The notes below the pieces were generated by a model that had not been told where the DNA came from, did no database searches, and saw nothing but the letters and a program-made list of their open reading frames with translations. From Streptomyces tanashiensis (GTDB taxonomy: Bacteria > Actinomycetota > Actinomycetes > Streptomycetales > Streptomycetaceae), in the NCBI RefSeq assembly GCF_014648895.1, contig NZ_BMRZ01000002.1:1-64000 (forward strand): a stretch of 64,000 nt of DNA, given 5' to 3'. Of this stretch, positions 1-64,000 are shown piece after piece. The first letter of the stretch is position 1; every line of letters begins with the position of its first letter. A program made the position numbers and the translations under genes.

Positions 1-35
1 TGGGAAAAGATCTCTAAGTCGCCGCGTCGTGCCTG

Positions 36-1331
36 ATGGGGCCGACTCGTGAACACCCCCCGTCGGCAGCGGGATGTGCTCCGGCCTCTGCGAGCGCAGC
101 GTTGGCGTCACACCCCGTGCCGGACGGGAGTGGGACGCGTCCGGCAGCTGGCGAGCCGACCTCGGTCTGCGTAGAGCGCTGGCCGGCACCTGATGCGGAT
201 GGCAGGCCATGCGAAGACGTAGCAGATCATGCAAGCGACTGCCCGATTCCCCTTCCCCGCCGGGTGCCCGCAGCGCCGGCAGCGGAGGCCGATCTCCCAC
301 ACGCCAGGGTGACACCGCAGGCCGGGGATGCGGCGCCAGAGGGGTCCAGGGCCACAAGGCCGTGGGAGGAGTCCGGCAGCGGCAGGTTGTGGGCTCCGCC
401 CCGAGGCCTCTGGACATCGTCCACCCCTGCATCCGAGCCCGGGCAGGGGCCGCGAGAATGGGAGTCGGCCCTGCGCGTACTGGACGTGCTCTACCTGGTC
501 CGCGACGCCCGTTGCCCCGTCACCGAGGCCGAAGCCGCCGCCACGGCCGGTGTCACCCTCCGGGCGGCGGCCGAGCTGATGGTCTGGCTCAGCGAGAACA
601 GCCTCACCACGGCTCTTCCCGACGGCACCTACACGGCTGGCCCGCTGCTCGAGGCCATCGGACGCGGGGAGAACGTTCTGCAGCAGGTTCTGGACCGGCT
701 GCGTGAGGACACCGAAGCCGCGGTCTACGTCAGCGCCTACGAGGACGGGGAGGTCTCGGTCACCCATGCCTCTTTCGCCAATGACACTCCGAAGGTCGAT
801 GAGTACGTGCCGTTCAAACAGACCGCGCACGCCAGTGCGGTCGGCCAGAGCTTGCTGGCCCAGCTGACGATGGAGGCCCGCAAGGAACATCTCTCCCGTT
901 GGCGCCCGTTCTCGTTGACATCCAGGACCGTCACCGACCAGAAGGCTCTGTTCCACAAAATCGACAAGCACGGCCCCACTGGTGCTCACTTCGACGTCCT
1001 GGAGTACTCCGACAGCGAGATGTGCGCGGCGATCTCCCTGCCCATGCCCGGGCAGGCCCGCTGCGTGGCGCTCTCCCTGCCTCTTGCCCAGCGTCACCGC
1101 CTCACCGAGGCTGCGAACGTCCTGAGCAACCGCTCCACCGGGCTCCTGCTGGCGCTCATCAGTGCGGTAGCCAGCAAGGAGGAACCGGACCCGGAACAGA
1201 ACGAGAGGACGGGCGCCAAGGCCGGCACTGCGCAGTCTTCGACGGGTTCCGGGAGTGGGCTGCTACTGCCGCCTCGGCTCCACGACCGGCTTGTCACCCC
1301 GCCCGTGTTCGTGTTCATCGGGTGGGGATGA
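36..1331 (+). CDS. IclR-like transcriptional regulator
   Basis: Reading frame of 431 codons. From about residue 145 it reads as an IclR-type protein: a winged HTH (start ALRVLDVLYLV, recognition part around TEAEAAATAGVTLRAAAELM), then a GAF-like effector domain with a VYVSAYEDGEV strand, a TAHASAVGQSLLAQL helix and a closing LLLALISA helix, which is the IclR layout and length. The first 140 residues are Pro/Ala/Arg-rich, unlike a folded domain, so the true start is probably well inside the frame (near 450-480), but I see no ribosome binding site that decides it. The C-terminal tail after residue 390 is low complexity. No target gene is evident; the next gene downstream is 500 bp away. The family call rests on pattern recognition only. 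Confidence 0.7.
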   Translation: MGPTREHPPSAAGCAPASASAALASHPVPDGSGTRPAAGEPTSVCVERWPAPDADGRPCEDVADHASDCPIPLPRRVPAAPAAEADLPHARVTPQAGDAAPEGSRATRPWEESGSGRLWAPPRGLWTSSTPASEPGQGPREWESALRVLDVLYLVRDARCPVTEAEAAATAGVTLRAAAELMVWLSENSLTTALPDGTYTAGPLLEAIGRGENVLQQVLDRLREDTEAAVYVSAYEDGEVSVTHASFANDTPKVDEYVPFKQTAHASAVGQSLLAQLTMEARKEHLSRWRPFSLTSRTVTDQKALFHKIDKHGPTGAHFDVLEYSDSEMCAAISLPMPGQARCVALSLPLAQRHRLTEAANVLSNRSTGLLLALISAVASKEEPDPEQNERTGAKAGTAQSSTGSGSGLLLPPRLHDRLVTPPVFVFIGWG

Positions 1332-1825
1332 CCGTGCGCGCGTCCCGTCCTCTCCCCAGGAGCCGTGAACCTCCGGTCCAGGGCTCCTGGGACAGCGCCG
1401 CGGATACCACGCTGCCTTCCAGGCAGCTTCGCCCGGCGCAGCGGAATGTCTTCGCGCCCCCTCGCCCCTTCTTGCATCGGATCACCCGTTTGGGTGAACA
1501 TCGCTTACGCGTCACGCCTATAGCACTTATGAGGTCTTGAGGGAGGGTCCTGTGCGTCTTTCTCCCTGCAGACACATGAATCGATCGACAATCACTGAAG
1601 GCGGATCGAATCTGAGCGGTTTGGTGACGGTAAATCACGCGAGTGGACGTGCAAGTTTCTTGCAGTGGAAGAGAGGTCTCTCGGTACGGGATATGAGGCG
1701 GCGTGGGGCGGGAGGCGAGTGCCTGTAGGTTGCTCGTGTTCTACAAGCGATCAGGCATGCAAAAGGCCCCGAGGTGGCTGACTCCACACTCAGGGCCTGT
1801 GCCGATCGAGACGAAAGGAAGACCG
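1332..1825. other. Intergenic stretch, no gene seen
   Basis: Nearly 500 bp with only short, unconvincing frames on both strands. I see no RNA gene, repeat or clear promoter. The last part carries the ribosome binding site of the small membrane protein that follows. Confidence 0.5.
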
Positions 1826-2089
1826 TTGTCCGACCGTAACCGGGGCAGGTACCTGCCGCCCCCGGCGCATCGTGAAACTATCATTGGGAACTGGCTCGAT
1901 CCACGCCCGGGCGTGGTTCGTGCCTGGGATGTAAAGGTGAATCTGAGCATCCTCATCGTGGTGGTCATCGTGATCTGGATGGCCCTGTCGGGTGGTGATC
2001 CGGTCGTCTGGGGTGGGACCTTCCTGCTCTGCCTGACCGGTATCGCCGGCCGCTCCACCATCCGCCACCTGCGGTTCACGCATCGCTGA
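1826..2089 (+). CDS. Small membrane protein, unknown
   Basis: 87-aa protein. I place the start at TTG 1826, because AGGAA lies about 6 bp upstream; a longer frame to 1703 exists but has no such site. Residues 1-35 are polar (basic and Pro-rich, probably cytoplasmic). Two hydrophobic stretches follow: LSILIVVVIVIWMAL and VWGGTFLLCLTGIAG, then a short basic tail RHLRFTHR. This predicts a two-helix inner membrane protein with both ends inside. I do not recognise a family. It stands alone between the IclR-like gene and a zinc finger/HTH gene. Confidence 0.55.
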   Translation: MSDRNRGRYLPPPAHRETIIGNWLDPRPGVVRAWDVKVNLSILIVVVIVIWMALSGGDPVVWGGTFLLCLTGIAGRSTIRHLRFTHR

Positions 2090-2230
2090 GTCCTGACGTG
2101 AGAGGTGCCCGACGGCCTGTACGGCGTCGGGCACCTCTTCGCGTACAGGCGCGCGCCCGGCGATGCGTCGGGCGTCTCACTCGTCTCCCCGAGAGGGGAT
2201 TCGGTTGTTTCTGCGGAGGGACTTTCAGGC

Positions 2231-3262
2231 GTGAGCGGGACTCAGGGTTCGGGGTGCTGCGGGTTCTGCGGCGAGAGCTTCACGCATCGGCCGGGTCCGG
2301 GCCGGCGTAAGCAGTACTGCGACAAACGGTGCCGGCGACGGGCTCAGCGGGAACGGGACGGCCGCAAGGCCCCGCCTCCCGCGGCTGCGCTTCCTTGGGG
2401 GGCCGGGTTGGCCGAGAACGTGCAGGTCCTGGCGGTGCAGCTGGTGGAACTTGAGCACCGTCAGTCTTCGCTGGCAGATTTGCTGGACTGCGCCCGGCGC
2501 ATCGAGCGAGAGATCGGCCGCTACGTCACGGCGGCGGTTAAGGATGCACGTGGTGGCGGCATTTCGTGGGAGGAGGTGGCTCAGGCTGCGGGCGTGCAGG
2601 CCGAAACGGCGCGGTTGAGATGGAGCGCGGCGCGCGTGCAGCGTCTGTTGCACGGGCGGACCAGGGCGTCATGGGGGCCCGGTCTGGATCATGAGGGCGT
2701 GGGGCCGTCGGAGACTCATTCGGGCCTGCCCCGTCACGGGTTGAGCGCGGCCCTGTGCAGTCTGCACCGGCGTTCGGGCATGACGATCGGGGAAGCGGCG
2801 CGTGAGGCGGATATGTCGTCGCCTTACCTGTCCAGGATCCTTGCTGGCGAGAGAGTTCCTTCATGGCCGGTGGTGCACATGCTGGCGACGATCTTCATGG
2901 GTGATCCTCAGGAGCTTCGGTTTCTGTGGGAGGCGGCGCGGGGTGTCACGCTGCCTACTCGGCGTCCGGTGGCGGAGGCGGCCGCGCGCCTGCATGCCGC
3001 GTTGAGGGGGCTCTACCTGGCGGCCGACTGCCCCGATCCTGTCCTTCTTGCTCAGAAGACACCGCTGTCGGCGTCAGTGGTCCGTGATGTGCTGGCGGGT
3101 CATCACATTCCTGACTGGCACTTGACCTCGCAGCTGGTCCGTCAGCTTGGCGCTCGTCCTGCCGCGGTTCGTCCGCTGTGGGAGGAGCTGCACTATGCCT
3201 TCCTGGCCTCACACGACATCTTCCCGCATGGTGGACTCCCCGCCGTCGCCACGGACCTCTAG
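2231..3262 (+). CDS. Zinc-finger plus XRE-type HTH protein
   Basis: 343 aa from GTG 2231, preceded by GGAGG about 10 bp upstream. The N-terminus has a four-cysteine zinc-finger-like module (CGFCGESF ... QYCDKRCRRRAQRERDGR), the pattern seen in many streptomycete proteins that flag possible introns or plasmid genes. A helical region follows with a short HTH-like segment (ISWEEVAQAAGVQAETARLRW). The second half has a clear Cro/C1-type HTH: GMTIGEAAREADMSSPYLSRI followed by a helix pair. A second, weaker repeat of this domain occupies the C-terminus. Probably a DNA-binding regulator; targets are unknown. A longer frame begins at 2105 but lacks a ribosome binding site. Confidence 0.65.
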   Translation: MSGTQGSGCCGFCGESFTHRPGPGRRKQYCDKRCRRRAQRERDGRKAPPPAAALPWGAGLAENVQVLAVQLVELEHRQSSLADLLDCARRIEREIGRYVTAAVKDARGGGISWEEVAQAAGVQAETARLRWSAARVQRLLHGRTRASWGPGLDHEGVGPSETHSGLPRHGLSAALCSLHRRSGMTIGEAAREADMSSPYLSRILAGERVPSWPVVHMLATIFMGDPQELRFLWEAARGVTLPTRRPVAEAAARLHAALRGLYLAADCPDPVLLAQKTPLSASVVRDVLAGHHIPDWHLTSQLVRQLGARPAAVRPLWEELHYAFLASHDIFPHGGLPAVATDL

Positions 3263-3797
3263 CAGCAGCGGTGAAGGGCCCCGTTCCCCGGCGGGTGGTG
3301 CGGCTTCGAACGACGCTGCAGGGTGGCCGATCGGCGCGGAGTCACGGATGATTCGGGCCTCGCCGCAGCGGCCGCACCCCGTTGCGGCGGAGAGGTGCAG
3401 GTAGTGCGCCGGCAATGCCGTCCGTGGCTGCGCGCTGTGCGAGCGGGCCGTGGGTGTCCGCTCGTTCCGCAACGTGGGGCATCGCGGGTTACTTCGCTCT
3501 CCTGGTGTCGCCGGGCGCGCTCTGTCCTGCCGGGGCGGATGGTTCCTGCACTCCCGGACAGCCAGAGTTCACGAATTTTCATTTGGCACATGCCATGCGT
3601 GAATTCACGAGAGCAGTCCGATGGCACTCCGCACGGCGGCTCATGGACATACTCCCTACCGCATTGAAATAGTTTTCTCTCCCTGCGAGAAAATCCTCTT
3701 CCCAGGCCGACCGGTTCCCTCGAACGTGGCCTGTCTACCGTCCGGACAAGCCGACTAGCATTGCTTTCTTGCGCTACTCGCGGCTTTTGGGGGTCTG
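3263..3797. other. Intergenic stretch before methyltransferase gene
   Basis: About 530 bp without a convincing gene. It is noticeably more AT-rich towards 3540-3700 than its surroundings, which suits a promoter region. A small hairpin lies at 3673-3693 (arms TTTTCTC and GAGAAAA, 7-nt loop), roughly 100 bp upstream of the methyltransferase start. Confidence 0.45.
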
Positions 3798-4628
3798 ATG
3801 AGCGACGGAGAGAATCGGATTTCTCGCACCATTGACGTCACCACACCAAGCGTGGCACGCATGTCCGACTGGCTGCTGGGAGGCGTGGAGAACTACGAGG
3901 CGGACCAACGGGCATGCAGGAGGGTTCTGCGGATCGCACCTGAGATCAGACAGGCGGCGCGCGACAGCAGACGGTTCCTGCAGCGCGCAGTGCGCGTACT
4001 GGCCGAGGAACACGGTGTCCGTCAGTTCATCGAGCTCGGTTCCGGTCTGCCCACCCATGACAACGTGCACCAGGTGGTTCAGCGAGTCGATCCACGCTCC
4101 CGCGTGGTGTACGTGGACGCGGACCCCACAGCGCTCGCGTATGGCCGCACGACCCTGCAGGAGAACAGCAACACCATCTTCCTGCATGCGGACTTACGCC
4201 TCACCGACCACATCTTTGGCCATAGGGACATGCAGCGGCTGATCGACTTCCGGCAGCCCGTCGCTGTCCTTCTGGTGTCTGTGCTGCATTGCCTGCCCGA
4301 CGGGGACAACCCCGCCGGCCTGGTCCGGAACGTGGCGCGCGCGCTGCCCCGCGGGAGCTTCGTCGCCGTCAGCCAATTGGTGTGCGAGGTACCGGAAGTC
4401 CAGGAGGCCGTGTCTGCGGTGATGCGGGAGGAGACGCGCGGGAACTGGGGCCGTGTGCGCCAGGCAGAACAGGTTCGTGCGTTCCTCGAAGGTATGGACG
4501 TTCTGCCGCCGGGGCTGGTAGATGTCGCCGCCTGGCCCGACAGCCCGGCTACCGTCCAGGGTCCGGCGGCGGGGTGTGTCGAGTGGGGTGGTGTTGCTCG
4601 TGTACCTGTAGGCCGGGCCGGCTTGTGA
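3798..4628 (+). CDS. SAM-dependent methyltransferase, DUF574 type
   Basis: 276 aa. The start ATG follows GGGGG at a good distance. It opens with the diagnostic segment TPSVARMSDWLLGGVENYEAD, and has a SAM-binding motif I at about residue 78-86 (FIELGSGLPT) followed by the acidic strand VVYVDADPTAL. This is the S-adenosyl methyltransferase family (Methyltransf_19) that is heavily expanded in Streptomyces; substrates are generally unknown. The C-terminal part (GLVDVAAWPDSP) matches the usual end of the family. The last 80 bp overlap the end of the convergent XRE gene, so the two mRNAs would be antisense at their 3' ends. Confidence 0.85.
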   Translation: MSDGENRISRTIDVTTPSVARMSDWLLGGVENYEADQRACRRVLRIAPEIRQAARDSRRFLQRAVRVLAEEHGVRQFIELGSGLPTHDNVHQVVQRVDPRSRVVYVDADPTALAYGRTTLQENSNTIFLHADLRLTDHIFGHRDMQRLIDFRQPVAVLLVSVLHCLPDGDNPAGLVRNVARALPRGSFVAVSQLVCEVPEVQEAVSAVMREETRGNWGRVRQAEQVRAFLEGMDVLPPGLVDVAAWPDSPATVQGPAAGCVEWGGVARVPVGRAGL

Positions 4629-5556
4629 CCGTGCGGTTGGCCGCGCGAGCACGGTAGTACGTGATGTAGGCATCGATGATCTGCAGGCTCTCGGACAGAT
4701 CTGCCACGGCCAGAGCCGCTGTGTTAAGTACTGAGCGGTACTGCGCGACCTGAGCAGGTCTGCTGATGTACAGCGCGCTGTCGATCAGCTCGACGTAGAT
4801 GAGCTCCTGAGGGCCGCCGTCCCTGAAGGTGAGCTGCGTAATCGGGGTACTGGGTGCGGCCCCAGTTGCGCGGTCGAAGGGGAGGATCAGCACGTTGACG
4901 CGGTCGAGCTCCTGGACCCTCTTGAGGTGTTCGAGCTGCTCGACCATGACCTGGGGGCCGCCGGTGGGCTGGCACAGGACTCCCTCGTTGAGCAGTACGG
5001 TCACCTGCGGCCGGTGTTGCCGCTGCCGGAGCATCTTCTGGCGCTCCTCTCTCATTTCGACACGCAGGTCGATCTCCGCCGGTGCTGCATTGGGCAGACC
5101 GCTGGCGACGACAGCCCGTGCGTAGGAGCGGGTCTGCAGCAGTCCGGGGACGACGTTGTTCTCGTAGGTGCGGATCGACTTTGCAGAGCCTTCCAGGCCG
5201 ATCAGACGTCTGAGCCAGTTCGGAGTGACGTCGGCGTACTTCTGGTACCAGGTGCTGTCTTGGCTGTAGCGCAGAAGGTTGTCGAGTTCGCGTCGGTCCT
5301 CGAGCCCGTAGAACGCGGCCAGGTCATGGACGTCGCGTTCTTTCGCGGGACTCTCGCCGCGCTCGAGACGGCTGATTTTGGACTCGGATCCGCGGATGGC
5401 TGGCGCTACCTCGGCGAGGGTCAGTCCGCGTTGCTTCCGCAGGTTGCGGAGATAGTCGCCCAGAAGTCGCGCAGCGGCTTCCGGCTTGGTGTGCGGCTCT
5501 TGCCCCGGGATGACTTGGGCGAACGGAGTCTCGCTCCGCGCGTGCCCGTCGGACAT
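4549..5556 (-). CDS. XRE-family regulator with DUF5753 domain
   Basis: 335 aa. Residues 28-85 form a Cro/C1 HTH (YLRNLRKQRGLTLAEVAPAI ... SKISRLERGES). The remainder is the DUF5753 domain typical of Scr1-like actinobacterial regulators (LIGLEGSAKSIRTYENNVVPG, LLQTRSYARAV, VTVLLNEGVL, QLEHLKR, VNVLILPFDR). These proteins are nearly always paired with a small DUF397 protein, as here (5645-5878, same strand, 88 bp upstream), and often with an anti-sigma-type ATPase, as here at 6136. The C-terminal 30 residues are Pro/His-rich and overlap the convergent methyltransferase gene; the functional domain probably ends before the overlap. Confidence 0.88.
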   Translation of the reverse strand: MSDGHARSETPFAQVIPGQEPHTKPEAAARLLGDYLRNLRKQRGLTLAEVAPAIRGSESKISRLERGESPAKERDVHDLAAFYGLEDRRELDNLLRYSQDSTWYQKYADVTPNWLRRLIGLEGSAKSIRTYENNVVPGLLQTRSYARAVVASGLPNAAPAEIDLRVEMREERQKMLRQRQHRPQVTVLLNEGVLCQPTGGPQVMVEQLEHLKRVQELDRVNVLILPFDRATGAAPSTPITQLTFRDGGPQELIYVELIDSALYISRPAQVAQYRSVLNTAALAVADLSESLQIIDAYITYYRARAANRTVTSRPGLQVHEQHHPTRHTPPPDPGR

Positions 5557-5644
5557 ACGTGCTCCTGTGGACGACCGGCTCTTGCTCGCCAGTTTTCCAG
5601 AAACGAACCCGCATGTCCGACGGAACTAGTCACACAATCCCGCC

Positions 5645-5878
5645 TCAGCCGACGAGGTGGTCGAACTCACCGGCCTTCGCTCCCTGGATGAAGGCCCGTA
5701 CCTCCGCGGTCGTGTAGACGAGGGCCGGCCCCTCGGGGTGGCGCGAGTTACGCAGCCCCACCCCTCCGCCGGGGAGGACGGCGGCTTCGACGCAGTTGCC
5801 CTCGGCCGAACTGGCCTGACTCTTGATCCAGACCGCGCCCTGGATCTGATTCGAGGGGACACCGTTGTCGAACTGCAT
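5645..5878 (-). CDS. DUF397 protein
   Basis: 77 aa. Shows the family signature: WIKSQASSAEGNCVEAA near the middle, then GVGLRNSRHPEGPALVYTTAEVRAFIQGAKAGEFD. DUF397 proteins are small cytoplasmic partners of the neighbouring XRE-DUF5753 regulator; they are thought to modulate it. Start ATG 5878 has GAAGGAGA upstream. It is the first gene of a two-gene minus-strand unit with the XRE gene. Confidence 0.88.
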   Translation of the reverse strand: MQFDNGVPSNQIQGAVWIKSQASSAEGNCVEAAVLPGGGVGLRNSRHPEGPALVYTTAEVRAFIQGAKAGEFDHLVG

Positions 5879-6135
5879 GGTTCTGTCTCCTTCTCAGTTC
5901 AATGACGACTCCCCACCGCACGAGATGGTCTCGATGACCGCTGTGCTCGGGCCTCACAGCCGGTCGCTTTTGGGCGTGCAATCCCATATGCATTTGCATG
6001 AGGGGTGGGTTGCTGAGGATCTTATCGGTCGCGTACGGCCGGGGAAGTCCCCCGAACGAGTGCCTGAAAGGCGGCAGTTGGAACGTTCATGGTTCAAGAT
6101 GTAGGCGCTGGCCGATCATCAGAACGGAGCTCGTC

Positions 6136-6597
6136 ATGGATGTCCAACCTGATGGCCCTAGACCCCTCGACTGGGGGCTTACTCAGGGGCTCGGTGTGCC
6201 CCGCTTCGCTGCACGGCGCTTCACGGCGAGCAGCCTCAGCCTGTACAGCGCACGGCACTTCGCCCACGAGACGCTGACCTCGTGGGGGCTGGAGCAGTGC
6301 GCGGACGATGCCACGCTCGTCGCCGTGGAGCTGATGACCAACGCCGCTGAGCACGCCCTCGAAGAAGAGGGGCGTGATCCAAGGGGATCGGCCTGGCTGG
6401 GCCTGAGCTGTACCGGCCGGACCGTGACGTGCACGGTCAGCGATCCCAGCACCCAGCTTCCCCGAGGCGGATCTGGGGATCTGCTGGCCGACACAGGCCG
6501 GGGCATGAGCATCGTGACAGCGCTCAGTGACGACTGGGGCTGCAGCGTTCTCGACGACGGCACTGGCAAGGCCGTCTGGGCGCACCTGCCGGTCTGA
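6136..6597 (+). CDS. Anti-sigma-factor-type ATP-binding protein (HATPase)
   Basis: 153 aa from ATG 6136, with GGAG 6 bp upstream. It is a single GHKL ATPase domain of the RsbW/SpoIIAB kind: N-box-like VAVELMTNAAEHAL (residues about 62-75), the G1-type turn ADTGRGMSIVTALSDDWG and a final strand KAVWAHLPV. Such orphan ATPases act as serine kinases or anti-sigma factors, or partner DUF397/XRE systems in Streptomyces. It is transcribed divergently from the DUF397-XRE pair, which is the usual three-gene neighbourhood. A longer frame upstream lacks support. Confidence 0.85.
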   Translation: MDVQPDGPRPLDWGLTQGLGVPRFAARRFTASSLSLYSARHFAHETLTSWGLEQCADDATLVAVELMTNAAEHALEEEGRDPRGSAWLGLSCTGRTVTCTVSDPSTQLPRGGSGDLLADTGRGMSIVTALSDDWGCSVLDDGTGKAVWAHLPV

Positions 6598-6899
6598 GGT
6601 GCAAGCTGGCTCCGCGGGACGCGGTTGTCCGCAGCGAGGCAGGCCGTTGGCCGGGCGTGGCGGTCTCTGCCCGTGATCCGCCGTGGACGTACACGGCTGC
6701 GGTGCGCTCATGACGAGCACGATGCCAGCCGGCTCTGACAATGCACGCCCGGGCCCGCCGCGATAGAGCAGCCGACGGAGGCAAGCGTTTCGGACAGCAA
6801 TCAAGACGACGCTGGTCTCTCGCGGGTGAGGACGCTGGCGCCCGAGTCCAGTCGTTCAGAGTCTGGAGCGCTGAGAGGGCTTGTGTGTCGGTTTTGCCC
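6598..6899. other. Intergenic stretch, nothing recognised
   Basis: About 300 bp between convergent genes. I see no gene, RNA or strong hairpin. Confidence 0.4.
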
Positions 6900-7322
6900 T
6901 CACAAGTCAGTGGGGTCGCACAGGGCCGGCCAGGCTACGCCTTGTCCTTGTCCGCGAATGGCGCGCCACTCCCCCACGGCTACGCGGCCTTCGGCAGCGA
7001 TGAACCAGCCGCCGTAGTAGGCGCGGTCGGTGATGGCGTCGAGGGCGTGCCAGTCGGCCTGGTGTCCGCAGTGGCCGCATGTGTTGGGGTTGAAGCTGCG
7101 GCCGCTCTGCCAGGCGGGCCGGTCGTTGAGCACAGGACCTGCGGTGGCCGCAGCGGTGAGGATGGCGCGGGCGACGCCGACAGCGCCGGGGAAGTCTGTC
7201 GTTGTGTACTCCTCGGCGCGCGGCCGGTGAGCGGGCAGGAGGCCGAACACCCACGGCATGGGTCTGGCGCAGTGCTGGCATGGGGCCTCGTAGGCCATGA
7301 CGTTCACGCGCAGGGTGCTCAT
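6900..7322 (-). CDS. Cysteine-motif protein, unknown
   Basis: 140 aa from ATG 7322; AAAGG lies 9 bp upstream (a GTG three codons earlier is the alternative). It contains two Cys pairs, CQHCARPMPW near the N-terminus and CGHCGHQADWHALD near residue 95, suggesting one split zinc-binding site. The middle (FPGAVGVARAILTAAATAG) is helical. No membrane segment or signal peptide. I do not recognise the family. It lies just downstream of the telomere-type operon on the same strand, 240 bp away. Confidence 0.5.
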   Translation of the reverse strand: MSTLRVNVMAYEAPCQHCARPMPWVFGLLPAHRPRAEEYTTTDFPGAVGVARAILTAAATAGPVLNDRPAWQSGRSFNPNTCGHCGHQADWHALDAITDRAYYGGWFIAAEGRVAVGEWRAIRGQGQGVAWPALCDPTDL

Positions 7323-7560
7323 GTGCACCACCTTTCTGGGCTCCAGCCTGGCACAGCCCGGTCTCGCTCACGCACGCCACCTGGAGGAGGGCAGAGACAG
7401 GCCCTTTCTGTGCGGCTCGGGCGAAGCCGTGGCCGACTTCCGGGAGGGGCGTCCGTGATTCGGCGGCTGGTGACGTTCCCTGCTCGAGTGGCGTTCCGCC
7501 CCGCCTCGAGCATTGCCCAGAGCCGCGATCGGTGCCTCACCGCCTGCCTGGACGCGCTCG

Positions 7561-8280
7561 TTAGGTGTGGCGCCAGGTGCGGATTTCGAGGTGGGTGATG
7601 CGGGCTTCGGCGTGGATGCGGCTTGTTTCGACGAGCCATTGGTGGATGGCGGCGGTGACGTCTCCCCCGGCTTGGTCGGTGCGGTGGGCGAAGTCACGGG
7701 CGTCGAATCCGCCGGTGGAGGAGGAGCCGTAGGAGCGTTCTTCGGTGTGGTCGGCTCGCTGGATGACGTCGCGGCGGATGCCGGGTGAGTCGGTGCGGCT
7801 GCCGGAGGGGTGGACGTATCCGGTCTTGAGTAGGCGGACAGTAAATGCGAGGCGCAGGTTCCGGCGGGCGGCTTCGGCGATGAGGCTGCGCAGGCGGGTG
7901 GAGCCGGAGGCGATGGCCTGGGCTCCGGCGCGGCCGGTACCCGTTCCGGCGGGCGTGATGAGGACGGCTTTGGTCCGGACGCGTGCGCGAGTGCCGGAGG
8001 TGGTGGTGCGGCGGCTGATACGGGGGGCGGCGATGGCGGCGAGCTCGGTGGTGTCGGTGATGCCTGCGGTCTGAACGGCGGTGAGGACGTGGGTGAGGGC
8101 GGGGACGAAGGCGGCGCCTTTGTGGCGTGTGTAGAACTGGGAGACGAGGGAGGGGTCGCGGCCGATGATGCGGGCGATGTCTCGTTTGGTGAAGCCTGCG
8201 GCCTGGAGCTGGTCGGCGAGCTGGGCTGCCTCGTTGCGCTGGGGGTTCGGTGCGGGACGACGGGTACGCGGGGGCATCAT
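7561..8280 (-). CDS. Candidate telomere terminal protein (Tpg-like), HTH
   Basis: 239 aa. The start overlaps the stop of the upstream gene by 4 bp (ATGA), so the pair is probably translationally coupled; GGAGG lies just before. Residues 18-50 form an HTH (LADQLQAAGFTKRDIARIIG, then PSLVSQFYTRHKG). A basic stretch RISRRTTTSGTRARVRTKAV follows, then an alpha/beta C-terminal part (LAFTVRLLKTGYVHPSG ... VTAAIHQWLVETSRIHAEAR ... ITHLEIRTWR). Streptomyces terminal proteins (Tpg about 184 aa, Tpc about 259 aa) have the same order: HTH, basic linker, small alpha/beta domain, and are encoded right after Tap. Sequence similarity is not strong enough for me to be sure; a plasmid-type regulator is the alternative. 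Confidence 0.5.
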   Translation of the reverse strand: MMPPRTRRPAPNPQRNEAAQLADQLQAAGFTKRDIARIIGRDPSLVSQFYTRHKGAAFVPALTHVLTAVQTAGITDTTELAAIAAPRISRRTTTSGTRARVRTKAVLITPAGTGTGRAGAQAIASGSTRLRSLIAEAARRNLRLAFTVRLLKTGYVHPSGSRTDSPGIRRDVIQRADHTEERSYGSSSTGGFDARDFAHRTDQAGGDVTAAIHQWLVETSRIHAEARITHLEIRTWRHT

Positions 8281-10373
8281 GCCTCCCTGGGTGTGGCGGT
8301 GGGGGCCTGCTGCAGGGCGGCGCGGCCGGCGTCGCGCAGGGCGAGGAGTTCGTCCTCGGTGGTGGGCGCGGCGACCGGGCCGGCGAGGTGGCCCTTGTGC
8401 AGGTAGTCGCCGGGCTGGCCTCGGTAGGGCCAGGCCTGGGGCTGGGTGAGGTAGATGGCGTCGGTGCGGAAGGCTACGACGCTGCCGGGCGGGGCGTGGA
8501 GGGCTCCGGCGTAGGTGTTGTCGTCGCGGTGGCGCTGGGAGAGCAGGGCGGCGCGGGCGCCGGACCAGATCGCGGCAGCCCATTCGGGGTGGGCGTTGGG
8601 GTCGCGGGAGAAGCCGGTGGGGCGCTGCCAGGTGATCTGTTCGTCGGTGAAGCCGATGATCTCGGCGTCGGCGGGGACGTCGCGTTCCATGGTGCGGGGG
8701 GTGGTGCCGGTGACGATGCGAGGGCGCTGGGCGAAGGCGCCGATGCCGTAGAGGAGGAGGGAGCGGACGGCACGGGAGGCGAGGCGGGCGGCGTGGCGCT
8801 GTGCGGGGTCACCGTGGAGGTCGGCCTGGGCGGCGAGGGAGGACCAGGCTTCTTTGAGTTTCTTCGACCAGTCGTCCAGGGGTTTGCCGTCATCCCACAG
8901 CAGACCGTCGATGATCTCGATGTGCCAGGGAGTGATGGGGTTGGTGAGGGCGGTGTGGATCTCCGGGCCGCCTGCCCAGGTGGTGAAGGTGGTGCCGGGC
9001 TTGGCGGGGTAGTGCCAGGCGCGGTCGCCGGGGGCTGGGGCGGGGAGGATGCCGACGTGGTTCCAGGTGTCTGGGACGGTGACGCGCACGTGCCAGTGGC
9101 CGCAGCCGTAGAGGGCCTTGATCTGGTCTTTCTCGCTCCAGGAGGCGAAGGTGGCTGCGGTGATGCGGCGGGGGGTGCCGACTGGCGACTTCCAGGTGTG
9201 CTTGGCGTAGGCGAAGGTGCGGTCGTACTCGGCCAGGGCGGGCAGCTTGTCCGGTACCTGGGGCGGGGTGATGAGTTCGGTGCGGCCCTGGCCGGCGGTG
9301 GCGTGCAGCAGGCCGCGGAGTTCCTCGGACAGGACGGGGTAGCCGTCGGCGTGCTGGCCGCGGGTGGGGATGGTGCGGGTCCACAGGTCGCGGCCGGTCT
9401 GGGAGGGGGAACCCATCAGGACCGCGTCGTTCCAGTGGGTGCGCAGGGCCTTCCAGAGATGCACGAATGCGTCGCGGACGACCGTGGGGTCGGCGCCTTC
9501 GGGGTCGAACCACTCCCCTACCGAACGGATCTCCACGTGGTACTGGCCGTTGTCGCTCTGGTAGCGGCCGACGGGGTTGCGGGGGTGGATGAAGTGGCCG
9601 GCCATGCGGTCCTTGCCACGGCCGGTGTCGGTCCGCCACCCGGGAATGGGGGCGTTCAGCCAGGCCGCGACGGCGTCTTTGAGGAACGGGTGCTGATCGG
9701 CCTGGTGGTGCCAGGGGTCCCCGGCGGTGATGAAGATCCGCTCGGTGCCTTCCGGGATCGTGTGAAACACGGCCTGGAGGATCGTGGCGGCCGCCGTGTC
9801 GGGCAGTGTCAGGCGCAGCGTCTGGTCGCGATGGACCAGGATCCCGGTGGTGGTGTCGAGGAAGACGGTCGAGCGTGCCTGCTGGGTGAAGTTGGGGTGT
9901 GTGGAGGCGAGGTTCGGGGTGTGGGTGAACCAGTCGTCGCCCTGCGGTCCCTGGGGGATGGAGGGCAGCTCACGGGCCTGGCCGGCCTCGGGTGCTGAGG
10001 GTGGGGTGGGTTCCTGGCTGTCTGCCTGGGCAGGGGCTTGCGGATCCGTGGGGGCTGATTCGGTTCTGCGGGGATCCTGGACGGTTTGGGTGTCACGCCC
10101 GCGGTCCGCCTCTTCCTCGGTCGGTGGGCGGCTGGTGTCATCCGCGAGGCTGGCTGGGGTGAGGGCCGGAGCGATGCGGACGATGTCTGCCAGGCCCAGG
10201 CCTGCTGCGGGGGCGATGCGTTCGGCGTTGGCCTTCTCGTATCCGGCGAGCGCGCGGATCTTCTTGTCCCGGGCGTCCTGGAGAGAAGCGAGAGTGGCCG
10301 TTGCCTTCTTGATCTGGTCGCGGTCCCTGCGCAGGTCGGCGAGCATCGCGTTGTAGGCCTTGGCGTCCATCAT
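8277..10373 (-). CDS. Tap-like protein with family-B-polymerase-like motifs
   Basis: 698 aa. Residues 1-50 are a coiled coil, 75-145 a Pro/Glu-rich linker, then a folded body. Three segments line up in order with the phi29-type polymerase palm: motif A at 382-390 (EYDRTFAYA, with D384 and the steric-gate-like Tyr389), a motif B-like helix at 530-545 (ending RSLLLYGIG), and motif C at 632-641 (VVAFRTDAIY, keeping the second Asp, D638). The strand-rich block between A and B (CGHWHVRVTVPD, WAGGPEIHTAL, WHIEIIDGLLW) also fits. The KxY and thumb regions are missing. From memory, streptomycete Tap proteins show the same degenerate palm. I infer a telomere-associated protein working with the downstream HTH protein. 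Starts with an ATGA overlap with the upstream gene. Confidence 0.55.
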   Translation of the reverse strand: MMDAKAYNAMLADLRRDRDQIKKATATLASLQDARDKKIRALAGYEKANAERIAPAAGLGLADIVRIAPALTPASLADDTSRPPTEEEADRGRDTQTVQDPRRTESAPTDPQAPAQADSQEPTPPSAPEAGQARELPSIPQGPQGDDWFTHTPNLASTHPNFTQQARSTVFLDTTTGILVHRDQTLRLTLPDTAAATILQAVFHTIPEGTERIFITAGDPWHHQADQHPFLKDAVAAWLNAPIPGWRTDTGRGKDRMAGHFIHPRNPVGRYQSDNGQYHVEIRSVGEWFDPEGADPTVVRDAFVHLWKALRTHWNDAVLMGSPSQTGRDLWTRTIPTRGQHADGYPVLSEELRGLLHATAGQGRTELITPPQVPDKLPALAEYDRTFAYAKHTWKSPVGTPRRITAATFASWSEKDQIKALYGCGHWHVRVTVPDTWNHVGILPAPAPGDRAWHYPAKPGTTFTTWAGGPEIHTALTNPITPWHIEIIDGLLWDDGKPLDDWSKKLKEAWSSLAAQADLHGDPAQRHAARLASRAVRSLLLYGIGAFAQRPRIVTGTTPRTMERDVPADAEIIGFTDEQITWQRPTGFSRDPNAHPEWAAAIWSGARAALLSQRHRDDNTYAGALHAPPGSVVAFRTDAIYLTQPQAWPYRGQPGDYLHKGHLAGPVAAPTTEDELLALRDAGRAALQQAPTATPREA

Positions 10374-11026
10374 TTTCCCTGGGTCACGTCGAGGTTGTGG
10401 GTGCGGACGTATGCGATCGGCCCGCCGGAATCGGAGGCGAGCCGTGTGCCGAGGAGAAGTTGTGCGGCTGTCCGGCTTTCTGTGTCCGGTGCTGTGAGGC
10501 GGATCGTCGGCCGGGTCAGATCGGTGACGTGGCCGGCCAGTACGGCGTCAGGAAAAGCACTTCTCCCTGTGTCACTGGTCTCCCATCGCTGCAGGTTGGT
10601 GAGGACCGCGACGACGTACCCGGCGACAGTGACGGGGAGGACTCCCCCTGCCGCCACGCTGGCAGCGTCGCAGCGCCACCAGCCACGGAGGTTTGCCAGC
10701 AGGTCGTCGGCCAGCAGCACGGTGGAAAATCCTGCCGTTCCCTGAGCGGTGCCGCTAGGGCTGGGGTCCGCTCCGCGCATGCGGAGTACTGCGACCTCGT
10801 GTGCGGGGAGCCGGTGGAGTGGTGCGAGGGGCCTGCTGCTCAGAGCCTGCACCGTTTCCAGAGGGATCATCACGCGGACGCCTCTGGTGGACAGGCCAGG
10901 CAGCAGGCCTGCGTGGACGAGGCGGCGGAAGGTGGTGATGGCCATGCCGAGTTCGGAGGCGGCCTGCCCGGTGGTCAGCAGCATCCTCATCCCCAACAGT
11001 GCCTCGATACATATCTGATCTGGCAT
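10370..11026 (-). CDS. Excisionase/MerR-like HTH protein, first gene of Tap-like operon
   Basis: 218 aa if started at ATG 11026; ATG 10990 is an alternative, and neither has a strong ribosome binding site. Residues 13-60 form a MerR/excisionase-type HTH (LLTTGQAASELGMAITTFRRL then VHAGLLPGLSTRGVRVMIPL). The rest is an unrecognised alpha/beta region (STVLLADDLLANLRGWWRCD, VTVAGYVVAVLTNLQRWE). Its stop overlaps the start of the Tap-like gene by 4 bp, so three genes (this, Tap-like, Tpg-like) form one coupled operon. It may regulate the operon or bind telomere DNA; this is inference from position. Confidence 0.6.
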   Translation of the reverse strand: MPDQICIEALLGMRMLLTTGQAASELGMAITTFRRLVHAGLLPGLSTRGVRVMIPLETVQALSSRPLAPLHRLPAHEVAVLRMRGADPSPSGTAQGTAGFSTVLLADDLLANLRGWWRCDAASVAAGGVLPVTVAGYVVAVLTNLQRWETSDTGRSAFPDAVLAGHVTDLTRPTIRLTAPDTESRTAAQLLLGTRLASDSGGPIAYVRTHNLDVTQGK

Positions 11027-11311
11027 GGACGATAGCAGCTGGACCGCTCTGCGCGGCTGACGGAGGTGCGGGACGGTGTCCTGCGCATCGCTCCCTCTAC
11101 GGGAACGCTGCTGTCGGCGTTGGGGCCGTTGCCGAAACGGTCGTCGTTGTTGCCCCAAAACGCGACCGTCTTCTCGGCCCGGCGTGCCGCGCTGTACCAG
11201 CCACCGCCTGCGATGTCGGTGGCGCTGGAGAGGTTGAAGGCCTGGCCGGGCGGTCGTGGCTGAGCACTGTGCCGTCGCCGAGCTGCCCTGCTCGTTGGCG
11301 CCCTGCACGTG

Positions 11312-11344
11312 GCAGGCCCCCGCCCTGGTAGGGCGGGGGCCTGC
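11312..11344 (-). terminator. Strong intrinsic-type hairpin
   Basis: Perfect 14-bp inverted repeat (arm GCAGGCCCCCGCCC) with a 5-nt loop, 50 bp after the stop of the minus-strand basic protein gene (11394) and before the Tap-like operon. It has no long U tract, which is usual in streptomycetes. Confidence 0.8.
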
Positions 11345-11393
11345 GCCCGGCAACGGGCGAATCACTGAGATTCATTGACACCTCGGTGAACGG

Positions 11394-12035
11394 TCAGCTG
11401 GCGGGGGCCTGGTAGAGGCCGCGGCCGGCGCGGGCGGCCCGCGAGGTGGCGACGAGCCGGTCGAGTGTGCTGCGAACGGTGTTGATGGCGCTCGAGGAGG
11501 AATCGCGGCCGAGTGCCTGCGCGACGTCACGGGCGCGCATGGGGCTGTCCGGCGATTGCGAGAGGACGGCTGCCACCTGCTCGGTGAGGCCGCCGGGTTC
11601 CTGTGGCGCAGAAGCGGTCGTCTGTGCAGCCTTGGCGCGGGGCTTCTTCGTCGAGGGACGTCCCTTACGCCCGCTGGCGTTGGATGCGGACTTGCGCCGG
11701 CCGGTGGAGGCCGACTTGGCAGCCTTGCGAGGCGCGGGCACCGAACCGGATTCCTCCGGTGTCACCGTCGGGGAAGGCTCGGCTGCGGCTTCGCTCTGCG
11801 CCGCGGCCGGTTCCGGCTCCGTCTCCGTCTCCGTCTCCTGCACGGCGCGCGGTGCGGGAGTGTCGACCAGGGCCAGCAGAGCTGTCAGTGCCGTGCGGAC
11901 TGTGAGCACGCGTTCGGAAACTGCGGCCAGCTCCTTCTCGAGATCCTGCTGAAGCTGCTCCAGCAGCGGAAGTTCTTTCTGGAGCGCCGCAGTTGTCGCA
12001 TCGATGTTGTGAACGGCGGTACTTGAAGAGGGCAC
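11394..12035 (-). CDS. Basic coiled-coil/winged-helix DNA-binding protein, H1-like linker
   Basis: 213 aa in three parts. Residues 10-60 are a heptad-rich coiled coil ([20 protein letters not shown]). Residues 65-145 start with a Glu/Thr run ([10 protein letters not shown]) and then a Lys/Ala/Ser-rich histone-H1-like tail ([20 protein letters not shown]). Residues 148-213 are a winged-helix-like domain ([42 protein letters not shown]) ending in GRGLYQAP, the wing of many HTH domains. It is probably a nucleoid or regulatory protein that dimerises through its coiled coil. A strong hairpin terminator follows it. I know similar uncharacterised proteins in Streptomyces, but no named family. Confidence 0.65.
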
Positions 12036-12396
12036 TAATAGCTCCTACGTGTTGGGGACCGGGCAGAAGGGAAACGGATCTGCTTGTCGAGCAGGGTACG
12101 TCTTTCTCTTCGGAGTGCAGAGGCTGAAGCGCCGAATCGCAGTCCGCTGGAAAGACTGGCCTCCTGGCGTTTCGGCAACGGTGCCGGGTGCTCGCACGCA
12201 GCATGCATCCCGGCCGTGGCCTGCGCGAACCCACCTCCTGTGTTCGGTTCGCGGGCATGTCACGGCCTTCGAACAAGATCTGGTGAATGAGTGTAGGAAC
12301 GGGAGTGCGGGGGGAGGACTGGTGCGGGCGCCCCACGTGGAGGGCCCGGAGTGGCTCGGACCCGGGCCACCGCTGAATTTGACCAGAAGGACGAGC
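12036..12396. other. Divergent intergenic region, cold-shock leader
   Basis: About 360 bp between divergent genes. The right end is the 5' leader of the cold-shock gene, with AGAAGGA 8 bp before its ATG. No other gene is supported. Confidence 0.5.
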
Positions 12397-12600
12397 ATGG
12401 CCAGCGGCACCGTGAAGTGGTTCAACTCCGAAAAGGGCTTCGGCTTCATCGCCCAGGACGGCGGCGGACCGGACGTCTTCGCCCACTACTCCAACATCTC
12501 CGGCAACGGATACCGCGAACTGACCGAAGGCGAGACGGTGACGTTCGACATCACTCAGGGCCAGAAGGGCCCGCAGGCGGAGAACATCATCCGCGGCTGA
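12397..12600 (+). CDS. Cold-shock protein, CspA family
   Basis: 67 aa, the standard length. One cold-shock OB-fold domain with both RNA-binding motifs: RNP1 KGFGFI (residues 15-20) and RNP2 DVFAHY (26-31), after the universal start [13 protein letters not shown]. Binds single-stranded RNA/DNA as a chaperone. Streptomycete Csp proteins are usually called CspA/SC-type 7.0, and copies are numerous, so no specific symbol is given. Single-gene unit; a GC hairpin-like stretch follows the stop. Confidence 0.97.
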
Positions 12601-12676
12601 GCGCCGCCCCCGCTTCCGGCGGCGCCTGCATCATGTGGAGGCGCCGCCGGCGACGGCTATAAGCGCCTCGTCGGCG

Positions 12677-13948
12677 TCAGTTGTGGCGGACCAGTACACG
12701 CGTCGGAGCGCGGAAGGACAGGAGCCCGAGCATCTGTGGGTCTGCGCCTTTGGTGAGAGTGGCGTCAGGCAGCAGTCGGGCGGCTACCCGGAGCGCTACC
12801 GCTGCTTCGGTGCGTGCCAGCGACGCTCCCAGGCAGCGGTGGCGGCCTGCCCCGAAGGACAAGTGGTGGCGGATGTTCGCCCGGTACGGGTCCATCCGAT
12901 CCGGCTGGTCGAAAATTTCGGGATCCGAGCCTGTCCCCATCAGCATCAGCAAGAGCTGGGATCCGGCGGGGAGCCGCACCTCAGACAGCTCCACCTCCCG
13001 CGCCGTCACCCGGCGCCAGGTGGTTACCGGCGGCTCGCGCCGCAGTACTTCCTCCACCCATGCTGACGCGAAGCTCTCATCAGAAGCCGAACGCTCCCAC
13101 ACATCGGCATCGGCCAACGCGTGGCGGAGCACGGTGGAGATGAGCTGGCCGGTGGTGGATTGTCCGGCGATGAAGGCGAAGAAACACACCGCCACGACAG
13201 TCGCCGGGTCCACAGGCTCGCCAGACGGCATCCGGTGGCTGCGGAGCGCGCCGATCAAGCTATGCGACGGGGCGGCATCAGTGACCTGAGAGGTCAGCCA
13301 GCGGTAGAAGTCGCAGACAAGATCAACCAAGTGAGCCTGCCGCTCCGGGGAGGGCCACCCGTAGAACAGCTCCAGTGACGCATCGCTCCACGCCAGCAGG
13401 GTGGAGGCAGGCATATCTGCGATACCGAGCAGCTGCAGCATCACCATGCACGGAAGCGGGCGGGCGTAGTCGGCGGCCAAGTCGCAGTCGGCACCCGGCA
13501 CATAGCGGTCCTGCATGCGCGTCAAGATCTGGCGTGCTGTTGCATCGATGAGCGGCGTGGCAGCGGCAACGCGAGCGCTGTTGAAGAACCGTGTGACCAC
13601 GCGGCGCAGCCCTGTGTGGGTGCTGCTGCTGTTGTTGGCGAGAGCCGGCGGGAGTTTGAATCCGGCTCGTGCCAGCGTTCGAAGTGTCGGCACAGACAGT
13701 GCAGCGACGGCTTGCTGGGCATTGTCCGGCCGGTACGTAGCAGGGTCCAGCAGTATCTGCCGGACATCCGCGTATCGGCTGATCAGCCACAGTCCGGTTG
13801 CCGAGTCGTAGTGGACAGGCGCGGCACGGCGCAGATGTCCCAGCAGAGGGTACGGGTCGCGAACGAATCCTGTGTCAAAGAGGTCCAGCCCCGCGGCGTC
13901 CTCAAGGGCAGGGCACCCGGCAGCGCCACGTGCAGACGTCTGGTGCAT
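12677..13948 (-). CDS. Cytochrome P450
   Basis: 423 aa from ATG 13948 (MHQTSARG); the frame runs on upstream to 14053 but without family sequence. Shows the K-helix ExxR (EEVLRREPP), the PERF-like region (DRMDPYRANIRHH) and the heme-binding loop FGAGRHRCLGASLAR with the axial cysteine. The I-helix reads FIAGQSTTGQ, where the usual acidic residue before the Thr pair is replaced by Gln/Ser, which may affect oxygen activation. Bacterial class I CYP, needing ferredoxin; none is encoded nearby. Substrate unknown. Monocistronic on the minus strand, convergent with the cold-shock gene. Confidence 0.93.
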   Translation of the reverse strand: MHQTSARGAAGCPALEDAAGLDLFDTGFVRDPYPLLGHLRRAAPVHYDSATGLWLISRYADVRQILLDPATYRPDNAQQAVAALSVPTLRTLARAGFKLPPALANNSSSTHTGLRRVVTRFFNSARVAAATPLIDATARQILTRMQDRYVPGADCDLAADYARPLPCMVMLQLLGIADMPASTLLAWSDASLELFYGWPSPERQAHLVDLVCDFYRWLTSQVTDAAPSHSLIGALRSHRMPSGEPVDPATVVAVCFFAFIAGQSTTGQLISTVLRHALADADVWERSASDESFASAWVEEVLRREPPVTTWRRVTAREVELSEVRLPAGSQLLLMLMGTGSDPEIFDQPDRMDPYRANIRHHLSFGAGRHRCLGASLARTEAAVALRVAARLLPDATLTKGADPQMLGLLSFRAPTRVLVRHN

Positions 13949-14739
13949 CACGCCGCATCGGCCCCTTGAGTCAGGCTCCACGTCCACGGGATCGAGGAAG
14001 GCCCGGACTCGCAGGATCCGGCGGAGCCGCCCGCGCCGCGCTCGGCCTGCCACTCAGGGAACGCCCTGGCGACTGCGGCGCAGGGTTCACATAGACGGCG
14101 AATCCTCGAGGTGGTCATGTGCATCGTGCGTGGCCCCTGCGTCGAGGATCGAGATGGTCCGGAAGCGACGTCGGGTAGGTCGAGCGAAATCTTCCGTCGC
14201 AACAATAGAAGGGACGGAGTGGGCAGGCACGCAAAGGCGCTGTGACTAGTGCTACACCCACGCCGGGGGCTTGTGGCTCTGCCGCGCGAGGACGTGCGCG
14301 GCGCCGGAGCGGATGCCGAGCCGGTGGAGAAGGTCTCTCCCGCAGGCGTTGCAGGCTAGCGCTCTGCTCTCTGATGGCAGTGGCCGGCCCGGTCGTCGCA
14401 CAGACACCGGTGCCGGCCGACACCGCGCTTTGCCTCGTTCACGTTCGGAGCGAGATCACGAGGCTGTCGCGGCGGCCGTGCCGAGGCCGACGAACCTCGT
14501 GCGGGCCTGCCCGAGGACCAGCGCTCTTGGCTTGGGCAGCGACTGGCCGCGGCCACCGTTGCGCTCACCGATTGAGCAACGCAGGGATCAGCAGCTCCGC
14601 CCGTGCTTGCCTTCAACGAGCTGCGGCATGTGGCCCAAAGGGCCTCTGGTCTATTCGGGGTCACCCGCGTGTCGGTCCCGCACAGTCGGCAGTGATACCG
14701 ATACCCAGTAAAGACTGCCGATAGGATTAGAGGACACCC
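13949..14739. other. Long intergenic region, no convincing gene
   Basis: About 790 bp. Frames exist on both strands (for example 14242-14724 plus) but they are Arg/Ala/Pro-rich with no domain, poor periodicity and no ribosome binding site. It probably carries the P450 promoter on the left and, on the right, the promoter and GAGGA site for the gene at 14740. Confidence 0.45.
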
Positions 14740-15054
14740 ATGCAGGCTTTCCACCCCTCCTTCCCGGGCGTATCTTCGGGAACCTTGCTCGGCTTCGAAC
14801 TGCTGAAGGATGCGGACATTGACGTAAACAAAGAGGTCATTCACACCACCGTCAAACACGCGCAAGAAATCCTCATCGAGAAGCACGAGCCCGGATCACC
14901 CATTCCGGAGCGGGCGGTAAAACTCTTCACGGCAAATATTGTGGTTGCCGCTGGCGCTCGCTACAGATTTTCGGAAGAAGAGCTGAGCCAGGCGGACCTT
15001 GAGGCTGCTCTCGAATTCTTCCGAGGTCTTTTCAACAGCCTCTGGCATTTCTGA
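14740..15054 (+). CDS. Small soluble protein, unknown
   Basis: 104 aa; AGAGGA lies 7 bp before ATG. Predicted largely helical (VNKEVIHTTVKHAQEILIEK, SQADLEAALEFFRGLFNSLW) with no transmembrane helix. Codon use is less GC-biased at position 3 than that of its neighbours. It is followed after 14 bp by a membrane protein gene on the same strand, so they probably form an operon. I do not recognise the family. Confidence 0.55.
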   Translation: MQAFHPSFPGVSSGTLLGFELLKDADIDVNKEVIHTTVKHAQEILIEKHEPGSPIPERAVKLFTANIVVAAGARYRFSEEELSQADLEAALEFFRGLFNSLWHF

Positions 15055-15068
15055 ACCGGGGTGACTGC

Positions 15069-15440
15069 ATGACCGCAGCTCCACCGGGGTCGCCTCCTGA
15101 GCCACTGGAACTGGCACGATATCGGCGGCTCGTGAGCCTGACGACATACGTCGGCGGCGGACTGGGGGCGCTAGCTCTGTTCGGCGACCTCGCCAAAGAT
15201 GTCCTCAACGAGTGCGTCTGGCTTCGCGCAATATTCTTCACCCTGGTGTTTCTTGGGGCAGCTCTTCTGGTCCATGCACGCCAGTCGGCTGAATGGTTTC
15301 TCATTGAAGTCGAGAGAGGAAACAAGACCGCATCCGACGCAAGTAGCGAACCATTCAAAAGCTACAAATTGGCGACGGTGGCGGCGGCGGCTTCAGGGGG
15401 AATTCTGGTCGCAGCCTCGTGGTACGTCGCAACCAAGTAG
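15069..15440 (+). CDS. Small membrane protein, unknown
   Basis: 123 aa with three hydrophobic segments: TTYVGGGLGALALFGDL (about 26-42), AIFFTLVFLGAALLVHA (about 54-70) and ATVAAAASGGILVAASWYV at the C-terminus. The polar loop between the second and third helix is charged (FLIEVERGNKTASDASSEPF). It follows the 104-aa gene by 14 bp. A soluble protein plus membrane protein pair of this size could be an effector-type module, but nothing in the sequence proves that. Family not recognised. Confidence 0.55.
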   Translation: MTAAPPGSPPEPLELARYRRLVSLTTYVGGGLGALALFGDLAKDVLNECVWLRAIFFTLVFLGAALLVHARQSAEWFLIEVERGNKTASDASSEPFKSYKLATVAAAASGGILVAASWYVATK

Positions 15441-15682
15441 GACGATTCCTGATTTCGTGAATCCGAGATTCCTGGTTCGCTGCCCTGCCGGACACTCCTG
15501 ACGTTCGCAGAGATGCTCGGATTGATTGCCCAGGCGGGCTGTCACTGGCATGCGGCCGGGGCCGAGGGGTGGGCACTGTGAGTGCCCGAACGGGTCAACA
15601 TGAAGAATGCGGGCGACCAGCGCATTCAGAACCGCCCGGGATGCGTGCAGTACCGGGACGTGAGTCCAAGACTCGCTGCTGC

Positions 15683-16603
15683 TCACTGACCAGGAACGGT
15701 GGCTCTCACCTTGTGGGTGTGCCCGCGGACTGTGTCACGGAAGGCGATCGGGGTCTGGTTGGTGCGCTGGTGGAAGTACTTGCTGAAGTGTGTCGCGCTG
15801 GAGAAGCCGAGGCGGTCGGCGATGCTGGCGGCGGTCTGGTCGCTGTGAGCCAGGAGGCGTTTGGCTTCGAGGATGACGCGGCGGTCGATGAACTCCTTGG
15901 CGCCGAGGCCTGCGGCGGCAAGGGCCGCGCGGGAGAGGGTGCGGGTGGAGTAGCCGAGTGCCTCGGCGTAGTCCTCTACCCGTCGGGTGCGGGCGAAGTC
16001 CTTTTCCACGGCTTCACGGAAGCGCAGGTAGGTGGCGTCGGGTTCGGGGACGGGGCTGCCAGCGGGTGTGGTGAGGTGGGCCAGGCGCAGGACTAGGACG
16101 GCCAGCAGGTGGCGCAGGGCTGTGGTGTGGACTTCCAGGGGCAGGTGCCCGAGTGCGTGGAATTCGGCGTTGAGGTGGTCGGCGGCCTGCTGGAGGGCTG
16201 CGGCGTCATCGGGGAGGGGCTGGCGCAGGATCGGGGCGTGTGGGTCTTCTATGCGTGCGTCGGTGGTGGTGGCGGGGTCGAGGAAGTCCTGGCGGAACAG
16301 GATGAGGGTGCCTTCGGCTTGGGTGGGGTCGCTCCATTGGTGGACTTGGCCGGGGCGTACCCAGAGCCAGGAGCCGGGGGTGAGTGCGTAGGCGGTGAAG
16401 TCGACCGTGTGCCAGAGGGTTCCGCCGGTGAGGGCGATCAGGTGGTGGAAGTCCGGGCGCTGGGGGGCGGTGAGCCGTTTGGCGGGTACGCGGTGGCGTA
16501 GTTCGGCGAGGGACAGCACTTCGACGCCGGTGGGGGTGCCGGCGGGCGCTGCGTAGGAGATCTCGGGGATGCCGCGATCGGCATTGTGTCGGTTTTTGAC
16601 CAT
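15683..16603 (-). CDS. AraC-family transcriptional regulator
   Basis: 306 aa. The N-terminal 150 residues form a cupin-like sensor domain (HHLIALTGGTLWHTVDFTAY, then LTPGSWLWVRPGQVHQW). The C-terminal 100 residues carry the double HTH of AraC/XylS proteins, with EDYAEALGYSTRTLSRA in the first and SIADRLGFSSATHFSKYF in the second, followed by the conserved P-x-x-FR. It lies head-to-head with the DsbA-like operon at 16713, separated by about 110 bp, and is therefore the likely regulator of that operon. Confidence 0.92.
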   Translation of the reverse strand: MVKNRHNADRGIPEISYAAPAGTPTGVEVLSLAELRHRVPAKRLTAPQRPDFHHLIALTGGTLWHTVDFTAYALTPGSWLWVRPGQVHQWSDPTQAEGTLILFRQDFLDPATTTDARIEDPHAPILRQPLPDDAAALQQAADHLNAEFHALGHLPLEVHTTALRHLLAVLVLRLAHLTTPAGSPVPEPDATYLRFREAVEKDFARTRRVEDYAEALGYSTRTLSRAALAAAGLGAKEFIDRRVILEAKRLLAHSDQTAASIADRLGFSSATHFSKYFHQRTNQTPIAFRDTVRGHTHKVRATVPGQ

Positions 16604-16712
16604 CGTAAGTCGCCAGGGTATCCGGTTCAGCCTGTTCAGGGGCTTTAGCTTGGAGGTGTCGATCTCTCCAGTATCTGGTGGTGTCGGAAAGCGGTAAGAG
16701 AGGAGGAGTGTG
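16604..16712. promoter_or_regulatory. Divergent promoter region
   Basis: About 110 bp shared by the AraC-type regulator (minus) and the DsbA-like operon (plus). A strong AGGAGG at 16701-16706 serves the plus-strand gene. I cannot define an AraC operator with certainty. Confidence 0.5.
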
Positions 16713-17402
16713 GTGGCTTCGGCGGAGTGTGTCTCACTGACGTACGCCTTCGACGTGTACTGCCCCTGGTGCTACGGCTTCGGTCCGACTTTGCGGGCCT
16801 TCGCCGGGGACAACGCACACCGCATCCGGCTCAGTGCCGTGCCGGCCGGCCTCTACACCGGCGTCCGGGTGCGGCCTGTGGCGGCGTATCCGGATCTGTC
16901 GGCAGAGCGTGACCGTATTGCGCGGCTGACTGGTGTCACGTTCGGCGCTGGCTACGAGCGGGCTCTGGCGCGGGGAACGAGCGTGCTGGACTCCACGGCA
17001 GCGGCGGCCGGGCTGATCGCGCTGCGAGAGCAGCCCGGTGTCAGCGCTCTGGACGCGGCCGAGGCCGTGCAACGGGCCTGGTTCTCCGACGGCCGCAGCC
17101 TGTCCGGCGTCGAGGTCTTCCGGGACATTGCCGGCGAGCTCGGTGCCGACGCGGATGCCGTGGCTGCGGCCTATGTGTCTCCGGCTGCTCGGATGCAGGC
17201 CCTTTCCGGGTTCCGTGCGCTGCGCCGTATGCACGTCACCTCGTATCCGACGCTGTTGCTGCACACCAGGTACGGAGCCGACCAGTTGGGTGGCATGGCT
17301 TCCTCGGCCGCTTCCCTGACTGCTGCGCTCGACCAGCGCCTGTACGCATCGAAATTCCAAGTCCTCACCCCTGTCCCGCCTTTGCAAGGAGAACTGCCAT
17401 GA
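16713..17402 (+). CDS. DsbA-family thioredoxin-fold protein
   Basis: 229 aa. I choose the GTG at 16713, 6 bp after AGGAGG; GTG 16710 is in frame as well. The thioredoxin fold starts at once (VSLTYAFDVYCPWCYGFGPT) with a CPWC active site, then a helical insertion and a cis-Pro strand (VTSYPTLLLHTRYG), as in DsbA/FrnE and 2-hydroxychromene-2-carboxylate isomerase-like proteins. No signal peptide, so it acts in the cytoplasm as a disulfide- or glutathione-type oxidoreductase. Its stop overlaps the start of the next gene (ATGA), so it is first in a three-gene operon next to an AraC regulator. Confidence 0.88.
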   Translation: MASAECVSLTYAFDVYCPWCYGFGPTLRAFAGDNAHRIRLSAVPAGLYTGVRVRPVAAYPDLSAERDRIARLTGVTFGAGYERALARGTSVLDSTAAAAGLIALREQPGVSALDAAEAVQRAWFSDGRSLSGVEVFRDIAGELGADADAVAAAYVSPAARMQALSGFRALRRMHVTSYPTLLLHTRYGADQLGGMASSAASLTAALDQRLYASKFQVLTPVPPLQGELP

Positions 17403-18160
17403 GCAACGCCAAGCACACCGTGCTGACCGCCGCCGGCGAGCTGTTCGGTGAGAAGGACCCCAGTGCGGTGGACCGCTGGGTCGCCGCCGACTACCGCCAG
17501 CACAGTTCCCTGGCCGCGGACGGCCCCGAGGCCCTGCGTCAGCTGGTCGCCGGCCTTCCGGAGGGCTTCCGGTACGAGGGCGTCCGGGTGATCTCCGACG
17601 GCGATCTGGTCGCTCTCCACGGCACGTACTACGGCTTCGGCCCCGCCCCGCTGGTCGCCTTCGACATCTTCCGCGTCGACGCCGACGGCAAGCTGGCAGA
17701 GCACTGGGACGCGCTGACGCCGCAGGTCAAGGAGACTGTCTCGGGCCGCTCGCAGACCGACGGTCCCACCGAGAACGCCGAGACGGACAAGACCGACGCC
17801 AACCGCGCTCTGGTCGCCGAGTTCGCCCAGAAGGTCCTGGTCGGCGCCGACTACTCGGTGCTCACCGACTACATCTCCACCGAGGCCTACCACCAGCACA
17901 ACCCCGAGGCCGCCGACGGCCTCGACGGGTTCGGCGCGGCGGCCGCGAAGTGGGCCGGGCAGGGCAAGAACCTCGTCTACAAGACCGTGCACAAGGTCAT
18001 CGCCGAGGGCGAGTTCGTCCTGCTCCAGTCCGAGGGCGAGTTCGGTGTGCCTGTCGCGTACTACGACCTCTTCCGCGTCAAGGGCGGCAAGATCGTCGAG
18101 CACTGGGACGTCATCGCCCCGGTTCCGGCTGAGCTTCCCCACGGCAACGGCCTGTTCTGA
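17399..18160 (+). CDS. Tandem SnoaL-like (NTF2-fold) protein
   Basis: 253 aa made of two similar halves of about 120 residues. Each has AAGELFGEKDPSAVDRWVAA or its counterpart, then DYRQHSSLAADGPEALRQLV / AYHQHNPEAADGLDGFGAAA, and ends IFRVDADGKLAEHWDALTPQ / LFRVKGGKIVEHWDVIAPVP. This is the NTF2/SnoaL fold in duplicate; proteins of this kind are cyclases, isomerases or detoxifying enzymes. Predicted cytoplasmic. It overlaps the DsbA-like gene by 4 bp and is followed after 30 bp by a MoaF-like gene. Confidence 0.85.
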   Translation: MSNAKHTVLTAAGELFGEKDPSAVDRWVAADYRQHSSLAADGPEALRQLVAGLPEGFRYEGVRVISDGDLVALHGTYYGFGPAPLVAFDIFRVDADGKLAEHWDALTPQVKETVSGRSQTDGPTENAETDKTDANRALVAEFAQKVLVGADYSVLTDYISTEAYHQHNPEAADGLDGFGAAAAKWAGQGKNLVYKTVHKVIAEGEFVLLQSEGEFGVPVAYYDLFRVKGGKIVEHWDVIAPVPAELPHGNGLF

Positions 18161-18190
18161 CGCTTCCCGGAGCCAGAAAGGACACGTGCG

Positions 18191-18514
18191 ATGAGTGAGC
18201 TCACCTACGCCGGGCGGGCCTTCGTCTTCCGGGTCGACAACGGGGTCGTCTTTCGCAACACCTATGCGGCCGACGGCACGAGCCTGCACTACGAGACCCT
18301 GGAGGGCCCGGCCAAGGGCTCCGAGGAGACCGTCACCCTCCACACCGCCGAAGTGGCTCCCGGGCTGTTCATGCTCGGCTGGGCCGAGACGTCCGGCATG
18401 ACGGTCACCCACGTCATGAACCTCAACACCCTTACGGTCCACGCCTTCTGGACGGATGAGGCGGGCGACGGCCGTGTCGCCGAGCTTCACACCGGGACCC
18501 TCGAACCCGCATGA
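18191..18514 (+). CDS. MoaF-like lipocalin-type protein
   Basis: 107 aa; AGAAAGGA lies 8 bp upstream of ATG. It is a small beta-barrel with alternating strands (GRAFVFRVDNGVVFRNTYAA, SLHYETLEG, GLFMLGWAETSGMTVTHVMN, TVHAFWTDE), as in the MoaF-related family. MoaF proteins are linked to aryl/amine metabolism operons, but the exact role is unknown. It ends the operon controlled by the divergent AraC protein. Confidence 0.8.
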   Translation: MSELTYAGRAFVFRVDNGVVFRNTYAADGTSLHYETLEGPAKGSEETVTLHTAEVAPGLFMLGWAETSGMTVTHVMNLNTLTVHAFWTDEAGDGRVAELHTGTLEPA

Positions 18515-18960
18515 ACACCGCGCGCCGCCGTGGCCACCGGCCAAGCCGGGTGGACACGGCGGCGCGTCGCGCATCACCAGAGGCGCTCCCGCACTCTCCC
18601 GTCCGGCCGCTCGGACTCATGGGCCCCTGCGCCACCGGACCGTATGCCGGCCGATCCTGCCCCGCTGTCGGCCGGTCACGGCGGAGCGAGGGAAAGTCAC
18701 GCCATCACGTGACGGGCCTGGCATGGTCCGCAGCCGCGCGGTCACGGTTGTCGCTATCGCTGTCGTGAACGTCTGCACCCTGTTCCTGGAGACGGTCCCT
18801 GCGGACCCGTGCCAAGCCCGAGCCCCGCAGCCTGGGAGACGACCTCCATGGGCGCCCAGGCGAACCGCTCACCAACGGGCCTCGGCAGCACACGCTCCTG
18901 GGCTCCCCCGCCGGACCTTCGAACCCGTCCGAACGCAACCACGTGCCGACCGGAGACCCC
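18515..18960. other. Intergenic stretch, no gene seen
   Basis: About 445 bp before the macrodomain gene. Frames on both strands are shadows without domains. GGAGA at 18953 is the ribosome binding site of the following gene. Confidence 0.45.
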
Positions 18961-19878
18961 ATGCCCGCCACAACACTGCCGCTCACCGCCTACCGCACCG
19001 CCATCGCCCTCGACGAGCCGTTCACCCCGCCCCCAGACCCGGACCCGGCATCCCGGCCGGCCGATCTGGTCCGCCAGGTGCTCGCCAAGCTGGCACTCGA
19101 CCCGGCCGCAGCGCAAGCCGGCCTGCGCCCTGGCGCCGCGGATCAGCTCGACGACCGTGCGGCCCGACAACTGCTGCGTGCCGTCCTGACCTTGCGGGAA
19201 CCGGTCCCCCCTCCCGACGAGGCCGCCCACGCGCTCGATGCGCTCCTGGCCGCCGAAAGCCGGGCGCGCCCCACCACCGACGCGAGGGCCCTTCCCTCCA
19301 TCCGCGACGCGTTTCCCCACGCCGCGTACCGGGCCGCCGACCGCACGGTGCTGTGGCAGGGGGACATCACCATGCTCGGCGCGGATGCGATCGTGAACGC
19401 CGCCAACAGCGCCCTGCTCGGCTGCTTCGCCCCCATGCACCGGTGCATCGACAACGCCATCCACGCCGCGGCCGGGCCCCGCCTGCGCGAGGACTGCCAC
19501 ACGATCATGACCCGGCAGGGCCACCCGGAGCCGACCGGCACCGCCAAGGTCACCCGCGGCTACCACCTGCCTGCCCGCCACGTCCTGCACACGGTCGGTC
19601 CGATCGTCGACGGGCCCCTGCGCCCGCAGCATCAGCAGGCTCTGGCGGCCTCCTACCGTGCCTGTCTCGACCTCGCCGCCGAGATGAACGGCATACGCAC
19701 CGTCGCGTTCTGCGGCATCAGCACCGGCGTCTTCGGCTACCCCAAGGCGCCCGCAGCCCACACCGCTCTGGACACCGTGGCCGACTGGCTTGACCACCAC
19801 CCGGGACGGCTCGACCGCGTGATCTTCAACGTGTATGCGGACGACGACTTCGCCGCCTACGCAAGCACGCTGACCTAA
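18961..19878 (+). CDS. Zinc-type macrodomain ADP-ribosylhydrolase
   Basis: 305 aa from ATG 18961, 6 bp after GGAGA. Residues 1-125 are a helical N-terminal extension; the macrodomain follows: VLWQGDITMLGADAIVNAAN, then a distinctive SALLGCFAPMHRCIDNAIHA with Cys/His/Cys positions that bind zinc in the Zn-macro class, and the second loop FCGISTGVFGYPKAPA. Zn-macro proteins remove ADP-ribose from proteins and are commonly encoded next to SirTM sirtuins that add it, as here (next gene, 14 bp downstream). The pair forms a reversible ADP-ribosylation module. Confidence 0.92.
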   Translation: MPATTLPLTAYRTAIALDEPFTPPPDPDPASRPADLVRQVLAKLALDPAAAQAGLRPGAADQLDDRAARQLLRAVLTLREPVPPPDEAAHALDALLAAESRARPTTDARALPSIRDAFPHAAYRAADRTVLWQGDITMLGADAIVNAANSALLGCFAPMHRCIDNAIHAAAGPRLREDCHTIMTRQGHPEPTGTAKVTRGYHLPARHVLHTVGPIVDGPLRPQHQQALAASYRACLDLAAEMNGIRTVAFCGISTGVFGYPKAPAAHTALDTVADWLDHHPGRLDRVIFNVYADDDFAAYASTLT

Positions 19879-19892
19879 GGAGACCAGCCCCG

Positions 19893-20791
19893 TTGAACCA
19901 GCCCGCCTTCGACCTGGAAGCCGCTGTCGGCACGATACGCACCTGGCTCAGCGAGGCCGACCGCGTCCTGATCACGGCCGGCGCCGGGCTGAGCGCCGCT
20001 GCCGGATACCGCTACGACGACGAAGACCGCTTCCGGGAACTCTTCCCCGCCCTGCACCGCCTCGGCCTGCGCTCCCGCTACATGGTCGGCGTGCCCCTGC
20101 CCCCCGCCTGCTGTGGGGCTACTGGGCCGTCCACATCGACGACATCCGCTTCTCCCCTGCTCCCAACCTCCTCTACCGGCGGCTGCGCACGCTGGTCGGC
20201 GAGAAAGACCATTGGGTGATGACGTCCAACGTGGACGCCCTCTTCGCCCGCAACGGCTTCGCCCCCGACCGGATCTTCACCCCGCAAGGCGACTACGGCC
20301 GCTACCAGTGCACGACCCCCTGCACTCTCACCACGTGGGACAGTCGCCCTCTCGTCGCGCAGCTGCTCGCCGCCTACGATCCGGTCACCGGTGCCGTCGC
20401 GGACCCTGGAGCACTGCCCCGCTGCCCGAACTGCGCAGGCGGTGTCGAAATCAACATCCGCGTCGGCCCCCAGTTCCTCGACGCCCCCTACCTGCCCGCC
20501 GGCCACCGCCTCCAGGACTGGATCGACACGACCTGTGCCGACACTCGCCTGCTCATCCTGGAACTCGGCGCCGGATTCAACACCCCCAGCGTCATTCGAT
20601 GGCCCGGGGAACACCTCACGCGCCACCGCCCCCACACGCGTCTCGTCCGCGTCAACCCCACCCACCCCGAGATCCCCGCCGCCCTTGCCGGCCGGTCTCT
20701 GTCCGTCCCCGCCGACGCCCAGGACCTCATTGGCGCACTCGGCCACTGCCAGCAGCGCCGCACGCCGGACACACCGCCCCGCTCGACCTGA
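19893..20791 (+). pseudogene. SirTM-class sirtuin, frameshifted in a C run
   Basis: The first frame (from 19893) gives the sirtuin start LITAGAGLSAAAGYRYDDED, then goes out of phase. Reading a second frame from about 20105 restores the family: RLLWGYWAVHIDDIRFSP, then VMTSNVDALFARNGF, a zinc-ribbon pattern (CTTPC ... CPNC) and LLILELGAGFNTPSVIRWP. The join is a run of six C at 20100-20105 where seven would keep frame. So one C is missing: a real inactivating deletion, phase variation, or a sequencing error. SirTM enzymes are protein ADP-ribosyltransferases that work with the Zn-macrodomain gene upstream. Confidence 0.88.
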
Positions 20792-20830
20792 TCGACCGGC
20801 ACCTGAACCAGCCCACAGGTCGCGAAGGAA

Positions 20831-20863
20831 CCCTTGTTCTCGTCATAGTGACGAGAACAAGGG
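20831..20863 (+). terminator. Perfect 15-bp inverted repeat
   Basis: Arms CCCTTGTTCTCGTCA and its exact complement around a 3-nt TAG loop, 40 bp after the sirtuin stop and 60 bp before the DUF2971 gene. It could terminate the macro-sirtuin operon, but such a long, loop-poor, AT-containing palindrome could equally be an operator for the next gene. Confidence 0.6.
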
Positions 20864-20923
20864 TAGGGTGTCTCTGCCGGCTGGACGAGCCGGTGTCCGA
20901 GCCCGACAGCGGAAGGAGCCCTC

Positions 20924-22390
20924 ATGCCTTCGGATCACGAACAGGACAGGGCGTTGACATACGAGTCCTACAGCGAACTGGAGATGGCGGCGACTCAGTG
21001 GACTCCGACCGAAGATCTCTTCCATTACACGAGCGCTCAGGCTGCCGCAGCCATGCTGACCACGGGCAAGCTGCGCCTTTCGCCCTACCCCAGGACCAAC
21101 GACCTGTGGGAGACGGAGCCGCACCCGCCGGGGCTCAGCGGCCCTCAGGGCGAGGACCTCAACGCCACGTTCGCCGTGTGGGACGAACTCGACCGGCATC
21201 TTCGCCTGCACACCAAGGTCGGATGCCTGACCCGAGACTTCGTACCAGCAGCAGACATCACCAACCGTGACGCCGCGCGAGGGTGGTCCCATCTCGCGCT
21301 GTGGTCTCACTACGGCGACAAGTACGGCGGCGTCTGCCTCAGAGTGGACCAGGGCAGGCTCATCGAGTCCTTCCTCCGCGACTCGGAGCAGGCGACCTTC
21401 GCCTTCCACGGCCCGGTCCGCTATCTAAACAGCCAGAACGGACTGTTCACGGGGAGTCACATCGACCTCGGCCAAGTGGCAGAGTTCGGAGCAGATGCGG
21501 TGGCCCTGGCTTACGCGGAGGCCAACAAGGACCTGCTGTTCTTCCGCAAGCACCGCGACTGGTCCTACGAATCCGAGTACCGGCTCGTCGTGCTGAACCA
21601 GTCCAGCGACTACGACTTCATCGACATTCGAGATGCTGTCACCGGCGTCATTCTGGGCAACAGGTTCCCATCGAAGGATCTACGAGTCATCGAGGCGGCC
21701 CTTGAGGACTACCCCGACGTCGAGGTACAGCAGCTGCACTACCACCAGCGCAGACTCTCCTGCGTTCCCTTCGACTTCCCACCCCCCGCCCAGCCGGCCT
21801 TCGCGCAGACACCCCCGGCGCGCCGGGACGGCTCACTGGCCGAACGCCTCCTCGCCCTGCAGAACGCCGAAACCAAGGCGGCATCAAACTGGCAAGATGC
21901 CGAAGCACTCGCCCACACACCGCTAAAGCAACTCCAGGCGGGTATCTCCGCCCTGGAATCCCAGCTGAGGCTCTGGCCCGGAGTGGAAGTCAGCTCTTCG
22001 CCGTCCACCGCCGGCACCGTGCCCGAGGAGATGCGAGCCCGCAGACCCGGCGTTCCGGGAGAGACCATCCACTACCAGCGTGGATTCCAGTGCGTGGTCG
22101 AGCATCTCCCTCTGCACTCACTCACCTTCAGCGCCTCAGCGGCCATCCAGGTCCTGGACGGGGAACGCCTGCGCCTTCACGCCTTGGTCGCCATGGAGCA
22201 CTGGCACGAGGGCGGCAACGACCGCAAGGAGGTCTGGCGCGACCAGAGGGAGGTGGTCGCGTCCGACGCGCTTGCCGCGGTAATCGCTCTCCTCCATGCA
22301 CTGACCACGGCCGCAGACGAAGCGCGCGTCGCCTTCGACCGCGTACGAGGAACCAGCCCCGAGGAACCGCCCGGGACGGAACTGCCCTGA
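20924..22390 (+). CDS. DUF2971 protein with extra C-terminal domain
   Basis: 488 aa; AAGGAG lies 8 bp before ATG. Residues 25-265 match the DUF2971 pattern: FHYTSAQAAAAMLTTGKLRL, YPRTNDLWE, HLALWSHYGDKYGGVCLRVD, FFRKHRDWSYESEYRLVV. DUF2971 proteins are suspected to be ADP-ribosyltransferase-like or toxin-like and are frequent in defence islands. The C-terminal 190 residues (after a Pro-rich hinge) are unique: a helical segment then a beta-rich part (LTFSASAAIQVLDGERLRLH). Its position right behind a macrodomain/sirtuin pair fits an ADP-ribose theme, but this is inference. Confidence 0.75.
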   Translation: MPSDHEQDRALTYESYSELEMAATQWTPTEDLFHYTSAQAAAAMLTTGKLRLSPYPRTNDLWETEPHPPGLSGPQGEDLNATFAVWDELDRHLRLHTKVGCLTRDFVPAADITNRDAARGWSHLALWSHYGDKYGGVCLRVDQGRLIESFLRDSEQATFAFHGPVRYLNSQNGLFTGSHIDLGQVAEFGADAVALAYAEANKDLLFFRKHRDWSYESEYRLVVLNQSSDYDFIDIRDAVTGVILGNRFPSKDLRVIEAALEDYPDVEVQQLHYHQRRLSCVPFDFPPPAQPAFAQTPPARRDGSLAERLLALQNAETKAASNWQDAEALAHTPLKQLQAGISALESQLRLWPGVEVSSSPSTAGTVPEEMRARRPGVPGETIHYQRGFQCVVEHLPLHSLTFSASAAIQVLDGERLRLHALVAMEHWHEGGNDRKEVWRDQREVVASDALAAVIALLHALTTAADEARVAFDRVRGTSPEEPPGTELP

Positions 22391-22657
22391 GAAGCGCCTC
22401 TCCCCCGCGCCCAGGCCCTGCGCAGGTGCCGGCTGACCGGTCTTCGCAGGCCCGGCCCGCAGCCACCGGCGCAACCTGCGCTCCGGATCCGCCTTGCGGC
22501 CGTGCGAGGAAACCTGGCTGTTCGGCAGAATCTAGCAAGGAGCGGTGGCGCCCACCCGGCAGCCGGTCGGGCACCGCCACCAAGCCCGGTCCTCCAGAGC
22601 CGGGTCAAGTTGACGCTGGCCAGATGGAGCTGAGATTGGGGCCTCTGGTTATCCGGG

Positions 22658-23140
22658 TCAGAGGCCCGTGACCTTGGCAACGAGGTCGGCGAGTATCTGC
22701 TGGCTGAGGTAGCGCGTGACAGCGTGGGGTTCGGCAATGCCGTTGTTGACGGTTTCGTCGCGGATGAACGGCGCCACGGATGCAAGCCCTGAGTGGGCGA
22801 CGACGTCACCGGCTGCCCGGAGGTTCACCCAGTCAACGCCCTCCGGAATGGTCAGGGCGTCTTCGCATCCCAGTGAGCGGCGAACGGTCAGCCAGCCGAG
22901 CGGGGAGCCACAGGTGACAAGCGTGGTGAGGCCGTCGGGGCCGGGGCCGGTGTCCGGGCGGGTGAGCATGTCGTAGGCGATGACGCTGCCGAGGGAGTGG
23001 GCGATGATGAGGCGGGGCCCGGGGCGGTGGAGTTCGGTGCGGACTTCGTCGCGGATGCGGTCGCCGATGTCGTGGTGGAGGTATCGGTAGACCTGGCGTA
23101 TGGGCTTGAGCAGGTGGCGGTCGCCAGTTCCTGTCATCAC
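22658..23140 (-). pseudogene. N-terminally truncated alpha/beta hydrolase
   Basis: 160 aa beginning in mid-fold. It holds the nucleophile elbow LIIAHSLGSVIAYDML (GHSLG type, Ser in the middle), the following strand LTTLVTCGSPLGWLTVRRS and a late segment GVDWVNLRAAGDVVAHSGLA, but lacks the N-terminal sheet and oxyanion region (no VHGIG-type motif). Directly upstream the frame has TAG and TGA stops, and the glycosyltransferase gene abuts it in another frame. It looks like the tail of a gene joined by deletion to its neighbour. Confidence 0.65.
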
Positions 23141-23975
23141 TGCGGTAGCTCAGTGGCCATCGGCTGACGGCTACGTGATCCCAGTGGGAGAGGATCTCGA
23201 CGTCGACGGGCTGCTTCTGTTGCTGTTTGTCGTAGGCGTACCGGGCCAGTGCGGCGGTGAGGTTGCCTGGGCCCGTCATGGACTGGATGTCGATTGGTCC
23301 GCCGCCGTGGGAGAGGACCGCGCGGGTGCCTGCTTCCAGCGCGGCTTCGATGACAGGGTGATGGGCTGGCGCGATGATCGGGTTGTTGTTGATGTAGTGG
23401 ATCCAGGTGTCCGGATCCTCATCGGTAGTTGCCGCGTGGTGTGCGTCGACCATCGTGTCGGTCGCGGTGTCGTAGCACAGCGCCTGCACCCTGAGCCGGG
23501 AGTCACGAAAGAGGTGCTTCCAGTCGGTACCTTGGTAGGCATCGTCAGCGTCCACGTAGAAGCCTCCGCGTTGCGCGAGGTAGCACAGCCGGAAGTAGTC
23601 GCTGCGCATCGCCGGATGCGGGCAGGCGTCGAAGGCTGCGACGTGCGCTGGCGTGTGAGCGGAGCGGATGAACGCACGGGCGGAGTCGTCCCCGTAAACC
23701 TTCCGCCGAAAGCCCTGGCGTTCGAGTGCCGACCAGCTCCTCATGCACTGCGCCACGTCGGCAGGAACACTGTGGGGGTCGTCCCAGAACTGGACGATCA
23801 CCCGGGGCACGGAGGCAGTCGGCCATGCTCCGTCCTGCGCGGACAGCGCGCGGGTGAGACCCCTGAGGTATGCGGACCTGAGTTGGTAGTCGTCGATGAT
23901 CTGTTGGATGGCGGGCTGGCCTGCTGCAGGCTGCTCACTGTGGCCAGGCAGACCGCGCGCAGAGGGAACGCTCAT
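22833..23975 (-). CDS. GT32-type glycosyltransferase, C-terminus runs into hydrolase remnant
   Basis: 380-aa frame from ATG 23975 with GGAGGG upstream. Residues 55-280 are a DXD glycosyltransferase of the OCH1/GT32 kind: VPRVIVQFWDDPHSVPADV, the helix AMRSDYFRLCYLAQRGGFYVDAD with the DXD metal site, and SMTGPGNLTAALARYAYD. After about residue 283 (near 23125) the protein becomes an Arg/Pro/His string because it reads antisense-frame DNA of the hydrolase remnant. So the natural C-terminus is lost or shifted. It would transfer a sugar from a nucleotide donor; acceptor unknown. Confidence 0.75.
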   Translation of the reverse strand: MSVPSARGLPGHSEQPAAGQPAIQQIIDDYQLRSAYLRGLTRALSAQDGAWPTASVPRVIVQFWDDPHSVPADVAQCMRSWSALERQGFRRKVYGDDSARAFIRSAHTPAHVAAFDACPHPAMRSDYFRLCYLAQRGGFYVDADDAYQGTDWKHLFRDSRLRVQALCYDTATDTMVDAHHAATTDEDPDTWIHYINNNPIIAPAHHPVIEAALEAGTRAVLSHGGGPIDIQSMTGPGNLTAALARYAYDKQQQKQPVDVEILSHWDHVAVSRWPLSYRSDDRNWRPPPAQAHTPGLPIPPPRHRRPHPRRSPHRTPPPRAPPHHRPLPRQRHRLRHAHPPGHRPRPRRPHHACHLWLPARLADRSPLTGMRRRPDHSGGR

Positions 23976-24200
23976 CAGCCCTCCTTTGTAACTTCCCAGG
24001 CTGTATCACTCTCGGACCTTGCCACATGAGCTTAGTGATCTCCTGCAGAACACCCGGCGTCCCGCAGCCGGCCCGGGGGTGAGGTCGGCAGCACGGGCGA
24101 GGAGAGGGGTCAGGCAGCCACCAAGCCGGTGTGGTGGGGAACCCGGCCTCGCGGTGGCGGAGCCGGGGGCGGCGAGTGCCTGTGTTCTGTGTTCTCGGGT

Positions 24201-24697
24201 TCAGAGCCACTCGGGAAGTACGGCCGGAAGGCGGCACCAGGAACGCATCCGAGAAAGTTCTGCTGTTGCCTGGGCTGACGTCTTCCCGAGGCGCTTGTAC
24301 CGGATGACTCCGGTGAGCGCCCAGGCGAGCTCATCATCGCCTGCGAACTTTGCCAGATCACGGAAGCTGCGCAGGCGGGTGATGGCTCTGCGGGTGCCTG
24401 GTGCATGGTTTGCGCGGCTTGCAGGGCGGTCCATCGGCGCACGTGGTGGGTGGAGAGGACGGGGGCGTTGTTGTAGGTCCAGGAGAGCTGGGCTCGGAAG
24501 TAGGCCATCATTTTCGCCTCGCTGTCCTGGGGTGCTGTCGCGACTTCGTGCCAGGGAGCGAGAGGGCCGGCCAGTGTGTGGACTTCGTCTTTCTGGTGCA
24601 CGGTGAAACTGAGCTCGTCCACGTGGGCTGGCAGGTAGGGGCGGATGAGGGCCAGGTGAGTGGTGAGCGCAGGGGTGGATTGGGTCCGGGCTTCCAC
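24201..24697 (-). pseudogene. Frameshifted small gene, unknown
   Basis: Two minus-strand frames join near 24405 into one plausible protein: the first (from 24697) gives HLALIRPYLPAHVDELSFTV and YFRAQLSWTYNNAPVLSTHH, the second gives TRRAITRLRSFRDLAKFAGD and continues to the stop at 24201. Neither part is complete alone, so a 1-nt shift has broken the gene. The joined product would be about 165 aa and helical. No family recognised. Confidence 0.45.
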
Positions 24698-24717
24698 CTT
24701 CCAGTGCTTCTCCCCTG

Positions 24718-25152
24718 GTGGTCGAGGCCGTTCGTGAGGCTGTCTATTTCGGACGGATCGACGATGAGATCGAGGACTACCTCGACGGTGCTTACATGAT
24801 CGGGCTCGGGATCCGCATGTCGAGCAAGCGGAGGCCCGATGGCGGCGTCGGGTGGGTCGTCCAGCTGCTCAGCGAGGAGGTTTCTGTGCCGGCCAGCGCC
24901 GAGCTGCGCACCTGGGCCGTCCCCGCAGAGGTGAAGCTCCTGCGGACGTGGACGAGTAAGCAGCTGACCGGTGGTACTGGTCCTGTTCGCGGCGCGCTCC
25001 AGGTGGCGGAGGACGCAACAGCTCAGGGTCAGTGGGTGAGGATCCACACGCTGCTGCACAGTCGCTACGACGTCGACTTCGAGGGCAGCGGGACCTCTGA
25101 GTTCGTCGTCGACGTCTTCGATGCCCCGATCCCGCTGGAGCACCCGGAGTAG
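24718..25152 (+). CDS. Small acidic protein, unknown
   Basis: 144 aa from GTG 24718. Acidic, mixed alpha/beta, without membrane segments (IDDEIEDYLDGAYMIGLGIR, VGWVVQLLSEEVSVPASAEL, YDVDFEGSGTSEFVVDVFDA). Size and acidity resemble immunity or antitoxin-type proteins, but no family is recognised and there is no partner toxin in the same orientation. It is divergent from the frameshifted gene at 24201-24697. Confidence 0.5.
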   Translation: MVEAVREAVYFGRIDDEIEDYLDGAYMIGLGIRMSSKRRPDGGVGWVVQLLSEEVSVPASAELRTWAVPAEVKLLRTWTSKQLTGGTGPVRGALQVAEDATAQGQWVRIHTLLHSRYDVDFEGSGTSEFVVDVFDAPIPLEHPE

Positions 25153-25366
25153 AGCAGCGCCGTCGCTGGGCCTTGCGGCTTGACCAGCCGACGCCAGTGG
25201 GGTTGCGTGCAGCCGTTGCCGCCCCAGACGTGGTCATGTGCGCCAGCTGTTTGAGGAGGCCGCCCAGAGTGACGCTGGACGTACCGAGTGTGGCATGCAG
25301 ATGGCGCTGGCATGGGCCGGAGGGCACGGGGAGGGCAGGCTCGCTGTCCGCAGGGCGATCGGCTTC

Positions 25367-28117
25367 CTACGCGTTGTGGATCGTGCAGTAGCCGTCCCAC
25401 GGAAAGGGCGTGGGGTTGTCGGCGGGGCTGAGGGGCAGGGACCACGCTTTGCGAATGGCGTCGATGAGCGCGCGGCCGCTGTGGGGCGAGACACCTAGCT
25501 CCTGTCGGGCTTCGGCGAGCCTTTCCACGTTGCCGTCCGGTCCGTGGTCTGCCGCCTGTCGAGTCCGGCGTTCGAGCCTTTCGTGGGCGAAGATGTCGAG
25601 GAGGGTGAGAGCGAAGTAGGCGTATGCCGATGCCTCGTCGATGAGCTGGCCTGCCTCATCGGTGACCTCTCTGTCGGGGCTGCCGGCAGGGAGAGCACCG
25701 CGAGGGTGGAAGGCGAACTCCTGCAGGCTCCGGTGCAGTTCGCGCTCTGTGCAGGGGCAGGGGTTGGGGTCCCGTAGCAGGGCTACGAGGGCTCTGAACG
25801 AGCTGAGCACGTCACTGGTACTCCGGGTCCACCGTTGTTTGGCGAGAAGGATGCGGAAGCCCGCAAGTGTCTCGGAGAGCTCCTCGAGCACCAACTGGCG
25901 CGCGATGCGCACCAGCTCACCGGATCCGGTCTTGTCCTTCATGTCCATCACGCGGCGTCCGTAGCGGATGAGGTCGCGTGGGATCCCGCCTGCCAGTGCG
26001 TGGGTCAGGGCGGTGTAGGGGCCTGTCAGTTCGGCACGTTTTTCGAGCATGGTGTGCGATTCGTCCAGGGTTGCGGGCTGCACATGGACGACGTCGTCAA
26101 GTGAGCTGTCGGTGATATCGCGGTGGGGCAGGCCACGGCGGACGAACGCGGCTCCGACGTCCTCGGCGACGGCAAGGACGTAGTGGACGTGTTCCACGCC
26201 GAAGACGGCCTTGATCTCGGCCAGGAAGGCCAGCACGCGGGTGTCGGTTCCCAGCCTGTCCAGCTCGTCGATAGCGATCACGACCGTCTCGTTGCGGTCT
26301 TTGAACTCGCTGGCGATACGCGTCAGCAGCTCTTTGAAGTCCTGTACCAGCTGTGGGAGGTTGGGCGGGAGGGTCGCGACGGACGTGGTGTGGCTGGTGC
26401 CCAGGGACAGTAGCTGCGAGGTACCCGTCGTCAGTGCGGTGGAGGCCGACAGCTGGGCCTGGAGGCGGAACAGGTGGCTGCGGCACCGGGACACCAAAGG
26501 CGGCTCGGCTGCTTTCGGCGTCCAGTTCCTCATACGGAAAAGGACAACGCCGGCAATCAGCGAGGCCAGCCTCACCGGGTTGTCCTGCGCACCCAGTACC
26601 GTCTGGATCTGCGGCGAGCGCAGCCCGTACACCAGCCCCGCCCAGCCGACCAGCCCGGCCAGAAAGACCAGCATGGCGCGAGGGCGAAGCGTCATCGAGC
26701 CGACCTGGATCTCGGAGACGGCGAGAGAGGCACTGGACAGCAGCATCCACAGGCCACCCGCCAGGACGAGCGGACGGACCGTGGCGAGGATCGCGTCTGT
26801 CAGGTGCTGAGCAATCCAGACGTCGCGCACGACCCCCACCACCGCTACCCCGATCAGGGCGATGCCGGCGCCGGACGCCAGCATGAGCCACGCATCGCGC
26901 AGCGTGTCTTTGATCCACCCGGAATGCCGCGCACGCCACCACATCACGCCGAGCACCGCGATGGTGACACCCGTGCTGGTGGCCGCGTGCCCCTGCCAGA
27001 TCCCTGTGATCTCAGCGAATCGTTCCTCGAAGGTGCGCCGGCTCGCCTCGAGCAGCGGCGCATGGCTGTCGATGCTCCTGCGGACGGCCGCGCCCACACC
27101 CAGGACGACAGCAACAGCCGCTGGAACGGCGAAGGCCGACCACCACAACAGACGCACCCCGCGCACGCGGGCACGGCGCAGGAGTCGCCTGAATGGCGAC
27201 ACCTGGACCAAGGCGGGAACGGCGTAGCCGTGATGCCTCATGTATGCCTCGCACAGATCCACCGACAGCGACAGGAGGAACTCGTGAGGCGTATAGCTCG
27301 CGGGGGCATGCGACAGGAGACCGAAGTCGGCCCGGGCTACGGCCGTCTCAAGGAGTGTGGACTTTCCCGCCCCGCGCGGTCCGCACACCGCGATCGTCCC
27401 TGAGTCGATCTGCCCCAGCTTGCGGCTGAGGGTTCGCATCGCTGTGTTGTCGACCCGGTAGACATCGCTGCGCGGCGACCTCAGACCTTCATAGGACTCC
27501 GACACCAGCAGCGAGTCGGGGTCGTCTCCCAACAGCTCCCGCGTCGCACGCCACACCGTGGGTTCGATACCCCGCTCCGCGGCCTCGCCCCACACGGCCG
27601 ACTCGACACCGAGAACAACCCGCGACACCCCCCACCGTGCACCCAGCCACCCCGCCCGCAGGCACTCCAGCACGTAGAGGCCGGCCGACCAGCCCCGCAC
27701 CACGGACATCCCCACGGACACCGACAAGGCCAGGACAGCGATCACAAAGCCGAGAAATCCGAAGGGCATCCCTGCGGCGAACACAAAGGCGAACAGCCCA
27801 AAGCACACGGCCTTCCAATCCCAGCCGAGTCGTGCATCGGCCAGCCGGAACCGTTCACAGCGCAGGTCCCGGTCGGCGATCGCAGCATCCAGCCGCGCAT
27901 GGGGCAGCCCTGAGAGAACCGCGCTCATCACGTCATTGCGCAGCATCTGTCCGTGCACCGCATCACGCGTCGCCCGCGGTCTGTGCCCCAACAGCTGTGC
28001 AATCCTGGGGACCTCAAGACAACTCAGCACACAGCGCTGATAGATCAACCGGACATCAGCATCGCGAAAGTCCGAGACCCTGGCGAACCAGCGGCCCACG
28101 AGCGATAACGGCAGCAT
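25367..28117 (-). CDS. Membrane P-loop NTPase, KAP-like
   Basis: 916 aa from ATG 28117, with GGAGG 6 bp upstream. Walker A GPRGAGKS lies at about residues 246-253 and Walker B VVIAIDELDRLG at about 610-620, separated by a long region with several hydrophobic helices (AFAVPAAVAVVLGVGAAV, TGVTIAVLGVMWWRA, LMLASGAGIALIGVAVVGVV, VFLAGLVGWAGLVYGL). Two more helices lie near residues 105-145. Membrane segments inserted between Walker A and B are the hallmark of KAP NTPases, a group tied to anti-phage and signalling functions. It is downstream of the 1044-aa nuclease-like gene on the same strand, separated by a small membrane protein gene. Confidence 0.8.
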   Translation of the reverse strand: MLPLSLVGRWFARVSDFRDADVRLIYQRCVLSCLEVPRIAQLLGHRPRATRDAVHGQMLRNDVMSAVLSGLPHARLDAAIADRDLRCERFRLADARLGWDWKAVCFGLFAFVFAAGMPFGFLGFVIAVLALSVSVGMSVVRGWSAGLYVLECLRAGWLGARWGVSRVVLGVESAVWGEAAERGIEPTVWRATRELLGDDPDSLLVSESYEGLRSPRSDVYRVDNTAMRTLSRKLGQIDSGTIAVCGPRGAGKSTLLETAVARADFGLLSHAPASYTPHEFLLSLSVDLCEAYMRHHGYAVPALVQVSPFRRLLRRARVRGVRLLWWSAFAVPAAVAVVLGVGAAVRRSIDSHAPLLEASRRTFEERFAEITGIWQGHAATSTGVTIAVLGVMWWRARHSGWIKDTLRDAWLMLASGAGIALIGVAVVGVVRDVWIAQHLTDAILATVRPLVLAGGLWMLLSSASLAVSEIQVGSMTLRPRAMLVFLAGLVGWAGLVYGLRSPQIQTVLGAQDNPVRLASLIAGVVLFRMRNWTPKAAEPPLVSRCRSHLFRLQAQLSASTALTTGTSQLLSLGTSHTTSVATLPPNLPQLVQDFKELLTRIASEFKDRNETVVIAIDELDRLGTDTRVLAFLAEIKAVFGVEHVHYVLAVAEDVGAAFVRRGLPHRDITDSSLDDVVHVQPATLDESHTMLEKRAELTGPYTALTHALAGGIPRDLIRYGRRVMDMKDKTGSGELVRIARQLVLEELSETLAGFRILLAKQRWTRSTSDVLSSFRALVALLRDPNPCPCTERELHRSLQEFAFHPRGALPAGSPDREVTDEAGQLIDEASAYAYFALTLLDIFAHERLERRTRQAADHGPDGNVERLAEARQELGVSPHSGRALIDAIRKAWSLPLSPADNPTPFPWDGYCTIHNA

Positions 28118-28591
28118 CAAACCCCTCCCCCGACAGCGATACGCCGGAGCAGGCTAGCCGGTGTCACCGACAGTCGAAGAGCCCTCGCTCAAGCTGCCCC
28201 AGAGAGCCGGCGAAGGACACGAGTCCAGCAGCCGGCCCGCCGCATCCTCACGACACCGAGTCGGGCTTTGTCGCAGCACCTGTCCGAAGGACGCAGGACG
28301 AGATAAGAGTCGACAGCGACGACGGGGCCGCCTGCGGGCTGCCGTTCGCTGGACCAGCGTTGGTGGGTGACGAGGCTTGTGGAGTTTCAGATGCCACTGG
28401 CAGCGGCCGCGGGGCGGCTCGAGGGTGATCGCGGACGGCGTCTGGCGCCACGGGGCGGCGGACTGCCCGAGATCGGGATGTGCTGGGCGTAGCCGTCCTC
28501 GTTCCCGCCCCGGAGGCCCGCACAATACGGCGCGGGCCTCCGTTTGGCACCGAGCCCCGCTCCCCTGCTCAGCGCAGGACAGGGCGGGTGG
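28118..28591. other. Intergenic stretch with terminator
   Basis: About 470 bp between two minus-strand genes. It contains the hairpin at 28511-28542 and, next to 28117, the promoter/RBS region of the NTPase gene. No further gene is supported. Confidence 0.45.
28511..28542 (-). terminator. Hairpin terminator
   Basis: Perfect 10-bp stem (arms CGGAGGCCCG and CGGGCCTCCG) with a 12-nt loop, 50 bp beyond the stop of the small membrane protein gene at 28592. Confidence 0.7.
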
Positions 28592-28798
28592 TCACCAGCC
28601 AGTAATCGCAGTCGCTGCGGCGATGAGCGCTGCGGCCACCGTCAGCGTAGCCGCGAACGCGGCTGCGGCACGGCTGATCGCGGCCGGATAGGTAGCGTCG
28701 TCACGGCGGGCCAGATAGCCGGCCCCGGCTGCGGCCAGCACGGCGAAAACCAGAACAACCACAACAGCGAACATCAGCACAGTGAACCGGTACGGCAC
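28592..28798 (-). CDS. Small two-helix membrane protein
   Basis: 68 aa from GTG 28798, with GAGGGGAAA 7 bp upstream; the frame extends further but without a site. Two hydrophobic helices, FTVLMFAVVVVLVFAVLAAA and ATLTVAAALIAAATAI, flank a charged loop AGYLARRDDATYPAAI. Similar small proteins are widespread in streptomycetes and uncharacterised. It lies just after the nuclease-like gene (stop 28879) and is followed by a hairpin terminator. Confidence 0.65.
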   Translation of the reverse strand: MPYRFTVLMFAVVVVLVFAVLAAAGAGYLARRDDATYPAAISRAAAAFAATLTVAAALIAAATAITGW

Positions 28799-28878
28799 GG
28801 TCGTTTCCCCTCTCAGCGACAGCGCGTCTGCTGCGCTGCTCTGTAAACGAATCTGCCGGTCCAGGTGCTCGCCATGGT

Positions 28879-31800
28879 TCACGTGAACAATGATGGACAC
28901 TCGCGAACAGCCGACGCTGCGCTGTCGTCGCCGGTGGTGGAGGGCGGGCGCGAGACGAACATGTCTGCGTGCTCAGCGTCGTCGGTCCAGTACCCGTACC
29001 GGTCACCGAGCAGACGAAGCAGTGCTTCGGGTCGGAGGCTGGTGCTGCGGACGACCAGGCCGAGGTTGCCGGCTGTTGCCAGGGCTGCGCCGTGCAGGTG
29101 GGACCTGAGAGCGCTCAGCGTGAAGGCTTGGGGCGGCACGGGTTCGTCATCGGGAAGCTCGTGCGCCGTCATGACGGCCTTGAATTGGATGCGACGTTCA
29201 GCCGAGTCGTTGATAGCAGGTCGAAGTCCTCGCTGCTCAAGCCGACGGTTTCCGACGAGATTGGCGATGGCGGTCAGCAGGTGCCAGTCCTTCCACCCCT
29301 GCTCGCGTAGCAGCACCGCAGTGCGCATGAATTCCCGGTCAGCGCTCAGGCGCGGGAGCGTGTAGCGGATGATGGGGACCAGGGCGGTGTAACGGTGGCG
29401 GACGTTCTCGAGCGCGGTGCTCTGCTCGTATCCGGGGCCTGGTCCGGTCTTGGCCTTAAGGGCGGCTGACTTGGGGCGGCCATTGAGGGCTGTGGCGGCG
29501 CCGACGGCTGGTTCGGCCAGGGCTGCCATGGCTTCGTAGTCCCCCGGGTTGAGGAAGTCGGCCAGTTCGTCATAGGGGCGGCCCGCTACGAGCTTGTGCC
29601 ACAGGCCGGCGGCGAAGCTCTCCTCGATGAGCTTCGTGAACGCCTCGTTGGGCAGTAGCGACTGGGAGATCAGCACACTCACTGCTGCAGCGGTCAAGTC
29701 GTTTAGAGCTGCTTCCAGGTCCTGGCTGTCGACCGCAGCAAGTCGCAGAATCCACCGGTTGGCGTTGGGGTCGGATACTTGCCGCCAGCCGTCGTGCCGG
29801 TCGGACGTCGCTACGGTCTCGGCTTGGATCTCGACCGCAAGCCGGCCAGGCAGGAGCAGGGGGTCGCGGGTGGCCATCTCGGCGACGAGTACCTGTACTG
29901 CTGCGGTGAAGCGCTCGGCGGCCAAGGCCGATGGCCGGTCGTTGGCACAGGTGACCTCCCAGTCGACACCAAGCGCACTCCAGGTGTAGCGGCGCTTTGG
30001 GCCGGCGTCGCTGAATGGCCTGCCTACTCCTTGGGCGTCTGCTTCGTTGACGTACATGTCCTCGGTCGCGGCAGGCTCGCTGGGGATCGAGGCGACGATC
30101 TCGTCGATGGCGGTGGCGAATCCCACTGATGCCATGACTTCGCGGAGCATAGGGGCGAATCGGGGGCGTACGGCGAGCGCAGCGTTCACCGTGAGGGCCT
30201 GGTTGGCCATCATGTCCCAGACGTACGGGTAGCGCTCGGCGTTGAACGGCTCGTCGAGATAGGCATTCTGTGCCATCAGTCCGATGCGGAACAGATGGGT
30301 CGCGGACAGCCAGTTCCCGGCCTGATGGTCGTATTGGGCAGCGAGGATGATGCCTCGCGGGACGAAACGCGTCAGTTCCTGGTCGGGTGCGGACCTCGCA
30401 GCCGCGGCGGCGGCCAATGCGCATTGTTTGGCGGCCATGGCCAGGCCGAGCTCGCTGTAGATCCGTGAGCACAGCAGCAGCATCGTCAGTCCCCCTTCCA
30501 GAGTCTCGCCGCGCCACCAATTGAGCTTGGCCTCGTGAATCTCTCGCAGCGCTTCGAGGAGGCGATCGCTTTTGACCAGCGCAAGGCCGCGGGCCTGTGC
30601 TCGCTCACCTCGGGCCGACTGGCCGGCGACCCTGTCGATTGCCGTGTCGAGCAGGTCTCGGACCTCCCGGTACAGCGGGTGGTCCACCAGCGCAGGTGCA
30701 AGCAGGTCGAAGATGTCGGCGACATGCTCGACCGGGAACAGCGGGGCGTCATCCAGATGCCGCCCCAGCAGGGCCAGGGTCTGCATGCCGGTGTCGATGT
30801 CGGTGAAAGCCGGCTGGGTCTCAAAAACGGGCAGCGGTTGCCCACCTGCCATCGCCTCACGAACCCGAGCAGTGACTTCTGCAACACTTGGCAGATCCTG
30901 CGTAGCCTTTCTCAGGCCAGTAGGAACCTCCGGGTGCAGGGCCAGCCGAGCCCGCAGGGCGAGTAGATGTGCCGTGGCGTTGGGCGCGGGGCGCTCGTCC
31001 AGGAGTCGGTCGGTCTTCTCTTCCAGCTTGCGCTGCCAGTTCCGCAGTTCATCCGGGGTTACGGCGGTCAGGCCGCGCATCAAGGCCCCGAAGGTGTAGC
31101 CGAGCAGTACGACAGCATCCTCGAGCAGGCCAGGATCCTCGAGTGAGTCGTCCGTTGTCAGCCGGGTGAAGATGTCACGGGCCAAGCCGTCCACCGGCAG
31201 CATCGTCTCTAGGCCCCGGAGCGTCGCGACCACAATCTCGTAGCGGACTCGAAGCGCCGTATGTGTTCCTGGCGTAGCGTCGAGCAGAGCATGGGCGTGG
31301 CCGAGCCAGTCCGGCAGATCGGCGCGGGCTTCAGCATGGAACGTGGCGTGGCGCAGCGGCGCCTTCAGGTCGATCAGGTCACCCAGAGTGCAACCGGGCT
31401 CCTCACGCTCGCGCCACCTTTGGCGGGCCTGGATGTACCAGTCGGGAAGGTGGCCGGCCGCCTCCGGTCGGGCAGGGGCCAGGTCCGACGGCAGATGGAG
31501 GTACTGCACGGCAAGGTAGAAGAGATCGTGGTCGGCAAGATGCACAGCGAGCGCCGCAGCGTCCCAGATGTCCAGCTCAACCTGGTGCGTCCGCGCCGCC
31601 TCCTCGATCAGCTTGTGTTGCTTCCCGGAGGGGACAGGGGCCACCGTGAAGTAGATGACACGGTCGACGGCCGTGCCCTGCCCGCAGATCGACGAGAGGT
31701 CCTTAAGGATCTTCGCCGGCACCTTGGTCTTCTGGATGGTGCAAGCCATCACCACGCGCTCCGTTGAAGCCAATGCTTCGAAGACCGAGGTTCCCGGCAG

Positions 31801-32013
31801 CTCGCGTGGAATGTTCGTCCAATGGCTCTCAGCGTCTCGCCCCTGGTCGCCGCCGCTGCTGACAGGGCCGGTCGCAGGGTGCAGATTGCTGGTGATCCGC
31901 CGGCGTGCCAGGCCGAGGCACAGCAACTCGAACTCGTGGTGGCTGTTGTTCTCGGCGAGAGTATCCAGTGCGAACCGGATCCGTCGCTCGAGTTGCACGG
32001 CATCGTCCGCCAT
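28879..32013 (-). CDS. Large protein with nuclease-like N-terminus, possible defence effector
   Basis: 1044 aa; GTAGAGG precedes ATG. The first 160 residues resemble a PD-(D/E)XK (Mrr-like) domain: a helix with Glu27/Glu29 (HEFELLCLGLA), then PVSSGGDQGRDAESHW (Asp56, Asp60), and 35 residues later the strand VVMACTIQKTKVPAKILKDL. The order fits, though the Q-x-K spacing is not classical. The rest is mostly helical, TPR-like (MLLLCSRIYSELGLAMAAKQ, YDHQAGNWLSATHLFRIGLM), with no P-loop. I infer a sensor/effector of an anti-phage system. It starts 134 bp after the end of the transposition ATPase gene on the same strand, so it may be cargo of the CRISPR-linked element. Confidence 0.6.
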   Translation of the reverse strand: MADDAVQLERRIRFALDTLAENNSHHEFELLCLGLARRRITSNLHPATGPVSSGGDQGRDAESHWTNIPRELPGTSVFEALASTERVVMACTIQKTKVPAKILKDLSSICGQGTAVDRVIYFTVAPVPSGKQHKLIEEAARTHQVELDIWDAAALAVHLADHDLFYLAVQYLHLPSDLAPARPEAAGHLPDWYIQARQRWREREEPGCTLGDLIDLKAPLRHATFHAEARADLPDWLGHAHALLDATPGTHTALRVRYEIVVATLRGLETMLPVDGLARDIFTRLTTDDSLEDPGLLEDAVVLLGYTFGALMRGLTAVTPDELRNWQRKLEEKTDRLLDERPAPNATAHLLALRARLALHPEVPTGLRKATQDLPSVAEVTARVREAMAGGQPLPVFETQPAFTDIDTGMQTLALLGRHLDDAPLFPVEHVADIFDLLAPALVDHPLYREVRDLLDTAIDRVAGQSARGERAQARGLALVKSDRLLEALREIHEAKLNWWRGETLEGGLTMLLLCSRIYSELGLAMAAKQCALAAAAAARSAPDQELTRFVPRGIILAAQYDHQAGNWLSATHLFRIGLMAQNAYLDEPFNAERYPYVWDMMANQALTVNAALAVRPRFAPMLREVMASVGFATAIDEIVASIPSEPAATEDMYVNEADAQGVGRPFSDAGPKRRYTWSALGVDWEVTCANDRPSALAAERFTAAVQVLVAEMATRDPLLLPGRLAVEIQAETVATSDRHDGWRQVSDPNANRWILRLAAVDSQDLEAALNDLTAAAVSVLISQSLLPNEAFTKLIEESFAAGLWHKLVAGRPYDELADFLNPGDYEAMAALAEPAVGAATALNGRPKSAALKAKTGPGPGYEQSTALENVRHRYTALVPIIRYTLPRLSADREFMRTAVLLREQGWKDWHLLTAIANLVGNRRLEQRGLRPAINDSAERRIQFKAVMTAHELPDDEPVPPQAFTLSALRSHLHGAALATAGNLGLVVRSTSLRPEALLRLLGDRYGYWTDDAEHADMFVSRPPSTTGDDSAASAVRECPSLFT

Positions 32014-32037
32014 ACCTCTACCCCCACATCAAACCCA

Positions 32038-32128
32038 GTGACAGCGCCTCCCCTAGTGTCGGGCACGGCACTGACAGCGTCTGAATCAGCGTTGTCCGCT
32101 GATGCCTGCCCGCCCCTGGCGCTGTCAC
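32038..32128. repeat. Repeated TGACAGCG motifs, candidate transposon end
   Basis: Three copies of TGACAGCG within 91 bp: plus strand at 32039-32046 and 32072-32079, and inverted at 32120-32127. The first and third are part of an 11-bp inverted repeat (GTGACAGCGCC at 32038-32048 and its complement at 32118-32128). It lies directly after the TnsC-like gene. Multiple short transposase sites near a gene block are typical of Tn7/Mu-type ends, but a second end has not been found. Confidence 0.45.
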
Positions 32129-32147
32129 CCCGCCCACGTGATGAGGT

Positions 32148-32960
32148 TCAGCGCGGTGCTGGGAGGCGGGTGGTGGAGTCGAGGCGGCTGAAGGCCCATC
32201 GGATGAGGTCTTTGCTGAGGGTGAGGTCGGGGTTCTCCTCCAGTGCGTCGGTGAGGTGGATGGTGAGTTTGGCCCAGTTCCTGAACGATCCGTGTCCGGC
32301 GTGGTCGTCGGTGTAGAGGATGAGGTCGGGGTCGGCGCCGGTCCAGATGGGGTGATAGGCGGGGATGGTGGCGAGGACTTCGGTGGGGGTCAGGGGTGCG
32401 AACTGGTACCAGTCGAGGATGCGGGAGTGCAGGGCCGGGCAGCTGAGGATCTTCTGGCGGGTGTTGCCGCTGCCGACGAGGACGACCGCGGCACGCCGTG
32501 CGTGGTCGCCCCACAGGTCGCGGATGTATTCGAGAGCGGTCTTGCTGAGCCATTGGACTTCGTCGAGGAGGAGGACCGCGTCGGGGCTCTGCTCCAGGGC
32601 TTGCTTGATGCGTATACCGGACTCGTCAGCGGACTGGGGTGGCTCGCCGGGAAGGTCCAGGGCGCGCCAGAGGGCGCCGCGGAGTTCGCTCATGTTGGGT
32701 GCTTGGCGGAATTGGAGTCGGTGGGTGGTGTGGGGGGCGCGGCGGCGTAGGGCGGTGTGGACGGCGAAGGTTTTTCCGAGGCCGACGTGGCCGTGGATGG
32801 CGACGATGGCTTTGTGCTTGATGGCTTTGCGGATGCGGTCTTCGGTTGCGGCGAGGGCTTGGGTGCCCATGGTGTGGGCGCCGGTGAGGCCGATGTAGTG
32901 GTCGCGGTCGGGTGGGGGGAGCTGGCTGGGGCGGCGTTGGGGGTTGTGGGGCTGGTTCAC
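32148..32960 (-). CDS. TnsC/MuB-type AAA+ ATPase (transposition regulator)
   Basis: 270 aa from GTG 32960, whose first bases overlap the TnsB-like stop (GTGA). Walker A GHVGLGKT at residues 57-64 and Walker B AVLLLDEVQW with Asp133/Glu134. Sensor-type residues follow in RAAVVLVGSGNTRQKIL. This is the AAA+ subgroup of TnsC, TniB and MuB, which polymerise on target DNA and activate the DDE transposase. No TniQ-type target adaptor is present. It is the last gene of the operon cas8e-cse2-cas7e-cas5e-cas6e-TnsB-TnsC. Confidence 0.85.
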   Translation of the reverse strand: MNQPHNPQRRPSQLPPPDRDHYIGLTGAHTMGTQALAATEDRIRKAIKHKAIVAIHGHVGLGKTFAVHTALRRRAPHTTHRLQFRQAPNMSELRGALWRALDLPGEPPQSADESGIRIKQALEQSPDAVLLLDEVQWLSKTALEYIRDLWGDHARRAAVVLVGSGNTRQKILSCPALHSRILDWYQFAPLTPTEVLATIPAYHPIWTGADPDLILYTDDHAGHGSFRNWAKLTIHLTDALEENPDLTLSKDLIRWAFSRLDSTTRLPAPR

Positions 32961-34510
32961 GGGTGGTCCTGTTCGTTGTTGGGTTCCGGGTGGGTGGGGG
33001 TGTTGAGGGGGCGGGTCCAGTCGTCTGCGGGCTTTGGCAGGGGCAGGAGGTCGGGCAGGGCCTGGTCGCGCAGGTCGTGGCCGCCGAGGTCTCTGAGGTG
33101 TTCCAGGGCGGTGTCTTCGGTCATGGCGAGAAGAGGGGTGGGCGGCTGGGGCTGGGTGGCGGCGGCGTAGCGGATGTTGCGGTTCTTCTCGGCTTTTTTG
33201 AGCTTGGCGCGCAGGCGGTCGGCTTCGCGGCGTTGGGCTCGTTTGAGGTCGCGGATCTGCTGGGGTGTTGCTTGGTTGGCCATGAAGGCGGGTCCGAGGT
33301 GGTGTCCGCTGGTGGGGTCGTAGAGCTCGACGCGGTGGTCGTGGTGGGGGAGGTAGCGCAGGGTGACTTTGTCGCCGACGAAGCCGTGCATCCAGTCGGC
33401 GATGTAGTCGGCGTTTCGCCAGCGGATGCCGGTGTTGTTGATGGTCAGGGGCTTGCCGTGGCGTTCGAGGGTGTAGGTGTGGAGGCTTGCGGCGTCGATG
33501 GTCTCGATAGGGGTGGTGTCGTCGTTCCACGCTTGGGCGGGGGTGCGGCCGTCGAGGCTGTCCAGGGTGTGTTCGTGGTTCCACCAGTGGATCCAGGTGC
33601 GGACGTGGGCGACGAACGCTTCGAAGTGCAGGAGTGGCTGGTCGGGGTCGACGGGTTTGCCGCCGAGGAGGGTGGGGGCGTGGGTGTAGCCGGGCATGCC
33701 GGCGAACAGGGTTTTCTTGATGGCGCCGTTGACGGCTTCGACGACGGGTTTGCCTTCGGGGGTGAAGGGGGGCAGTTCGATGCGTTCGGTGCCGAGGACT
33801 CCGAGTGCTTCCCCGACTGTCTTGCAGAGGAATTCCTTGCCGCCGTCGACGCGGACGCGGTCGGGGATGCCGCCGAAGGGGCCGTGGTCGTCGTCGATGA
33901 GGACGGCGTCACGGATGGCGACGAGGACTGCCTCGCGGCTGGGCCGTTGGGGGGTGATCGCGAAGCCGCAGATGGCGCTGGCGGCGCAGTCTGCGAAGAA
34001 GGTGATCCAGGGTTTGCGGATGTGGCCGTCGATCCGGACACGGACACTGGCTTCGACGTGGTCGGTTTCCCATGCGTAGTTGCGGTGGTGGCGGGGGCGT
34101 TTGCCGGCGACGTCGTAGGCGCGACGGGCTTTCTCGCCGTGGCGTAGGCCGGCGCGCATGCCGGGTGTGAGGGCGCGGGTGACGGCGCGGTGGAAGGTGG
34201 CTGGTGAGGGCAGGTTCGGGGTGTTTTCGGCTTTGAGTTCTCGGTAGGCGGCGGTGGCGTTGCCGCGCCAGCGTGCGACTGCGTCGAGCATCACGAGGGT
34301 GAGCTCGAAGCGCTGGCGGGCGGTGGGGGTGTAGGTGCCTTTGTTGGTGCGGGCGTTGGCGAGCCACCGGTCGACGGTGCGGGGGTCGACGCCGAAGGCG
34401 TCGGCGACGCCGGTGATGCGGGCGCGGGTGAGCTGGTGTTCGTCGGCGAGTTTGAGGAGTCGGCGTACGGCGGTGGTCCGCAGGGCGGTGATGTCGGGGC
34501 TGGGATTCAT
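32957..34510 (-). CDS. TnsB/Mu-type DDE transposase
   Basis: 517 aa. N-terminal HTH domains (RARITGVADAFGVDPRTVDR; SPATFHRAVTRALTPGM), then an RNase H-fold core with a clear DD35E triad: Asp150 (WETDHVEAS), Asp222 (RVRVDGGKEF) and Glu258 (GKPVVEAVNGAIKK). A Mu-C-type beta-barrel follows (KVTLRYLPHHDHRVELYDPT), then a basic coiled coil (KRAQRREADRLRAKLKKAEK) and a tail that may contact the ATPase. All parts of an active transposase are present. It begins 27 bp after the cas6e stop on the same strand, at the place where cas1 normally stands in type I-E operons. Confidence 0.88.
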   Translation of the reverse strand: MNPSPDITALRTTAVRRLLKLADEHQLTRARITGVADAFGVDPRTVDRWLANARTNKGTYTPTARQRFELTLVMLDAVARWRGNATAAYRELKAENTPNLPSPATFHRAVTRALTPGMRAGLRHGEKARRAYDVAGKRPRHHRNYAWETDHVEASVRVRIDGHIRKPWITFFADCAASAICGFAITPQRPSREAVLVAIRDAVLIDDDHGPFGGIPDRVRVDGGKEFLCKTVGEALGVLGTERIELPPFTPEGKPVVEAVNGAIKKTLFAGMPGYTHAPTLLGGKPVDPDQPLLHFEAFVAHVRTWIHWWNHEHTLDSLDGRTPAQAWNDDTTPIETIDAASLHTYTLERHGKPLTINNTGIRWRNADYIADWMHGFVGDKVTLRYLPHHDHRVELYDPTSGHHLGPAFMANQATPQQIRDLKRAQRREADRLRAKLKKAEKNRNIRYAAATQPQPPTPLLAMTEDTALEHLRDLGGHDLRDQALPDLLPLPKPADDWTRPLNTPTHPEPNNEQDHP

Positions 34511-34537
34511 GGCAGAGGTGTCGTCCCTCGGGCTGGG

Positions 34538-35188
34538 TTAGGCGGGTGCGAGGGAAAGGAGGCCGGCGCCGTAGGACTTGGCGCGGCCGATGCCGGTGGT
34601 GAGGGCGGTGGCTAGCTGGGTGGGGTCGGTGATGCGGGCGAGGCCGTCGAACTGGGTCAGGACGGCGTGGGGGCTGGGGGTGTCGTTCTTGCGGGGGAAG
34701 CGGCGGGGGGTGGGGGTGGCGTCGATGGTGAGCAGGTGCAGTCCGGCTGCGGTGGCGCGGCGCTGCCACCAGGTGATGGCGTCGTCGCCGGTGAGGGGGG
34801 TGAGTTTGCCGCGGGTCTTGCCGGTGACGGGGTGGGGGGTGGCGTGGGCGGTGAGGGAGGCGACGGGGGCGGCGGTGATGCGGTAGCGGACGGTCAGGCC
34901 GGTGCGCAGGGCGTTGAGCAGGGGGGTGAGGCTGCGCATCTGGTGTGTGGCGTAGCCGTGGGGCAGACGCGCGGGGTCGGGCTGGTGGTGGCTTTGGATG
35001 AGGAGGGTGGGGGTGGGGTGGGTCTCGAGGCGGAACAGCAAGCCGGCCTGGGCTCTGGGGGTGGGGCCGAGGGTGTCGGGGACGAGACGCATGAGGGTCT
35101 TGTGGAGGCTGACGGCGTCTTTGAGGTCGGCGCGGGCGGTCTTGTGGTGGGGATTGAGTGTGAGGAGCGTCAGGGTCGGCGCGGTCAT
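34538..35188 (-). CDS. cas6e: Cas6e, CRISPR RNA endonuclease
   Basis: 216 aa from ATG 35188, overlapping the cas5e stop (ATGA). Two ferredoxin-like halves; the N-terminal helix carries a candidate catalytic His29 in KDAVSLHKTLMRLVP, and the C-terminus ends with the glycine-rich loop GIGRAKSYGAGLLSLAP that marks Cas6e. It cuts the pre-crRNA at the repeat hairpin and stays bound to the 3' handle in Cascade. The array repeats at 47613 have the short GC hairpin that Cas6e recognises. The frame extends upstream in the Arg/Pro-rich shadow, which is not part of the gene. Confidence 0.95.
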   Translation of the reverse strand: MTAPTLTLLTLNPHHKTARADLKDAVSLHKTLMRLVPDTLGPTPRAQAGLLFRLETHPTPTLLIQSHHQPDPARLPHGYATHQMRSLTPLLNALRTGLTVRYRITAAPVASLTAHATPHPVTGKTRGKLTPLTGDDAITWWQRRATAAGLHLLTIDATPTPRRFPRKNDTPSPHAVLTQFDGLARITDPTQLATALTTGIGRAKSYGAGLLSLAPA

Positions 35189-35979
35189 GGTCGTCCTTGG
35201 GCGATGTAGGTAGCGAGGGCGTCGATGGGCCGGGGGCCTGCGTAGAGGGATGGGGGCAGGTTTTCGGTAGTGATCCACAGGGGGCGGGGTAGGTGGCGCC
35301 GGTTGGTGGGGGTGAAGTCGACGGGTTCGCTGGTGCTCTCCCGGTCCGGCAGACCGCTTGCGTACGCGGTGTCGGTGGGGCGTTCGTGGACGAACGTGAC
35401 GGGCACGTGGGTGGCGTCGTCGGCCGGCGGTGCGGGCAGGGTGAGGGGCACTTTGTTGCGGAGCTCGCCGGCGGGGTCGGTGCTGTGGGTGGCCAGGACG
35501 AGCGGGGTGTCGGGCGGGCAGGCTCGGCGGCCGAGGTAGATGCCGAAGGCGGGGTGCTCGAGTGCGTCGGCGATGTGGTCGAGGAGCGGCCTGGGTCCTT
35601 GGACGGCGAGCGTGAAGACGGCGCCGGCGAGGTAGGTGCGGTGGGAGACGAGGGTGGATTTGGCCTCGCTGCGTCTGCCGCCTTCTGCGGTGTGCAGGCG
35701 CTGTTCGGGTGGGTATCCGCCGCCGACGGTGTGGAAGTCGTGGTGGAGGGTGCCGGGGCTGTCGATGCGGATGGTGAAGGTCAGGTCGTGGTGGCTCGGG
35801 CTGCCGGGGAGCTGCTGGTAGGGGGTGAGGGCTTCTTCGCGGCTGCGGCCGCCGGCTGCGGCGAACATGCCGATGAGGGCGGAGCGGGTGGGGAAGGCGG
35901 TGGTGTCGCGGTGGTGGAAGACGCCGCGTTCGCCCCATGCCTGCTGTAGGCCGGCCAGGCGCAGGATGAGCCCGGTCAC
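35185..35979 (-). CDS. cas5e: Cas5e, Cascade subunit
   Basis: 264 aa from GTG 35979, overlapping the cas7e stop by 4 bp. Starts LILRLAGLQQAWGERGVFHH, the usual Cas5e opening where the crRNA 5' handle is bound, followed by PTRSALIGMFAAAGG, a conserved glycine-rich segment, and DFHTVGGGYPPEQ. The long upstream part of the frame (to 38184) is a shadow of cas7e and cse2. Length is typical for Cas5e. Confidence 0.95.
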   Translation of the reverse strand: MTGLILRLAGLQQAWGERGVFHHRDTTAFPTRSALIGMFAAAGGRSREEALTPYQQLPGSPSHHDLTFTIRIDSPGTLHHDFHTVGGGYPPEQRLHTAEGGRRSEAKSTLVSHRTYLAGAVFTLAVQGPRPLLDHIADALEHPAFGIYLGRRACPPDTPLVLATHSTDPAGELRNKVPLTLPAPPADDATHVPVTFVHERPTDTAYASGLPDRESTSEPVDFTPTNRRHLPRPLWITTENLPPSLYAGPRPIDALATYIAQGRP

Positions 35980-37130
35980 CGGGTGGGGGTGGGGGTGAGG
36001 GCCGCTTGGGCGCAGGCGGTGGCGAGGTCTTCGAAGGATTGATGGTGGGTGCCCAGGGGGTCGAGGGGCTTGTCGAAGCTGGTGTGGCCGTGGGCGATGC
36101 GGCGGCGGGTGCCGACGAGCCGGTCGATGGTGGTGGCGTAGTCGGTCAGGGTTTGGCGGGCGGTCAGGGTGTAGCCGCCTTGGGGTGCGGCTTTGACGGG
36201 CTGTTCGAATGCGGCGCCGTAGGAGATGGGGCGGCTGTCGCGGACGACGTAGTGGACGAGGTCGGGGATGGTGTGTGGGGCGGTGGAGGTGGCCTTGGCC
36301 CGGGGCATGCTCATGATGAAGTGCCACGTGTACAGCTCGATGAGCTCGGCGAGGGTGCAGGTGCCGTCGGTGTGGTTGCGCGCCAGTTCGGTGATGTTGA
36401 CGGTGGAGTAGCGGTAGAACAGGCCGCCGGTGAGGTAGGCGGTCTGCAGGTGGGCGCTGCCGGGCTCGTCGGGCTGGGGCCAGTCCTCGACTGTGGTGAA
36501 GAAGTCCGGCTGGGGGTCGCTGGGGTGGACGGTGAAGGCGGGGGCCATCTGGACGGCGGCTTCGACGTGGCCGCTCGGGAGTTCGGCGAGCATGCGCCCG
36601 AGCAGGCTGATGCTCGCGGTGCGGCGGGTCAGCTGGGCGGCGATCGCTTTGGCCGGCAGGACCGGGGCGGGGGTCTTTTTGGTGGTGGAGGCGGTGTGGT
36701 CGGCCAGCGCCTCTTCGAGGTCGGGGCGGTGGGTTTCGCACAGGGTGACCAGGTCGTCGACTGCGTCCTTGGGGAGGTAGAGCATGGCCTGGGTGCGGTA
36801 CTGCTCGTTCGCGTTGTGCTTGAGGCCTTTGTCCTTGGCGGACAGGACGATCTGTGCGGAGGTGAAGGCGGCCAGGTCGTCGGGCCATCCGGCTTCGCGC
36901 AGCCGGTCGGCGACGACGATGGGTACCAGGCGGGTGCGGGCGGCAGGCTCGTCCAGGTCGCGTTCGACACCGAGGCGGATCTGCCGCTTCCACGACTGGC
37001 TGGACACCATCGCGCGGATCGCGTTGCCGACGAGGATGGTCTTGGGTTCCTGGTTCTCGTCCCGGTTCAGGTTCGCTGGAGTGACGGGCTGCAGAATGTG
37101 CAGGTCGAGAAAGCGGGCGGGGGTATGCAC
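35976..37130 (-). CDS. cas7e: Cas7e, Cascade backbone
   Basis: 384 aa. The opening FLDLHILQPVTPANLNRDEN and GNAIRAMVSSQSWKRQIR are diagnostic of Cas7e (Cse4/CasC); later segments include RRTASISLLGRMLAELP, YRYSTVNITELARN and FIMSMPRAKATSTAPHTIPD. Six copies would form the Cascade filament on the crRNA spacer. 135 bp separate it from cse2; that gap holds a perfect 9-bp hairpin at 37160-37179. Overlaps cas5e by 4 bp. Confidence 0.97.
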   Translation of the reverse strand: MHTPARFLDLHILQPVTPANLNRDENQEPKTILVGNAIRAMVSSQSWKRQIRLGVERDLDEPAARTRLVPIVVADRLREAGWPDDLAAFTSAQIVLSAKDKGLKHNANEQYRTQAMLYLPKDAVDDLVTLCETHRPDLEEALADHTASTTKKTPAPVLPAKAIAAQLTRRTASISLLGRMLAELPSGHVEAAVQMAPAFTVHPSDPQPDFFTTVEDWPQPDEPGSAHLQTAYLTGGLFYRYSTVNITELARNHTDGTCTLAELIELYTWHFIMSMPRAKATSTAPHTIPDLVHYVVRDSRPISYGAAFEQPVKAAPQGGYTLTARQTLTDYATTIDRLVGTRRRIAHGHTSFDKPLDPLGTHHQSFEDLATACAQAALTPTPTR

Positions 37131-37159
37131 GAGGGGGTCCTTTACTGGGTGCCAGGGGG

Positions 37160-37179
37160 CACGATCCGGTCGGATCGTG
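37160..37179 (-). promoter_or_regulatory. Hairpin between cse2 and cas7e
   Basis: CACGATCCG, two-base loop GT, then CGGATCGTG: a perfect 9-bp stem in the only sizeable gap inside the cascade operon. It may be an mRNA-processing or attenuation point that sets the higher dose of Cas7e, or an operator for a promoter upstream of cas7e. Confidence 0.45.
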
Positions 37180-37265
37180 GTGCTGAGCAGGGCGATGCCA
37201 CTTGGCCGCTCCGAGGACGGCGCTGGCGGCGGGTGAGGGGCGATTACCCGGGGCGGGGCCGCGGT

Positions 37266-37916
37266 TCAGGTGCGGCCGGGGGTGTTGAGGCTGAGGTAGA
37301 AGGAGTCGCGCCAGCGCAGTGCGACCGTGTCGCGCTGGTAGGGCCGCTGGATGAGGTCGTTCAGCAGCACGGCCCAGTCGGGGGTGAGGCCGTCGCCGAG
37401 GAGTCGGGTGATGTAGCTGGGCAGGCGGCGGTGGACCTGGTCGTCGCCGAGGCGGGTCAGGACATGGAGTTGCTCGCCGGTGCGTTCTTCGCTGTGGCCG
37501 CGGGTGTTCACGGCGGCGGCAAGGGTGGCGCCGAGGTTGGGGCGCTTGACCCAGTCGGTCGCCACGGCAGCAGTCAGCGCGACAGGGGTGATGGCGGGAG
37601 CATCGGATACCACCGGCAGGCCGCTGATGTCCTGCGGCCGGCCTGCGGAGGCGGCCGGGTGTGGCGGGTGGAGGCGGACGCCGGGGGTGTGGACCGCGGG
37701 ACCGGCCAGGGCGATCAGGCCGGCGATCGTGTAGTGGGCGCGTCGGCCGGGGCGGCCGGCGGTACTGCGGGTGAGGTAACGGTCCATGAAGCCGCACTGT
37801 TCGACCGGGCGTCCTCGGCCCTTGGCCAGGGTGGTGCGAATGCCGGGGCTGGTGCACAGATCGTGGATGTGGACGACGAAGTCGTCGTAGCGGGCGCGGT
37901 GTTCGTCCGGAGTCAT
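37266..37916 (-). CDS. cse2: Cse2 (Cas11e), Cascade small subunit
   Basis: 216 aa from ATG 37916, overlapping the cas8e stop (ATGA). Helical Cse2 pattern: RARYDDFVVHIHDLCTSPGI, then RYLTRSTAGRPGRRAHYTIA and a C-terminal RLPSYITRLLGDGLTPDWAV followed by RDTVALRWRDSFYL. Two copies normally stabilise the R-loop in Cascade. Slightly longer than the usual 160-200 residues, with a His/Pro-rich loop in the middle. Confidence 0.93.
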   Translation of the reverse strand: MTPDEHRARYDDFVVHIHDLCTSPGIRTTLAKGRGRPVEQCGFMDRYLTRSTAGRPGRRAHYTIAGLIALAGPAVHTPGVRLHPPHPAASAGRPQDISGLPVVSDAPAITPVALTAAVATDWVKRPNLGATLAAAVNTRGHSEERTGEQLHVLTRLGDDQVHRRLPSYITRLLGDGLTPDWAVLLNDLIQRPYQRDTVALRWRDSFYLSLNTPGRT

Positions 37917-39481
37917 CGGTGGCTGCTCTTTTTGGGCGGGAGGTCTTTGCTGCGGAGTGTTCGGACGGCGATGGCGACAGCGCGGGCGGCCTGCTGGTTG
38001 CGGGCACGCGCGGTGCGGGTGGCCTGTCTGAGGGCGGTTGCTGCCTGAGGCGCGAAGGCACGGTCGGCGGGGGTGTCGTCGTTGAGGATTTGCCAGAAGG
38101 CGGTTTCGGCAAGGGGCCAGTACAGGGCGGCGGCTTTGGTGGCCCACACGCTGGCCTTGGGCTTGCGCCGCTTGGCCGGGTCACTGTCGTTGCGGGGTGT
38201 GGTGGTGTCGGCCCATGCCTGATCTGCGGCCTGGGTCAGGCGGAGGGCGAAGTCTTCTGCGGCCTGGCAGCACTCGGCGATGCGCTGTGCCCGGGCGGGG
38301 TCGTGTTCCTGGGTCCACGCCCACACAGGTGGGGTGAGGGCCGTGTACCACTGGCGGTTGTTGACCTTGCCGTCCTGGTCGAAGCCGTGGACGCGGACGC
38401 GCAGGGTGCTGCGCACGTCGGCTGGGAGGTCGTTGAGGGTGTCGAAGACTTCGGGGCGCCGCTGGGTGCGGTGTTCGTCGGGTGCGAGGAGCAGGCTGTC
38501 GAGTTCACGCCACCAGGCGCGCTGTGCGTCGGCGCGGCGGGCGGTCCGGCGTCTGTCGACCGGCTTTTCGGGGTCGATGCGGTAGACGAGGTAGGGGTCG
38601 GTGGCCTCGAGTCTGGGCTGCTGGGTGGACCAGGTGATGTAGGCGTCGGTGACGGTCTCCTGGTCGTCGCCGGGCACTAGGAGGACGGCGTGGCGTGAGC
38701 GGCCGGTAAGGATCCGGCCTGGCCAGGTGACTGGGTGGGGGTTTGCCGCTGGGTCGTCGGGCACGTGTTCGTCTTCCCAGGGGCAGGTGTCGGCCAGGAG
38801 CTGCTCGTCGCCGAGGAATTTGGGCAGGCCGGCGAGGAGGGTCTCGTGGAGGGTGCGCCCGAGGGGGTGGAAGGAGACGGTGGCGCGCAGCGGTCCGCTC
38901 GACAGCGTCCTGCTGGTTGTGCTGTTGACGGTGCGGGGTGTTCCGGTCCCGGATGGGCCGTAGAAGTGGTGGATGAGGAGGTATTGCAGGGCCTGGCCGG
39001 TGGGCAGGGGGGTGGCGAGCTCGTGGTGGTGGGGGCTGAACCAGGCGAGGTTGTTGCCGCCGGGGCGTCCGGGGGTGAAGCGGTTGATGCCTTCGGTGCG
39101 GGTGCACTGGTCGGGCAGTCGGGGGTCTTGCAGCCAGGGCCGGGTGGGGTGGAACACGTCGAAGTGGTGTCGGTCGAAGTAGGCGTGGACCGCTTTGGGG
39201 TCGAAGGCGCCGCGTGCGAGTGCTTCGCGGCGTAGGCGGGTCCACTGCGTGGCGGTGAGGTCGGGGTTATCCAGGCCGGTGATGCGGGCGGTGATGGCGA
39301 CGGCGATCCGCAGGAGGGCGGATGCCGCTGGCGGGTACGGGACGGCCAGGTCGTCGATGGTGTGGGCGGTCAGGAAGAGGTCTCTCAGGCCGGTCGTGTC
39401 GTAGCGGTGGCCGGTGCGGACGTCGATCCAGGGGTGGTCGGCGGCGCTGAGGGAACGGGTGGGTGAGGGTATGGAAGGCAT
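37913..39481 (-). CDS. cas8e: Cas8e (Cse1), Cascade large subunit
   Basis: 522 aa from ATG 39481; the ribosome binding site is weak. Family features: N-terminal HPWIDVRTGHRYDTTGLRDL, YFDRHHFDVFHPTRPWLQDP, the loop NRFTPGRPGGNNLAWFSPHH, and a four-helix bundle at the C-terminus (RIAECCQAAEDFALRLTQAA ... AFWQILNDD). In type I-E, Cas8e reads the PAM and recruits Cas3. It starts a coupled series of seven genes. The 370 bp upstream of it, before the cas3 stop, contain no gene and could hold a separate promoter. Confidence 0.95.
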   Translation of the reverse strand: MPSIPSPTRSLSAADHPWIDVRTGHRYDTTGLRDLFLTAHTIDDLAVPYPPAASALLRIAVAITARITGLDNPDLTATQWTRLRREALARGAFDPKAVHAYFDRHHFDVFHPTRPWLQDPRLPDQCTRTEGINRFTPGRPGGNNLAWFSPHHHELATPLPTGQALQYLLIHHFYGPSGTGTPRTVNSTTSRTLSSGPLRATVSFHPLGRTLHETLLAGLPKFLGDEQLLADTCPWEDEHVPDDPAANPHPVTWPGRILTGRSRHAVLLVPGDDQETVTDAYITWSTQQPRLEATDPYLVYRIDPEKPVDRRRTARRADAQRAWWRELDSLLLAPDEHRTQRRPEVFDTLNDLPADVRSTLRVRVHGFDQDGKVNNRQWYTALTPPVWAWTQEHDPARAQRIAECCQAAEDFALRLTQAADQAWADTTTPRNDSDPAKRRKPKASVWATKAAALYWPLAETAFWQILNDDTPADRAFAPQAATALRQATRTARARNQQAARAVAIAVRTLRSKDLPPKKSSHR

Positions 39482-39852
39482 CGGTGTTTCGTCAGGGTGT
39501 GCGGGATCGATGACGGGATACAGCAACGAAGGGGGCGCCTCTCCCCCGGTGCCCGTGAGGGCATGGCGCGCCGGCTGGGGCCGGGGGTGTGCTGAGGTGT
39601 GGTCGCACCGATGGCGGGCCATGCCGTCATGGCCGGTGGGAGAACCGGGGAAGGCGGCTGGCGGGTTCGCGTCACCAGGCAGGTGGTCTCGTCAACTTCC
39701 TTGTGGGATAGGCGAGTTACTGCCGGGTGTTTGCGGTGGCGGGTGCGTTGCAGTAATCGAATCACCGGGACATTCGTGCGAACAAATCCTGAGATAGTCC
39801 GGTGATCAACTGCTGTCCGTATGTGATCGACGCCGACGGGGGGTGTGACGGG
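39482..39852. promoter_or_regulatory. Gap between cas3 and cas8e, possible cascade promoter
   Basis: About 370 bp without a gene. It is the largest gap between cas genes and more AT-containing (39680-39800) than coding DNA, so a separate promoter for cas8e onwards is likely. I cannot point to a certain -10/-35. Confidence 0.45.
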
Positions 39853-42771
39853 TCAGTGCTGGTCACGGCGATGAACGAGGCCGAGTTCGGCGTCCATGCG
39901 CAGCTCGTAGTGGCCAGTTCTGTGTAGCTCGTTCGGGTGATCCGGATCAGTGGGGAGCAGGATCGTGTCGGCGAGCAGGGCGTGGCGCTGCCAGCTGGCG
40001 GGGGGCGCGGTGCGGGGGTGTGGGCGGGTGACCCATGCGGCGGGAACGGGCAGCGAGTGGGCGAGGATGCTGCGGACGTCGCCGGGGGTGAGGCTGGGTT
40101 TGTCGGGGAGCGGGTGCCGGCCGTCGGGGTCGAGGGTCCAGGTGCCCTGGGGTGTTCGGTAGCAGGGGACGAGGCGGCGCGGCATGGTTCCCAGGCGGGT
40201 TGCGGCCTTGGCGGTGGTCAGGTGCTGGCGGTGGAGGTCTGCCAGGGACGACACCCGTGCGGGGGGCGGGATGAGGTGGACTGCGCCGGTGTGGAGCTGC
40301 CGGTCGGTTCGCGCGTGGTGGCCGGAGAGGAGGCGCTGCAGGGTGTCGGTCTCGGCGGCGAAGGCCGAGTCTGCGCCGTGGACCTGTTCGACGAGGTCCT
40401 GGACGTCGTCGGGAAGGGTGAGTGTCGTGAGGGCCCGGGTGGTCAGCAGGTGGGCAGTGGCGTGCTGGGTGACGGCCGGCTCGACGCTGCCCCATCCGGG
40501 CGGCAGTGCGGTGGCGCCGCGGACATTCACCGGGTGCAGCACGGTGAGCGTCGGGCCGGCGGCCTCGTCCCACCAAGGCGGGCGCCATCCTTCCCGGCCG
40601 GCCCACAGGTGGGTGAAGCGGCCCAGACGTCCCGCGCGCTGCATGAGGCGGCCGATCGAGGCGAGGTCGCTGACCATGAGGTCGACGTCGATGTCGAGGC
40701 TCACGTCGAGGAGGCTGGTGGTCACCACGACCAGACGCCGCGGCCTGGGTCCGTGCTTGCCGAGCCGGTGCCGCAGCCGTCGGATCGTGCGCTCGCGCCG
40801 GTGGTCCTCATGCCGGGCATGGAGCAGGACGAGGTCGTCGGCAGGCCCCTGCCACCGGTGGCGGAGGAAGGTGTAGGTGTCCTGCGTGTCGGCGACGGTC
40901 GCGCACACCACCGCCACACAGCCCGAACCGCTCTCGAGGACGGGTGCGAGCGCGGCCTCGACGGCAGCGAGTCTCTCCCCTTCCTCGATGGGGCGGCCCG
41001 GCTGGCCGAGGCGCCGGTAGGTGACCGGCACGGTGCTGATCCTGACGCGGCGGCGGTGCGCGGCCGCGTGCTCGTCACGGGCATCCTTGTCCATGTGGTG
41101 GGCGGTGGCACTGTCCGCGTCGACGAACACCCATCCCGGATATCCCGGATCCCAGGACTTGCCGCGAAGTGTGCGGGGTGTGTGGCCGGCGCCGGTCAGG
41201 TAGGCGCGGATCAGGTCTCTGCTGGTCGAGGCCGGCAGCGTCGCGGACAGCAGCACCACCGGGCAGCGTAACGCCCCGAGCCAGTTCAGCAGACGGCGCA
41301 ACTGCAGCTGACTGAACGGCTCCAGCGCGTGTGCTTCGTCGACGACGACGGTCTTGCCACAGATCCCCAACATGCGCAGCGCGTTGAACCGGACGGGCAG
41401 CACCGCCATCTGGGCCTGGTCGACCGTGGCGACCGTGAACTGCGCGAGCAGCGCGCGGTCCCATCCCCGCTGCCACGAATCCGGCACCGGCCCCTTCGCA
41501 GGGACACCACCTCCGGTGGGATCGCCGTCCGCCTGGGTGGCTGGGCCGCTCCCTGGGCCTTGCGGGTCTTCCGGGCCGTCGGGGCCGTCGGGGCCGTCGG
41601 GGCCGTCAATGACCGATCCGCCATCGTCGGCCAGCGCGGGGTCGGGGTAGGCATCGCTCAGCCACTGGCCGCTGTGCACGACAGCGGTCGGTACCCGCTC
41701 GGGCCCGTGGGCCCGCACGTAGCGGTCGAGGCGCTCGAAGGCGGCGTCAGCGGTCGCGGTGGTCGGCAGCAGCCAGAGCACACCGTTCGTGCCGCACTCT
41801 GCGTTGAAGATCCGGGCCATCTCCAGGCCGTTCACGCTCTTGCCGCTTCCCGTGGCGTCGGTGACCACCGCGATACCGCTCCCCCGCTGCCGCACCCACC
41901 CGGGCAGCTGCTCCAGCACGGAAGCCTGCAGCGTGTTCGGGCCCGCAACACCCTCGTGCACCGTCGCGAAAGCGGCCCGGGGCAGGGTGATCCGGTCAAG
42001 ACCCGCCCGCTCGACCGCTTCCCACGTCAGCTCCCTGACACGGGCGGCATGCTCGAAGGCCCCGAACGACACGGTGTTGGCCAGGGGTATCCAGAACCGG
42101 CGCCGGCTCACCAGCCGGTCAGCCATCATGACGAGCCCGGCAATCAGGACGGCAGCCTCTGCCGAGAACTCCTTCGAGGCTTCCTCAACCTCAAAGATGT
42201 GCCACATCAGGCGGGTGTAGCGCCGCCGCAGATCCCGCCACAGCGGCCCGCCCAACGACGCCTCCATTCGCCCAGCCGACGCGCCCTGGTCAACATCGAT
42301 CTGCAGGAACCGTCCATGGTGCCCGCCGAGAACCTGCGCCCCGCGTACCGCAGGAGAGTCGTTCCCCTCCCGGGCGAAACCCAACTCCTCCAGCAACCCC
42401 AGCCCGACATGCATCGACGCCCGCGCATGCGAAACCTCCACCACCCGCCCCATATCGCCGAGCAGGTCCTCCCCCAGCCGGCGCATCGCAGCAGGCACGT
42501 CACACTGGAAGCAGGGAATCAACTTGCCCACATCGTGCTGCGCCGCAAGGAACGCCACCACCTGACGTGCCCTCGACTCGCTCTCACCGAGACCGTCGGC
42601 GATCTGAGCACGCTGGCTCGGCGACAGGAACCGGTCCCACAGAGCCTCCGCCGCAGCACCGGCATCGATCTGGTGAAACAACAACGGATACACGGCGCCG
42701 GTCAGCACATCGAACTTCCCCCACGGCGCCTGATCAATCCCAGCGAGCCGGCCGTCTTCAAGAACACTCAT
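39853..42771 (-). CDS. cas3: Cas3, HD nuclease-helicase
   Basis: 972 aa. HD nuclease: His33 (LLFHQIDAGAAAEALWD), His79-Asp80 (FLAAQHDVGKL), LGGHHGRF, and the ADRLVS helix. SF2 helicase: P-loop DATGSGKS near 305, DEAH box VVVDEAHAL, LLSATLP, the motif V region TSLLDVSLDIDVD and motif VI QRAGRLGRF. All catalytic parts appear present, so it should nick and degrade targets. A low-complexity insertion of repeated Gly-Pro-Asp (DGPDGPDGPDGPEDPQGP), encoded by tandem 9-bp units near 41575-41610, sits inside the helicase. Presence of a complete Cas3 next to TnsB/TnsC is unusual, because CRISPR-associated transposons lack it. Confidence 0.96.
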   Translation of the reverse strand: MSVLEDGRLAGIDQAPWGKFDVLTGAVYPLLFHQIDAGAAAEALWDRFLSPSQRAQIADGLGESESRARQVVAFLAAQHDVGKLIPCFQCDVPAAMRRLGEDLLGDMGRVVEVSHARASMHVGLGLLEELGFAREGNDSPAVRGAQVLGGHHGRFLQIDVDQGASAGRMEASLGGPLWRDLRRRYTRLMWHIFEVEEASKEFSAEAAVLIAGLVMMADRLVSRRRFWIPLANTVSFGAFEHAARVRELTWEAVERAGLDRITLPRAAFATVHEGVAGPNTLQASVLEQLPGWVRQRGSGIAVVTDATGSGKSVNGLEMARIFNAECGTNGVLWLLPTTATADAAFERLDRYVRAHGPERVPTAVVHSGQWLSDAYPDPALADDGGSVIDGPDGPDGPDGPEDPQGPGSGPATQADGDPTGGGVPAKGPVPDSWQRGWDRALLAQFTVATVDQAQMAVLPVRFNALRMLGICGKTVVVDEAHALEPFSQLQLRRLLNWLGALRCPVVLLSATLPASTSRDLIRAYLTGAGHTPRTLRGKSWDPGYPGWVFVDADSATAHHMDKDARDEHAAAHRRRVRISTVPVTYRRLGQPGRPIEEGERLAAVEAALAPVLESGSGCVAVVCATVADTQDTYTFLRHRWQGPADDLVLLHARHEDHRRERTIRRLRHRLGKHGPRPRRLVVVTTSLLDVSLDIDVDLMVSDLASIGRLMQRAGRLGRFTHLWAGREGWRPPWWDEAAGPTLTVLHPVNVRGATALPPGWGSVEPAVTQHATAHLLTTRALTTLTLPDDVQDLVEQVHGADSAFAAETDTLQRLLSGHHARTDRQLHTGAVHLIPPPARVSSLADLHRQHLTTAKAATRLGTMPRRLVPCYRTPQGTWTLDPDGRHPLPDKPSLTPGDVRSILAHSLPVPAAWVTRPHPRTAPPASWQRHALLADTILLPTDPDHPNELHRTGHYELRMDAELGLVHRRDQH

Positions 42772-42886
42772 GATTCAACTCTCCATGAAAATCCCACACT
42801 TCATGGAGCAATCAGGACCTGAGCCGGTAAGCCTTCACCAGCGAGGAGTACCGCCCGAGCTGGGCTACAGTCACCTCGGCATCGCG
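42772..42886 (-). promoter_or_regulatory. Probable cas3 promoter region
   Basis: 115 bp between the cas3 start and the degenerate CRISPR repeat at 42887. It is relatively AT-rich near 42772-42820 (AACTCTCCATGAAAATCC), in keeping with a promoter or old leader. Confidence 0.4.
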
Positions 42887-42915
42887 AGTTCCGCGCCAGC
42901 GCGGGGTTTCGACCC
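42887..42915 (+). CRISPR. Degenerate solitary repeat next to cas3
   Basis: The sequence TTCCGCGCCAGCGCGGGGTT followed by TCGACC keeps the CCGCGCCAGC and GGGGT blocks of the array repeat. It ends 19 bp before an IS inverted repeat (42934), while on the far side of that 4-kb segment the first array restarts. It is probably a repeat left behind when the array was split. Confidence 0.45.
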
Positions 42916-43020
42916 TCGCAGTCAACACCTGCCTAAGGGTTGTCCCGCTATGACCTGGAGTCCCCTGTCGGGGTTCGAAAAGTGGCGATGCCGTGCGAGC
43001 AGTGTGTGTACGGTGCCGGA

Positions 43021-43617
43021 GTGATCGACACTGATGGCGCTCGGTTGGGTGCGGAGGCCGCGAGGCGGTTGGCTGAGGCGGACTGCTGTGAGATAGCCCC
43101 AGGGCTCACGGATGAAGAGTTCAGCCGGATCGAGGCGACCTATGGGTTCGAGTTCTCCCCAGAGCATCGTGCCTTCCTGGCGGCAGGGTTGCCGGTTGCC
43201 TCACCTCCCGAGGAAGGTGCGACGTGGCAGCAGCCCTGGCCCGACTGGCGTCACGCGGATGTAGACGACCTGCGCCATCGGCTGGAGTGGCCGGCACGAG
43301 AAGTGTTGGGCGACGTCGCTCACGGCAGCTGGCATCCGGCCCTGGGGGTGCGTCCCGCCACCACTGAAGAGGCCGTGGAGGTAGCCCGAGCGGTACTTGC
43401 GCAAGCGCCGCACCTCGTTCCCGTATACGCGCACCGCTTCGTACCCGCGGGTCGCGACACCCCAGGACATCCGGTCTTGTCGGTGTGGGGAACCGACATC
43501 ATCTGTTACGGCCACGATCTGGCCGATTACATCGACCACGAGTTCGGCGAGGTAGACGAGGATGCGCCTTGGGCTCCGCAGGCGGCCGTGCCGTTCTGGA
43601 AGGACTTCCTCGGCTGA
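43021..43617 (+). CDS. SUKH (SMI1/KNR4-like) protein
   Basis: 198 aa from GTG 43021; a longer frame to 42940 has no family sequence. Pattern of actinobacterial SUKH proteins: LTDEEFSRIEATYGFEFSPE, HRAFLAAGLPV, WPDWRHADVDDLRHRLEWP, then LVPVYAHRFVPAGRDTPGHP and SVWGTDIICYGHDLADYI. SUKH proteins include toxin-immunity proteins, though this wide type is often solitary. Carried inside the IS-bounded segment that splits the CRISPR locus, so it is probably a passenger. Confidence 0.82.
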   Translation: MIDTDGARLGAEAARRLAEADCCEIAPGLTDEEFSRIEATYGFEFSPEHRAFLAAGLPVASPPEEGATWQQPWPDWRHADVDDLRHRLEWPAREVLGDVAHGSWHPALGVRPATTEEAVEVARAVLAQAPHLVPVYAHRFVPAGRDTPGHPVLSVWGTDIICYGHDLADYIDHEFGEVDEDAPWAPQAAVPFWKDFLG

Positions 43618-44143
43618 GACTGCCGCCAGCTGGCGCCGACGGTAAATGATCTCTGTCGTGCCCAGTGCGATCACGGCCTCGGAGCCGTCCTAATTCCTAA
43701 TTCCTTGGTAACGGGCCGTGGGAGCCGGGGGTAGCCACCAGTCCGTTCGAGCGCCGGGGGCCGATGCCCTTCGCTCATCCCGGCCTTCCACAGTGCAGGT
43801 GGTGGCAGCCTCGCGGGCACCGAACGTACGCCTGGAGCCGTCTGGGCACTCGATCCCTTTATCCAGAGCGGCGGCGCTCGGTGTCTTCGAGGTCGCCACC
43901 GTCAACACTGGCCGCTTGATCACTCGTTGGTGTTGGTGGTGCGAGCCCTTCGCACGGTGACCTCCTGATACTCCAGAGCCGTCAGAGCTCCCGAGGAGAC
44001 CGGGGCCCGTGGGGTGCGCTGGTGCCACGAACGGCTAGTGAGGTGGCGGACCGACCGGATGGTCGAGTCCTGGAATTAGGTCGCTGCGTGGCCCGCATGC
44101 GCTCGCAACCAGCGCAAACACCGCACCTCTGGGGAGGAAAGAG
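43618..44143. other. Intergenic stretch before IS110-type remnant
   Basis: About 525 bp with no supported gene. The right end is probably the left end of the IS110-type element (those lack inverted repeats), with GGGGAGGAAAG just before its transposase start. Confidence 0.45.
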
Positions 44144-45252
44144 TTGATCTACTGCGGCATCGACTGGGCCGAGAGGACACACGACGTTGCCTTGGTCGAC
44201 GACACCGGCCAGCTACTTGCGAAGCGACACATCACCGACGACGCGGCCGGCTACAGGAGCCTGATGGACCTGCTCGCTGAGTACGGCGACACGGAGGAGA
44301 CCCCGATCCCGGTCGCGATCGAGACCTCCCGCGGTCTGCTGGTCGCGGTGCTGCGGGCAGGCAAGCGGAAGGTGTTCGCGATCAACCCGATGGCTGCCGC
44401 CCGCTACCGCGACCAGCACGCGGTCTCCCGCAAAAAGTCCGACCCCGGCGACGCCCTGGTCCTGGCGAACATCCTGCGCACGGATATGCATGCCCACCGG
44501 CCGCTGCCGAACGACAGCGACCTGGCCCGCGCCATCGCCGTACTGGCCCGCGCTCAGCAGGACGCGGTCTGGAACCGGCAGCAGGTCGCCAACCAGCTTC
44601 GCTCGCTGCTGCGCGAGTACTACCCCGCCGCTCTGGAGGCCTTCGCCAAGTGGGACAACGGCTTGTGCCGACCGGAGGCCCGCGAGCTGATGAAGCTCGC
44701 GCCGACACCGGCCAAGGCTGCGAGCTTGACTCGCACTCAGATCACGTGTCGCGCGGCGGCTCTCAAGCGTGCGGGCCGCAAGCGCGGCATCGAGGCGGAC
44801 GTCGAGCGGCTGCGCGGGGCATTCCGCACCGACTGGGCCCGTCAGCCCGAGCTTGTCGAGGATGCGCTCGGCAAGCAGACGCTCGCCCTACTTGGACAGC
44901 TCACGGCCGCCTGCACCGCAGCCGCCGACCTCGCCCAGGCCGTCGACGAGGCGTTCCCGCAGCACCCGGACTCCCCGGCAAGAAGTCCAGCATCACCAGA
45001 CGATGGGTGAAGAACAACCGGCTCAACCACGCCGGCTACCTCTGGGCGTTCTCAGCGATCACCGCCTCGCCCGGTGCCAAAGCCCACTACCGGCGGCGAC
45101 GTGACGACCACGGAGACTGGCACGCTGCTGGCCAGCGCAATCTGTTCAACCGGATGCTAGGCCAGCTCCACCACTGCTTCAAGAACCGCCGCCTGTTCGA
45201 TGAGCACACCGCGTTCCCGGCACCGCAGGTCCCAGCACTGGCGGTGGCGTAG
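44144..45252 (+). pseudogene. IS110-family transposase with internal deletion
   Basis: The first frame (TTG start, GGAGGAAAG upstream) gives a good IS110 DEDD N-terminus, IYCGIDWAERTHDVALVDD, with SRKKSDPGDALVLANILRTD, up to HPDSP near 44980. From there another frame continues with GKKSSITRRWVKNNRLNHAG and the normal C-terminus ending at 45252. The part between (normally about 50 codons with the FPGLG and ARGLKAYAG motifs and the catalytic Ser region) is gone, with loss of frame. Inactive remnant. Confidence 0.88.
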
Positions 45253-45313
45253 GTGATCCCGCTCACAACTCACCGCCCCCGGCGGTCGCTCCGCAGCGTG
45301 CTTGAATCACCGG

Positions 45314-46081
45314 ATGATCGACTGGTCCACACTCCACGATGCCTACGGCCCGGCACACGCGATACCCAGGCTGCTGGGCCGAGCCATCGGTCGTGAACAG
45401 GAGGCCATCGACCGGCTTTGGGGGCGCTTGTGCCACCAGGGGACGATCACCCCGGCGAGCATCGCCGCACTGCCGCAGCTGGCGGACATCGCGAAGACCG
45501 AGGACGCCGGGGATTGGGCGCTCGATCTGGCCGGAGCCATAGCGGGTGGCCTCCTTCAACCTCACGGCGCCGACGAAGAAGTCGCCCGCTGCGCGGAGAC
45601 CTTGGCCGAGCTTCGCGCCATGGCCGCCGCCCGGCTGCGGTCTGGCCTGGACGGGAAGATCTACCTGAGCCGGCTGCGGGCCATGCTCGCGTTCGACGGC
45701 CAGCCCTTGTGGTTCGAGGCCCTGGACGACTTCACCGATTCCTTCGTCACTGTCGCTTGTCCGCACTGCGACGCACCGGTGACGATCGCGGTCGGCGACT
45801 ACGGCTGCTACTCCTCAATCCGGGACTGGAATCTGGGGGATGTCCACCAGGTCCCGCTCCGGCCGGCCGTCCCTCACGAGCTGACCGGCACCGGGAGGAT
45901 GTTGCACGAGTCGGCCGTACGGGATGGCCAGCAACGGCTCGCCTGGGGCCTGACGCACCTGTTCGGCCAGGCGGAATGCCCAGGATGCGGGAGCGTCTTC
46001 GGCATCGCAGACGAGTACGCGGCCGCCAATGCACCCGCCCCATGGGACTTCGCCCGAGGCCACACGAAGGACGCTCTCTGA
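45314..46081 (+). CDS. Zinc-ribbon protein, unknown
   Basis: 255 aa from ATG 45314 (MIDWSTLHDAYGPA). N-terminal half helical (AIPRLLGRAIGREQEAIDRL, AIAGGLLQPHGADEEVARCA), C-terminal half with two CxxC pairs, VACPHCDAPVTI and ECPGCGSVFGI, that can bind one zinc. I know very similar uncharacterised proteins in many streptomycetes; the function is not known. It lies between two IS remnants and has probably travelled with them. Confidence 0.7.
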   Translation: MIDWSTLHDAYGPAHAIPRLLGRAIGREQEAIDRLWGRLCHQGTITPASIAALPQLADIAKTEDAGDWALDLAGAIAGGLLQPHGADEEVARCAETLAELRAMAAARLRSGLDGKIYLSRLRAMLAFDGQPLWFEALDDFTDSFVTVACPHCDAPVTIAVGDYGCYSSIRDWNLGDVHQVPLRPAVPHELTGTGRMLHESAVRDGQQRLAWGLTHLFGQAECPGCGSVFGIADEYAAANAPAPWDFARGHTKDAL

Positions 46082-46175
46082 TGACCACCGGCAGGGCCCT
46101 CGAAATCGAACAGCGAGTTCGTGCCCGCTGCCCCGTCTTGACGGCTTGGCGCCGTGAGGTGTCTGGATAGCCCCA

Positions 46176-46901
46176 TTCACGGGGCTGAGCCCGCGCTGCT
46201 TCGGCAAACTTCTGACCGCGCTGCGGCGCGATGGAGCAGATGCAGTCCACCGAGGCTGGCCGTGGAGCCTGCCGCTGGAGGACCGGGTATTGCTGGTCAC
46301 GGCCTATTGGCGTACCAATCTGACGTTGCGGCAGCTCGCTCCGCTGTTCGGCGTCTCGAAGTCCACGGCTGGCCGATTCATCAACCACCTCAGCCCCCTG
46401 CTCGGGCTCCGGCCCCGCAAGCGGTTCGCCAAGAACACTGTGCTCATCGTGGACGGCACCCTGGTCCTCACCCGGGACCAGACCATCGCGGAGCGGTCGA
46501 AGAACTATCGGTACTCCACCAACCATCAGGTCGTCATTGATGCCGACACCCGCCTGATCGTGGTGGTCGGTCGGCCGCTCGCCGGGAACCGCAACGACTG
46601 CAAGGCGTGGGAGGAGTCCGGTGCCAAGGCCGCCGTCGGCAGGACCCTCACGATCGCCGACGGCGGCTACCCGGGCACCGGGCTCGTCATCCCGCACCGC
46701 CGGCAGCGTGGCCAGACCGAACTCCCAACCTGGAAAGAGGATCACAACAGGTCCCACAAGCAGGTGCGGGCACGGGCCGAGCACGTCTTCGCCCGGATGA
46801 AGACCTGGAAGATCCTCCGCGACTGCCGCCTCAAAGGCGACGGCATCCACCACGCCATGCTCGGCATCGCCCGGATGCACAACCTCGCCCTCACCGGATA
46901 A
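46176..46901 (+). CDS. IS5-type DDE transposase, 5' end unclear
   Basis: Homology begins near 46176 (FTGLSPRCFGKLLTALRRDG), but no ATG/GTG/TTG occurs in frame until TTG 46290, and a TGA stands at 46155, so the start may be lost or reached by frameshifting. The body is well kept: LRQLAPLFGVSKSTAGRFIN (HTH), then VLIVDGTLV (first Asp), TIADGGYPGTG (second Asp) and RARAEHVFARMKTWKILRDC (Glu). An IS inverted repeat follows 55 bp downstream. IS5 superfamily, DDE_Tnp_4 type. Confidence 0.82.
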   Translation, partial: FTGLSPRCFGKLLTALRRDGADAVHRGWPWSLPLEDRVLLVTAYWRTNLTLRQLAPLFGVSKSTAGRFINHLSPLLGLRPRKRFAKNTVLIVDGTLVLTRDQTIAERSKNYRYSTNHQVVIDADTRLIVVVGRPLAGNRNDCKAWEESGAKAAVGRTLTIADGGYPGTGLVIPHRRQRGQTELPTWKEDHNRSHKQVRARAEHVFARMKTWKILRDCRLKGDGIHHAMLGIARMHNLALTG

Positions 46902-46976
46902 ACCAACGAGCTTCACCATGATCAACCCTGCCCGAGGCGACCCGGAGATTGCTTACGGGACAACCCTTACGTGAAC

Positions 46977-47131
46977 TCTCGTCCCCCGCGTCCGCGGGGG
47001 TGCTGCGGCCTCCGCCTTCCTCGTCCGGCGGTGGAACTTCTACGCCCTGTGCAAGCAGGGGTGATCCCTTGCCAGGGTGTGCGACCGTCCCGGACTACCA
47101 AAGCCCTACACAAGCAGGGGTGCTCCGGACT
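46977..47131 (+). CRISPR. Short degenerate CRISPR array
   Basis: Three repeat-like units at 46977, 47040 and 47099 (spacing 63 and 59 bp, close to the 61 bp of the main array), containing CCCCCGCGTCCGCGGGGG, CCCTGTGCAAGCAGGGG and CCCTACACAAGCAGGGG. A fourth, poorer unit may start near 47154. The array begins 7 bp after the IS inverted repeat. Repeats are more diverged than in the next array, suggesting an old, non-renewed array. Confidence 0.75.
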
Positions 47132-47181
47132 GCCGGACGTGGTCGTGGTAAATCCAAGCCCTACCACCACGTGAATGGGGG

Positions 47182-47612
47182 CAAGTCTGCCTCAGCCTCC
47201 TTGGCCACGGTGACTCCACTGGGACGATCATCCGGGCGATGTTCATCGTGCCTGATGCCCCGGAACTCGTGATCGGCAACACTGAAGTCAGCTGTCAAAA
47301 CGCGCACATGCACGAAACCGTGTCCTCTCAAACATCGGGGCTGGTAAAGCCAGAACACCTCGGCGTGTCCTCTGCAAGGAGCTCGCAGTGCGCAAGTGTG
47401 GCACCGAGCTCCGACACTGGGGCGGGACCAGCAGCAACACCAAGCGTGCCCGGAACATCGTCCCCCCACAGAGGCGCCGCCTCCCGGTACCCGCCAGCAC
47501 GCTCGCTAGATGCTCCTACGTGCGCCGGTCACCTCATGGCATGATGTACACAAGCCGGGAGTTCAACGGCGAAGAGCACGCAAAGCCACAACAAAAGGCC
47601 AGTTCAGAAAGC
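47182..47612 (+). promoter_or_regulatory. Region before main array, leader at right end
   Basis: About 430 bp between the two arrays with no supported gene. The last 80 bp (47530-47612) are more AT-rich (ATGATGTACACAAGC; CACAACAAAAGG) and adjoin the best-conserved repeats, so this is the likely leader and promoter of the array. Confidence 0.5.
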
Positions 47613-48501
47613 CTACGCCCCGCGCCAGCAGGGGTGGTTCGCAGTGCGGGTCCCTCGCACAGTCAGAAGCAGCCTACGCCCCGCGCCAGCAGGGGTGGTC
47701 CGGGGCGTCACCGCTACCTCGCCACCGACGCTCACTACGCCCCGCGCCAGCAGGGGTGGTCCGCAGTGCGGGTCCCTCGCACAGTCAGAAGCAGCCTACG
47801 CCCCGCGCCAGCAGAGGTGGTCCGGCCGGTGTCCATCTCATCACTCCCTCCGACTGCCACGCCCCGCGCCAGCGGGGGTGTTCCGCAGACCGGCCGCGCG
47901 CACTGGTCGCTGGAGGAGTCGGTCCCGCGTAAGCGGGGGTGCTACGACCCTCGTCGCCCTCGACACCGTCTAGAAGACCTACTGCGCCCCGCGCCAGCAG
48001 GGGTGTTCTGACACGGGAACTGATCGATCAGGCCGACCACAACTATGCCCTGCGCACGCAGGAGTGTTCCGATCGAGAAGTCCGTCCCGCGTCCCTCCTC
48101 GTCCTCCGCCCCGCGCCAGCAGGGGTGGTCCGTCCCAGTTGTCGGCCCACAGGCCGTACATGCGCTACGCCCCGCGCCAGCAGGGGTGCTCCGTTCTCGT
48201 ACATCCGGTGCGCATTGATTCGGCCCTCAGCCCTGCGTCAGCAGGGGTGTTCCGGCAGGGCCGGGCAGTGCGACGCTGAGACGTTCCTACGCCCCGCGCA
48301 AGCGGGGGGTGTTCCGGCCCTTGTCGCCCTCAACACCGTCCAGAAGACCACTACGTCCCGCGCCAACGGGAGTGCTCCAGACACCCAGTCCGCGACCATC
48401 ACCGGGTCACGCTACGCCCCGCGCCAGCAGGGGTGCTCCGCCGTGGGCCGTCGTCCACGACAACACGCGGATCTCAGCCCTGCCCAAGCGGGGGTCCATC
48501 G
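47613..48501 (+). CRISPR. Main CRISPR array, type I-E repeats
   Basis: Fifteen 29-nt repeats with spacers mostly 32 nt (period 61; 64 in two places). Repeat starts: 47613, 47674, 47735, 47796, 47857, 47918, 47982, 48043, 48104, 48165, 48226, 48287, 48351, 48412, 48473. The consensus begins CTACGCCCCGCGCC and ends AGGGGTGGTCCG, with a CCCC/GGGG hairpin as in other actinobacterial I-E repeats. Repeats 1-4 are almost identical, and later ones drift, so the leader is on the left. Spacers 1 and 3 are identical; spacers 6 and 12 differ at about four bases. A further worn unit may lie near 48534. Confidence 0.95.
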
Positions 48502-48835
48502 GCCTACGACAGCGGAGTACCGACCACGCGCTTCTCGGCCCTGTGCGCTCCTACCACACCCTGCTCATCCCCGCCGGTCCGTAGCTGATGGGGCTGAGTC
48601 GCTCACGAAGCCGTCGCAGACGATCACCGCAGGTCACAGGAGGCGTCGTATACCGAATCTCACTACAGCGAACAGGCACTTCTCATCAGAGAGCCGCACA
48701 GATTCTCACCCGATGTCTCGCCAGGTGCCCCTCAACGAACAGTGGATCAGGTCAGATTCGAGTACCGCTTCCAGACATCTCAATGAGAAGGTCCGTGGAC
48801 AACAGCGTGAGACTCAGCACTGAACGCCCCGGACA

Positions 48836-48864
48836 CCCCGGACGATCCCCATCCTCGTCCGGGG
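48836..48864 (-). terminator. Hairpin
   Basis: Arms CCCCGGACGA and TCGTCCGGGG (10 bp) with a 9-nt loop; second hairpin downstream of the propeller gene. Confidence 0.6.
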
Positions 48865-48894
48865 CGGCCGGCACACCCACCCTTGAGACGTCCT

Positions 48895-48921
48895 GGCCGT
48901 GCCCCTGTCGATGGGGCACGG
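48895..48921 (-). terminator. Hairpin terminator of propeller gene
   Basis: Arms GCCGTGCCCC and GGGGCACGGC (10 bp, perfect), loop of 7 nt, about 20 bp beyond the stop codon of the minus-strand gene ending at 48943. Confidence 0.75.
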
Positions 48922-48942
48922 CTGTCCTGAGTGGTGGTGTCC

Positions 48943-50640
48943 TCACGTGACGTTCCAGTCGTAGAGGATCTCGTACACGCCTCCGAACTGCTCGACTCGT
49001 TGGGTGAGCTGGGTGCCCACGAGGGGGTGCCTGGCGAAGTGGTCCGGATCGTTGACCGTGAGGGTGAGCGGGATGGGGGTGAACGACTCGTCCGCCAGGC
49101 CCGATCGGATCCTTTCGTTGACCGCGTCGAAGACGGCCCCGGCCAGTGCGCCGATCGCGCTGGAGATGAGGGCCCCGGTGATGACCCTTCCCGCCGACTC
49201 GACGGCGCTCACGATGGCCGACCGGATCTCCTTGCCGAAGGCGGCGTACAGAGCGTCGAACCCGTCCCTGAGGTCGCCGTTGTCGTGCTCGATGAGGACC
49301 AGGGTGGTGGTGTACGAGCGCGGCCAGGGACCGTCCTCGTCGAGGTCGAACTCCATGAGCACGTGGGGGTGATCACGCCAGCGGTCCCGTACGTCGTCGT
49401 CCGAGACGTCCCCGATCTCGCTGCCGTGCAGGACGGGGGCGCTGTATGTGCCGTCCGGCTGCACGCGGACCGATGAGGAGTCGACGCCGAGCGCGGACAT
49501 GTACACCTCGTCGCTGGCTCCTTGGAGTACGTCGTCCGTCGACTCCTTCTCGATGAAGTACCGGAGCCGGAACTGGACGGACCGGTGGTTCCAGTACGTG
49601 GTCCAGACGTGGCTGTCGTACCCCAGGACGAAGAGGTCGAGGTGGGCCGGGCGGCGGGAGACGGCCGTGATGTGCTGGGCCTTGTCGAAGACGGCCTGTC
49701 CGGGCACCGGGAACCACTCCGGGGCCCAGCCTGCTGTGTCGACCCAGTACGTCGTCCAGATGTGGTTGTCGTTGCCCATGACGTACAGGTCCATGTGCGA
49801 GGCGGTACGCGTGGCCGGGGTGATGCTCCGGCCGCCCCCGAACACGGCCTGGCCCGGCACCGGCGACCAGTCGGGGCGCCAGCCGGAGTCGGCGCTCCAG
49901 GAACTGGTCCAGACGTGGTCGTCGTACCCCATGACGAACAGGTCGAGTCGCCCGCTGTGACGCGAGAGCGCGGAGACGGACTGTGCGGCGAACAGGGCGG
50001 CGCCGGGGGTCGGCAGCCAGTCGGCGTGCCAGCCGGTCTCGGCGGACCAGAACTGCGTCCAGATGCGGCTGTCGTACCCGTGGACGAACAGGTCGAGATG
50101 GTCGCGGTCGCGGGAGACCGCGGCGACGGCCTGCTTCTCGAAGACCGCGGCACCGGGGAGCGCGAACCAGTCGCCGCTCCAGCCGTTGTCGGCGCTCCAG
50201 AACTGGGTCCAGATGCGGCTGTCGTATCCGACGACGAACAGGTCGAGATGGCGCTCGTCGCGGGAGACCGCGGCGACGGGCTGCTTGTCGAAGATCGCGG
50301 CGCCGGGGACCGGGAGCCAGTCGCCGCTCCAGCCGTTGTCGGCGCTCCAGAACTGGGTCCAGACGCGGCTGTCGTATCCGACGACGAACAGGTCGAGATG
50401 GCGCTCGTCGCGGGAGACGACGGAGACGGACTGCTTGTCGAAGACGGCGGCGCCCGGCAGGGGGAACCAGTCGCTGTGCCAGCCGGCCTGGTTCCAGAAC
50501 TGGGTCCAGACGCGGCTGTCGTACCCGACGGTGAACAGATCGACCTGGCCCTCGGAGCGTGACACCGAGGTGACCTGCCCGCCCGGGTCGAAGACGGCCG
50601 TGCCCGGCACCGTGAACCACTCGGCGTTCCACTTACCCAT
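48943..50640 (-). CDS. Seven-bladed propeller (PLL-lectin-like) protein with helical C-terminal domain
   Basis: 565 aa. Residues 1-340 are seven repeats of about 48 aa, each with a W-x-x-(D/E)W start, PVPGAAVFDKQ, AVSRDERHLDLFVVGYDS and RVWTQFW, the blade pattern of PLL-type lectins and related tryptophan-rich propellers. Several blades are nearly identical at DNA level, showing recent duplication. The last 220 residues are different: a beta part (QFRLRYFIEKEST; VLMEFDLDEDGPW) and an amphipathic/hydrophobic helix (VITGALISSAIGALAGAVFD). No signal peptide. Perhaps a sugar-binding toxin or contact protein; the function is not known. GGAGTG precedes the ATG. Confidence 0.8.
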   Translation of the reverse strand: MGKWNAEWFTVPGTAVFDPGGQVTSVSRSEGQVDLFTVGYDSRVWTQFWNQAGWHSDWFPLPGAAVFDKQSVSVVSRDERHLDLFVVGYDSRVWTQFWSADNGWSGDWLPVPGAAIFDKQPVAAVSRDERHLDLFVVGYDSRIWTQFWSADNGWSGDWFALPGAAVFEKQAVAAVSRDRDHLDLFVHGYDSRIWTQFWSAETGWHADWLPTPGAALFAAQSVSALSRHSGRLDLFVMGYDDHVWTSSWSADSGWRPDWSPVPGQAVFGGGRSITPATRTASHMDLYVMGNDNHIWTTYWVDTAGWAPEWFPVPGQAVFDKAQHITAVSRRPAHLDLFVLGYDSHVWTTYWNHRSVQFRLRYFIEKESTDDVLQGASDEVYMSALGVDSSSVRVQPDGTYSAPVLHGSEIGDVSDDDVRDRWRDHPHVLMEFDLDEDGPWPRSYTTTLVLIEHDNGDLRDGFDALYAAFGKEIRSAIVSAVESAGRVITGALISSAIGALAGAVFDAVNERIRSGLADESFTPIPLTLTVNDPDHFARHPLVGTQLTQRVEQFGGVYEILYDWNVT

Positions 50641-50823
50641 GAGAGATCACTCCTTGCGGGGTGCGCCGAGACCGAGGATCGGACTCTTATTCCAGCGTGG
50701 GCCGGATCCGGGGCGAGGGGAGTCCCTGAAATGAGGGATGGACGGGGCGGGGCAGCACTGCTGGCTGCCGGCTGCCGCCACCGGCTGCGGGCCGGCGCGG
50801 CTGCGGGCCGGCGCGGCTGCGGG

Positions 50824-51921
50824 TCAGCGGGTCAGTGCTGTGATCAGGTCGTCCCGGCCGTAGGCGCCCGTCTTGCGGAACACGGCCTTGAGGTGGTCGT
50901 TGACCGTGTACGGGGAGACGCCGAGGCGCCGGGCGATCTGCTTGACGGCCGCCCCCTCACGGAGCTCGGCGACGACGTCGCGCTCCCGGGCGGTCAGGCC
51001 GTACCGCGCGCAGAACGACGGGACGACGAGGTCGGCCGTGGCGCCCTGGACGACGACGGCGACATCGCCGGTGCCGTCCGCGTCGAGGGGCTCGGCCTGA
51101 CAGGTGAGCCATCTGCCGCAGACGGCCGGCGGCAGGCACACGAGCGGTGCTGGAGACTCGGCCCCATGGGTGCCGACGCCCCGGACTCCGCTTCCCGGCG
51201 CGGCGGCCTTTGGGGCATCGGCTCGGGCCGCGAGGGAAAGACCGGCGAAGAAGAGGTCCGACACCCACGGGGGAATCGCCTGCCCGCTCCCCGTCGACCA
51301 TTGGTCGTGCCATGCCCGCGCCTGCGGGCTGACCGCCTTGACGCGGTGGTCGGCACCCACCACGACCACCCCGGGCCGCAGCGCCGGCACATCGGGTTCC
51401 GGGCACAGCGGGCCCGACGTCCCGTAGCGGCGCAGGGCCTCCACCAGCGCGGGCCGGAGCCGGACCGCCCGCCGCGCGTCCTCCTCGCCGAACGGACGGC
51501 CCCCCGCCGACCGCAGCATCCGGAGCACACCCCACACCCCCCGCGCGTCGGCCAGCAACAGCCGCAGCTGCGATCCCGCCCCGTGCTCGGCCAGGAGCCG
51601 GTCCATGTCACCGCTGTCCGGCTGCTCGCCTGCTTCGATCGCCCCCGTTCGGCCGACCGGCCGGTGCGGGTCCCCCTCCACGTCCCGGTGCACGACGAGA
51701 GCCCTCACCAACGCGGGCTCGTACCCGTGGCAGAAGCTGAAGCCGCCCAGCAGAGGGCCCGAGACGGGATCCGTGCCCATCAGGCTCAGCGCGTCATGCG
51801 GGACGACGGGGGCGAGCAGCCGCGAGATGCCCTCCCCTGCCTCCTGCGGGTTCGCACTCAGGCTCGCGGCGTCGTATACGCCCCGCGTCATCCTTCCGTC
51901 GTCGAAGAAGATCAGGCCCAC
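50824..51921 (-). CDS. LuxR-family regulator
   Basis: 365 aa. The C-terminal 65 residues are a LuxR/NarL HTH: YGLTARERDVVAELREGAAV, then QIARRLGVSPYTVNDHLKAV and FRKTGAYGRDDL. The N-terminal 290 residues are a sensor region without receiver aspartate or P-loop; a PAS-like part (VVVVGADHRVKAVSPQARAW) lies near residue 185. This layout is frequent in streptomycetes with unknown ligands. It stands alone between the propeller gene and an aminoglycoside-phosphotransferase-type gene. Confidence 0.88.
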   Translation of the reverse strand: MGLIFFDDGRMTRGVYDAASLSANPQEAGEGISRLLAPVVPHDALSLMGTDPVSGPLLGGFSFCHGYEPALVRALVVHRDVEGDPHRPVGRTGAIEAGEQPDSGDMDRLLAEHGAGSQLRLLLADARGVWGVLRMLRSAGGRPFGEEDARRAVRLRPALVEALRRYGTSGPLCPEPDVPALRPGVVVVGADHRVKAVSPQARAWHDQWSTGSGQAIPPWVSDLFFAGLSLAARADAPKAAAPGSGVRGVGTHGAESPAPLVCLPPAVCGRWLTCQAEPLDADGTGDVAVVVQGATADLVVPSFCARYGLTARERDVVAELREGAAVKQIARRLGVSPYTVNDHLKAVFRKTGAYGRDDLITALTR

Positions 51922-52047
51922 GGTCTTAGTGTCGCGTCCGGAACGCCGCCTCGCAGGGCGAGGCCGGCGACCTGGGCCCGCTCGTGGCGGGACGACTCCC
52001 TGGGCGGCTCGCGATCAGCGCAAGCGGTGTGCCTTTGTCCCGATCGC

Positions 52048-52947
52048 CTAGCCGATGAGGGCCTCGGTGATCTGACGGGTGGTCTGCGCGGCGATGCGGG
52101 GGTTGACGGCGGCGTAGGAGGTGTAGGCGTTCAGGCCGGTGGCCAGCGCCCAGCCGCGGCCCCGGATCCAGGTGGCGTCGTCCACGCCGAGCGCGGCGCG
52201 GAATGCGGCCCGGCTCCCGGCCGACATCAGGGTGAAGGCGAGGATCAGGTCGCAGGCCGGGTCGCCGATGCCGAGTCCGCCGAAGTCGATGACCGCGCTG
52301 AGGCGGCCGTCGACGGTCAGCAGGTTGCCGGTATGGAAGTCGCCGTGGAACCAGACCGGTGGGCCGTCCCCATCGGGGGCGCTCAGCGCCGCCTCCCACA
52401 GCTCGGTCATGGCAGCGGTGTCGAACGGGCCGTCGACCTCTGCGATGGCGGCCCGCGTAGCCCGGTCCCGTGCGACCAGCGGCCGGGCGGTGAGGTCCTC
52501 GCGGGCACCCTGGGCCGAGATCTCCCCGGGCTCGAACCGTTGGAGAGCGGTCAGGAACCCGGCCAGTTCGACAGCGGCCTCGGACGAGTCGCCCAGTGCC
52601 TCTGCAGTCGCCACCTCGCCGTCCAGCCAGCGGGAGACCGCCCAAGGCCACGGATAGCCGAAGCCGGGCTCGCCCACCCCCACGGGCACGGGGACGGCCA
52701 GTGGCAGGTGCGGGGCGAGCCGTGGCAGCCACTCGGACTCCTTTGGGGCCTGTCCGATGGCACCGGCATGGCGGGGCAGCCGGACGGACAGCCCCTCGCC
52801 CATCCGGTAGATCACATGGTCCGAGCCGGCCGGGTCGACCAACTCCAAGGGCAGCTCGGCCCACTGCGGGAACTGTGTATCGACCAGGCGCCTGACCAGC
52901 GCGGCATCAATCGCGGGACGGGCGTCTGTGATTCTCCCGGTTGCCAA
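52048..52947 (-). CDS. Aminoglycoside phosphotransferase-family kinase
   Basis: 299 aa from TTG 52947, which has GGAG 6 bp upstream; the longer frame to 53106 is not family-like. Kinase-like fold: nucleotide loop region DPAGSDHVIYRMGEGLSVRL, hinge WAVSRWLDGE, catalytic loop VWFHGDFHTGNLL (Brenner motif, Asp and Asn in place) and the metal-binding AVIDFGGLGIGDPACDL. Resembles many streptomycete APH-family proteins annotated as resistance kinases or small-molecule kinases; the substrate is not predictable. Confidence 0.9.
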   Translation of the reverse strand: MATGRITDARPAIDAALVRRLVDTQFPQWAELPLELVDPAGSDHVIYRMGEGLSVRLPRHAGAIGQAPKESEWLPRLAPHLPLAVPVPVGVGEPGFGYPWPWAVSRWLDGEVATAEALGDSSEAAVELAGFLTALQRFEPGEISAQGAREDLTARPLVARDRATRAAIAEVDGPFDTAAMTELWEAALSAPDGDGPPVWFHGDFHTGNLLTVDGRLSAVIDFGGLGIGDPACDLILAFTLMSAGSRAAFRAALGVDDATWIRGRGWALATGLNAYTSYAAVNPRIAAQTTRQITEALIG

Positions 52948-53300
52948 GAGCAGCTCCTGCAGTCGGCCCGCCCCGTGCGGCAGGCAGTCGGAGCCATCAC
53001 AGTGCCTCGGGGCGCCCGTCGACCGGATTTCCCCACCGGCGTCACCGCTGCAGGACTGCGCGCGCGAGTTTCTCGAAGCCGGCCCGGCATGCCCCTTTTG
53101 AGGCATCCGCTCGGGCTGGAGTGCCGGCGTCGTGGAGACAGTGGTCGCAGGCAGCGGGCGAGGGGCCCGACTCGTCTGTCGGCTTGCGTGGGAAGGGCCC
53201 CTGATCAGGTTGATGCCTGGTCAGGGGCCTTTCTCGTGTGCCGGCCACCGGTGCGAGGCGATCCCCCGGCGCGAGGCGGCGTCAGCGGCGCGAGGCGGCG
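52948..53300. other. Intergenic stretch with terminator
   Basis: About 350 bp; no gene supported. It carries the hairpin at 53193-53232. Confidence 0.45.
53193..53232 (-). terminator. Hairpin terminator
   Basis: Stem formed by GGGCCCCTGATCAGG and CCTGGTCAGGGGCC with a 6-nt loop, flanked by A and T runs (AAGG and CCTTT), so it can work in both directions. About 70 bp beyond the serine hydrolase stop codon (53301). Confidence 0.75.
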
Positions 53301-54458
53301 TCAGCGGTGGCAGAGGGCCGTGTCCACGACGGTCTCGACGCGCCTGGTGCCCGAGATGTCGGCCGGGATGCTCGTCACCGCGATGTTCGCGGCGTAGCCG
53401 TCGTCGGTCGCTCCGCCGCGGGTCTCGTATCCCACGATGTCGCCGCCGTGGCCCCAGTAGACGCCGCCGCACGACAGCTTCCTGCTCATGAGGCCCAGGC
53501 CGTAGTGGGCGCCGGTGTCGCCGACCGGGACGGTGGTGCGCATCTGGGCGAGCTGGGCGGGCGGGAGGAGGTCGCCGTCGAGGAGCGCGGTGAAGAAGCG
53601 GTTGAGGTCGGAGTTGGTGGAGATCATCTGGCCCGCCGCCCAGCCTGCCGACGGGTCGATCTCGGTGTACTGGCGCAGCTCGCCCGACGGCATCACGCGG
53701 TAGCCCTTCGGGTGGGGTTGCCTGATGGTCCTGTCGCCGGGGGCGGGGAAGTAGGTGTGGTGCAGCCCGAGGTGCTGGACGACGCGCCGGTCGATCTCCT
53801 CGGCGAGGGGGCGGCCGGTGACCTTCTGGACGATGAGGCCGGCCAGGACGTAGTTCGTGTTGCTGTAGCTCCACTTCGTCCCGGGCCGGAACTCGGCCTT
53901 GTGCTTCAGGGCGATGTCGAGGAGGTCGCGAGGCTCGAAGTACCGGTGCGCGATCTCGTCGTCGCTGATGTCCGCCCCGTATTCGGGAAGCCCGCTGGTG
54001 TGCTGCAGGAGCTGACGGACGGTGATGCGGCGGCCGTCGTTGCCCTTCCCGCGTACGAGGCCCGGGAGGTAGGTGTCGACGGAGGCGTCGAGGGCGATCT
54101 TCCCTTCGCCGACCAGTTGCAGAACGACGACGGCGACGAACGTCTTGGTGTTGCTGCCCATCCGCACCTGGCCGTCGCTGGGCACCTTCGCACCGGTGGT
54201 CAGGTCGCCGACGCCCGCGGTGTACGTGCGGGTGCGGCCGTCAGGGCCCTGGACGGTCGCCAGCGCGGCGGGCTGGCCGTCGCGCACCAGTGCGTCCAGG
54301 CCCTGCTGGACGGTGTCCGGCCGGGCGGCGGCGGATGCCGTGGGCGGAGTCAGGGCGCCGGTGGTCATGACGGCGACGGCCACCGCGGCCGCGGTCGCCA
54401 GCGCTGTGCGGCGCCGCGTCGTGGAGGCACTAGGCCCGTGCCAGGTCTGCTCACGCAT
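53301..54458 (-). CDS. Secreted serine hydrolase, class C beta-lactamase/DD-peptidase fold
   Basis: 385 aa from ATG 54458, with GGAG 6 bp upstream. A signal peptide is clear: basic TTRRRTALATA, hydrophobic AAAVAVAVMTTGAL and cleavage near ASAAA. The fold has all three motifs: SxxK in MGSNTKTF (Ser about 103), YxN in WSYSNTNYVL, and HxG in WGHGGD. Resembles streptomycete D-alanyl-D-alanine carboxypeptidases of the R61 group, acting outside the membrane on peptidoglycan or peptides. It is divergent from the histidine kinase gene, suggesting that the two-component system may control it. Confidence 0.93.
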   Translation of the reverse strand: MREQTWHGPSASTTRRRTALATAAAVAVAVMTTGALTPPTASAAARPDTVQQGLDALVRDGQPAALATVQGPDGRTRTYTAGVGDLTTGAKVPSDGQVRMGSNTKTFVAVVVLQLVGEGKIALDASVDTYLPGLVRGKGNDGRRITVRQLLQHTSGLPEYGADISDDEIAHRYFEPRDLLDIALKHKAEFRPGTKWSYSNTNYVLAGLIVQKVTGRPLAEEIDRRVVQHLGLHHTYFPAPGDRTIRQPHPKGYRVMPSGELRQYTEIDPSAGWAAGQMISTNSDLNRFFTALLDGDLLPPAQLAQMRTTVPVGDTGAHYGLGLMSRKLSCGGVYWGHGGDIVGYETRGGATDDGYAANIAVTSIPADISGTRRVETVVDTALCHR

Positions 54459-54627
54459 GGTCAACTCCAGGGGAATCGTGGGGTGCTGTCGGCTGAGCCG
54501 CCCGTCGACCGGGCAGGGCACGATCATGGATTTCCGGGGCTTTGGCGCGCATCGCGGGAAAGCGGGAGAACGTGCTCCCCCGATCGGGGGAGGCCGCGCG
54601 TGTGCCGCCGGTACATACTGGCCGATC
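54459..54627. promoter_or_regulatory. Divergent promoter region
   Basis: 170 bp between the secreted hydrolase (minus) and the histidine kinase (plus). Contains the inverted repeat GCTCCCCCGATCGGGGGAGG near 54573-54592, a candidate operator for the response regulator. Confidence 0.55.
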
Positions 54628-55908
54628 ATGATCAAGGGACTTCGGCCGCTGCTGCGCCGCTCCACGTACTCGGGTGCGTTGTTCGCCTATGGCGCCGCCC
54701 TGGCGAGCCTTCCTCTGCTGTCCTTCGCGCTGCTGCCGGCGCTGGCGTGGCGCTCGGCTCCCGAGGGCGTGCAGATCGTCGTGGTCCTGCTCGGCTGGGC
54801 GGCGCTGATCGGCCTGGTCGGTCTCGCGCGCACCACGCGGCGGGTGCTGGTCGTCTCCGCCCGCCGGCTGCTGAGGGTGTCGTTGCCCGAGCCTGTCGCC
54901 GTACGTGCGCGCGGCAGGCGGCCCGGCGACGGTCCGGCGGGCGCTGTGCCGTCCCGCGTGGATCGCTGGCGGACTCCTCTCTGGCTGCTGCTGCACGTGG
55001 CGCTCGGATGGGCGGGAGCACTGGCGAGCGGCGTGCTGCTGTTCGCGGGCCTGACCCTTCCGGGGGGCTGGCTCGGCGCCGAGATGGGGCTGAGCCTGTT
55101 CGGCCGGACGGTACGGGTGGAGGGCGGCTGGCAGAGCTGGGCGGTCGCGCTCGGCTGCCTGCTGCTCGCGGCGAGCGTGTGCGTGGTGGTGACGAAGGCC
55201 CTGCGCTGGTCGGCGCCCCGGCTGCTCGGGCCGTCCTCGGCCGAGCGGCTCGTGCTGGCGGCCGAGCGGGAACTGCGCCTGGCCGAAAGAAACCGACTGG
55301 CCCACGAACTGCACGACTCGATCGGGCACACGCTCACGACGACCACGATCCAGGCGGCGGTGGCGGGAGAGGTGCTCTGCGCCGACCCGGTGGCGGCGCG
55401 GGCCGCTCTGCGCAGCATCGAGGAGGCGTCCCGGGCCGCACTGGAGGACCTGGACTACGTGCTCGGCGTGCTGCGCGAACGAGAGGCCGAGACGGCGCCG
55501 ACCCGTACCCTGGCCGATCTGCCCGAGCTGCTCGACCGGTTGCGGCACGCGGGCGCGGTGGTGGAGCTGGAGCTGTCGGGGGACCCGGCGCAGGTGCAGG
55601 GGACGCTCTCCCGCGCGGCCTACCGGATCCTTCAGGAGGGGCTGACGAACGCGATGCGGCACGGAGCGGGCGGTCCGGTCGAGGTCCGTGTGGCGGCCAC
55701 GCCGGAGCGGCTGGAGCTCGGTGTGGTCAACCGGACCGGGGACGGGCCGCGTACGGGCATGGGGCCGGGCGCCTTCCCCACGTCCGGGCACGGCCTGCCC
55801 GGCCTCGCCGAGCGCGTGCGACTGCTGCACGGCGAGATCGACGCGGGCCCGGACGGGCCGCGGCACTGGCGGTTGGCCGTCCACCTCCCCGTACGGGTCT
55901 CGCCATGA
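54628..55908 (+). CDS. NarL-type sensor histidine kinase
   Basis: 426 aa. About four hydrophobic helices fill the first 190 residues (YGAALASLPLLSFALLPALA, VQIVVVLLGWAALIGLVGLA, WLLLHVALGWAGALASGVLL, WAVALGCLLLAASVCVVV). The dimerisation/phosphoacceptor helix reads AERNRLAHELHDSIGHTLT (HisKA_3, His about 228). A GHKL ATPase follows with AYRILQEGLTNAMRHGAGGP (N-box) and GHGLPGLAERVRLL (G-box). The stop overlaps the response regulator start by 4 bp, so both are made together. Confidence 0.94.
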   Translation: MIKGLRPLLRRSTYSGALFAYGAALASLPLLSFALLPALAWRSAPEGVQIVVVLLGWAALIGLVGLARTTRRVLVVSARRLLRVSLPEPVAVRARGRRPGDGPAGAVPSRVDRWRTPLWLLLHVALGWAGALASGVLLFAGLTLPGGWLGAEMGLSLFGRTVRVEGGWQSWAVALGCLLLAASVCVVVTKALRWSAPRLLGPSSAERLVLAAERELRLAERNRLAHELHDSIGHTLTTTTIQAAVAGEVLCADPVAARAALRSIEEASRAALEDLDYVLGVLREREAETAPTRTLADLPELLDRLRHAGAVVELELSGDPAQVQGTLSRAAYRILQEGLTNAMRHGAGGPVEVRVAATPERLELGVVNRTGDGPRTGMGPGAFPTSGHGLPGLAERVRLLHGEIDAGPDGPRHWRLAVHLPVRVSP

Positions 55909-56579
55909 CCGGCACCGACGGCACACCCGTCACCCTCCTGATCGCGGACGATGACGAGGTGACCCGCAGCGGTCTGCGTACCCTGCTCGCGGCGCAGCCG
56001 GGGCTCGCGGTGGTCGGCGAGGCCGCCGACGGCGTCGAGGCGGTCGAGCAGGCACGGCGGCTGTGTCCGGACGTGGTCCTGATGGACGTACGGATGCCGC
56101 GCCGCAACGGGATCGAGGCCACCCGGCTCCTCCTCGCCGGGTCGGCCGAACCGCCGAAGGTCGTGGTGATCACCACCTTCGAGAACGACGACTACGTCAC
56201 CGCCGCGCTCAGCGCGGGCGCCAGCGGGTTCGTGCTGAAGCGGCTTCCGGTCCGGCAGATCGCGCAGGCGGTGCGGGTGGTGGCGGCGGGCGAGGCGATC
56301 CTCTTCCCGACGACCCTGCGCCGCATGATCGCACCCCGGCCGCTGCACTCCGCCGAGGCCCTGCCCAGGGCGGCGCTGACGGGGCGGGAGGAGGAGGTGC
56401 TGCGACTGATGGCCACCGGCCTGTCCAACCCGGAGATCGCGGAGTCGCTCACGGTGAGCCTGGAGACGGTCAAGACGCACGTCGGGAACGTGCTGACCAA
56501 ACTCGGCGCACAGAACCGGACCCACGCGGTGGTGATCGCGTACGAATCCGGCCTGGTGGTTCCGGGGTTCGCCGGCTGA
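55905..56579 (+). CDS. NarL-family response regulator
   Basis: 224 aa. Receiver domain with the acidic pair IADDDEVTRSGL and phosphoacceptor Asp in VVLMDVRMPRRNG (about residue 59), Thr/Lys switch residues in VVVITTFEN and FVLKRLP. C-terminal LuxR HTH: ALTGREEEVLRLMATGLSNP, then IAESLTVSLETVKTHVGNVL. Cognate to the kinase encoded directly upstream (ATGA overlap). Likely target: the divergent serine hydrolase gene or genes elsewhere. Confidence 0.95.
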   Translation: MTGTDGTPVTLLIADDDEVTRSGLRTLLAAQPGLAVVGEAADGVEAVEQARRLCPDVVLMDVRMPRRNGIEATRLLLAGSAEPPKVVVITTFENDDYVTAALSAGASGFVLKRLPVRQIAQAVRVVAAGEAILFPTTLRRMIAPRPLHSAEALPRAALTGREEEVLRLMATGLSNPEIAESLTVSLETVKTHVGNVLTKLGAQNRTHAVVIAYESGLVVPGFAG

Positions 56580-56604
56580 ACCCCGCAACCGTGTCGGGAC
56601 CCGC

Positions 56605-56690
56605 ACCGCAGCCGCCCCTCTGGGTTCCCCACCCTGGCTTTGTCCATGAGAGCGGACAGCGAATTCATCACTTCAGAAGGCATCTGCCCC
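56605..56690. repeat. Left arm of long inverted repeat around SUKH gene
   Basis: About 75-85 bp matching, in inverse orientation and with mismatches, the stretch 57375-57450. The best part is TTTGTCCATGAGAGCGGACA followed by GCGAAT, against TCTGTCCATGAGAACGGACA followed by GCGAAT on the other arm. Confidence 0.6.
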
Positions 56691-56783
56691 GGCCCTGTTC
56701 GATGTTCATGACGTGGGGCGGCGCGGGGCTCTGGGGTGAGGCGGCCGCGATGGGCTGTCGGCCCCTTCTGCCAGCATGCTGCC

Positions 56784-57326
56784 GTGGCAGACACACATGA
56801 TCAGCGCCCTGCCGAAGCCGCCCTCGGCTTTCTGCGCTCTGCGTTTCCGCCGGAATGGCGAGAGCCGGCGCTCGGATATGAAGCCGTCGTGGAGTGGGAA
56901 CAGGAGAACGGGGTGGTCCTCCCGGAGCCGTACAGGACCTTCATCGCGGAGGTCAGCAACGGGTCCAGCCTGGGACCCGCCGGCGACGGCGGTCTCCAGC
57001 CGCTCGGCTGGCTGCCCGACACGTGGCCTGACCTCGGCCCGCGACAGCCAGGAGAACCGTTCCCTCTAGAGTCGGCTTGGCCCTGGGAGGACGATGAGAG
57101 TGCCGACGCCGAGGACCCACGGATCGACGCCGCATTCAACAAGGGATCCGTCGTTCTCGGGTCAGAAGACGGGCAGTCGTTCTGGCTCCTGCTGACCACC
57201 GGCACCCGCCGCGGCGAGGTGTGGATGATCGCCGACGTCGGCGCCATTCCGGCGCCTGGTGACCAGGCATGGGGCTTCGAGGAGTGGGTGCGACGCTGGC
57301 ACGCCGGCAACGAATGGTGGGACTGA
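56784..57326 (+). CDS. SUKH (SMI1/KNR4-like) protein
   Basis: 180 aa from GTG 56784. Typical SMI1/KNR4 core: VVEWEQENGVVLPEPYRTFI, AEVSNGSSLGPAGDGGLQPL, and later KGSVVLGSEDGQSFWLLLTT with GEVWMIADVGAIP. Proteins of this fold often give immunity to polymorphic toxins. No toxin gene is adjacent, but the gene sits between two long inverted repeats (56605-56690 and 57375-57450), so it may be a small mobile cassette. Confidence 0.82.
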   Translation: MADTHDQRPAEAALGFLRSAFPPEWREPALGYEAVVEWEQENGVVLPEPYRTFIAEVSNGSSLGPAGDGGLQPLGWLPDTWPDLGPRQPGEPFPLESAWPWEDDESADAEDPRIDAAFNKGSVVLGSEDGQSFWLLLTTGTRRGEVWMIADVGAIPAPGDQAWGFEEWVRRWHAGNEWWD

Positions 57327-57374
57327 GCGGGCCGTCCTGCGCACCTTAGGGCGCGCACCGTTCGAATCGTTGGT

Positions 57375-57450
57375 GCCTCCCGAAGTGGTGAACATTCGCT
57401 GTCCGTTCTCATGGACAGAGCCACCACCCCAAGGGGATGGGGGGCGGCTC
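57375..57450. repeat. Right arm of long inverted repeat around SUKH gene
   Basis: Counterpart of 56605-56690; contains GCTGTCCGTTCTCATGGACA and next to it a GC hairpin (AGAGCC...GGCTCT) at about 57417-57451 that could terminate the SUKH transcript. Confidence 0.6.
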
Positions 57451-57953
57451 TCGTGCACTGCCGGGGTGGGGCCGTTTCGTGTGGTTTCCCCATGAGGGCT
57501 CGCCCGGCAGCGCAAGCCCGAGGTGTGGGCGGCCCTGTCCGACGGGCAGCGCGAGCGACTGGGGTGGCCCTGTTCACGGCAGCAGTCGACGTGGTGAAGA
57601 AGGAGAGGGCTCCCACGATGGCCCCCCCATTCGACGTACCGCCCACAGGGGCAGAGGTGACACACCGCCATCCGGGACGGACCGCCGCCGCGGCCGCCCG
57701 TGTTCATGGCGTCTCAGAACAACCTGGTCGTCACCACGGCCTTTCCCGGTCAGGCGCGTACGGCTTGCCTATGCGGCCAGAGGGCCCTGCCACGTCAGGC
57801 TCCAGGGTGGCCGGCCGCTCCCAGCAGCCGGCCACTCCGCTGACCTGATCGGCTGCAGCCTCATAAGTTTTCTCGTTACTCCACAGCGCGGCCGACGAGT
57901 TTGTGTCTCCCGGCCGGCCCAAGCTCGTGACACCCCCTAGGAAGGACACCGCC
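57451..57953. other. Intergenic stretch, no gene seen
   Basis: About 500 bp between the inverted repeat and the DHFR-like gene. Frames are low-complexity shadows; only the AGGAAGG site of the next gene is recognisable. Confidence 0.45.
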
Positions 57954-58559
57954 ATGTCAGAGCTTCTCGTCGACTTCATCACCTCCCTCGACGGCTACGC
58001 ATCGGGAGAGGGCTGGCCCGGGTTCTGGGGCCTCGAGGGCCCGGAGTACCTCGCATGGCTCAGCAAGCAGCCCGAGGCCACCTACCTGATGGGAGCGAAC
58101 ACCTACCGCCTGATGTCGGGCTTCGCCGCAGGCGAGGTCCCCAAGGGCCAAGACGAATTCAGGCCCGAGGAAGAGGCGTCCGTCGACGAGCTCACGCAGG
58201 CCTCCAAGGTGGTGTTCTCCTCCTCCCTTCAGGAGCCACTGACGTGGGCCAACTCCACGCTCGTCCAGGGCGACGCCGTCGAGGCGGTCCGCGCCATGAA
58301 GTCGAGCGGCTCGGGGCTCCTCAGCACGATCGGCAGCCTCACCCTGTGCCGGTCCCTGCTACGGGCCGGACTCGTCGACCGCTTCCGGGTCGTGATGTTC
58401 CCGGTGATCACCGGGGCCACGGGCGAAGAACGCATCTACGACGGCTATCCGGATGTCGCCCTTGAGATGATCGAGCACCGCACCTTCGACAACAGCATCC
58501 AGCTGGTCGAGTACAAGCCCCGCGTGCTCGAGCACCCGCCGCTCGGCACGCCTGCGTGA
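57954..58559 (+). CDS. Dihydrofolate reductase-family (RibD C-terminal-like) protein
   Basis: 201 aa from ATG 57954, with AGGAAGG at good distance. NADPH-binding DHFR/RibD-C fold: LLVDFITSLDGYASGEGWPG at the start, YLMGANTYRLMSGF, KVVFSSSLQEPLTWANSTLV, GLLSTIGSLTLCRSLLRAGL (glycine loop) and DRFRVVMFPVITGATGEERI. These stand-alone proteins are reductases of unknown substrate, common in actinobacteria. Monocistronic. Confidence 0.9.
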   Translation: MSELLVDFITSLDGYASGEGWPGFWGLEGPEYLAWLSKQPEATYLMGANTYRLMSGFAAGEVPKGQDEFRPEEEASVDELTQASKVVFSSSLQEPLTWANSTLVQGDAVEAVRAMKSSGSGLLSTIGSLTLCRSLLRAGLVDRFRVVMFPVITGATGEERIYDGYPDVALEMIEHRTFDNSIQLVEYKPRVLEHPPLGTPA

Positions 58560-59448
58560 CCACGCCCCGTCCGCCGGCCTGCTCTCCGCTCTCACAGCGG
58601 TCGACCAATGCGCGGCTCCGGCCGGCCGAGCGCTCAGCCGACCGACACCACGGTTAAGCCCGCCGCCCTTGGGCCGACCTGTTCGCCTTGATCCAGCAGC
58701 GCTGCCTCAGCTGTCGTGAGCGGGTCATGCAGTTCAGGTGCGCGGCAGGCTCGGTCGTCAGCTCTTCGGCTGGATCAGCTCGGGGCATTCGGCCGCGACC
58801 CTGGGATCGAGTTCGGGGTTCGGGGAGGCGGAGGTCCTTCCCCGCGCGTGCGGGGAGCAGTAGACCGGCATGTCGTCGCCGGGGACGTCGTAGGGACCGT
58901 CCAGCAGGGAGCACGCGTCGATCGCCGGCGGCTGCTGGGTATGCGCAGGGCCATCCCCACGCGTCCGGGGAGCAGCCGGTCGGTGATTCGGGTGGCTGCT
59001 TCCGCGTGGATGGCCTGCGGAGGCGGACGGGATCATCGACCAGGTCCGGTATCGGAACGCTCCGACCGGCGCAACGTACACGGCGCTCCGTACCGTAGCG
59101 GTGCGATCTTCACCGGTCTCACCCGTACCCGGGAGTCGGTCAGCGCGCCGAAGGGGCGGCGCCCCTCTGACGGGGTCAGCCGGTCACGTCCCTGTAGAGG
59201 CGTCGGCGCAGTCGCAGGAGTACAGCGGCATCGGTAATCCGGGTGAGCTGGGCCGGCAGGCCCGGGTCGCCGGATCATCACCGGCCCGGACCGTCGCGGC
59301 GATCTGGTCGATGAGCAACTCGGCGGCCTCCGTGACGGCCGGCGGCCGGGGGGACGAGGCTCAACCATGGTCGTCTCGATCGCCCAGCGGCTCCGGATCC
59401 ATGTGTTCTGAGGGCATCCACATGTTCAACGGCCCCAGCGGCCGGGGG
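58560..59448. other. Gene-poor region with CRISPR remnant
   Basis: About 890 bp. Apart from the vestigial CRISPR at 58833-58975 I see nothing coding; the frames rich in SPHARG/RTRGDG residues are translated repeats. Confidence 0.5.
58833..58975 (-). CRISPR. Vestigial CRISPR, second repeat type
   Basis: Two good I-E-type repeats (58833-58860 with CCCCGCGCGTGCGGGGAGCAG-like core, 58948-58975 with CCCCACGCGTCCGGGGAGCA) and a truncated unit between them near 58893-58914 (CAGGGAGCAC). Read on the minus strand they begin CTGCTCCCCG and end GGACC/GGCCC. The repeat differs from that of the main array, so it belonged to another I-E system. No cas gene is adjacent. Confidence 0.7.
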
Positions 59449-59823
59449 TCATATCCCCTGAGGGGGAGAAGCCGAGGCTCCTGCCTGCTCCGAGCTGTCG
59501 GTGTGTCGGAGTTCGGCGAGGAGTTCGTTCTGTCCGGCCAGGAGTTCGGTGAGGATGCGCCGTGCGGCGCGCAGGAGTTCCGCCACGTCGCCGCCGGCGA
59601 GGGCGTAGCTGACGGTGGAGCCGTCACGGATGGAGATCACGATGCCGGACCGTCTCAGTACCGCGAGTTGCTGGGAGAGGTTCGACGGTTCGATCTCGAT
59701 GACGTTCAGGAGTTCGCGTACAGGTACGGGACCGTTTTGGAGCAGCTCCAGTACACGGATCCGGACGGGATGCCCGAGCATCCGGAAGAACTCCGCCTTG
59801 GCCTGGTACAGCGGCACCTGCAT
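59449..59823 (-). CDS. ArsR-family HTH regulator
   Basis: 124 aa. Winged helix with the ArsR pattern: AEFFRMLGHPVRIRVLELLQ, LLNVIEIEPSNLSQQLAVLR, RSGIVISIRDGSTVSYAL. No cysteine cluster for metals is visible, so the signal may not be a metal. The Ser/Ala-rich tail is longer than usual. Regulated genes are not obvious: a CRISPR remnant lies downstream and a roadblock gene upstream. Confidence 0.9.
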   Translation of the reverse strand: MQVPLYQAKAEFFRMLGHPVRIRVLELLQNGPVPVRELLNVIEIEPSNLSQQLAVLRRSGIVISIRDGSTVSYALAGGDVAELLRAARRILTELLAGQNELLAELRHTDSSEQAGASASPPQGI

Positions 59824-59977
59824 GCGACAACACTCCTATCCCGCGGTTCGACCGTGGCAGCTCCGGCCATCCTCCTGCCTCCCGGCTCTGCCTGCCCTGA
59901 CCTGATCACATTCAGATGTGACGAGTTGAAGACTCTTTCAACTCGTGGGCATGCGGAGCCGGGAAACAAAGAGGCGG

Positions 59978-60352
59978 CTACAGCTCCAGTTCCGTCTCGA
60001 TGCGCCTGAGCTGGTGCCGGGCCATGGCCAGGTTCGCCCGGCCCTTGTCCAGGACGAGGTACAGGAACAGGCCGTTGCCCCCGCGGCCCCTGATCAGCCG
60101 CATGAGGTGGTACTGGCTGCCGAGGGTGATCAGCACATCCTCGATGTCCTCCTTGAGACCCAGCATCTCCATCGTGCGGACCTTCGCCCGGATCACATCG
60201 GTGTTGCCCGCCGCGGCCACCGTCAGATCGAGGTCCTTGCCCCCGCCCAGCGTTCCCAGCGCCATGCCACTCGTGTAGTCGACCAGCGCGACCGCCACGC
60301 TCCCCTCGATCGAGGTCATCGCCTCCTTCAGAGACGTCTCCACAGTCAGCAT
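59978..60352 (-). CDS. Roadblock/LC7-domain protein
   Basis: 124 aa from ATG 60352, with AGAGGGAG upstream. One roadblock domain: SLKEAMTSIEGSVAVALVDY, SGMALGTLGGGKDLDLTVAA, EDVLITLGSQYHLMRLIRGR, NGLFLYLVLDKGRANLAMAR. In Streptomyces such proteins usually belong to conservons (sensor kinase, roadblock, DUF742, GTPase) and act on a small MglA-type GTPase. Here the partner genes are missing, so it is an orphan member. Confidence 0.88.
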   Translation of the reverse strand: MLTVETSLKEAMTSIEGSVAVALVDYTSGMALGTLGGGKDLDLTVAAAGNTDVIRAKVRTMEMLGLKEDIEDVLITLGSQYHLMRLIRGRGGNGLFLYLVLDKGRANLAMARHQLRRIETELEL

Positions 60353-60623
60353 CGGTACCCGCTCCCTCTGTTCTGGACGATGCCGGCCAGTCACACGCCC
60401 CGGCCGGGTGATGACCGCAGACGCTACCCACACGTTGCCGGGCGTTACGGGAGCACCGGGAATTTGGCCGGAATCAGCCCTCCTTGCCCTGGCGTTCGCC
60501 CCGCGACATACCCATCGGCACACCGCCCGAGATGAGGGCACCACCGGGTTCGGGGCCCGGCCGGACGAGCCGCATGGTCCCCTGTGGCCGCGCTCGCGCG
60601 AAGGCCGGGACCTGTCCGGCCGA

Positions 60624-60935
60624 TCATGTTCGCAGCCGGATGACGAGTGCTGCGGTGGTCGCGGTCCGGAGGGAGACGTGACGGCGCTTGTCGTGGCGCG
60701 TGGCCACCGCCCGGGACTGTTTCAGGCGGTTGATGGTCCGCTCGACAGTGTTGCGCTTCGTGTGCCGCTCTTCGTCGAAACCAGGCGGCCGGCCACCGGG
60801 TGAGCCTTTGGGGAGGCGGGCGGTCTGGCTGTCGGTCTTCTCCGGGATCGCGTGGCGGATTCCTCGGCGCCGCGGGTACCTGCGGCGGAGCCCGTTGCTG
60901 CATGCCTTGTCGGCAGCAAGGCTTTCCGGCTTCAC
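60624..60935 (-). pseudogene. IS5-type transposase, C-terminal fragment
   Basis: Reads VKPESLAADKACSNGLRRRY, RRGIRHAIPEKTDSQ, RPPGFDEERHTKRNTVERTI, NRLKQSRAVATR, ending in ALVIRLRT: the last 105 residues of a DDE transposase of the IS5 superfamily. The missing front part lies at 63640-63835 on the same strand and ends exactly where this fragment begins (GRPRV / VKPES). Both junctions carry the same 10 bp (CACACGCGGT at 60933-60942 and 63660-63669). Confidence 0.85.
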
Positions 60936-60942
60936 ACGCGGT
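60933..60942. repeat. 10-bp direct repeat, left copy
   Basis: CACACGCGGT, repeated at 63660-63669, at the two ends of the DNA that interrupts the IS5-type transposase gene. Possible target-site duplication. Confidence 0.6.
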
Positions 60943-61108
60943 GGCTTTGTCGGTGAGTTACGGGTTCTGGCACAGATCTTGGGGAGCGGTCACGGAGCGT
61001 GGTCTGAGTGTTCGATTGTGTAGGGCGGATGGGTCGGCGACGGCGCACCCGACCGACTGCGAGGAAAACCCGTTGGCTGTCGGTGTTCCCTGCTGGAACG
61101 ATCCTGGG

Positions 61109-62281
61109 ATGAGCGACCACCGTGACGCCGTCCTCCGCCTGTGGGGTCGCCAGCTCTACGAGCGTCAGGGCGAGCCACTTGCCTGGGCGAAGGCGGTCCT
61201 GGAGGCCACCGGTCGCCCGCCGACCGCCGTCACCGCGGCGATGTCCGGCCGACTCGGTGCCCTCGCTGATTCCCCATCGGACCGCGCGCAGCTGCTGTTC
61301 CGTACGGTCGCCAAGCTGGCCGCGAACCTGCGGGGCGACGGCCGCTACGACGCGGACGTCGGCACCCGAATCGGCCCACTGGCCCTGTGGTTGGGCGAGC
61401 TCGAACCATCGCTCGCCGGCCCGATTGGGGACGCACTCGACCACCCGCCGGACGGTCCGACATCCCTAGTCACCGTCCACGCCGCCGATTTGAGCAGGAA
61501 CCACACGATCCGGCTGCGGGCGATCGACGCGCTGCTGGAGTGGGCCGAGCTCGGCCATCCGCAGGCCAGGGCGGCCCTGTCCGAAGTCGCCGCCGACCAC
61601 CGGACGCAGGATGTCACCGTCTGGACCAAGGTACTCAACCGGATCGCCTTGTTCGGCGACGCGAGCGTCGAACCGGGCCTACTGCGCGCACTCGCCGACA
61701 CCGGGCACCGCGGGGTGCGGTGGTCGGCGCTCGCCTGTGCCGAACTCGGCTTCCACCGAGCCGTTCCGCTGATCACCGCCCTGCTGGAGCATCCCGATCC
61801 GATGGTTCGCGAGGGTGCCTGCGAGGCGCTCGGTCTCTTCGAGGAACACGCCGCCGTGCCCGCCCTGACAGCCCGGCTGAACGACGAGACGAGCTGGGTA
61901 CGCAGCAGGGCCGCCCTGGCGCTCGGTCAAATCGGCGGCGATCGGGCACTCGCTGGGCTCTGGCAGGCCATGATGGAATGCCGGAACCCGAAGGCCACTT
62001 ATCTCGCCTCAGCGATTGCCGCCTTCGGCCCGCCGGTGGTGGACGACCTCATCGCCCTCACCACCAATCCCGACCCGGACCTCCGAGCACTGGCCTGCCG
62101 TGCTCTCGGCTCCACGGCCGACGACCGGGCCCTGCCAGTACTGGAACACCTCGCCGCCCACGACCTCGCAAGAACCACACTCGGCGGCCTCGTGGCAACC
62201 GCCGCCAAGCAGGGACTGCGGACCGCGCACCGCATTCGCGCGCGCACCGCAGCGACTGAGCTCGACGCTCGTCTCGACTGA
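61109..62281 (+). CDS. HEAT-repeat protein
   Basis: 390 aa from ATG 61109; the frame is open further upstream, but the protein sequence begins to look folded here (MSDHRDAVLRLWGRQLYERQ). Residues 200-375 are HEAT repeats: GHRGVRWSALACAELGFHRA, PLITALLEHPDPMVREGACE, LTARLNDETSWVRSRAALAL, TTNPDPDLRALACRALGSTA. The N-terminal 190 residues are helical as well. HEAT proteins are binding scaffolds; no enzyme domain is present. It is the only intact gene inside the inverted-repeat element 60963-62579. Confidence 0.85.
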   Translation: MSDHRDAVLRLWGRQLYERQGEPLAWAKAVLEATGRPPTAVTAAMSGRLGALADSPSDRAQLLFRTVAKLAANLRGDGRYDADVGTRIGPLALWLGELEPSLAGPIGDALDHPPDGPTSLVTVHAADLSRNHTIRLRAIDALLEWAELGHPQARAALSEVAADHRTQDVTVWTKVLNRIALFGDASVEPGLLRALADTGHRGVRWSALACAELGFHRAVPLITALLEHPDPMVREGACEALGLFEEHAAVPALTARLNDETSWVRSRAALALGQIGGDRALAGLWQAMMECRNPKATYLASAIAAFGPPVVDDLIALTTNPDPDLRALACRALGSTADDRALPVLEHLAAHDLARTTLGGLVATAAKQGLRTAHRIRARTAATELDARLD

Positions 62282-62554
62282 CGTTCACTCTGAACCCCGA
62301 CGGTCGACCTGACCGTTCAGCGGCGGGGCGTGAGACGGTGGGGAATTGTCCGACGTTTGGCATGGGGAACCCGCCGAAGCGGCCAACCGGGGACTGATCT
62401 TTCACGACGATGCCGGGCACTGGGCGATGCTGGCGATCCACGGCGATCGGCACGAGGTCGCCGTGGATCGAGCTTGTTCATCCGTCACGTGACTACCTGA
62501 CCCTCGAATAGTCATTTCGTGCACACTTTCGAAAGTCCATCACTCTCTGTGATT
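62282..62554 (+). other. 3' part of the inverted-repeat element, possible small frame
   Basis: Holds a short frame from TTG 62346 (LSDVWHGEPAEAANRGLIFH, then AMLAIHGDRHEVAVD) ending at 62491. It looks like a fragment of a gene more than a complete one. Nothing else is seen before the right inverted repeat. Confidence 0.3.
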
Positions 62555-62711
62555 GCTCCCCAAGATCTGTGCCAGAACCGCATTACGAGAGCGCCTGTAG
62601 CTCTGGAGCGAGAGCGCTCTCTTCCACGGGAGAGTGATGCCGCCGAGTTTGAGAGCATCTGGATGCTTGCTTCGGGATCATGGTTGTGCCCTGTACAACG
62701 AGGGGGCCCAG

Positions 62712-63061
62712 GTGCTGCCGAAGTCCGAGGTCGATCTGTACGCGGCGATCCGCCGTGACTCGCTTCAGGGCCTGTCGAGCCGTGCCCTTCAGCAGAAGTA
62801 CGACGTCGGGTTCCTGACGGTGCAGAAGGCGCTGTCGCCGGCCTGACACGAGCCGCGGAGGCCGCTTCCGCCGAGGGCGACCCGGCTGGATCCGTTCAAG
62901 CCGGTGATCGACGAGATGCTCCGAGCGGACCTGGACGCGCGGCGCAAACAGCGCCACATGGTGAAGCGGATCTTCGAGCGGCTTCGCGTCGGCCGGGCAG
63001 GAGGCGATCTTCGAGGGCCACGTCCACGCTCTCAACGAGGAACACCTGGCCCCTCAGCTCT
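62712..63061 (+). pseudogene. IS21-type istA transposase remnant
   Basis: Pieces of an IstA protein in two frames: VLPKSEVDLYAAIRRDSLQG, LSSRALQQKYDVGFLTVQKA, a frame break near 62846, then RLDPFKPVIDEMLRADLDAR and MVKRIFERLR, another break near 62993, then EAIFEGHVHALNEEHLAPQL. The central DDE core is largely deleted. No istB follows. Inactive. Confidence 0.82.
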
Positions 63062-63287
63062 CCATGAGACGCCGACGCCACCACCCGCACGCACCCCACG
63101 GGCGTGCCGGCGTGAGGTGAGGGCTGAGGGGAACAGTCCGGCGGTCGAATTCGGCATCGAGCCCGGCGACGAGCCTGCCTAGGTCCGCCCGAGCACCCTG
63201 GGGAAGCCACAGCAACACGTCCTCCAGGCGGTCTCTCGCCACCAGAGGATCACAGCACTCGCAGGCCATCACCGGATCCGGCAGCAC
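63054..63287 (-). CDS. Small protein of a common streptomycete type, possibly truncated
   Basis: 77 aa from GTG 63287: MACECCDPLVARDRLEDVLL, LPQGARADLGRLVAGLDAEF and a final WWRRRLMES. I have seen this pattern (CECCDP ... ARADL ... WW..RL) in many uncharacterised streptomycete proteins located next to IS elements. Reading on upstream in the same frame gives ECQWYLEQPGR before a stop, which belongs to the family too, so the N-terminus is probably lost. Function unknown. Confidence 0.55.
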   Translation of the reverse strand: MLPDPVMACECCDPLVARDRLEDVLLWLPQGARADLGRLVAGLDAEFDRRTVPLSPHLTPARPWGACGWWRRRLMES

Positions 63288-63639
63288 GCGCCCTGGCTGT
63301 TCCAGATACCACTGGCACTCGGCCCGGGGCAGCGACTACAGCCCCCGGCCACAGCCTGTCCTCTTCCAACTTCCGGATCGCTACACGAGTCGCGGCAGAC
63401 ACACCGCCGATCCGGCGAACCGGGACACCTCTTCTGGGCCGCCAACGCTTCGCGCGCAGCCCCTTCGGCGCCTACGCGGCATCGGCCTTTCGGATCAACA
63501 TCCCGCCATCCTGCCACGGGCCGACCGCCTCCACACGTGATCGCCGAGAGCGCGCACCACTTCAGCTGCTCTCACGTCTCACCGACACTCACGCGTTCTC
63601 CGGACGTCGAGTGATGCCAGAACCCACCGACGAACGCTC
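63288..63639. other. Stretch without a supported gene
   Basis: About 350 bp of IS-scar DNA. It includes the lost N-terminal coding sequence of the small protein above; nothing else is recognised. Confidence 0.4.
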
Positions 63640-63835
63640 TCGCTTGAGACCTCTGTAGCCACACGCGGTCTCCCCGGCCCGGGTCTGGGCACTCGGATCT
63701 TCTCCATCACGGCTCGAACTGTGTACAGTCCGCCCGCCGGCCTGGGGTGACGATCAGACACAACGGGCGTCAGCGGCCGTCCGCGCTCAGGTGGAGTTTG
63801 GTGGTGAACCCGCCGCGCGAGCGACCCAGGCCCTC
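63640..63835 (-). pseudogene. IS5-type transposase, middle fragment
   Basis: On the minus strand, with one frame change, it reads LGRSRGGFTTKLHLSADGR then CLIVTPGRRADCTQFEPVME and KIRVPRPGPGRPRV. This is the central part of the same IS5-type transposase whose C-terminus is at 60624-60935. The match stops at GRPRV, at the direct repeat CACACGCGGT (63660-63669). DNA to the right (63836-64000) probably holds the decayed N-terminal part. Confidence 0.8.
63660..63669. repeat. 10-bp direct repeat, right copy
   Basis: CACACGCGGT; see 60933-60942. Confidence 0.6.
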
Positions 63836-64000
63836 ACCTCCACCAGGCGGGCGACCGACTCCGCCACGACGTCTCGTGCTGGTGTTTTACCGCTGCGTCC
63901 CCTTTTGATTTCGCTGCCTCGGTGGCACCGTCCCCGCGCCCGTGCCTTCTCCGAGGACACGACAGGCCTCGCGGGGCCGGGCAGCGCACACCGAGCTTGC

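Follow-up and report, generated by a model that had tools for sequence, protein, structure and literature searches.

A TniQ-free type I-E5 CRISPR-transposon operon in Streptomyces with guides to telomere genes

The window analysed here, a stretch of 64,000 nucleotides from Streptomyces tanashiensis, contains a type I-E Cascade operon that runs directly into a pair of transposition genes. All seven genes are encoded on the minus strand and were matched to their protein families: cas8e (37913..39622, start uncertain; Cse1 family, E 3e-61), cse2 or cas11e (37266..37916; Cse2 family, E 3e-9), cas7e (35976..37130; Cse4 family, E 1e-83), cas5e (35185..35979; Cas5e family, E 5e-42), cas6e (34538..35188; casE family, E 2e-13), a TnsB-type DDE transposase of 517 aa with D150, D222 and E258 (32957..34510; Mu-transpos_C, E 3e-10) and a TnsC-like AAA+ ATPase of 270 aa with a GHVGLGKT Walker A and an LLLDE Walker B motif (32148..32960; AAA_22, E 8e-17). 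This one-strand order had been given in a preliminary description of the locus and is confirmed, as are the 4-bp overlaps between neighbouring genes (37913–37916, 35976–35979, 35185–35188 and 32957–32960) and the 27-bp gap between cas6e and tnsB (34510 and 34538). The system is longer than described there. cas3 (39853..42771, minus strand) lies directly upstream of cas8e and retains both its HD residues and its helicase motifs; on the plus strand, a degenerate CRISPR array extends from about 46979 to 48501. The array is composed of a short sub-array of degenerate 29-nt repeats on the cas3 side (46979..47127) and a main array of about 15 repeats (47613..48501), in which spacers are mostly 32 nt. 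An IS110-like insertion sequence (44144–45010) and a DDE_Tnp_1 insertion sequence (46290–46901) are positioned between cas3 and the array. The Tn7-like TnsB and TnsC both retain their catalytic residues. Within the structure comparison set, the closest solved relative of the TnsB is entry 7svw, named TnsB (E 1e-10), which we take to be the TnsB of a type V-K system.

The reported absence of cas1 and cas2 holds and extends beyond the window, as neither Cas1 (PF01867) nor the type I-E Cas2 (PF09707) was matched anywhere in the genome; the pair that defines canonical I-E adaptive immunity is therefore missing. The lack of tniQ in the window is likewise borne out, the sole TniQ (PF06527) of this genome being located on another contig (C11). 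The TnsA family was not matched among 20 window proteins, a subset of the open reading frames, scanned with Pfam. Among genomes carrying the same operon, 19 distinct ones were tested for Cas1, which is present in 5 and was not found in 14 (four carriers found later fall outside this set), and I-E Cas2 is present in 8 of 23 and was not found in 15. TniQ is present in 5 of 12 carriers, outside the element wherever the relative position could be told, and was found nowhere in the genome for the other 7.

Type I-F3, I-B2 and V-K CRISPR-associated transposons (CASTs) lack adaptation genes, combine TnsB and TnsC with a guide complex, and carry guides to conserved genes. The window element differs from these in lacking the TniQ adaptor that is general to CASTs, in carrying Cas3 and in having one end found rather than two. 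Its own class is already in print. In the available portions of the sources, Faure 2019 is reported to have found I-E loci of Streptomycetaceae in which tnsB and tnsC replace cas1 and cas2, with the same set of cas3-cas8e-cse2-cas7-cas5-cas6 plus tnsB and tnsC (recounted in PMC12231136), type I-E is listed among the captured CRISPR subtypes (PMC11656645), and subtype I-E5 is presented, citing Hsieh 2025, as a TniQ-free CAST tied to telomeric transposons whose Cas3 HD domain is described as active (PMC12669027). The window holds Cascade genes, tnsB/tnsC and a Cas3 with an intact HD domain in one operon, in an element without TniQ, and shares with I-E5 its type I-E effector and its link to telomeric transposons. 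It is almost certainly an I-E5 member, a further representative of a class covered by the 2019 account and the I-E5 classification. The earlier reading of a type I-E CRISPR-transposon module lacking TniQ was the right one, and its placement of the transposition genes at the adaptation position matches the 2019 account (PMC12231136), while the novelty that it attached to a TniQ-free Cascade–TnsC system does not hold, such systems having been reported (PMC12231136; I-E5, PMC12669027). Beyond the available portions of those two accounts, the present analysis adds a conserved transposon end, guides to telomere genes, ends situated in target genes and a nuclease-dead Cas3.

The junction of cas6e with tnsB and tnsC is recurrent. 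Related TnsB proteins occur in 114 of 394 genomes of the family. Among loci inspected, the cas6e–tnsB junction was seen in 12 genomes including that of the window, with a thirteenth in G135 (handles of this kind denote genomes), and a scan of genome contigs recovered the whole operon in seven named Streptomyces loci. A search of 392 genomes of the window's genus added carriers G701, G494, G597 and G475 (in the last, cas6e, tnsB and tnsC were seen and cas3 was not), and two plasmid records carry the junction according to NCBI annotation. Overall, at least 23 genomes share the junction. The cas-gene check covered part of the 114 TnsB-positive genomes, and genomes presumed identical, as judged by contig numbers and lengths, were entered once (for example G246 and the genome of L006). 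In a maximum-likelihood tree of 69 TnsB proteins, the 22 cas-linked rows (G194 twice) form one clade with 100/100 support, and a quicker tree including later finds placed all 27 cas-linked rows on one side. The sister of the cas-linked clade consists of cas-less TnsB proteins, many of them from chromosome ends. All 22 cas-linked and all 47 other rows of the maximum-likelihood tree retain the DDE triad, and the Walker residues are likewise kept in carriers. The cas-less tnsB–tnsC pairs at Streptomyces chromosome and plasmid ends have the same DDE residues, with the best sister TnsB 42–47% identical, and many share the terminal location; they differ in lacking adjoining cas genes, in often occurring as two pairs in tandem and in being themselves among the spacer targets.

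Directly inward of the array, some 235 bp of conserved sequence have the architecture of a transposon end: TTCTCAC...GATGTCA-type repeats run in one direction and GACA...GAGA repeats in the opposite one. In the window, this end occupies 48565..48819 (plus strand), with inverted repeats resembling TnsB sites, and finishes in ...GTGAGACTCAGCA at 48819; across the ends compared, the termini read GTCAGCA, CTCAGCA or TCGCA. The preliminary description had considered that the transposase might belong to an element occurring once, with its own ends between cas6e and tnsB. The end is instead found beyond the array, and the junction is not a single occurrence. A sequence-only model of the end, R1, built from 16 ends and applied with a cut-off of E 0.01, matches 34 of 388 family genomes, that is, all 12 carriers of the first survey, 9 of which were training rows, and 22 of 376 others. 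The three carriers outside the training rows, G145, G161 and G095, matched at 6e-5, 6e-6 and 3e-6, the match being either some 150 kb away from tnsB or on a different contig. G135 has the operon, yet is absent from the R1 matches. In G103, the end is located at 44480 and a mirror copy at 9691586 of 9736065, and mirror copies near both chromosome ends were also seen in G194, G161 and G701, indicating that the element in these four genomes runs from near the telomere to the one end. A telomere was not recognised at the start of the window's contig; a weak telomere-like match at window position 7936, with 3 mismatches, was taken as chance.

Repeats of these arrays differ from those of arrays accompanied by cas1. 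Nearly every repeat is distinct in most arrays (22 of 22 in G378; exceptions are G141 with 7 of 11, G135 with 4 of 6 and L003 with 8 of 11), whereas three cas1-bearing arrays of carrier genomes have 2–3 repeat variants among 15 or 16 repeats. Spacer length is exactly 32 nt in 149 of 197 spacers and differs in the remaining 48. G396, G246 and G378 share spacers, in altered form and with the order kept. For target searches, 313 raw spacer strings were reduced to 246 by dropping pseudo-spacers from long gaps and array ends, lengths outside 26–36 nt and a decayed G194 copy, and further to 192 spacers from 16 arrays by also dropping halves of long gaps; the set leaves out G161, where an array was not found, and the arrays of G145 and G095.

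The targets of these spacers are concentrated in telomere regions. Scoring each spacer as identities minus mismatches with a cut-off of 22, we found 27 of 192 with a match in 0.63 Mb of telomere regions and none of 192 in 0.40 Mb of mid-chromosome core; the target loci were chosen telomere regions and the core control is just 0.40 Mb, so that the share of telomere genes among matches is not a genome-wide share. At the same score, reversed spacers gave 2 telomere and 0 core matches, shuffled spacers 0 and 0, and 47 spacers of cas1-bearing I-E arrays 0 and 0. At the laxer score of 20, 39 spacers matched telomere regions and 7 the core (n = 192). For the other 165 of 192 spacers, the 0.63 Mb of telomere regions contain no target that reaches score 22. 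Held-out arrays of three genomes (G701, G597 and G494) and a plasmid supplied 36 further spacers, some of them common to G494 and the plasmid; of these, 9 matched telomere regions and 1 the core, and a fifth region, from an S. cadmiisoli plasmid, yielded no array. Searches for phage targets returned nothing better than E 0.9.

Across all fetched loci, 41 of 246 spacers match outside arrays. Their targets are TnsC (11), the terminal helicase (9), a larger TnsB of 709 aa (9), the telomeric sister TnsB (3), Tpg (2), Tap (2) and others (5), Tpg and Tap being assigned by NCBIfam equivalog models. The terminal helicase is presumably ttrA. The count for the 709-aa TnsB is circular because it rests on L107 and L108, loci picked by a spacer-derived pattern, outside the target sets of the 192 spacers, and the gene need not be telomeric. 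The best protospacers (n = 34) have a clear PAM, mostly AAG or AAC, in which A occupies −3 in 30 and −2 in 31 of the 34, and −1 is G in 20 and C in 10. When the 7 spacers matching the 709-aa gene are omitted, the commonest PAM is AAN, in 24 of 27; in eight target genes, AAG or AAC occurs at about 1.6% of positions. A seed is also conserved, as mismatches are rarer at positions 1–8 (9/272 versus 93/816, p 2e-5), counts that are not fully independent because related spacers are included. Within positions 1–8, positions divisible by three are also spared (1/68 versus 54/272), their wobble phase being assumed rather than taken gene by gene. Plasmid matches of 44–46 nt had suggested that target homology reaches into the repeats; this was unsupported across 28 spacers (0.34 over the first 12 nt versus a null of 0.29).

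Two window spacers take part in this pattern, both with terminal helicase targets. Spacer s15 (48380..48411, plus strand) has a best match of 29/29 aligned bases and an AAG PAM at 3 of 4 distinct sites in telomeric helicase genes. Spacer s16 (48441..48472, plus strand) matches helicase genes near the ends of Streptomyces chromosomes and plasmid records, with AAG at both distinct sites in the fetched loci (n = 2). Among the matches listed, s16 also hits helicase genes in 10 Streptomyces plasmid records (H51–H60); 9 of the 10 matches are within 3 kb of the record end, and the one record opened is linear.

Ends of the element are found inside the same kinds of genes. Sixteen flanks were compared with open reading frames of telomere regions (G340 is not a known carrier, G395 enters twice and G397 is weak), and G701 was added separately. 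Five ends are inside target genes: those of G285, G103 and G400 adjoin a truncated telomeric tnsB, that of G396 is in tap and that of G701 adjoins a telomeric tnsC. The flanks of G200 and G397 start within 50 bp of telomere-region open reading frames without assigned function, and the remaining flanks of the 16 have no telomere gene at the junction. In the window itself, the sequence flanking the end was not recognised as a telomere gene. In G400, a protospacer matched at 31/32 with an AAG PAM lies 40 bp beyond the end (contig C141 is treated as the same element as C136). The PAM-distal side of this protospacer faces the end, which is the geometry of known CASTs. The matching spacer occurs in G396, G378 and G597 and is absent from the partial G400 array examined. 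The preliminary description had proposed to look for a crRNA match next to insertion points; a protospacer at CAST distance is seen at this one junction, and the other flanks read have no spacer match near the end. A few sites are known per kb of tnsB, so the lone G400 match could have arisen by chance. On the lost side of the junctions, no spacer match was found at a CAST-like distance in G285, G103 or G396; there, another spacer (G103_s11) matched 15 bp beyond the G400 junction and one spacer matched 114 bp from the G103 junction. In 7 carriers, the genome's own spacers have no match with an AA PAM in its own flank outside the array, the best being 24/32 in G256 with a GCA PAM.

The Cas3 of the window keeps H33, H79, D80, H115, H151, H152 and D218 of the HD domain, in a stretch that aligns with solved Cas3, and HD residues are intact in most carriers read, including G494 and G597. 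In G103, G399 and G400, every listed HD residue is replaced, and G701, recovered in the search of the window's genus, has lost all except the aspartate of the HD pair. These four proteins, encoded by uninterrupted frames of 978–1003 aa, retain the GKS, DEAH, SAT and QR-GR helicase motifs, and their genomes form one TnsB subclade (local support 0.993). No new HD-lost carriers were found among 35 and 70 genomes of the genera of G103 and G145. The arrays of the HD-lost genomes still match telomere genes, G701 at low scores of 22–23. Where the flank of a subclade end is readable (3/3), the end is in a rival tnsB or tnsC, one of them 40 bp from a protospacer. The I-E5 account describes the HD domain as active in the available portion of its text (PMC12669027), in contrast to these four genomes. 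We found no report of an HD-lost I-E5 Cas3 in the literature on I-E tnsB/tnsC loci and I-E5 or telomeric CASTs; Hsieh 2025 was outside the reach of that search.

Guided insertion is the best mechanism for this element, given the agreement among guides, ends and target genes and the persistence of a subclade with a nuclease-dead Cas3. On sequence evidence, the crRNAs of this TniQ-free I-E5 operon probably direct TnsB and TnsC to telomere genes of linear Streptomyces replicons, where the element would be inserted; the insertion step, which the preliminary description also put forward, is one that we infer. Cascade bound at telomere genes would recruit TnsC without TniQ, TnsB would join the one end to the target, and the telomere would serve as the other boundary, so that the element would take over the end of the replicon. 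Since the window Cas3 keeps its nuclease residues, it may also destroy targets, and interference by intact Cas3 may take place beside guidance. HD loss in the subclade fits guidance rather than cleavage there. We suggest, tentatively and without calling it likely, that Cascade and Cas3 of the HD-dead subclade act purely in TniQ-free guidance, landing the element in rival telomeric transposase genes and capturing the chromosome end.

Alternatively, Cascade and Cas3 could be weapons against rival telomeric transposons or the ends of linear plasmids, with TnsB and TnsC choosing their targets otherwise. The intact HD and helicase motifs in the window and most carriers read, the targeting of competitors' tnsB/tnsC and of telomere genes, and the 7 carriers whose own flanks lack an AA-PAM match are all in keeping with such a role. 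However, the HD residues are gone and the helicase motifs remain in G103, G399, G400 and G701, whose arrays still match such genes, and the constant order of shared spacers across G396, G246 and G378 is unlike a fast-changing defence array. We therefore regard this role as unlikely, with guided insertion the preferred explanation.

Less probable still is the proposal, made in the 2019 account, that TnsB and TnsC form an alternative spacer-acquisition module replacing Cas1–Cas2; that account saw no terminal structures (PMC12231136). Most carriers tested have no detectable cas1 (14 of 19) or I-E cas2 (15 of 23), the spacers nonetheless carry a clean PAM, and spacer length varies to some extent. 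Against this, most spacers are exactly 32 nt, the repeats drift where cas1-bearing arrays hold 2–3 variants, old spacers are colinear, and a conserved transposon end is present, contrary to the reported lack of terminal structures; together these weaken the adaptation hypothesis, and we consider it very unlikely. The idea that an unrelated transposase pair inserted by chance behind Cascade has nothing but the odd pairing in its favour and is refuted by recurrence of the junction in at least 23 genomes, in one TnsB clade with DDE and Walker residues kept.

If Cascade can load TnsC with no TniQ involved, guide and transposase in CASTs would be connected more simply than thought, and the helicase may then stand in for the adaptor. 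The presence of nuclease-intact and nuclease-dead lineages side by side makes the role of Cas3 directly testable. If guides at tap, tpg, the terminal helicase and rival transposases act in this way, transposons would contest and capture linear chromosome ends by RNA guidance.

The CRISPR array of the window contains one pair of identical spacers (47642-47673 and 47764-47795) and one pair of near-copy spacers (47948-47979 and 48318-48349), a sequence pattern pointing to unit duplication within the array. Spacer s13, together with part of the following repeat (48254-48299), matches a GNAT acetyltransferase gene in three Streptomyces plasmid records (E 9e-7), where the gene is positioned approximately 26-30 kb from the record start.

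Two genes are located beside tnsC in the window, one encoding a large KAP-type NTPase (25367-28120) and the other a 1044-aa protein (28879-32013) for which Pfam and NCBIfam returned no match. Both are possibly cargo. The window also encodes a macro-domain protein (18943-19878). On an S. cadmiisoli plasmid (locus L206), a DprA-annotated gene (16820-17920) follows the tnsC of an operon of the same type. In genome G394, the element end is at 32242 and a cas2 match (C47:33062-33265) is situated some 0.8 kb beyond it, on the outer side; a search of this genome for cas1 found none.

Many linear Streptomyces chromosomes and plasmids carry tnsB-tnsC pairs without cas genes close to both ends (loci L009-L016, L059-L067 and L129-L148), frequently as two pairs in tandem and frequently adjoined by a terminal helicase. 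Carrier G194 has a second, decayed operon copy at its right chromosome end (L058), with the cas3 and tnsB frames broken, while a better-kept copy resides at the opposite end.

In two further carriers, G200 (C1:50495-50616) and G256 (C1:5578943-5579060), part of the transposon end recurs in inverted orientation between cas3 and cas8e. This copy could serve as a TnsB-bound operator of the operon.
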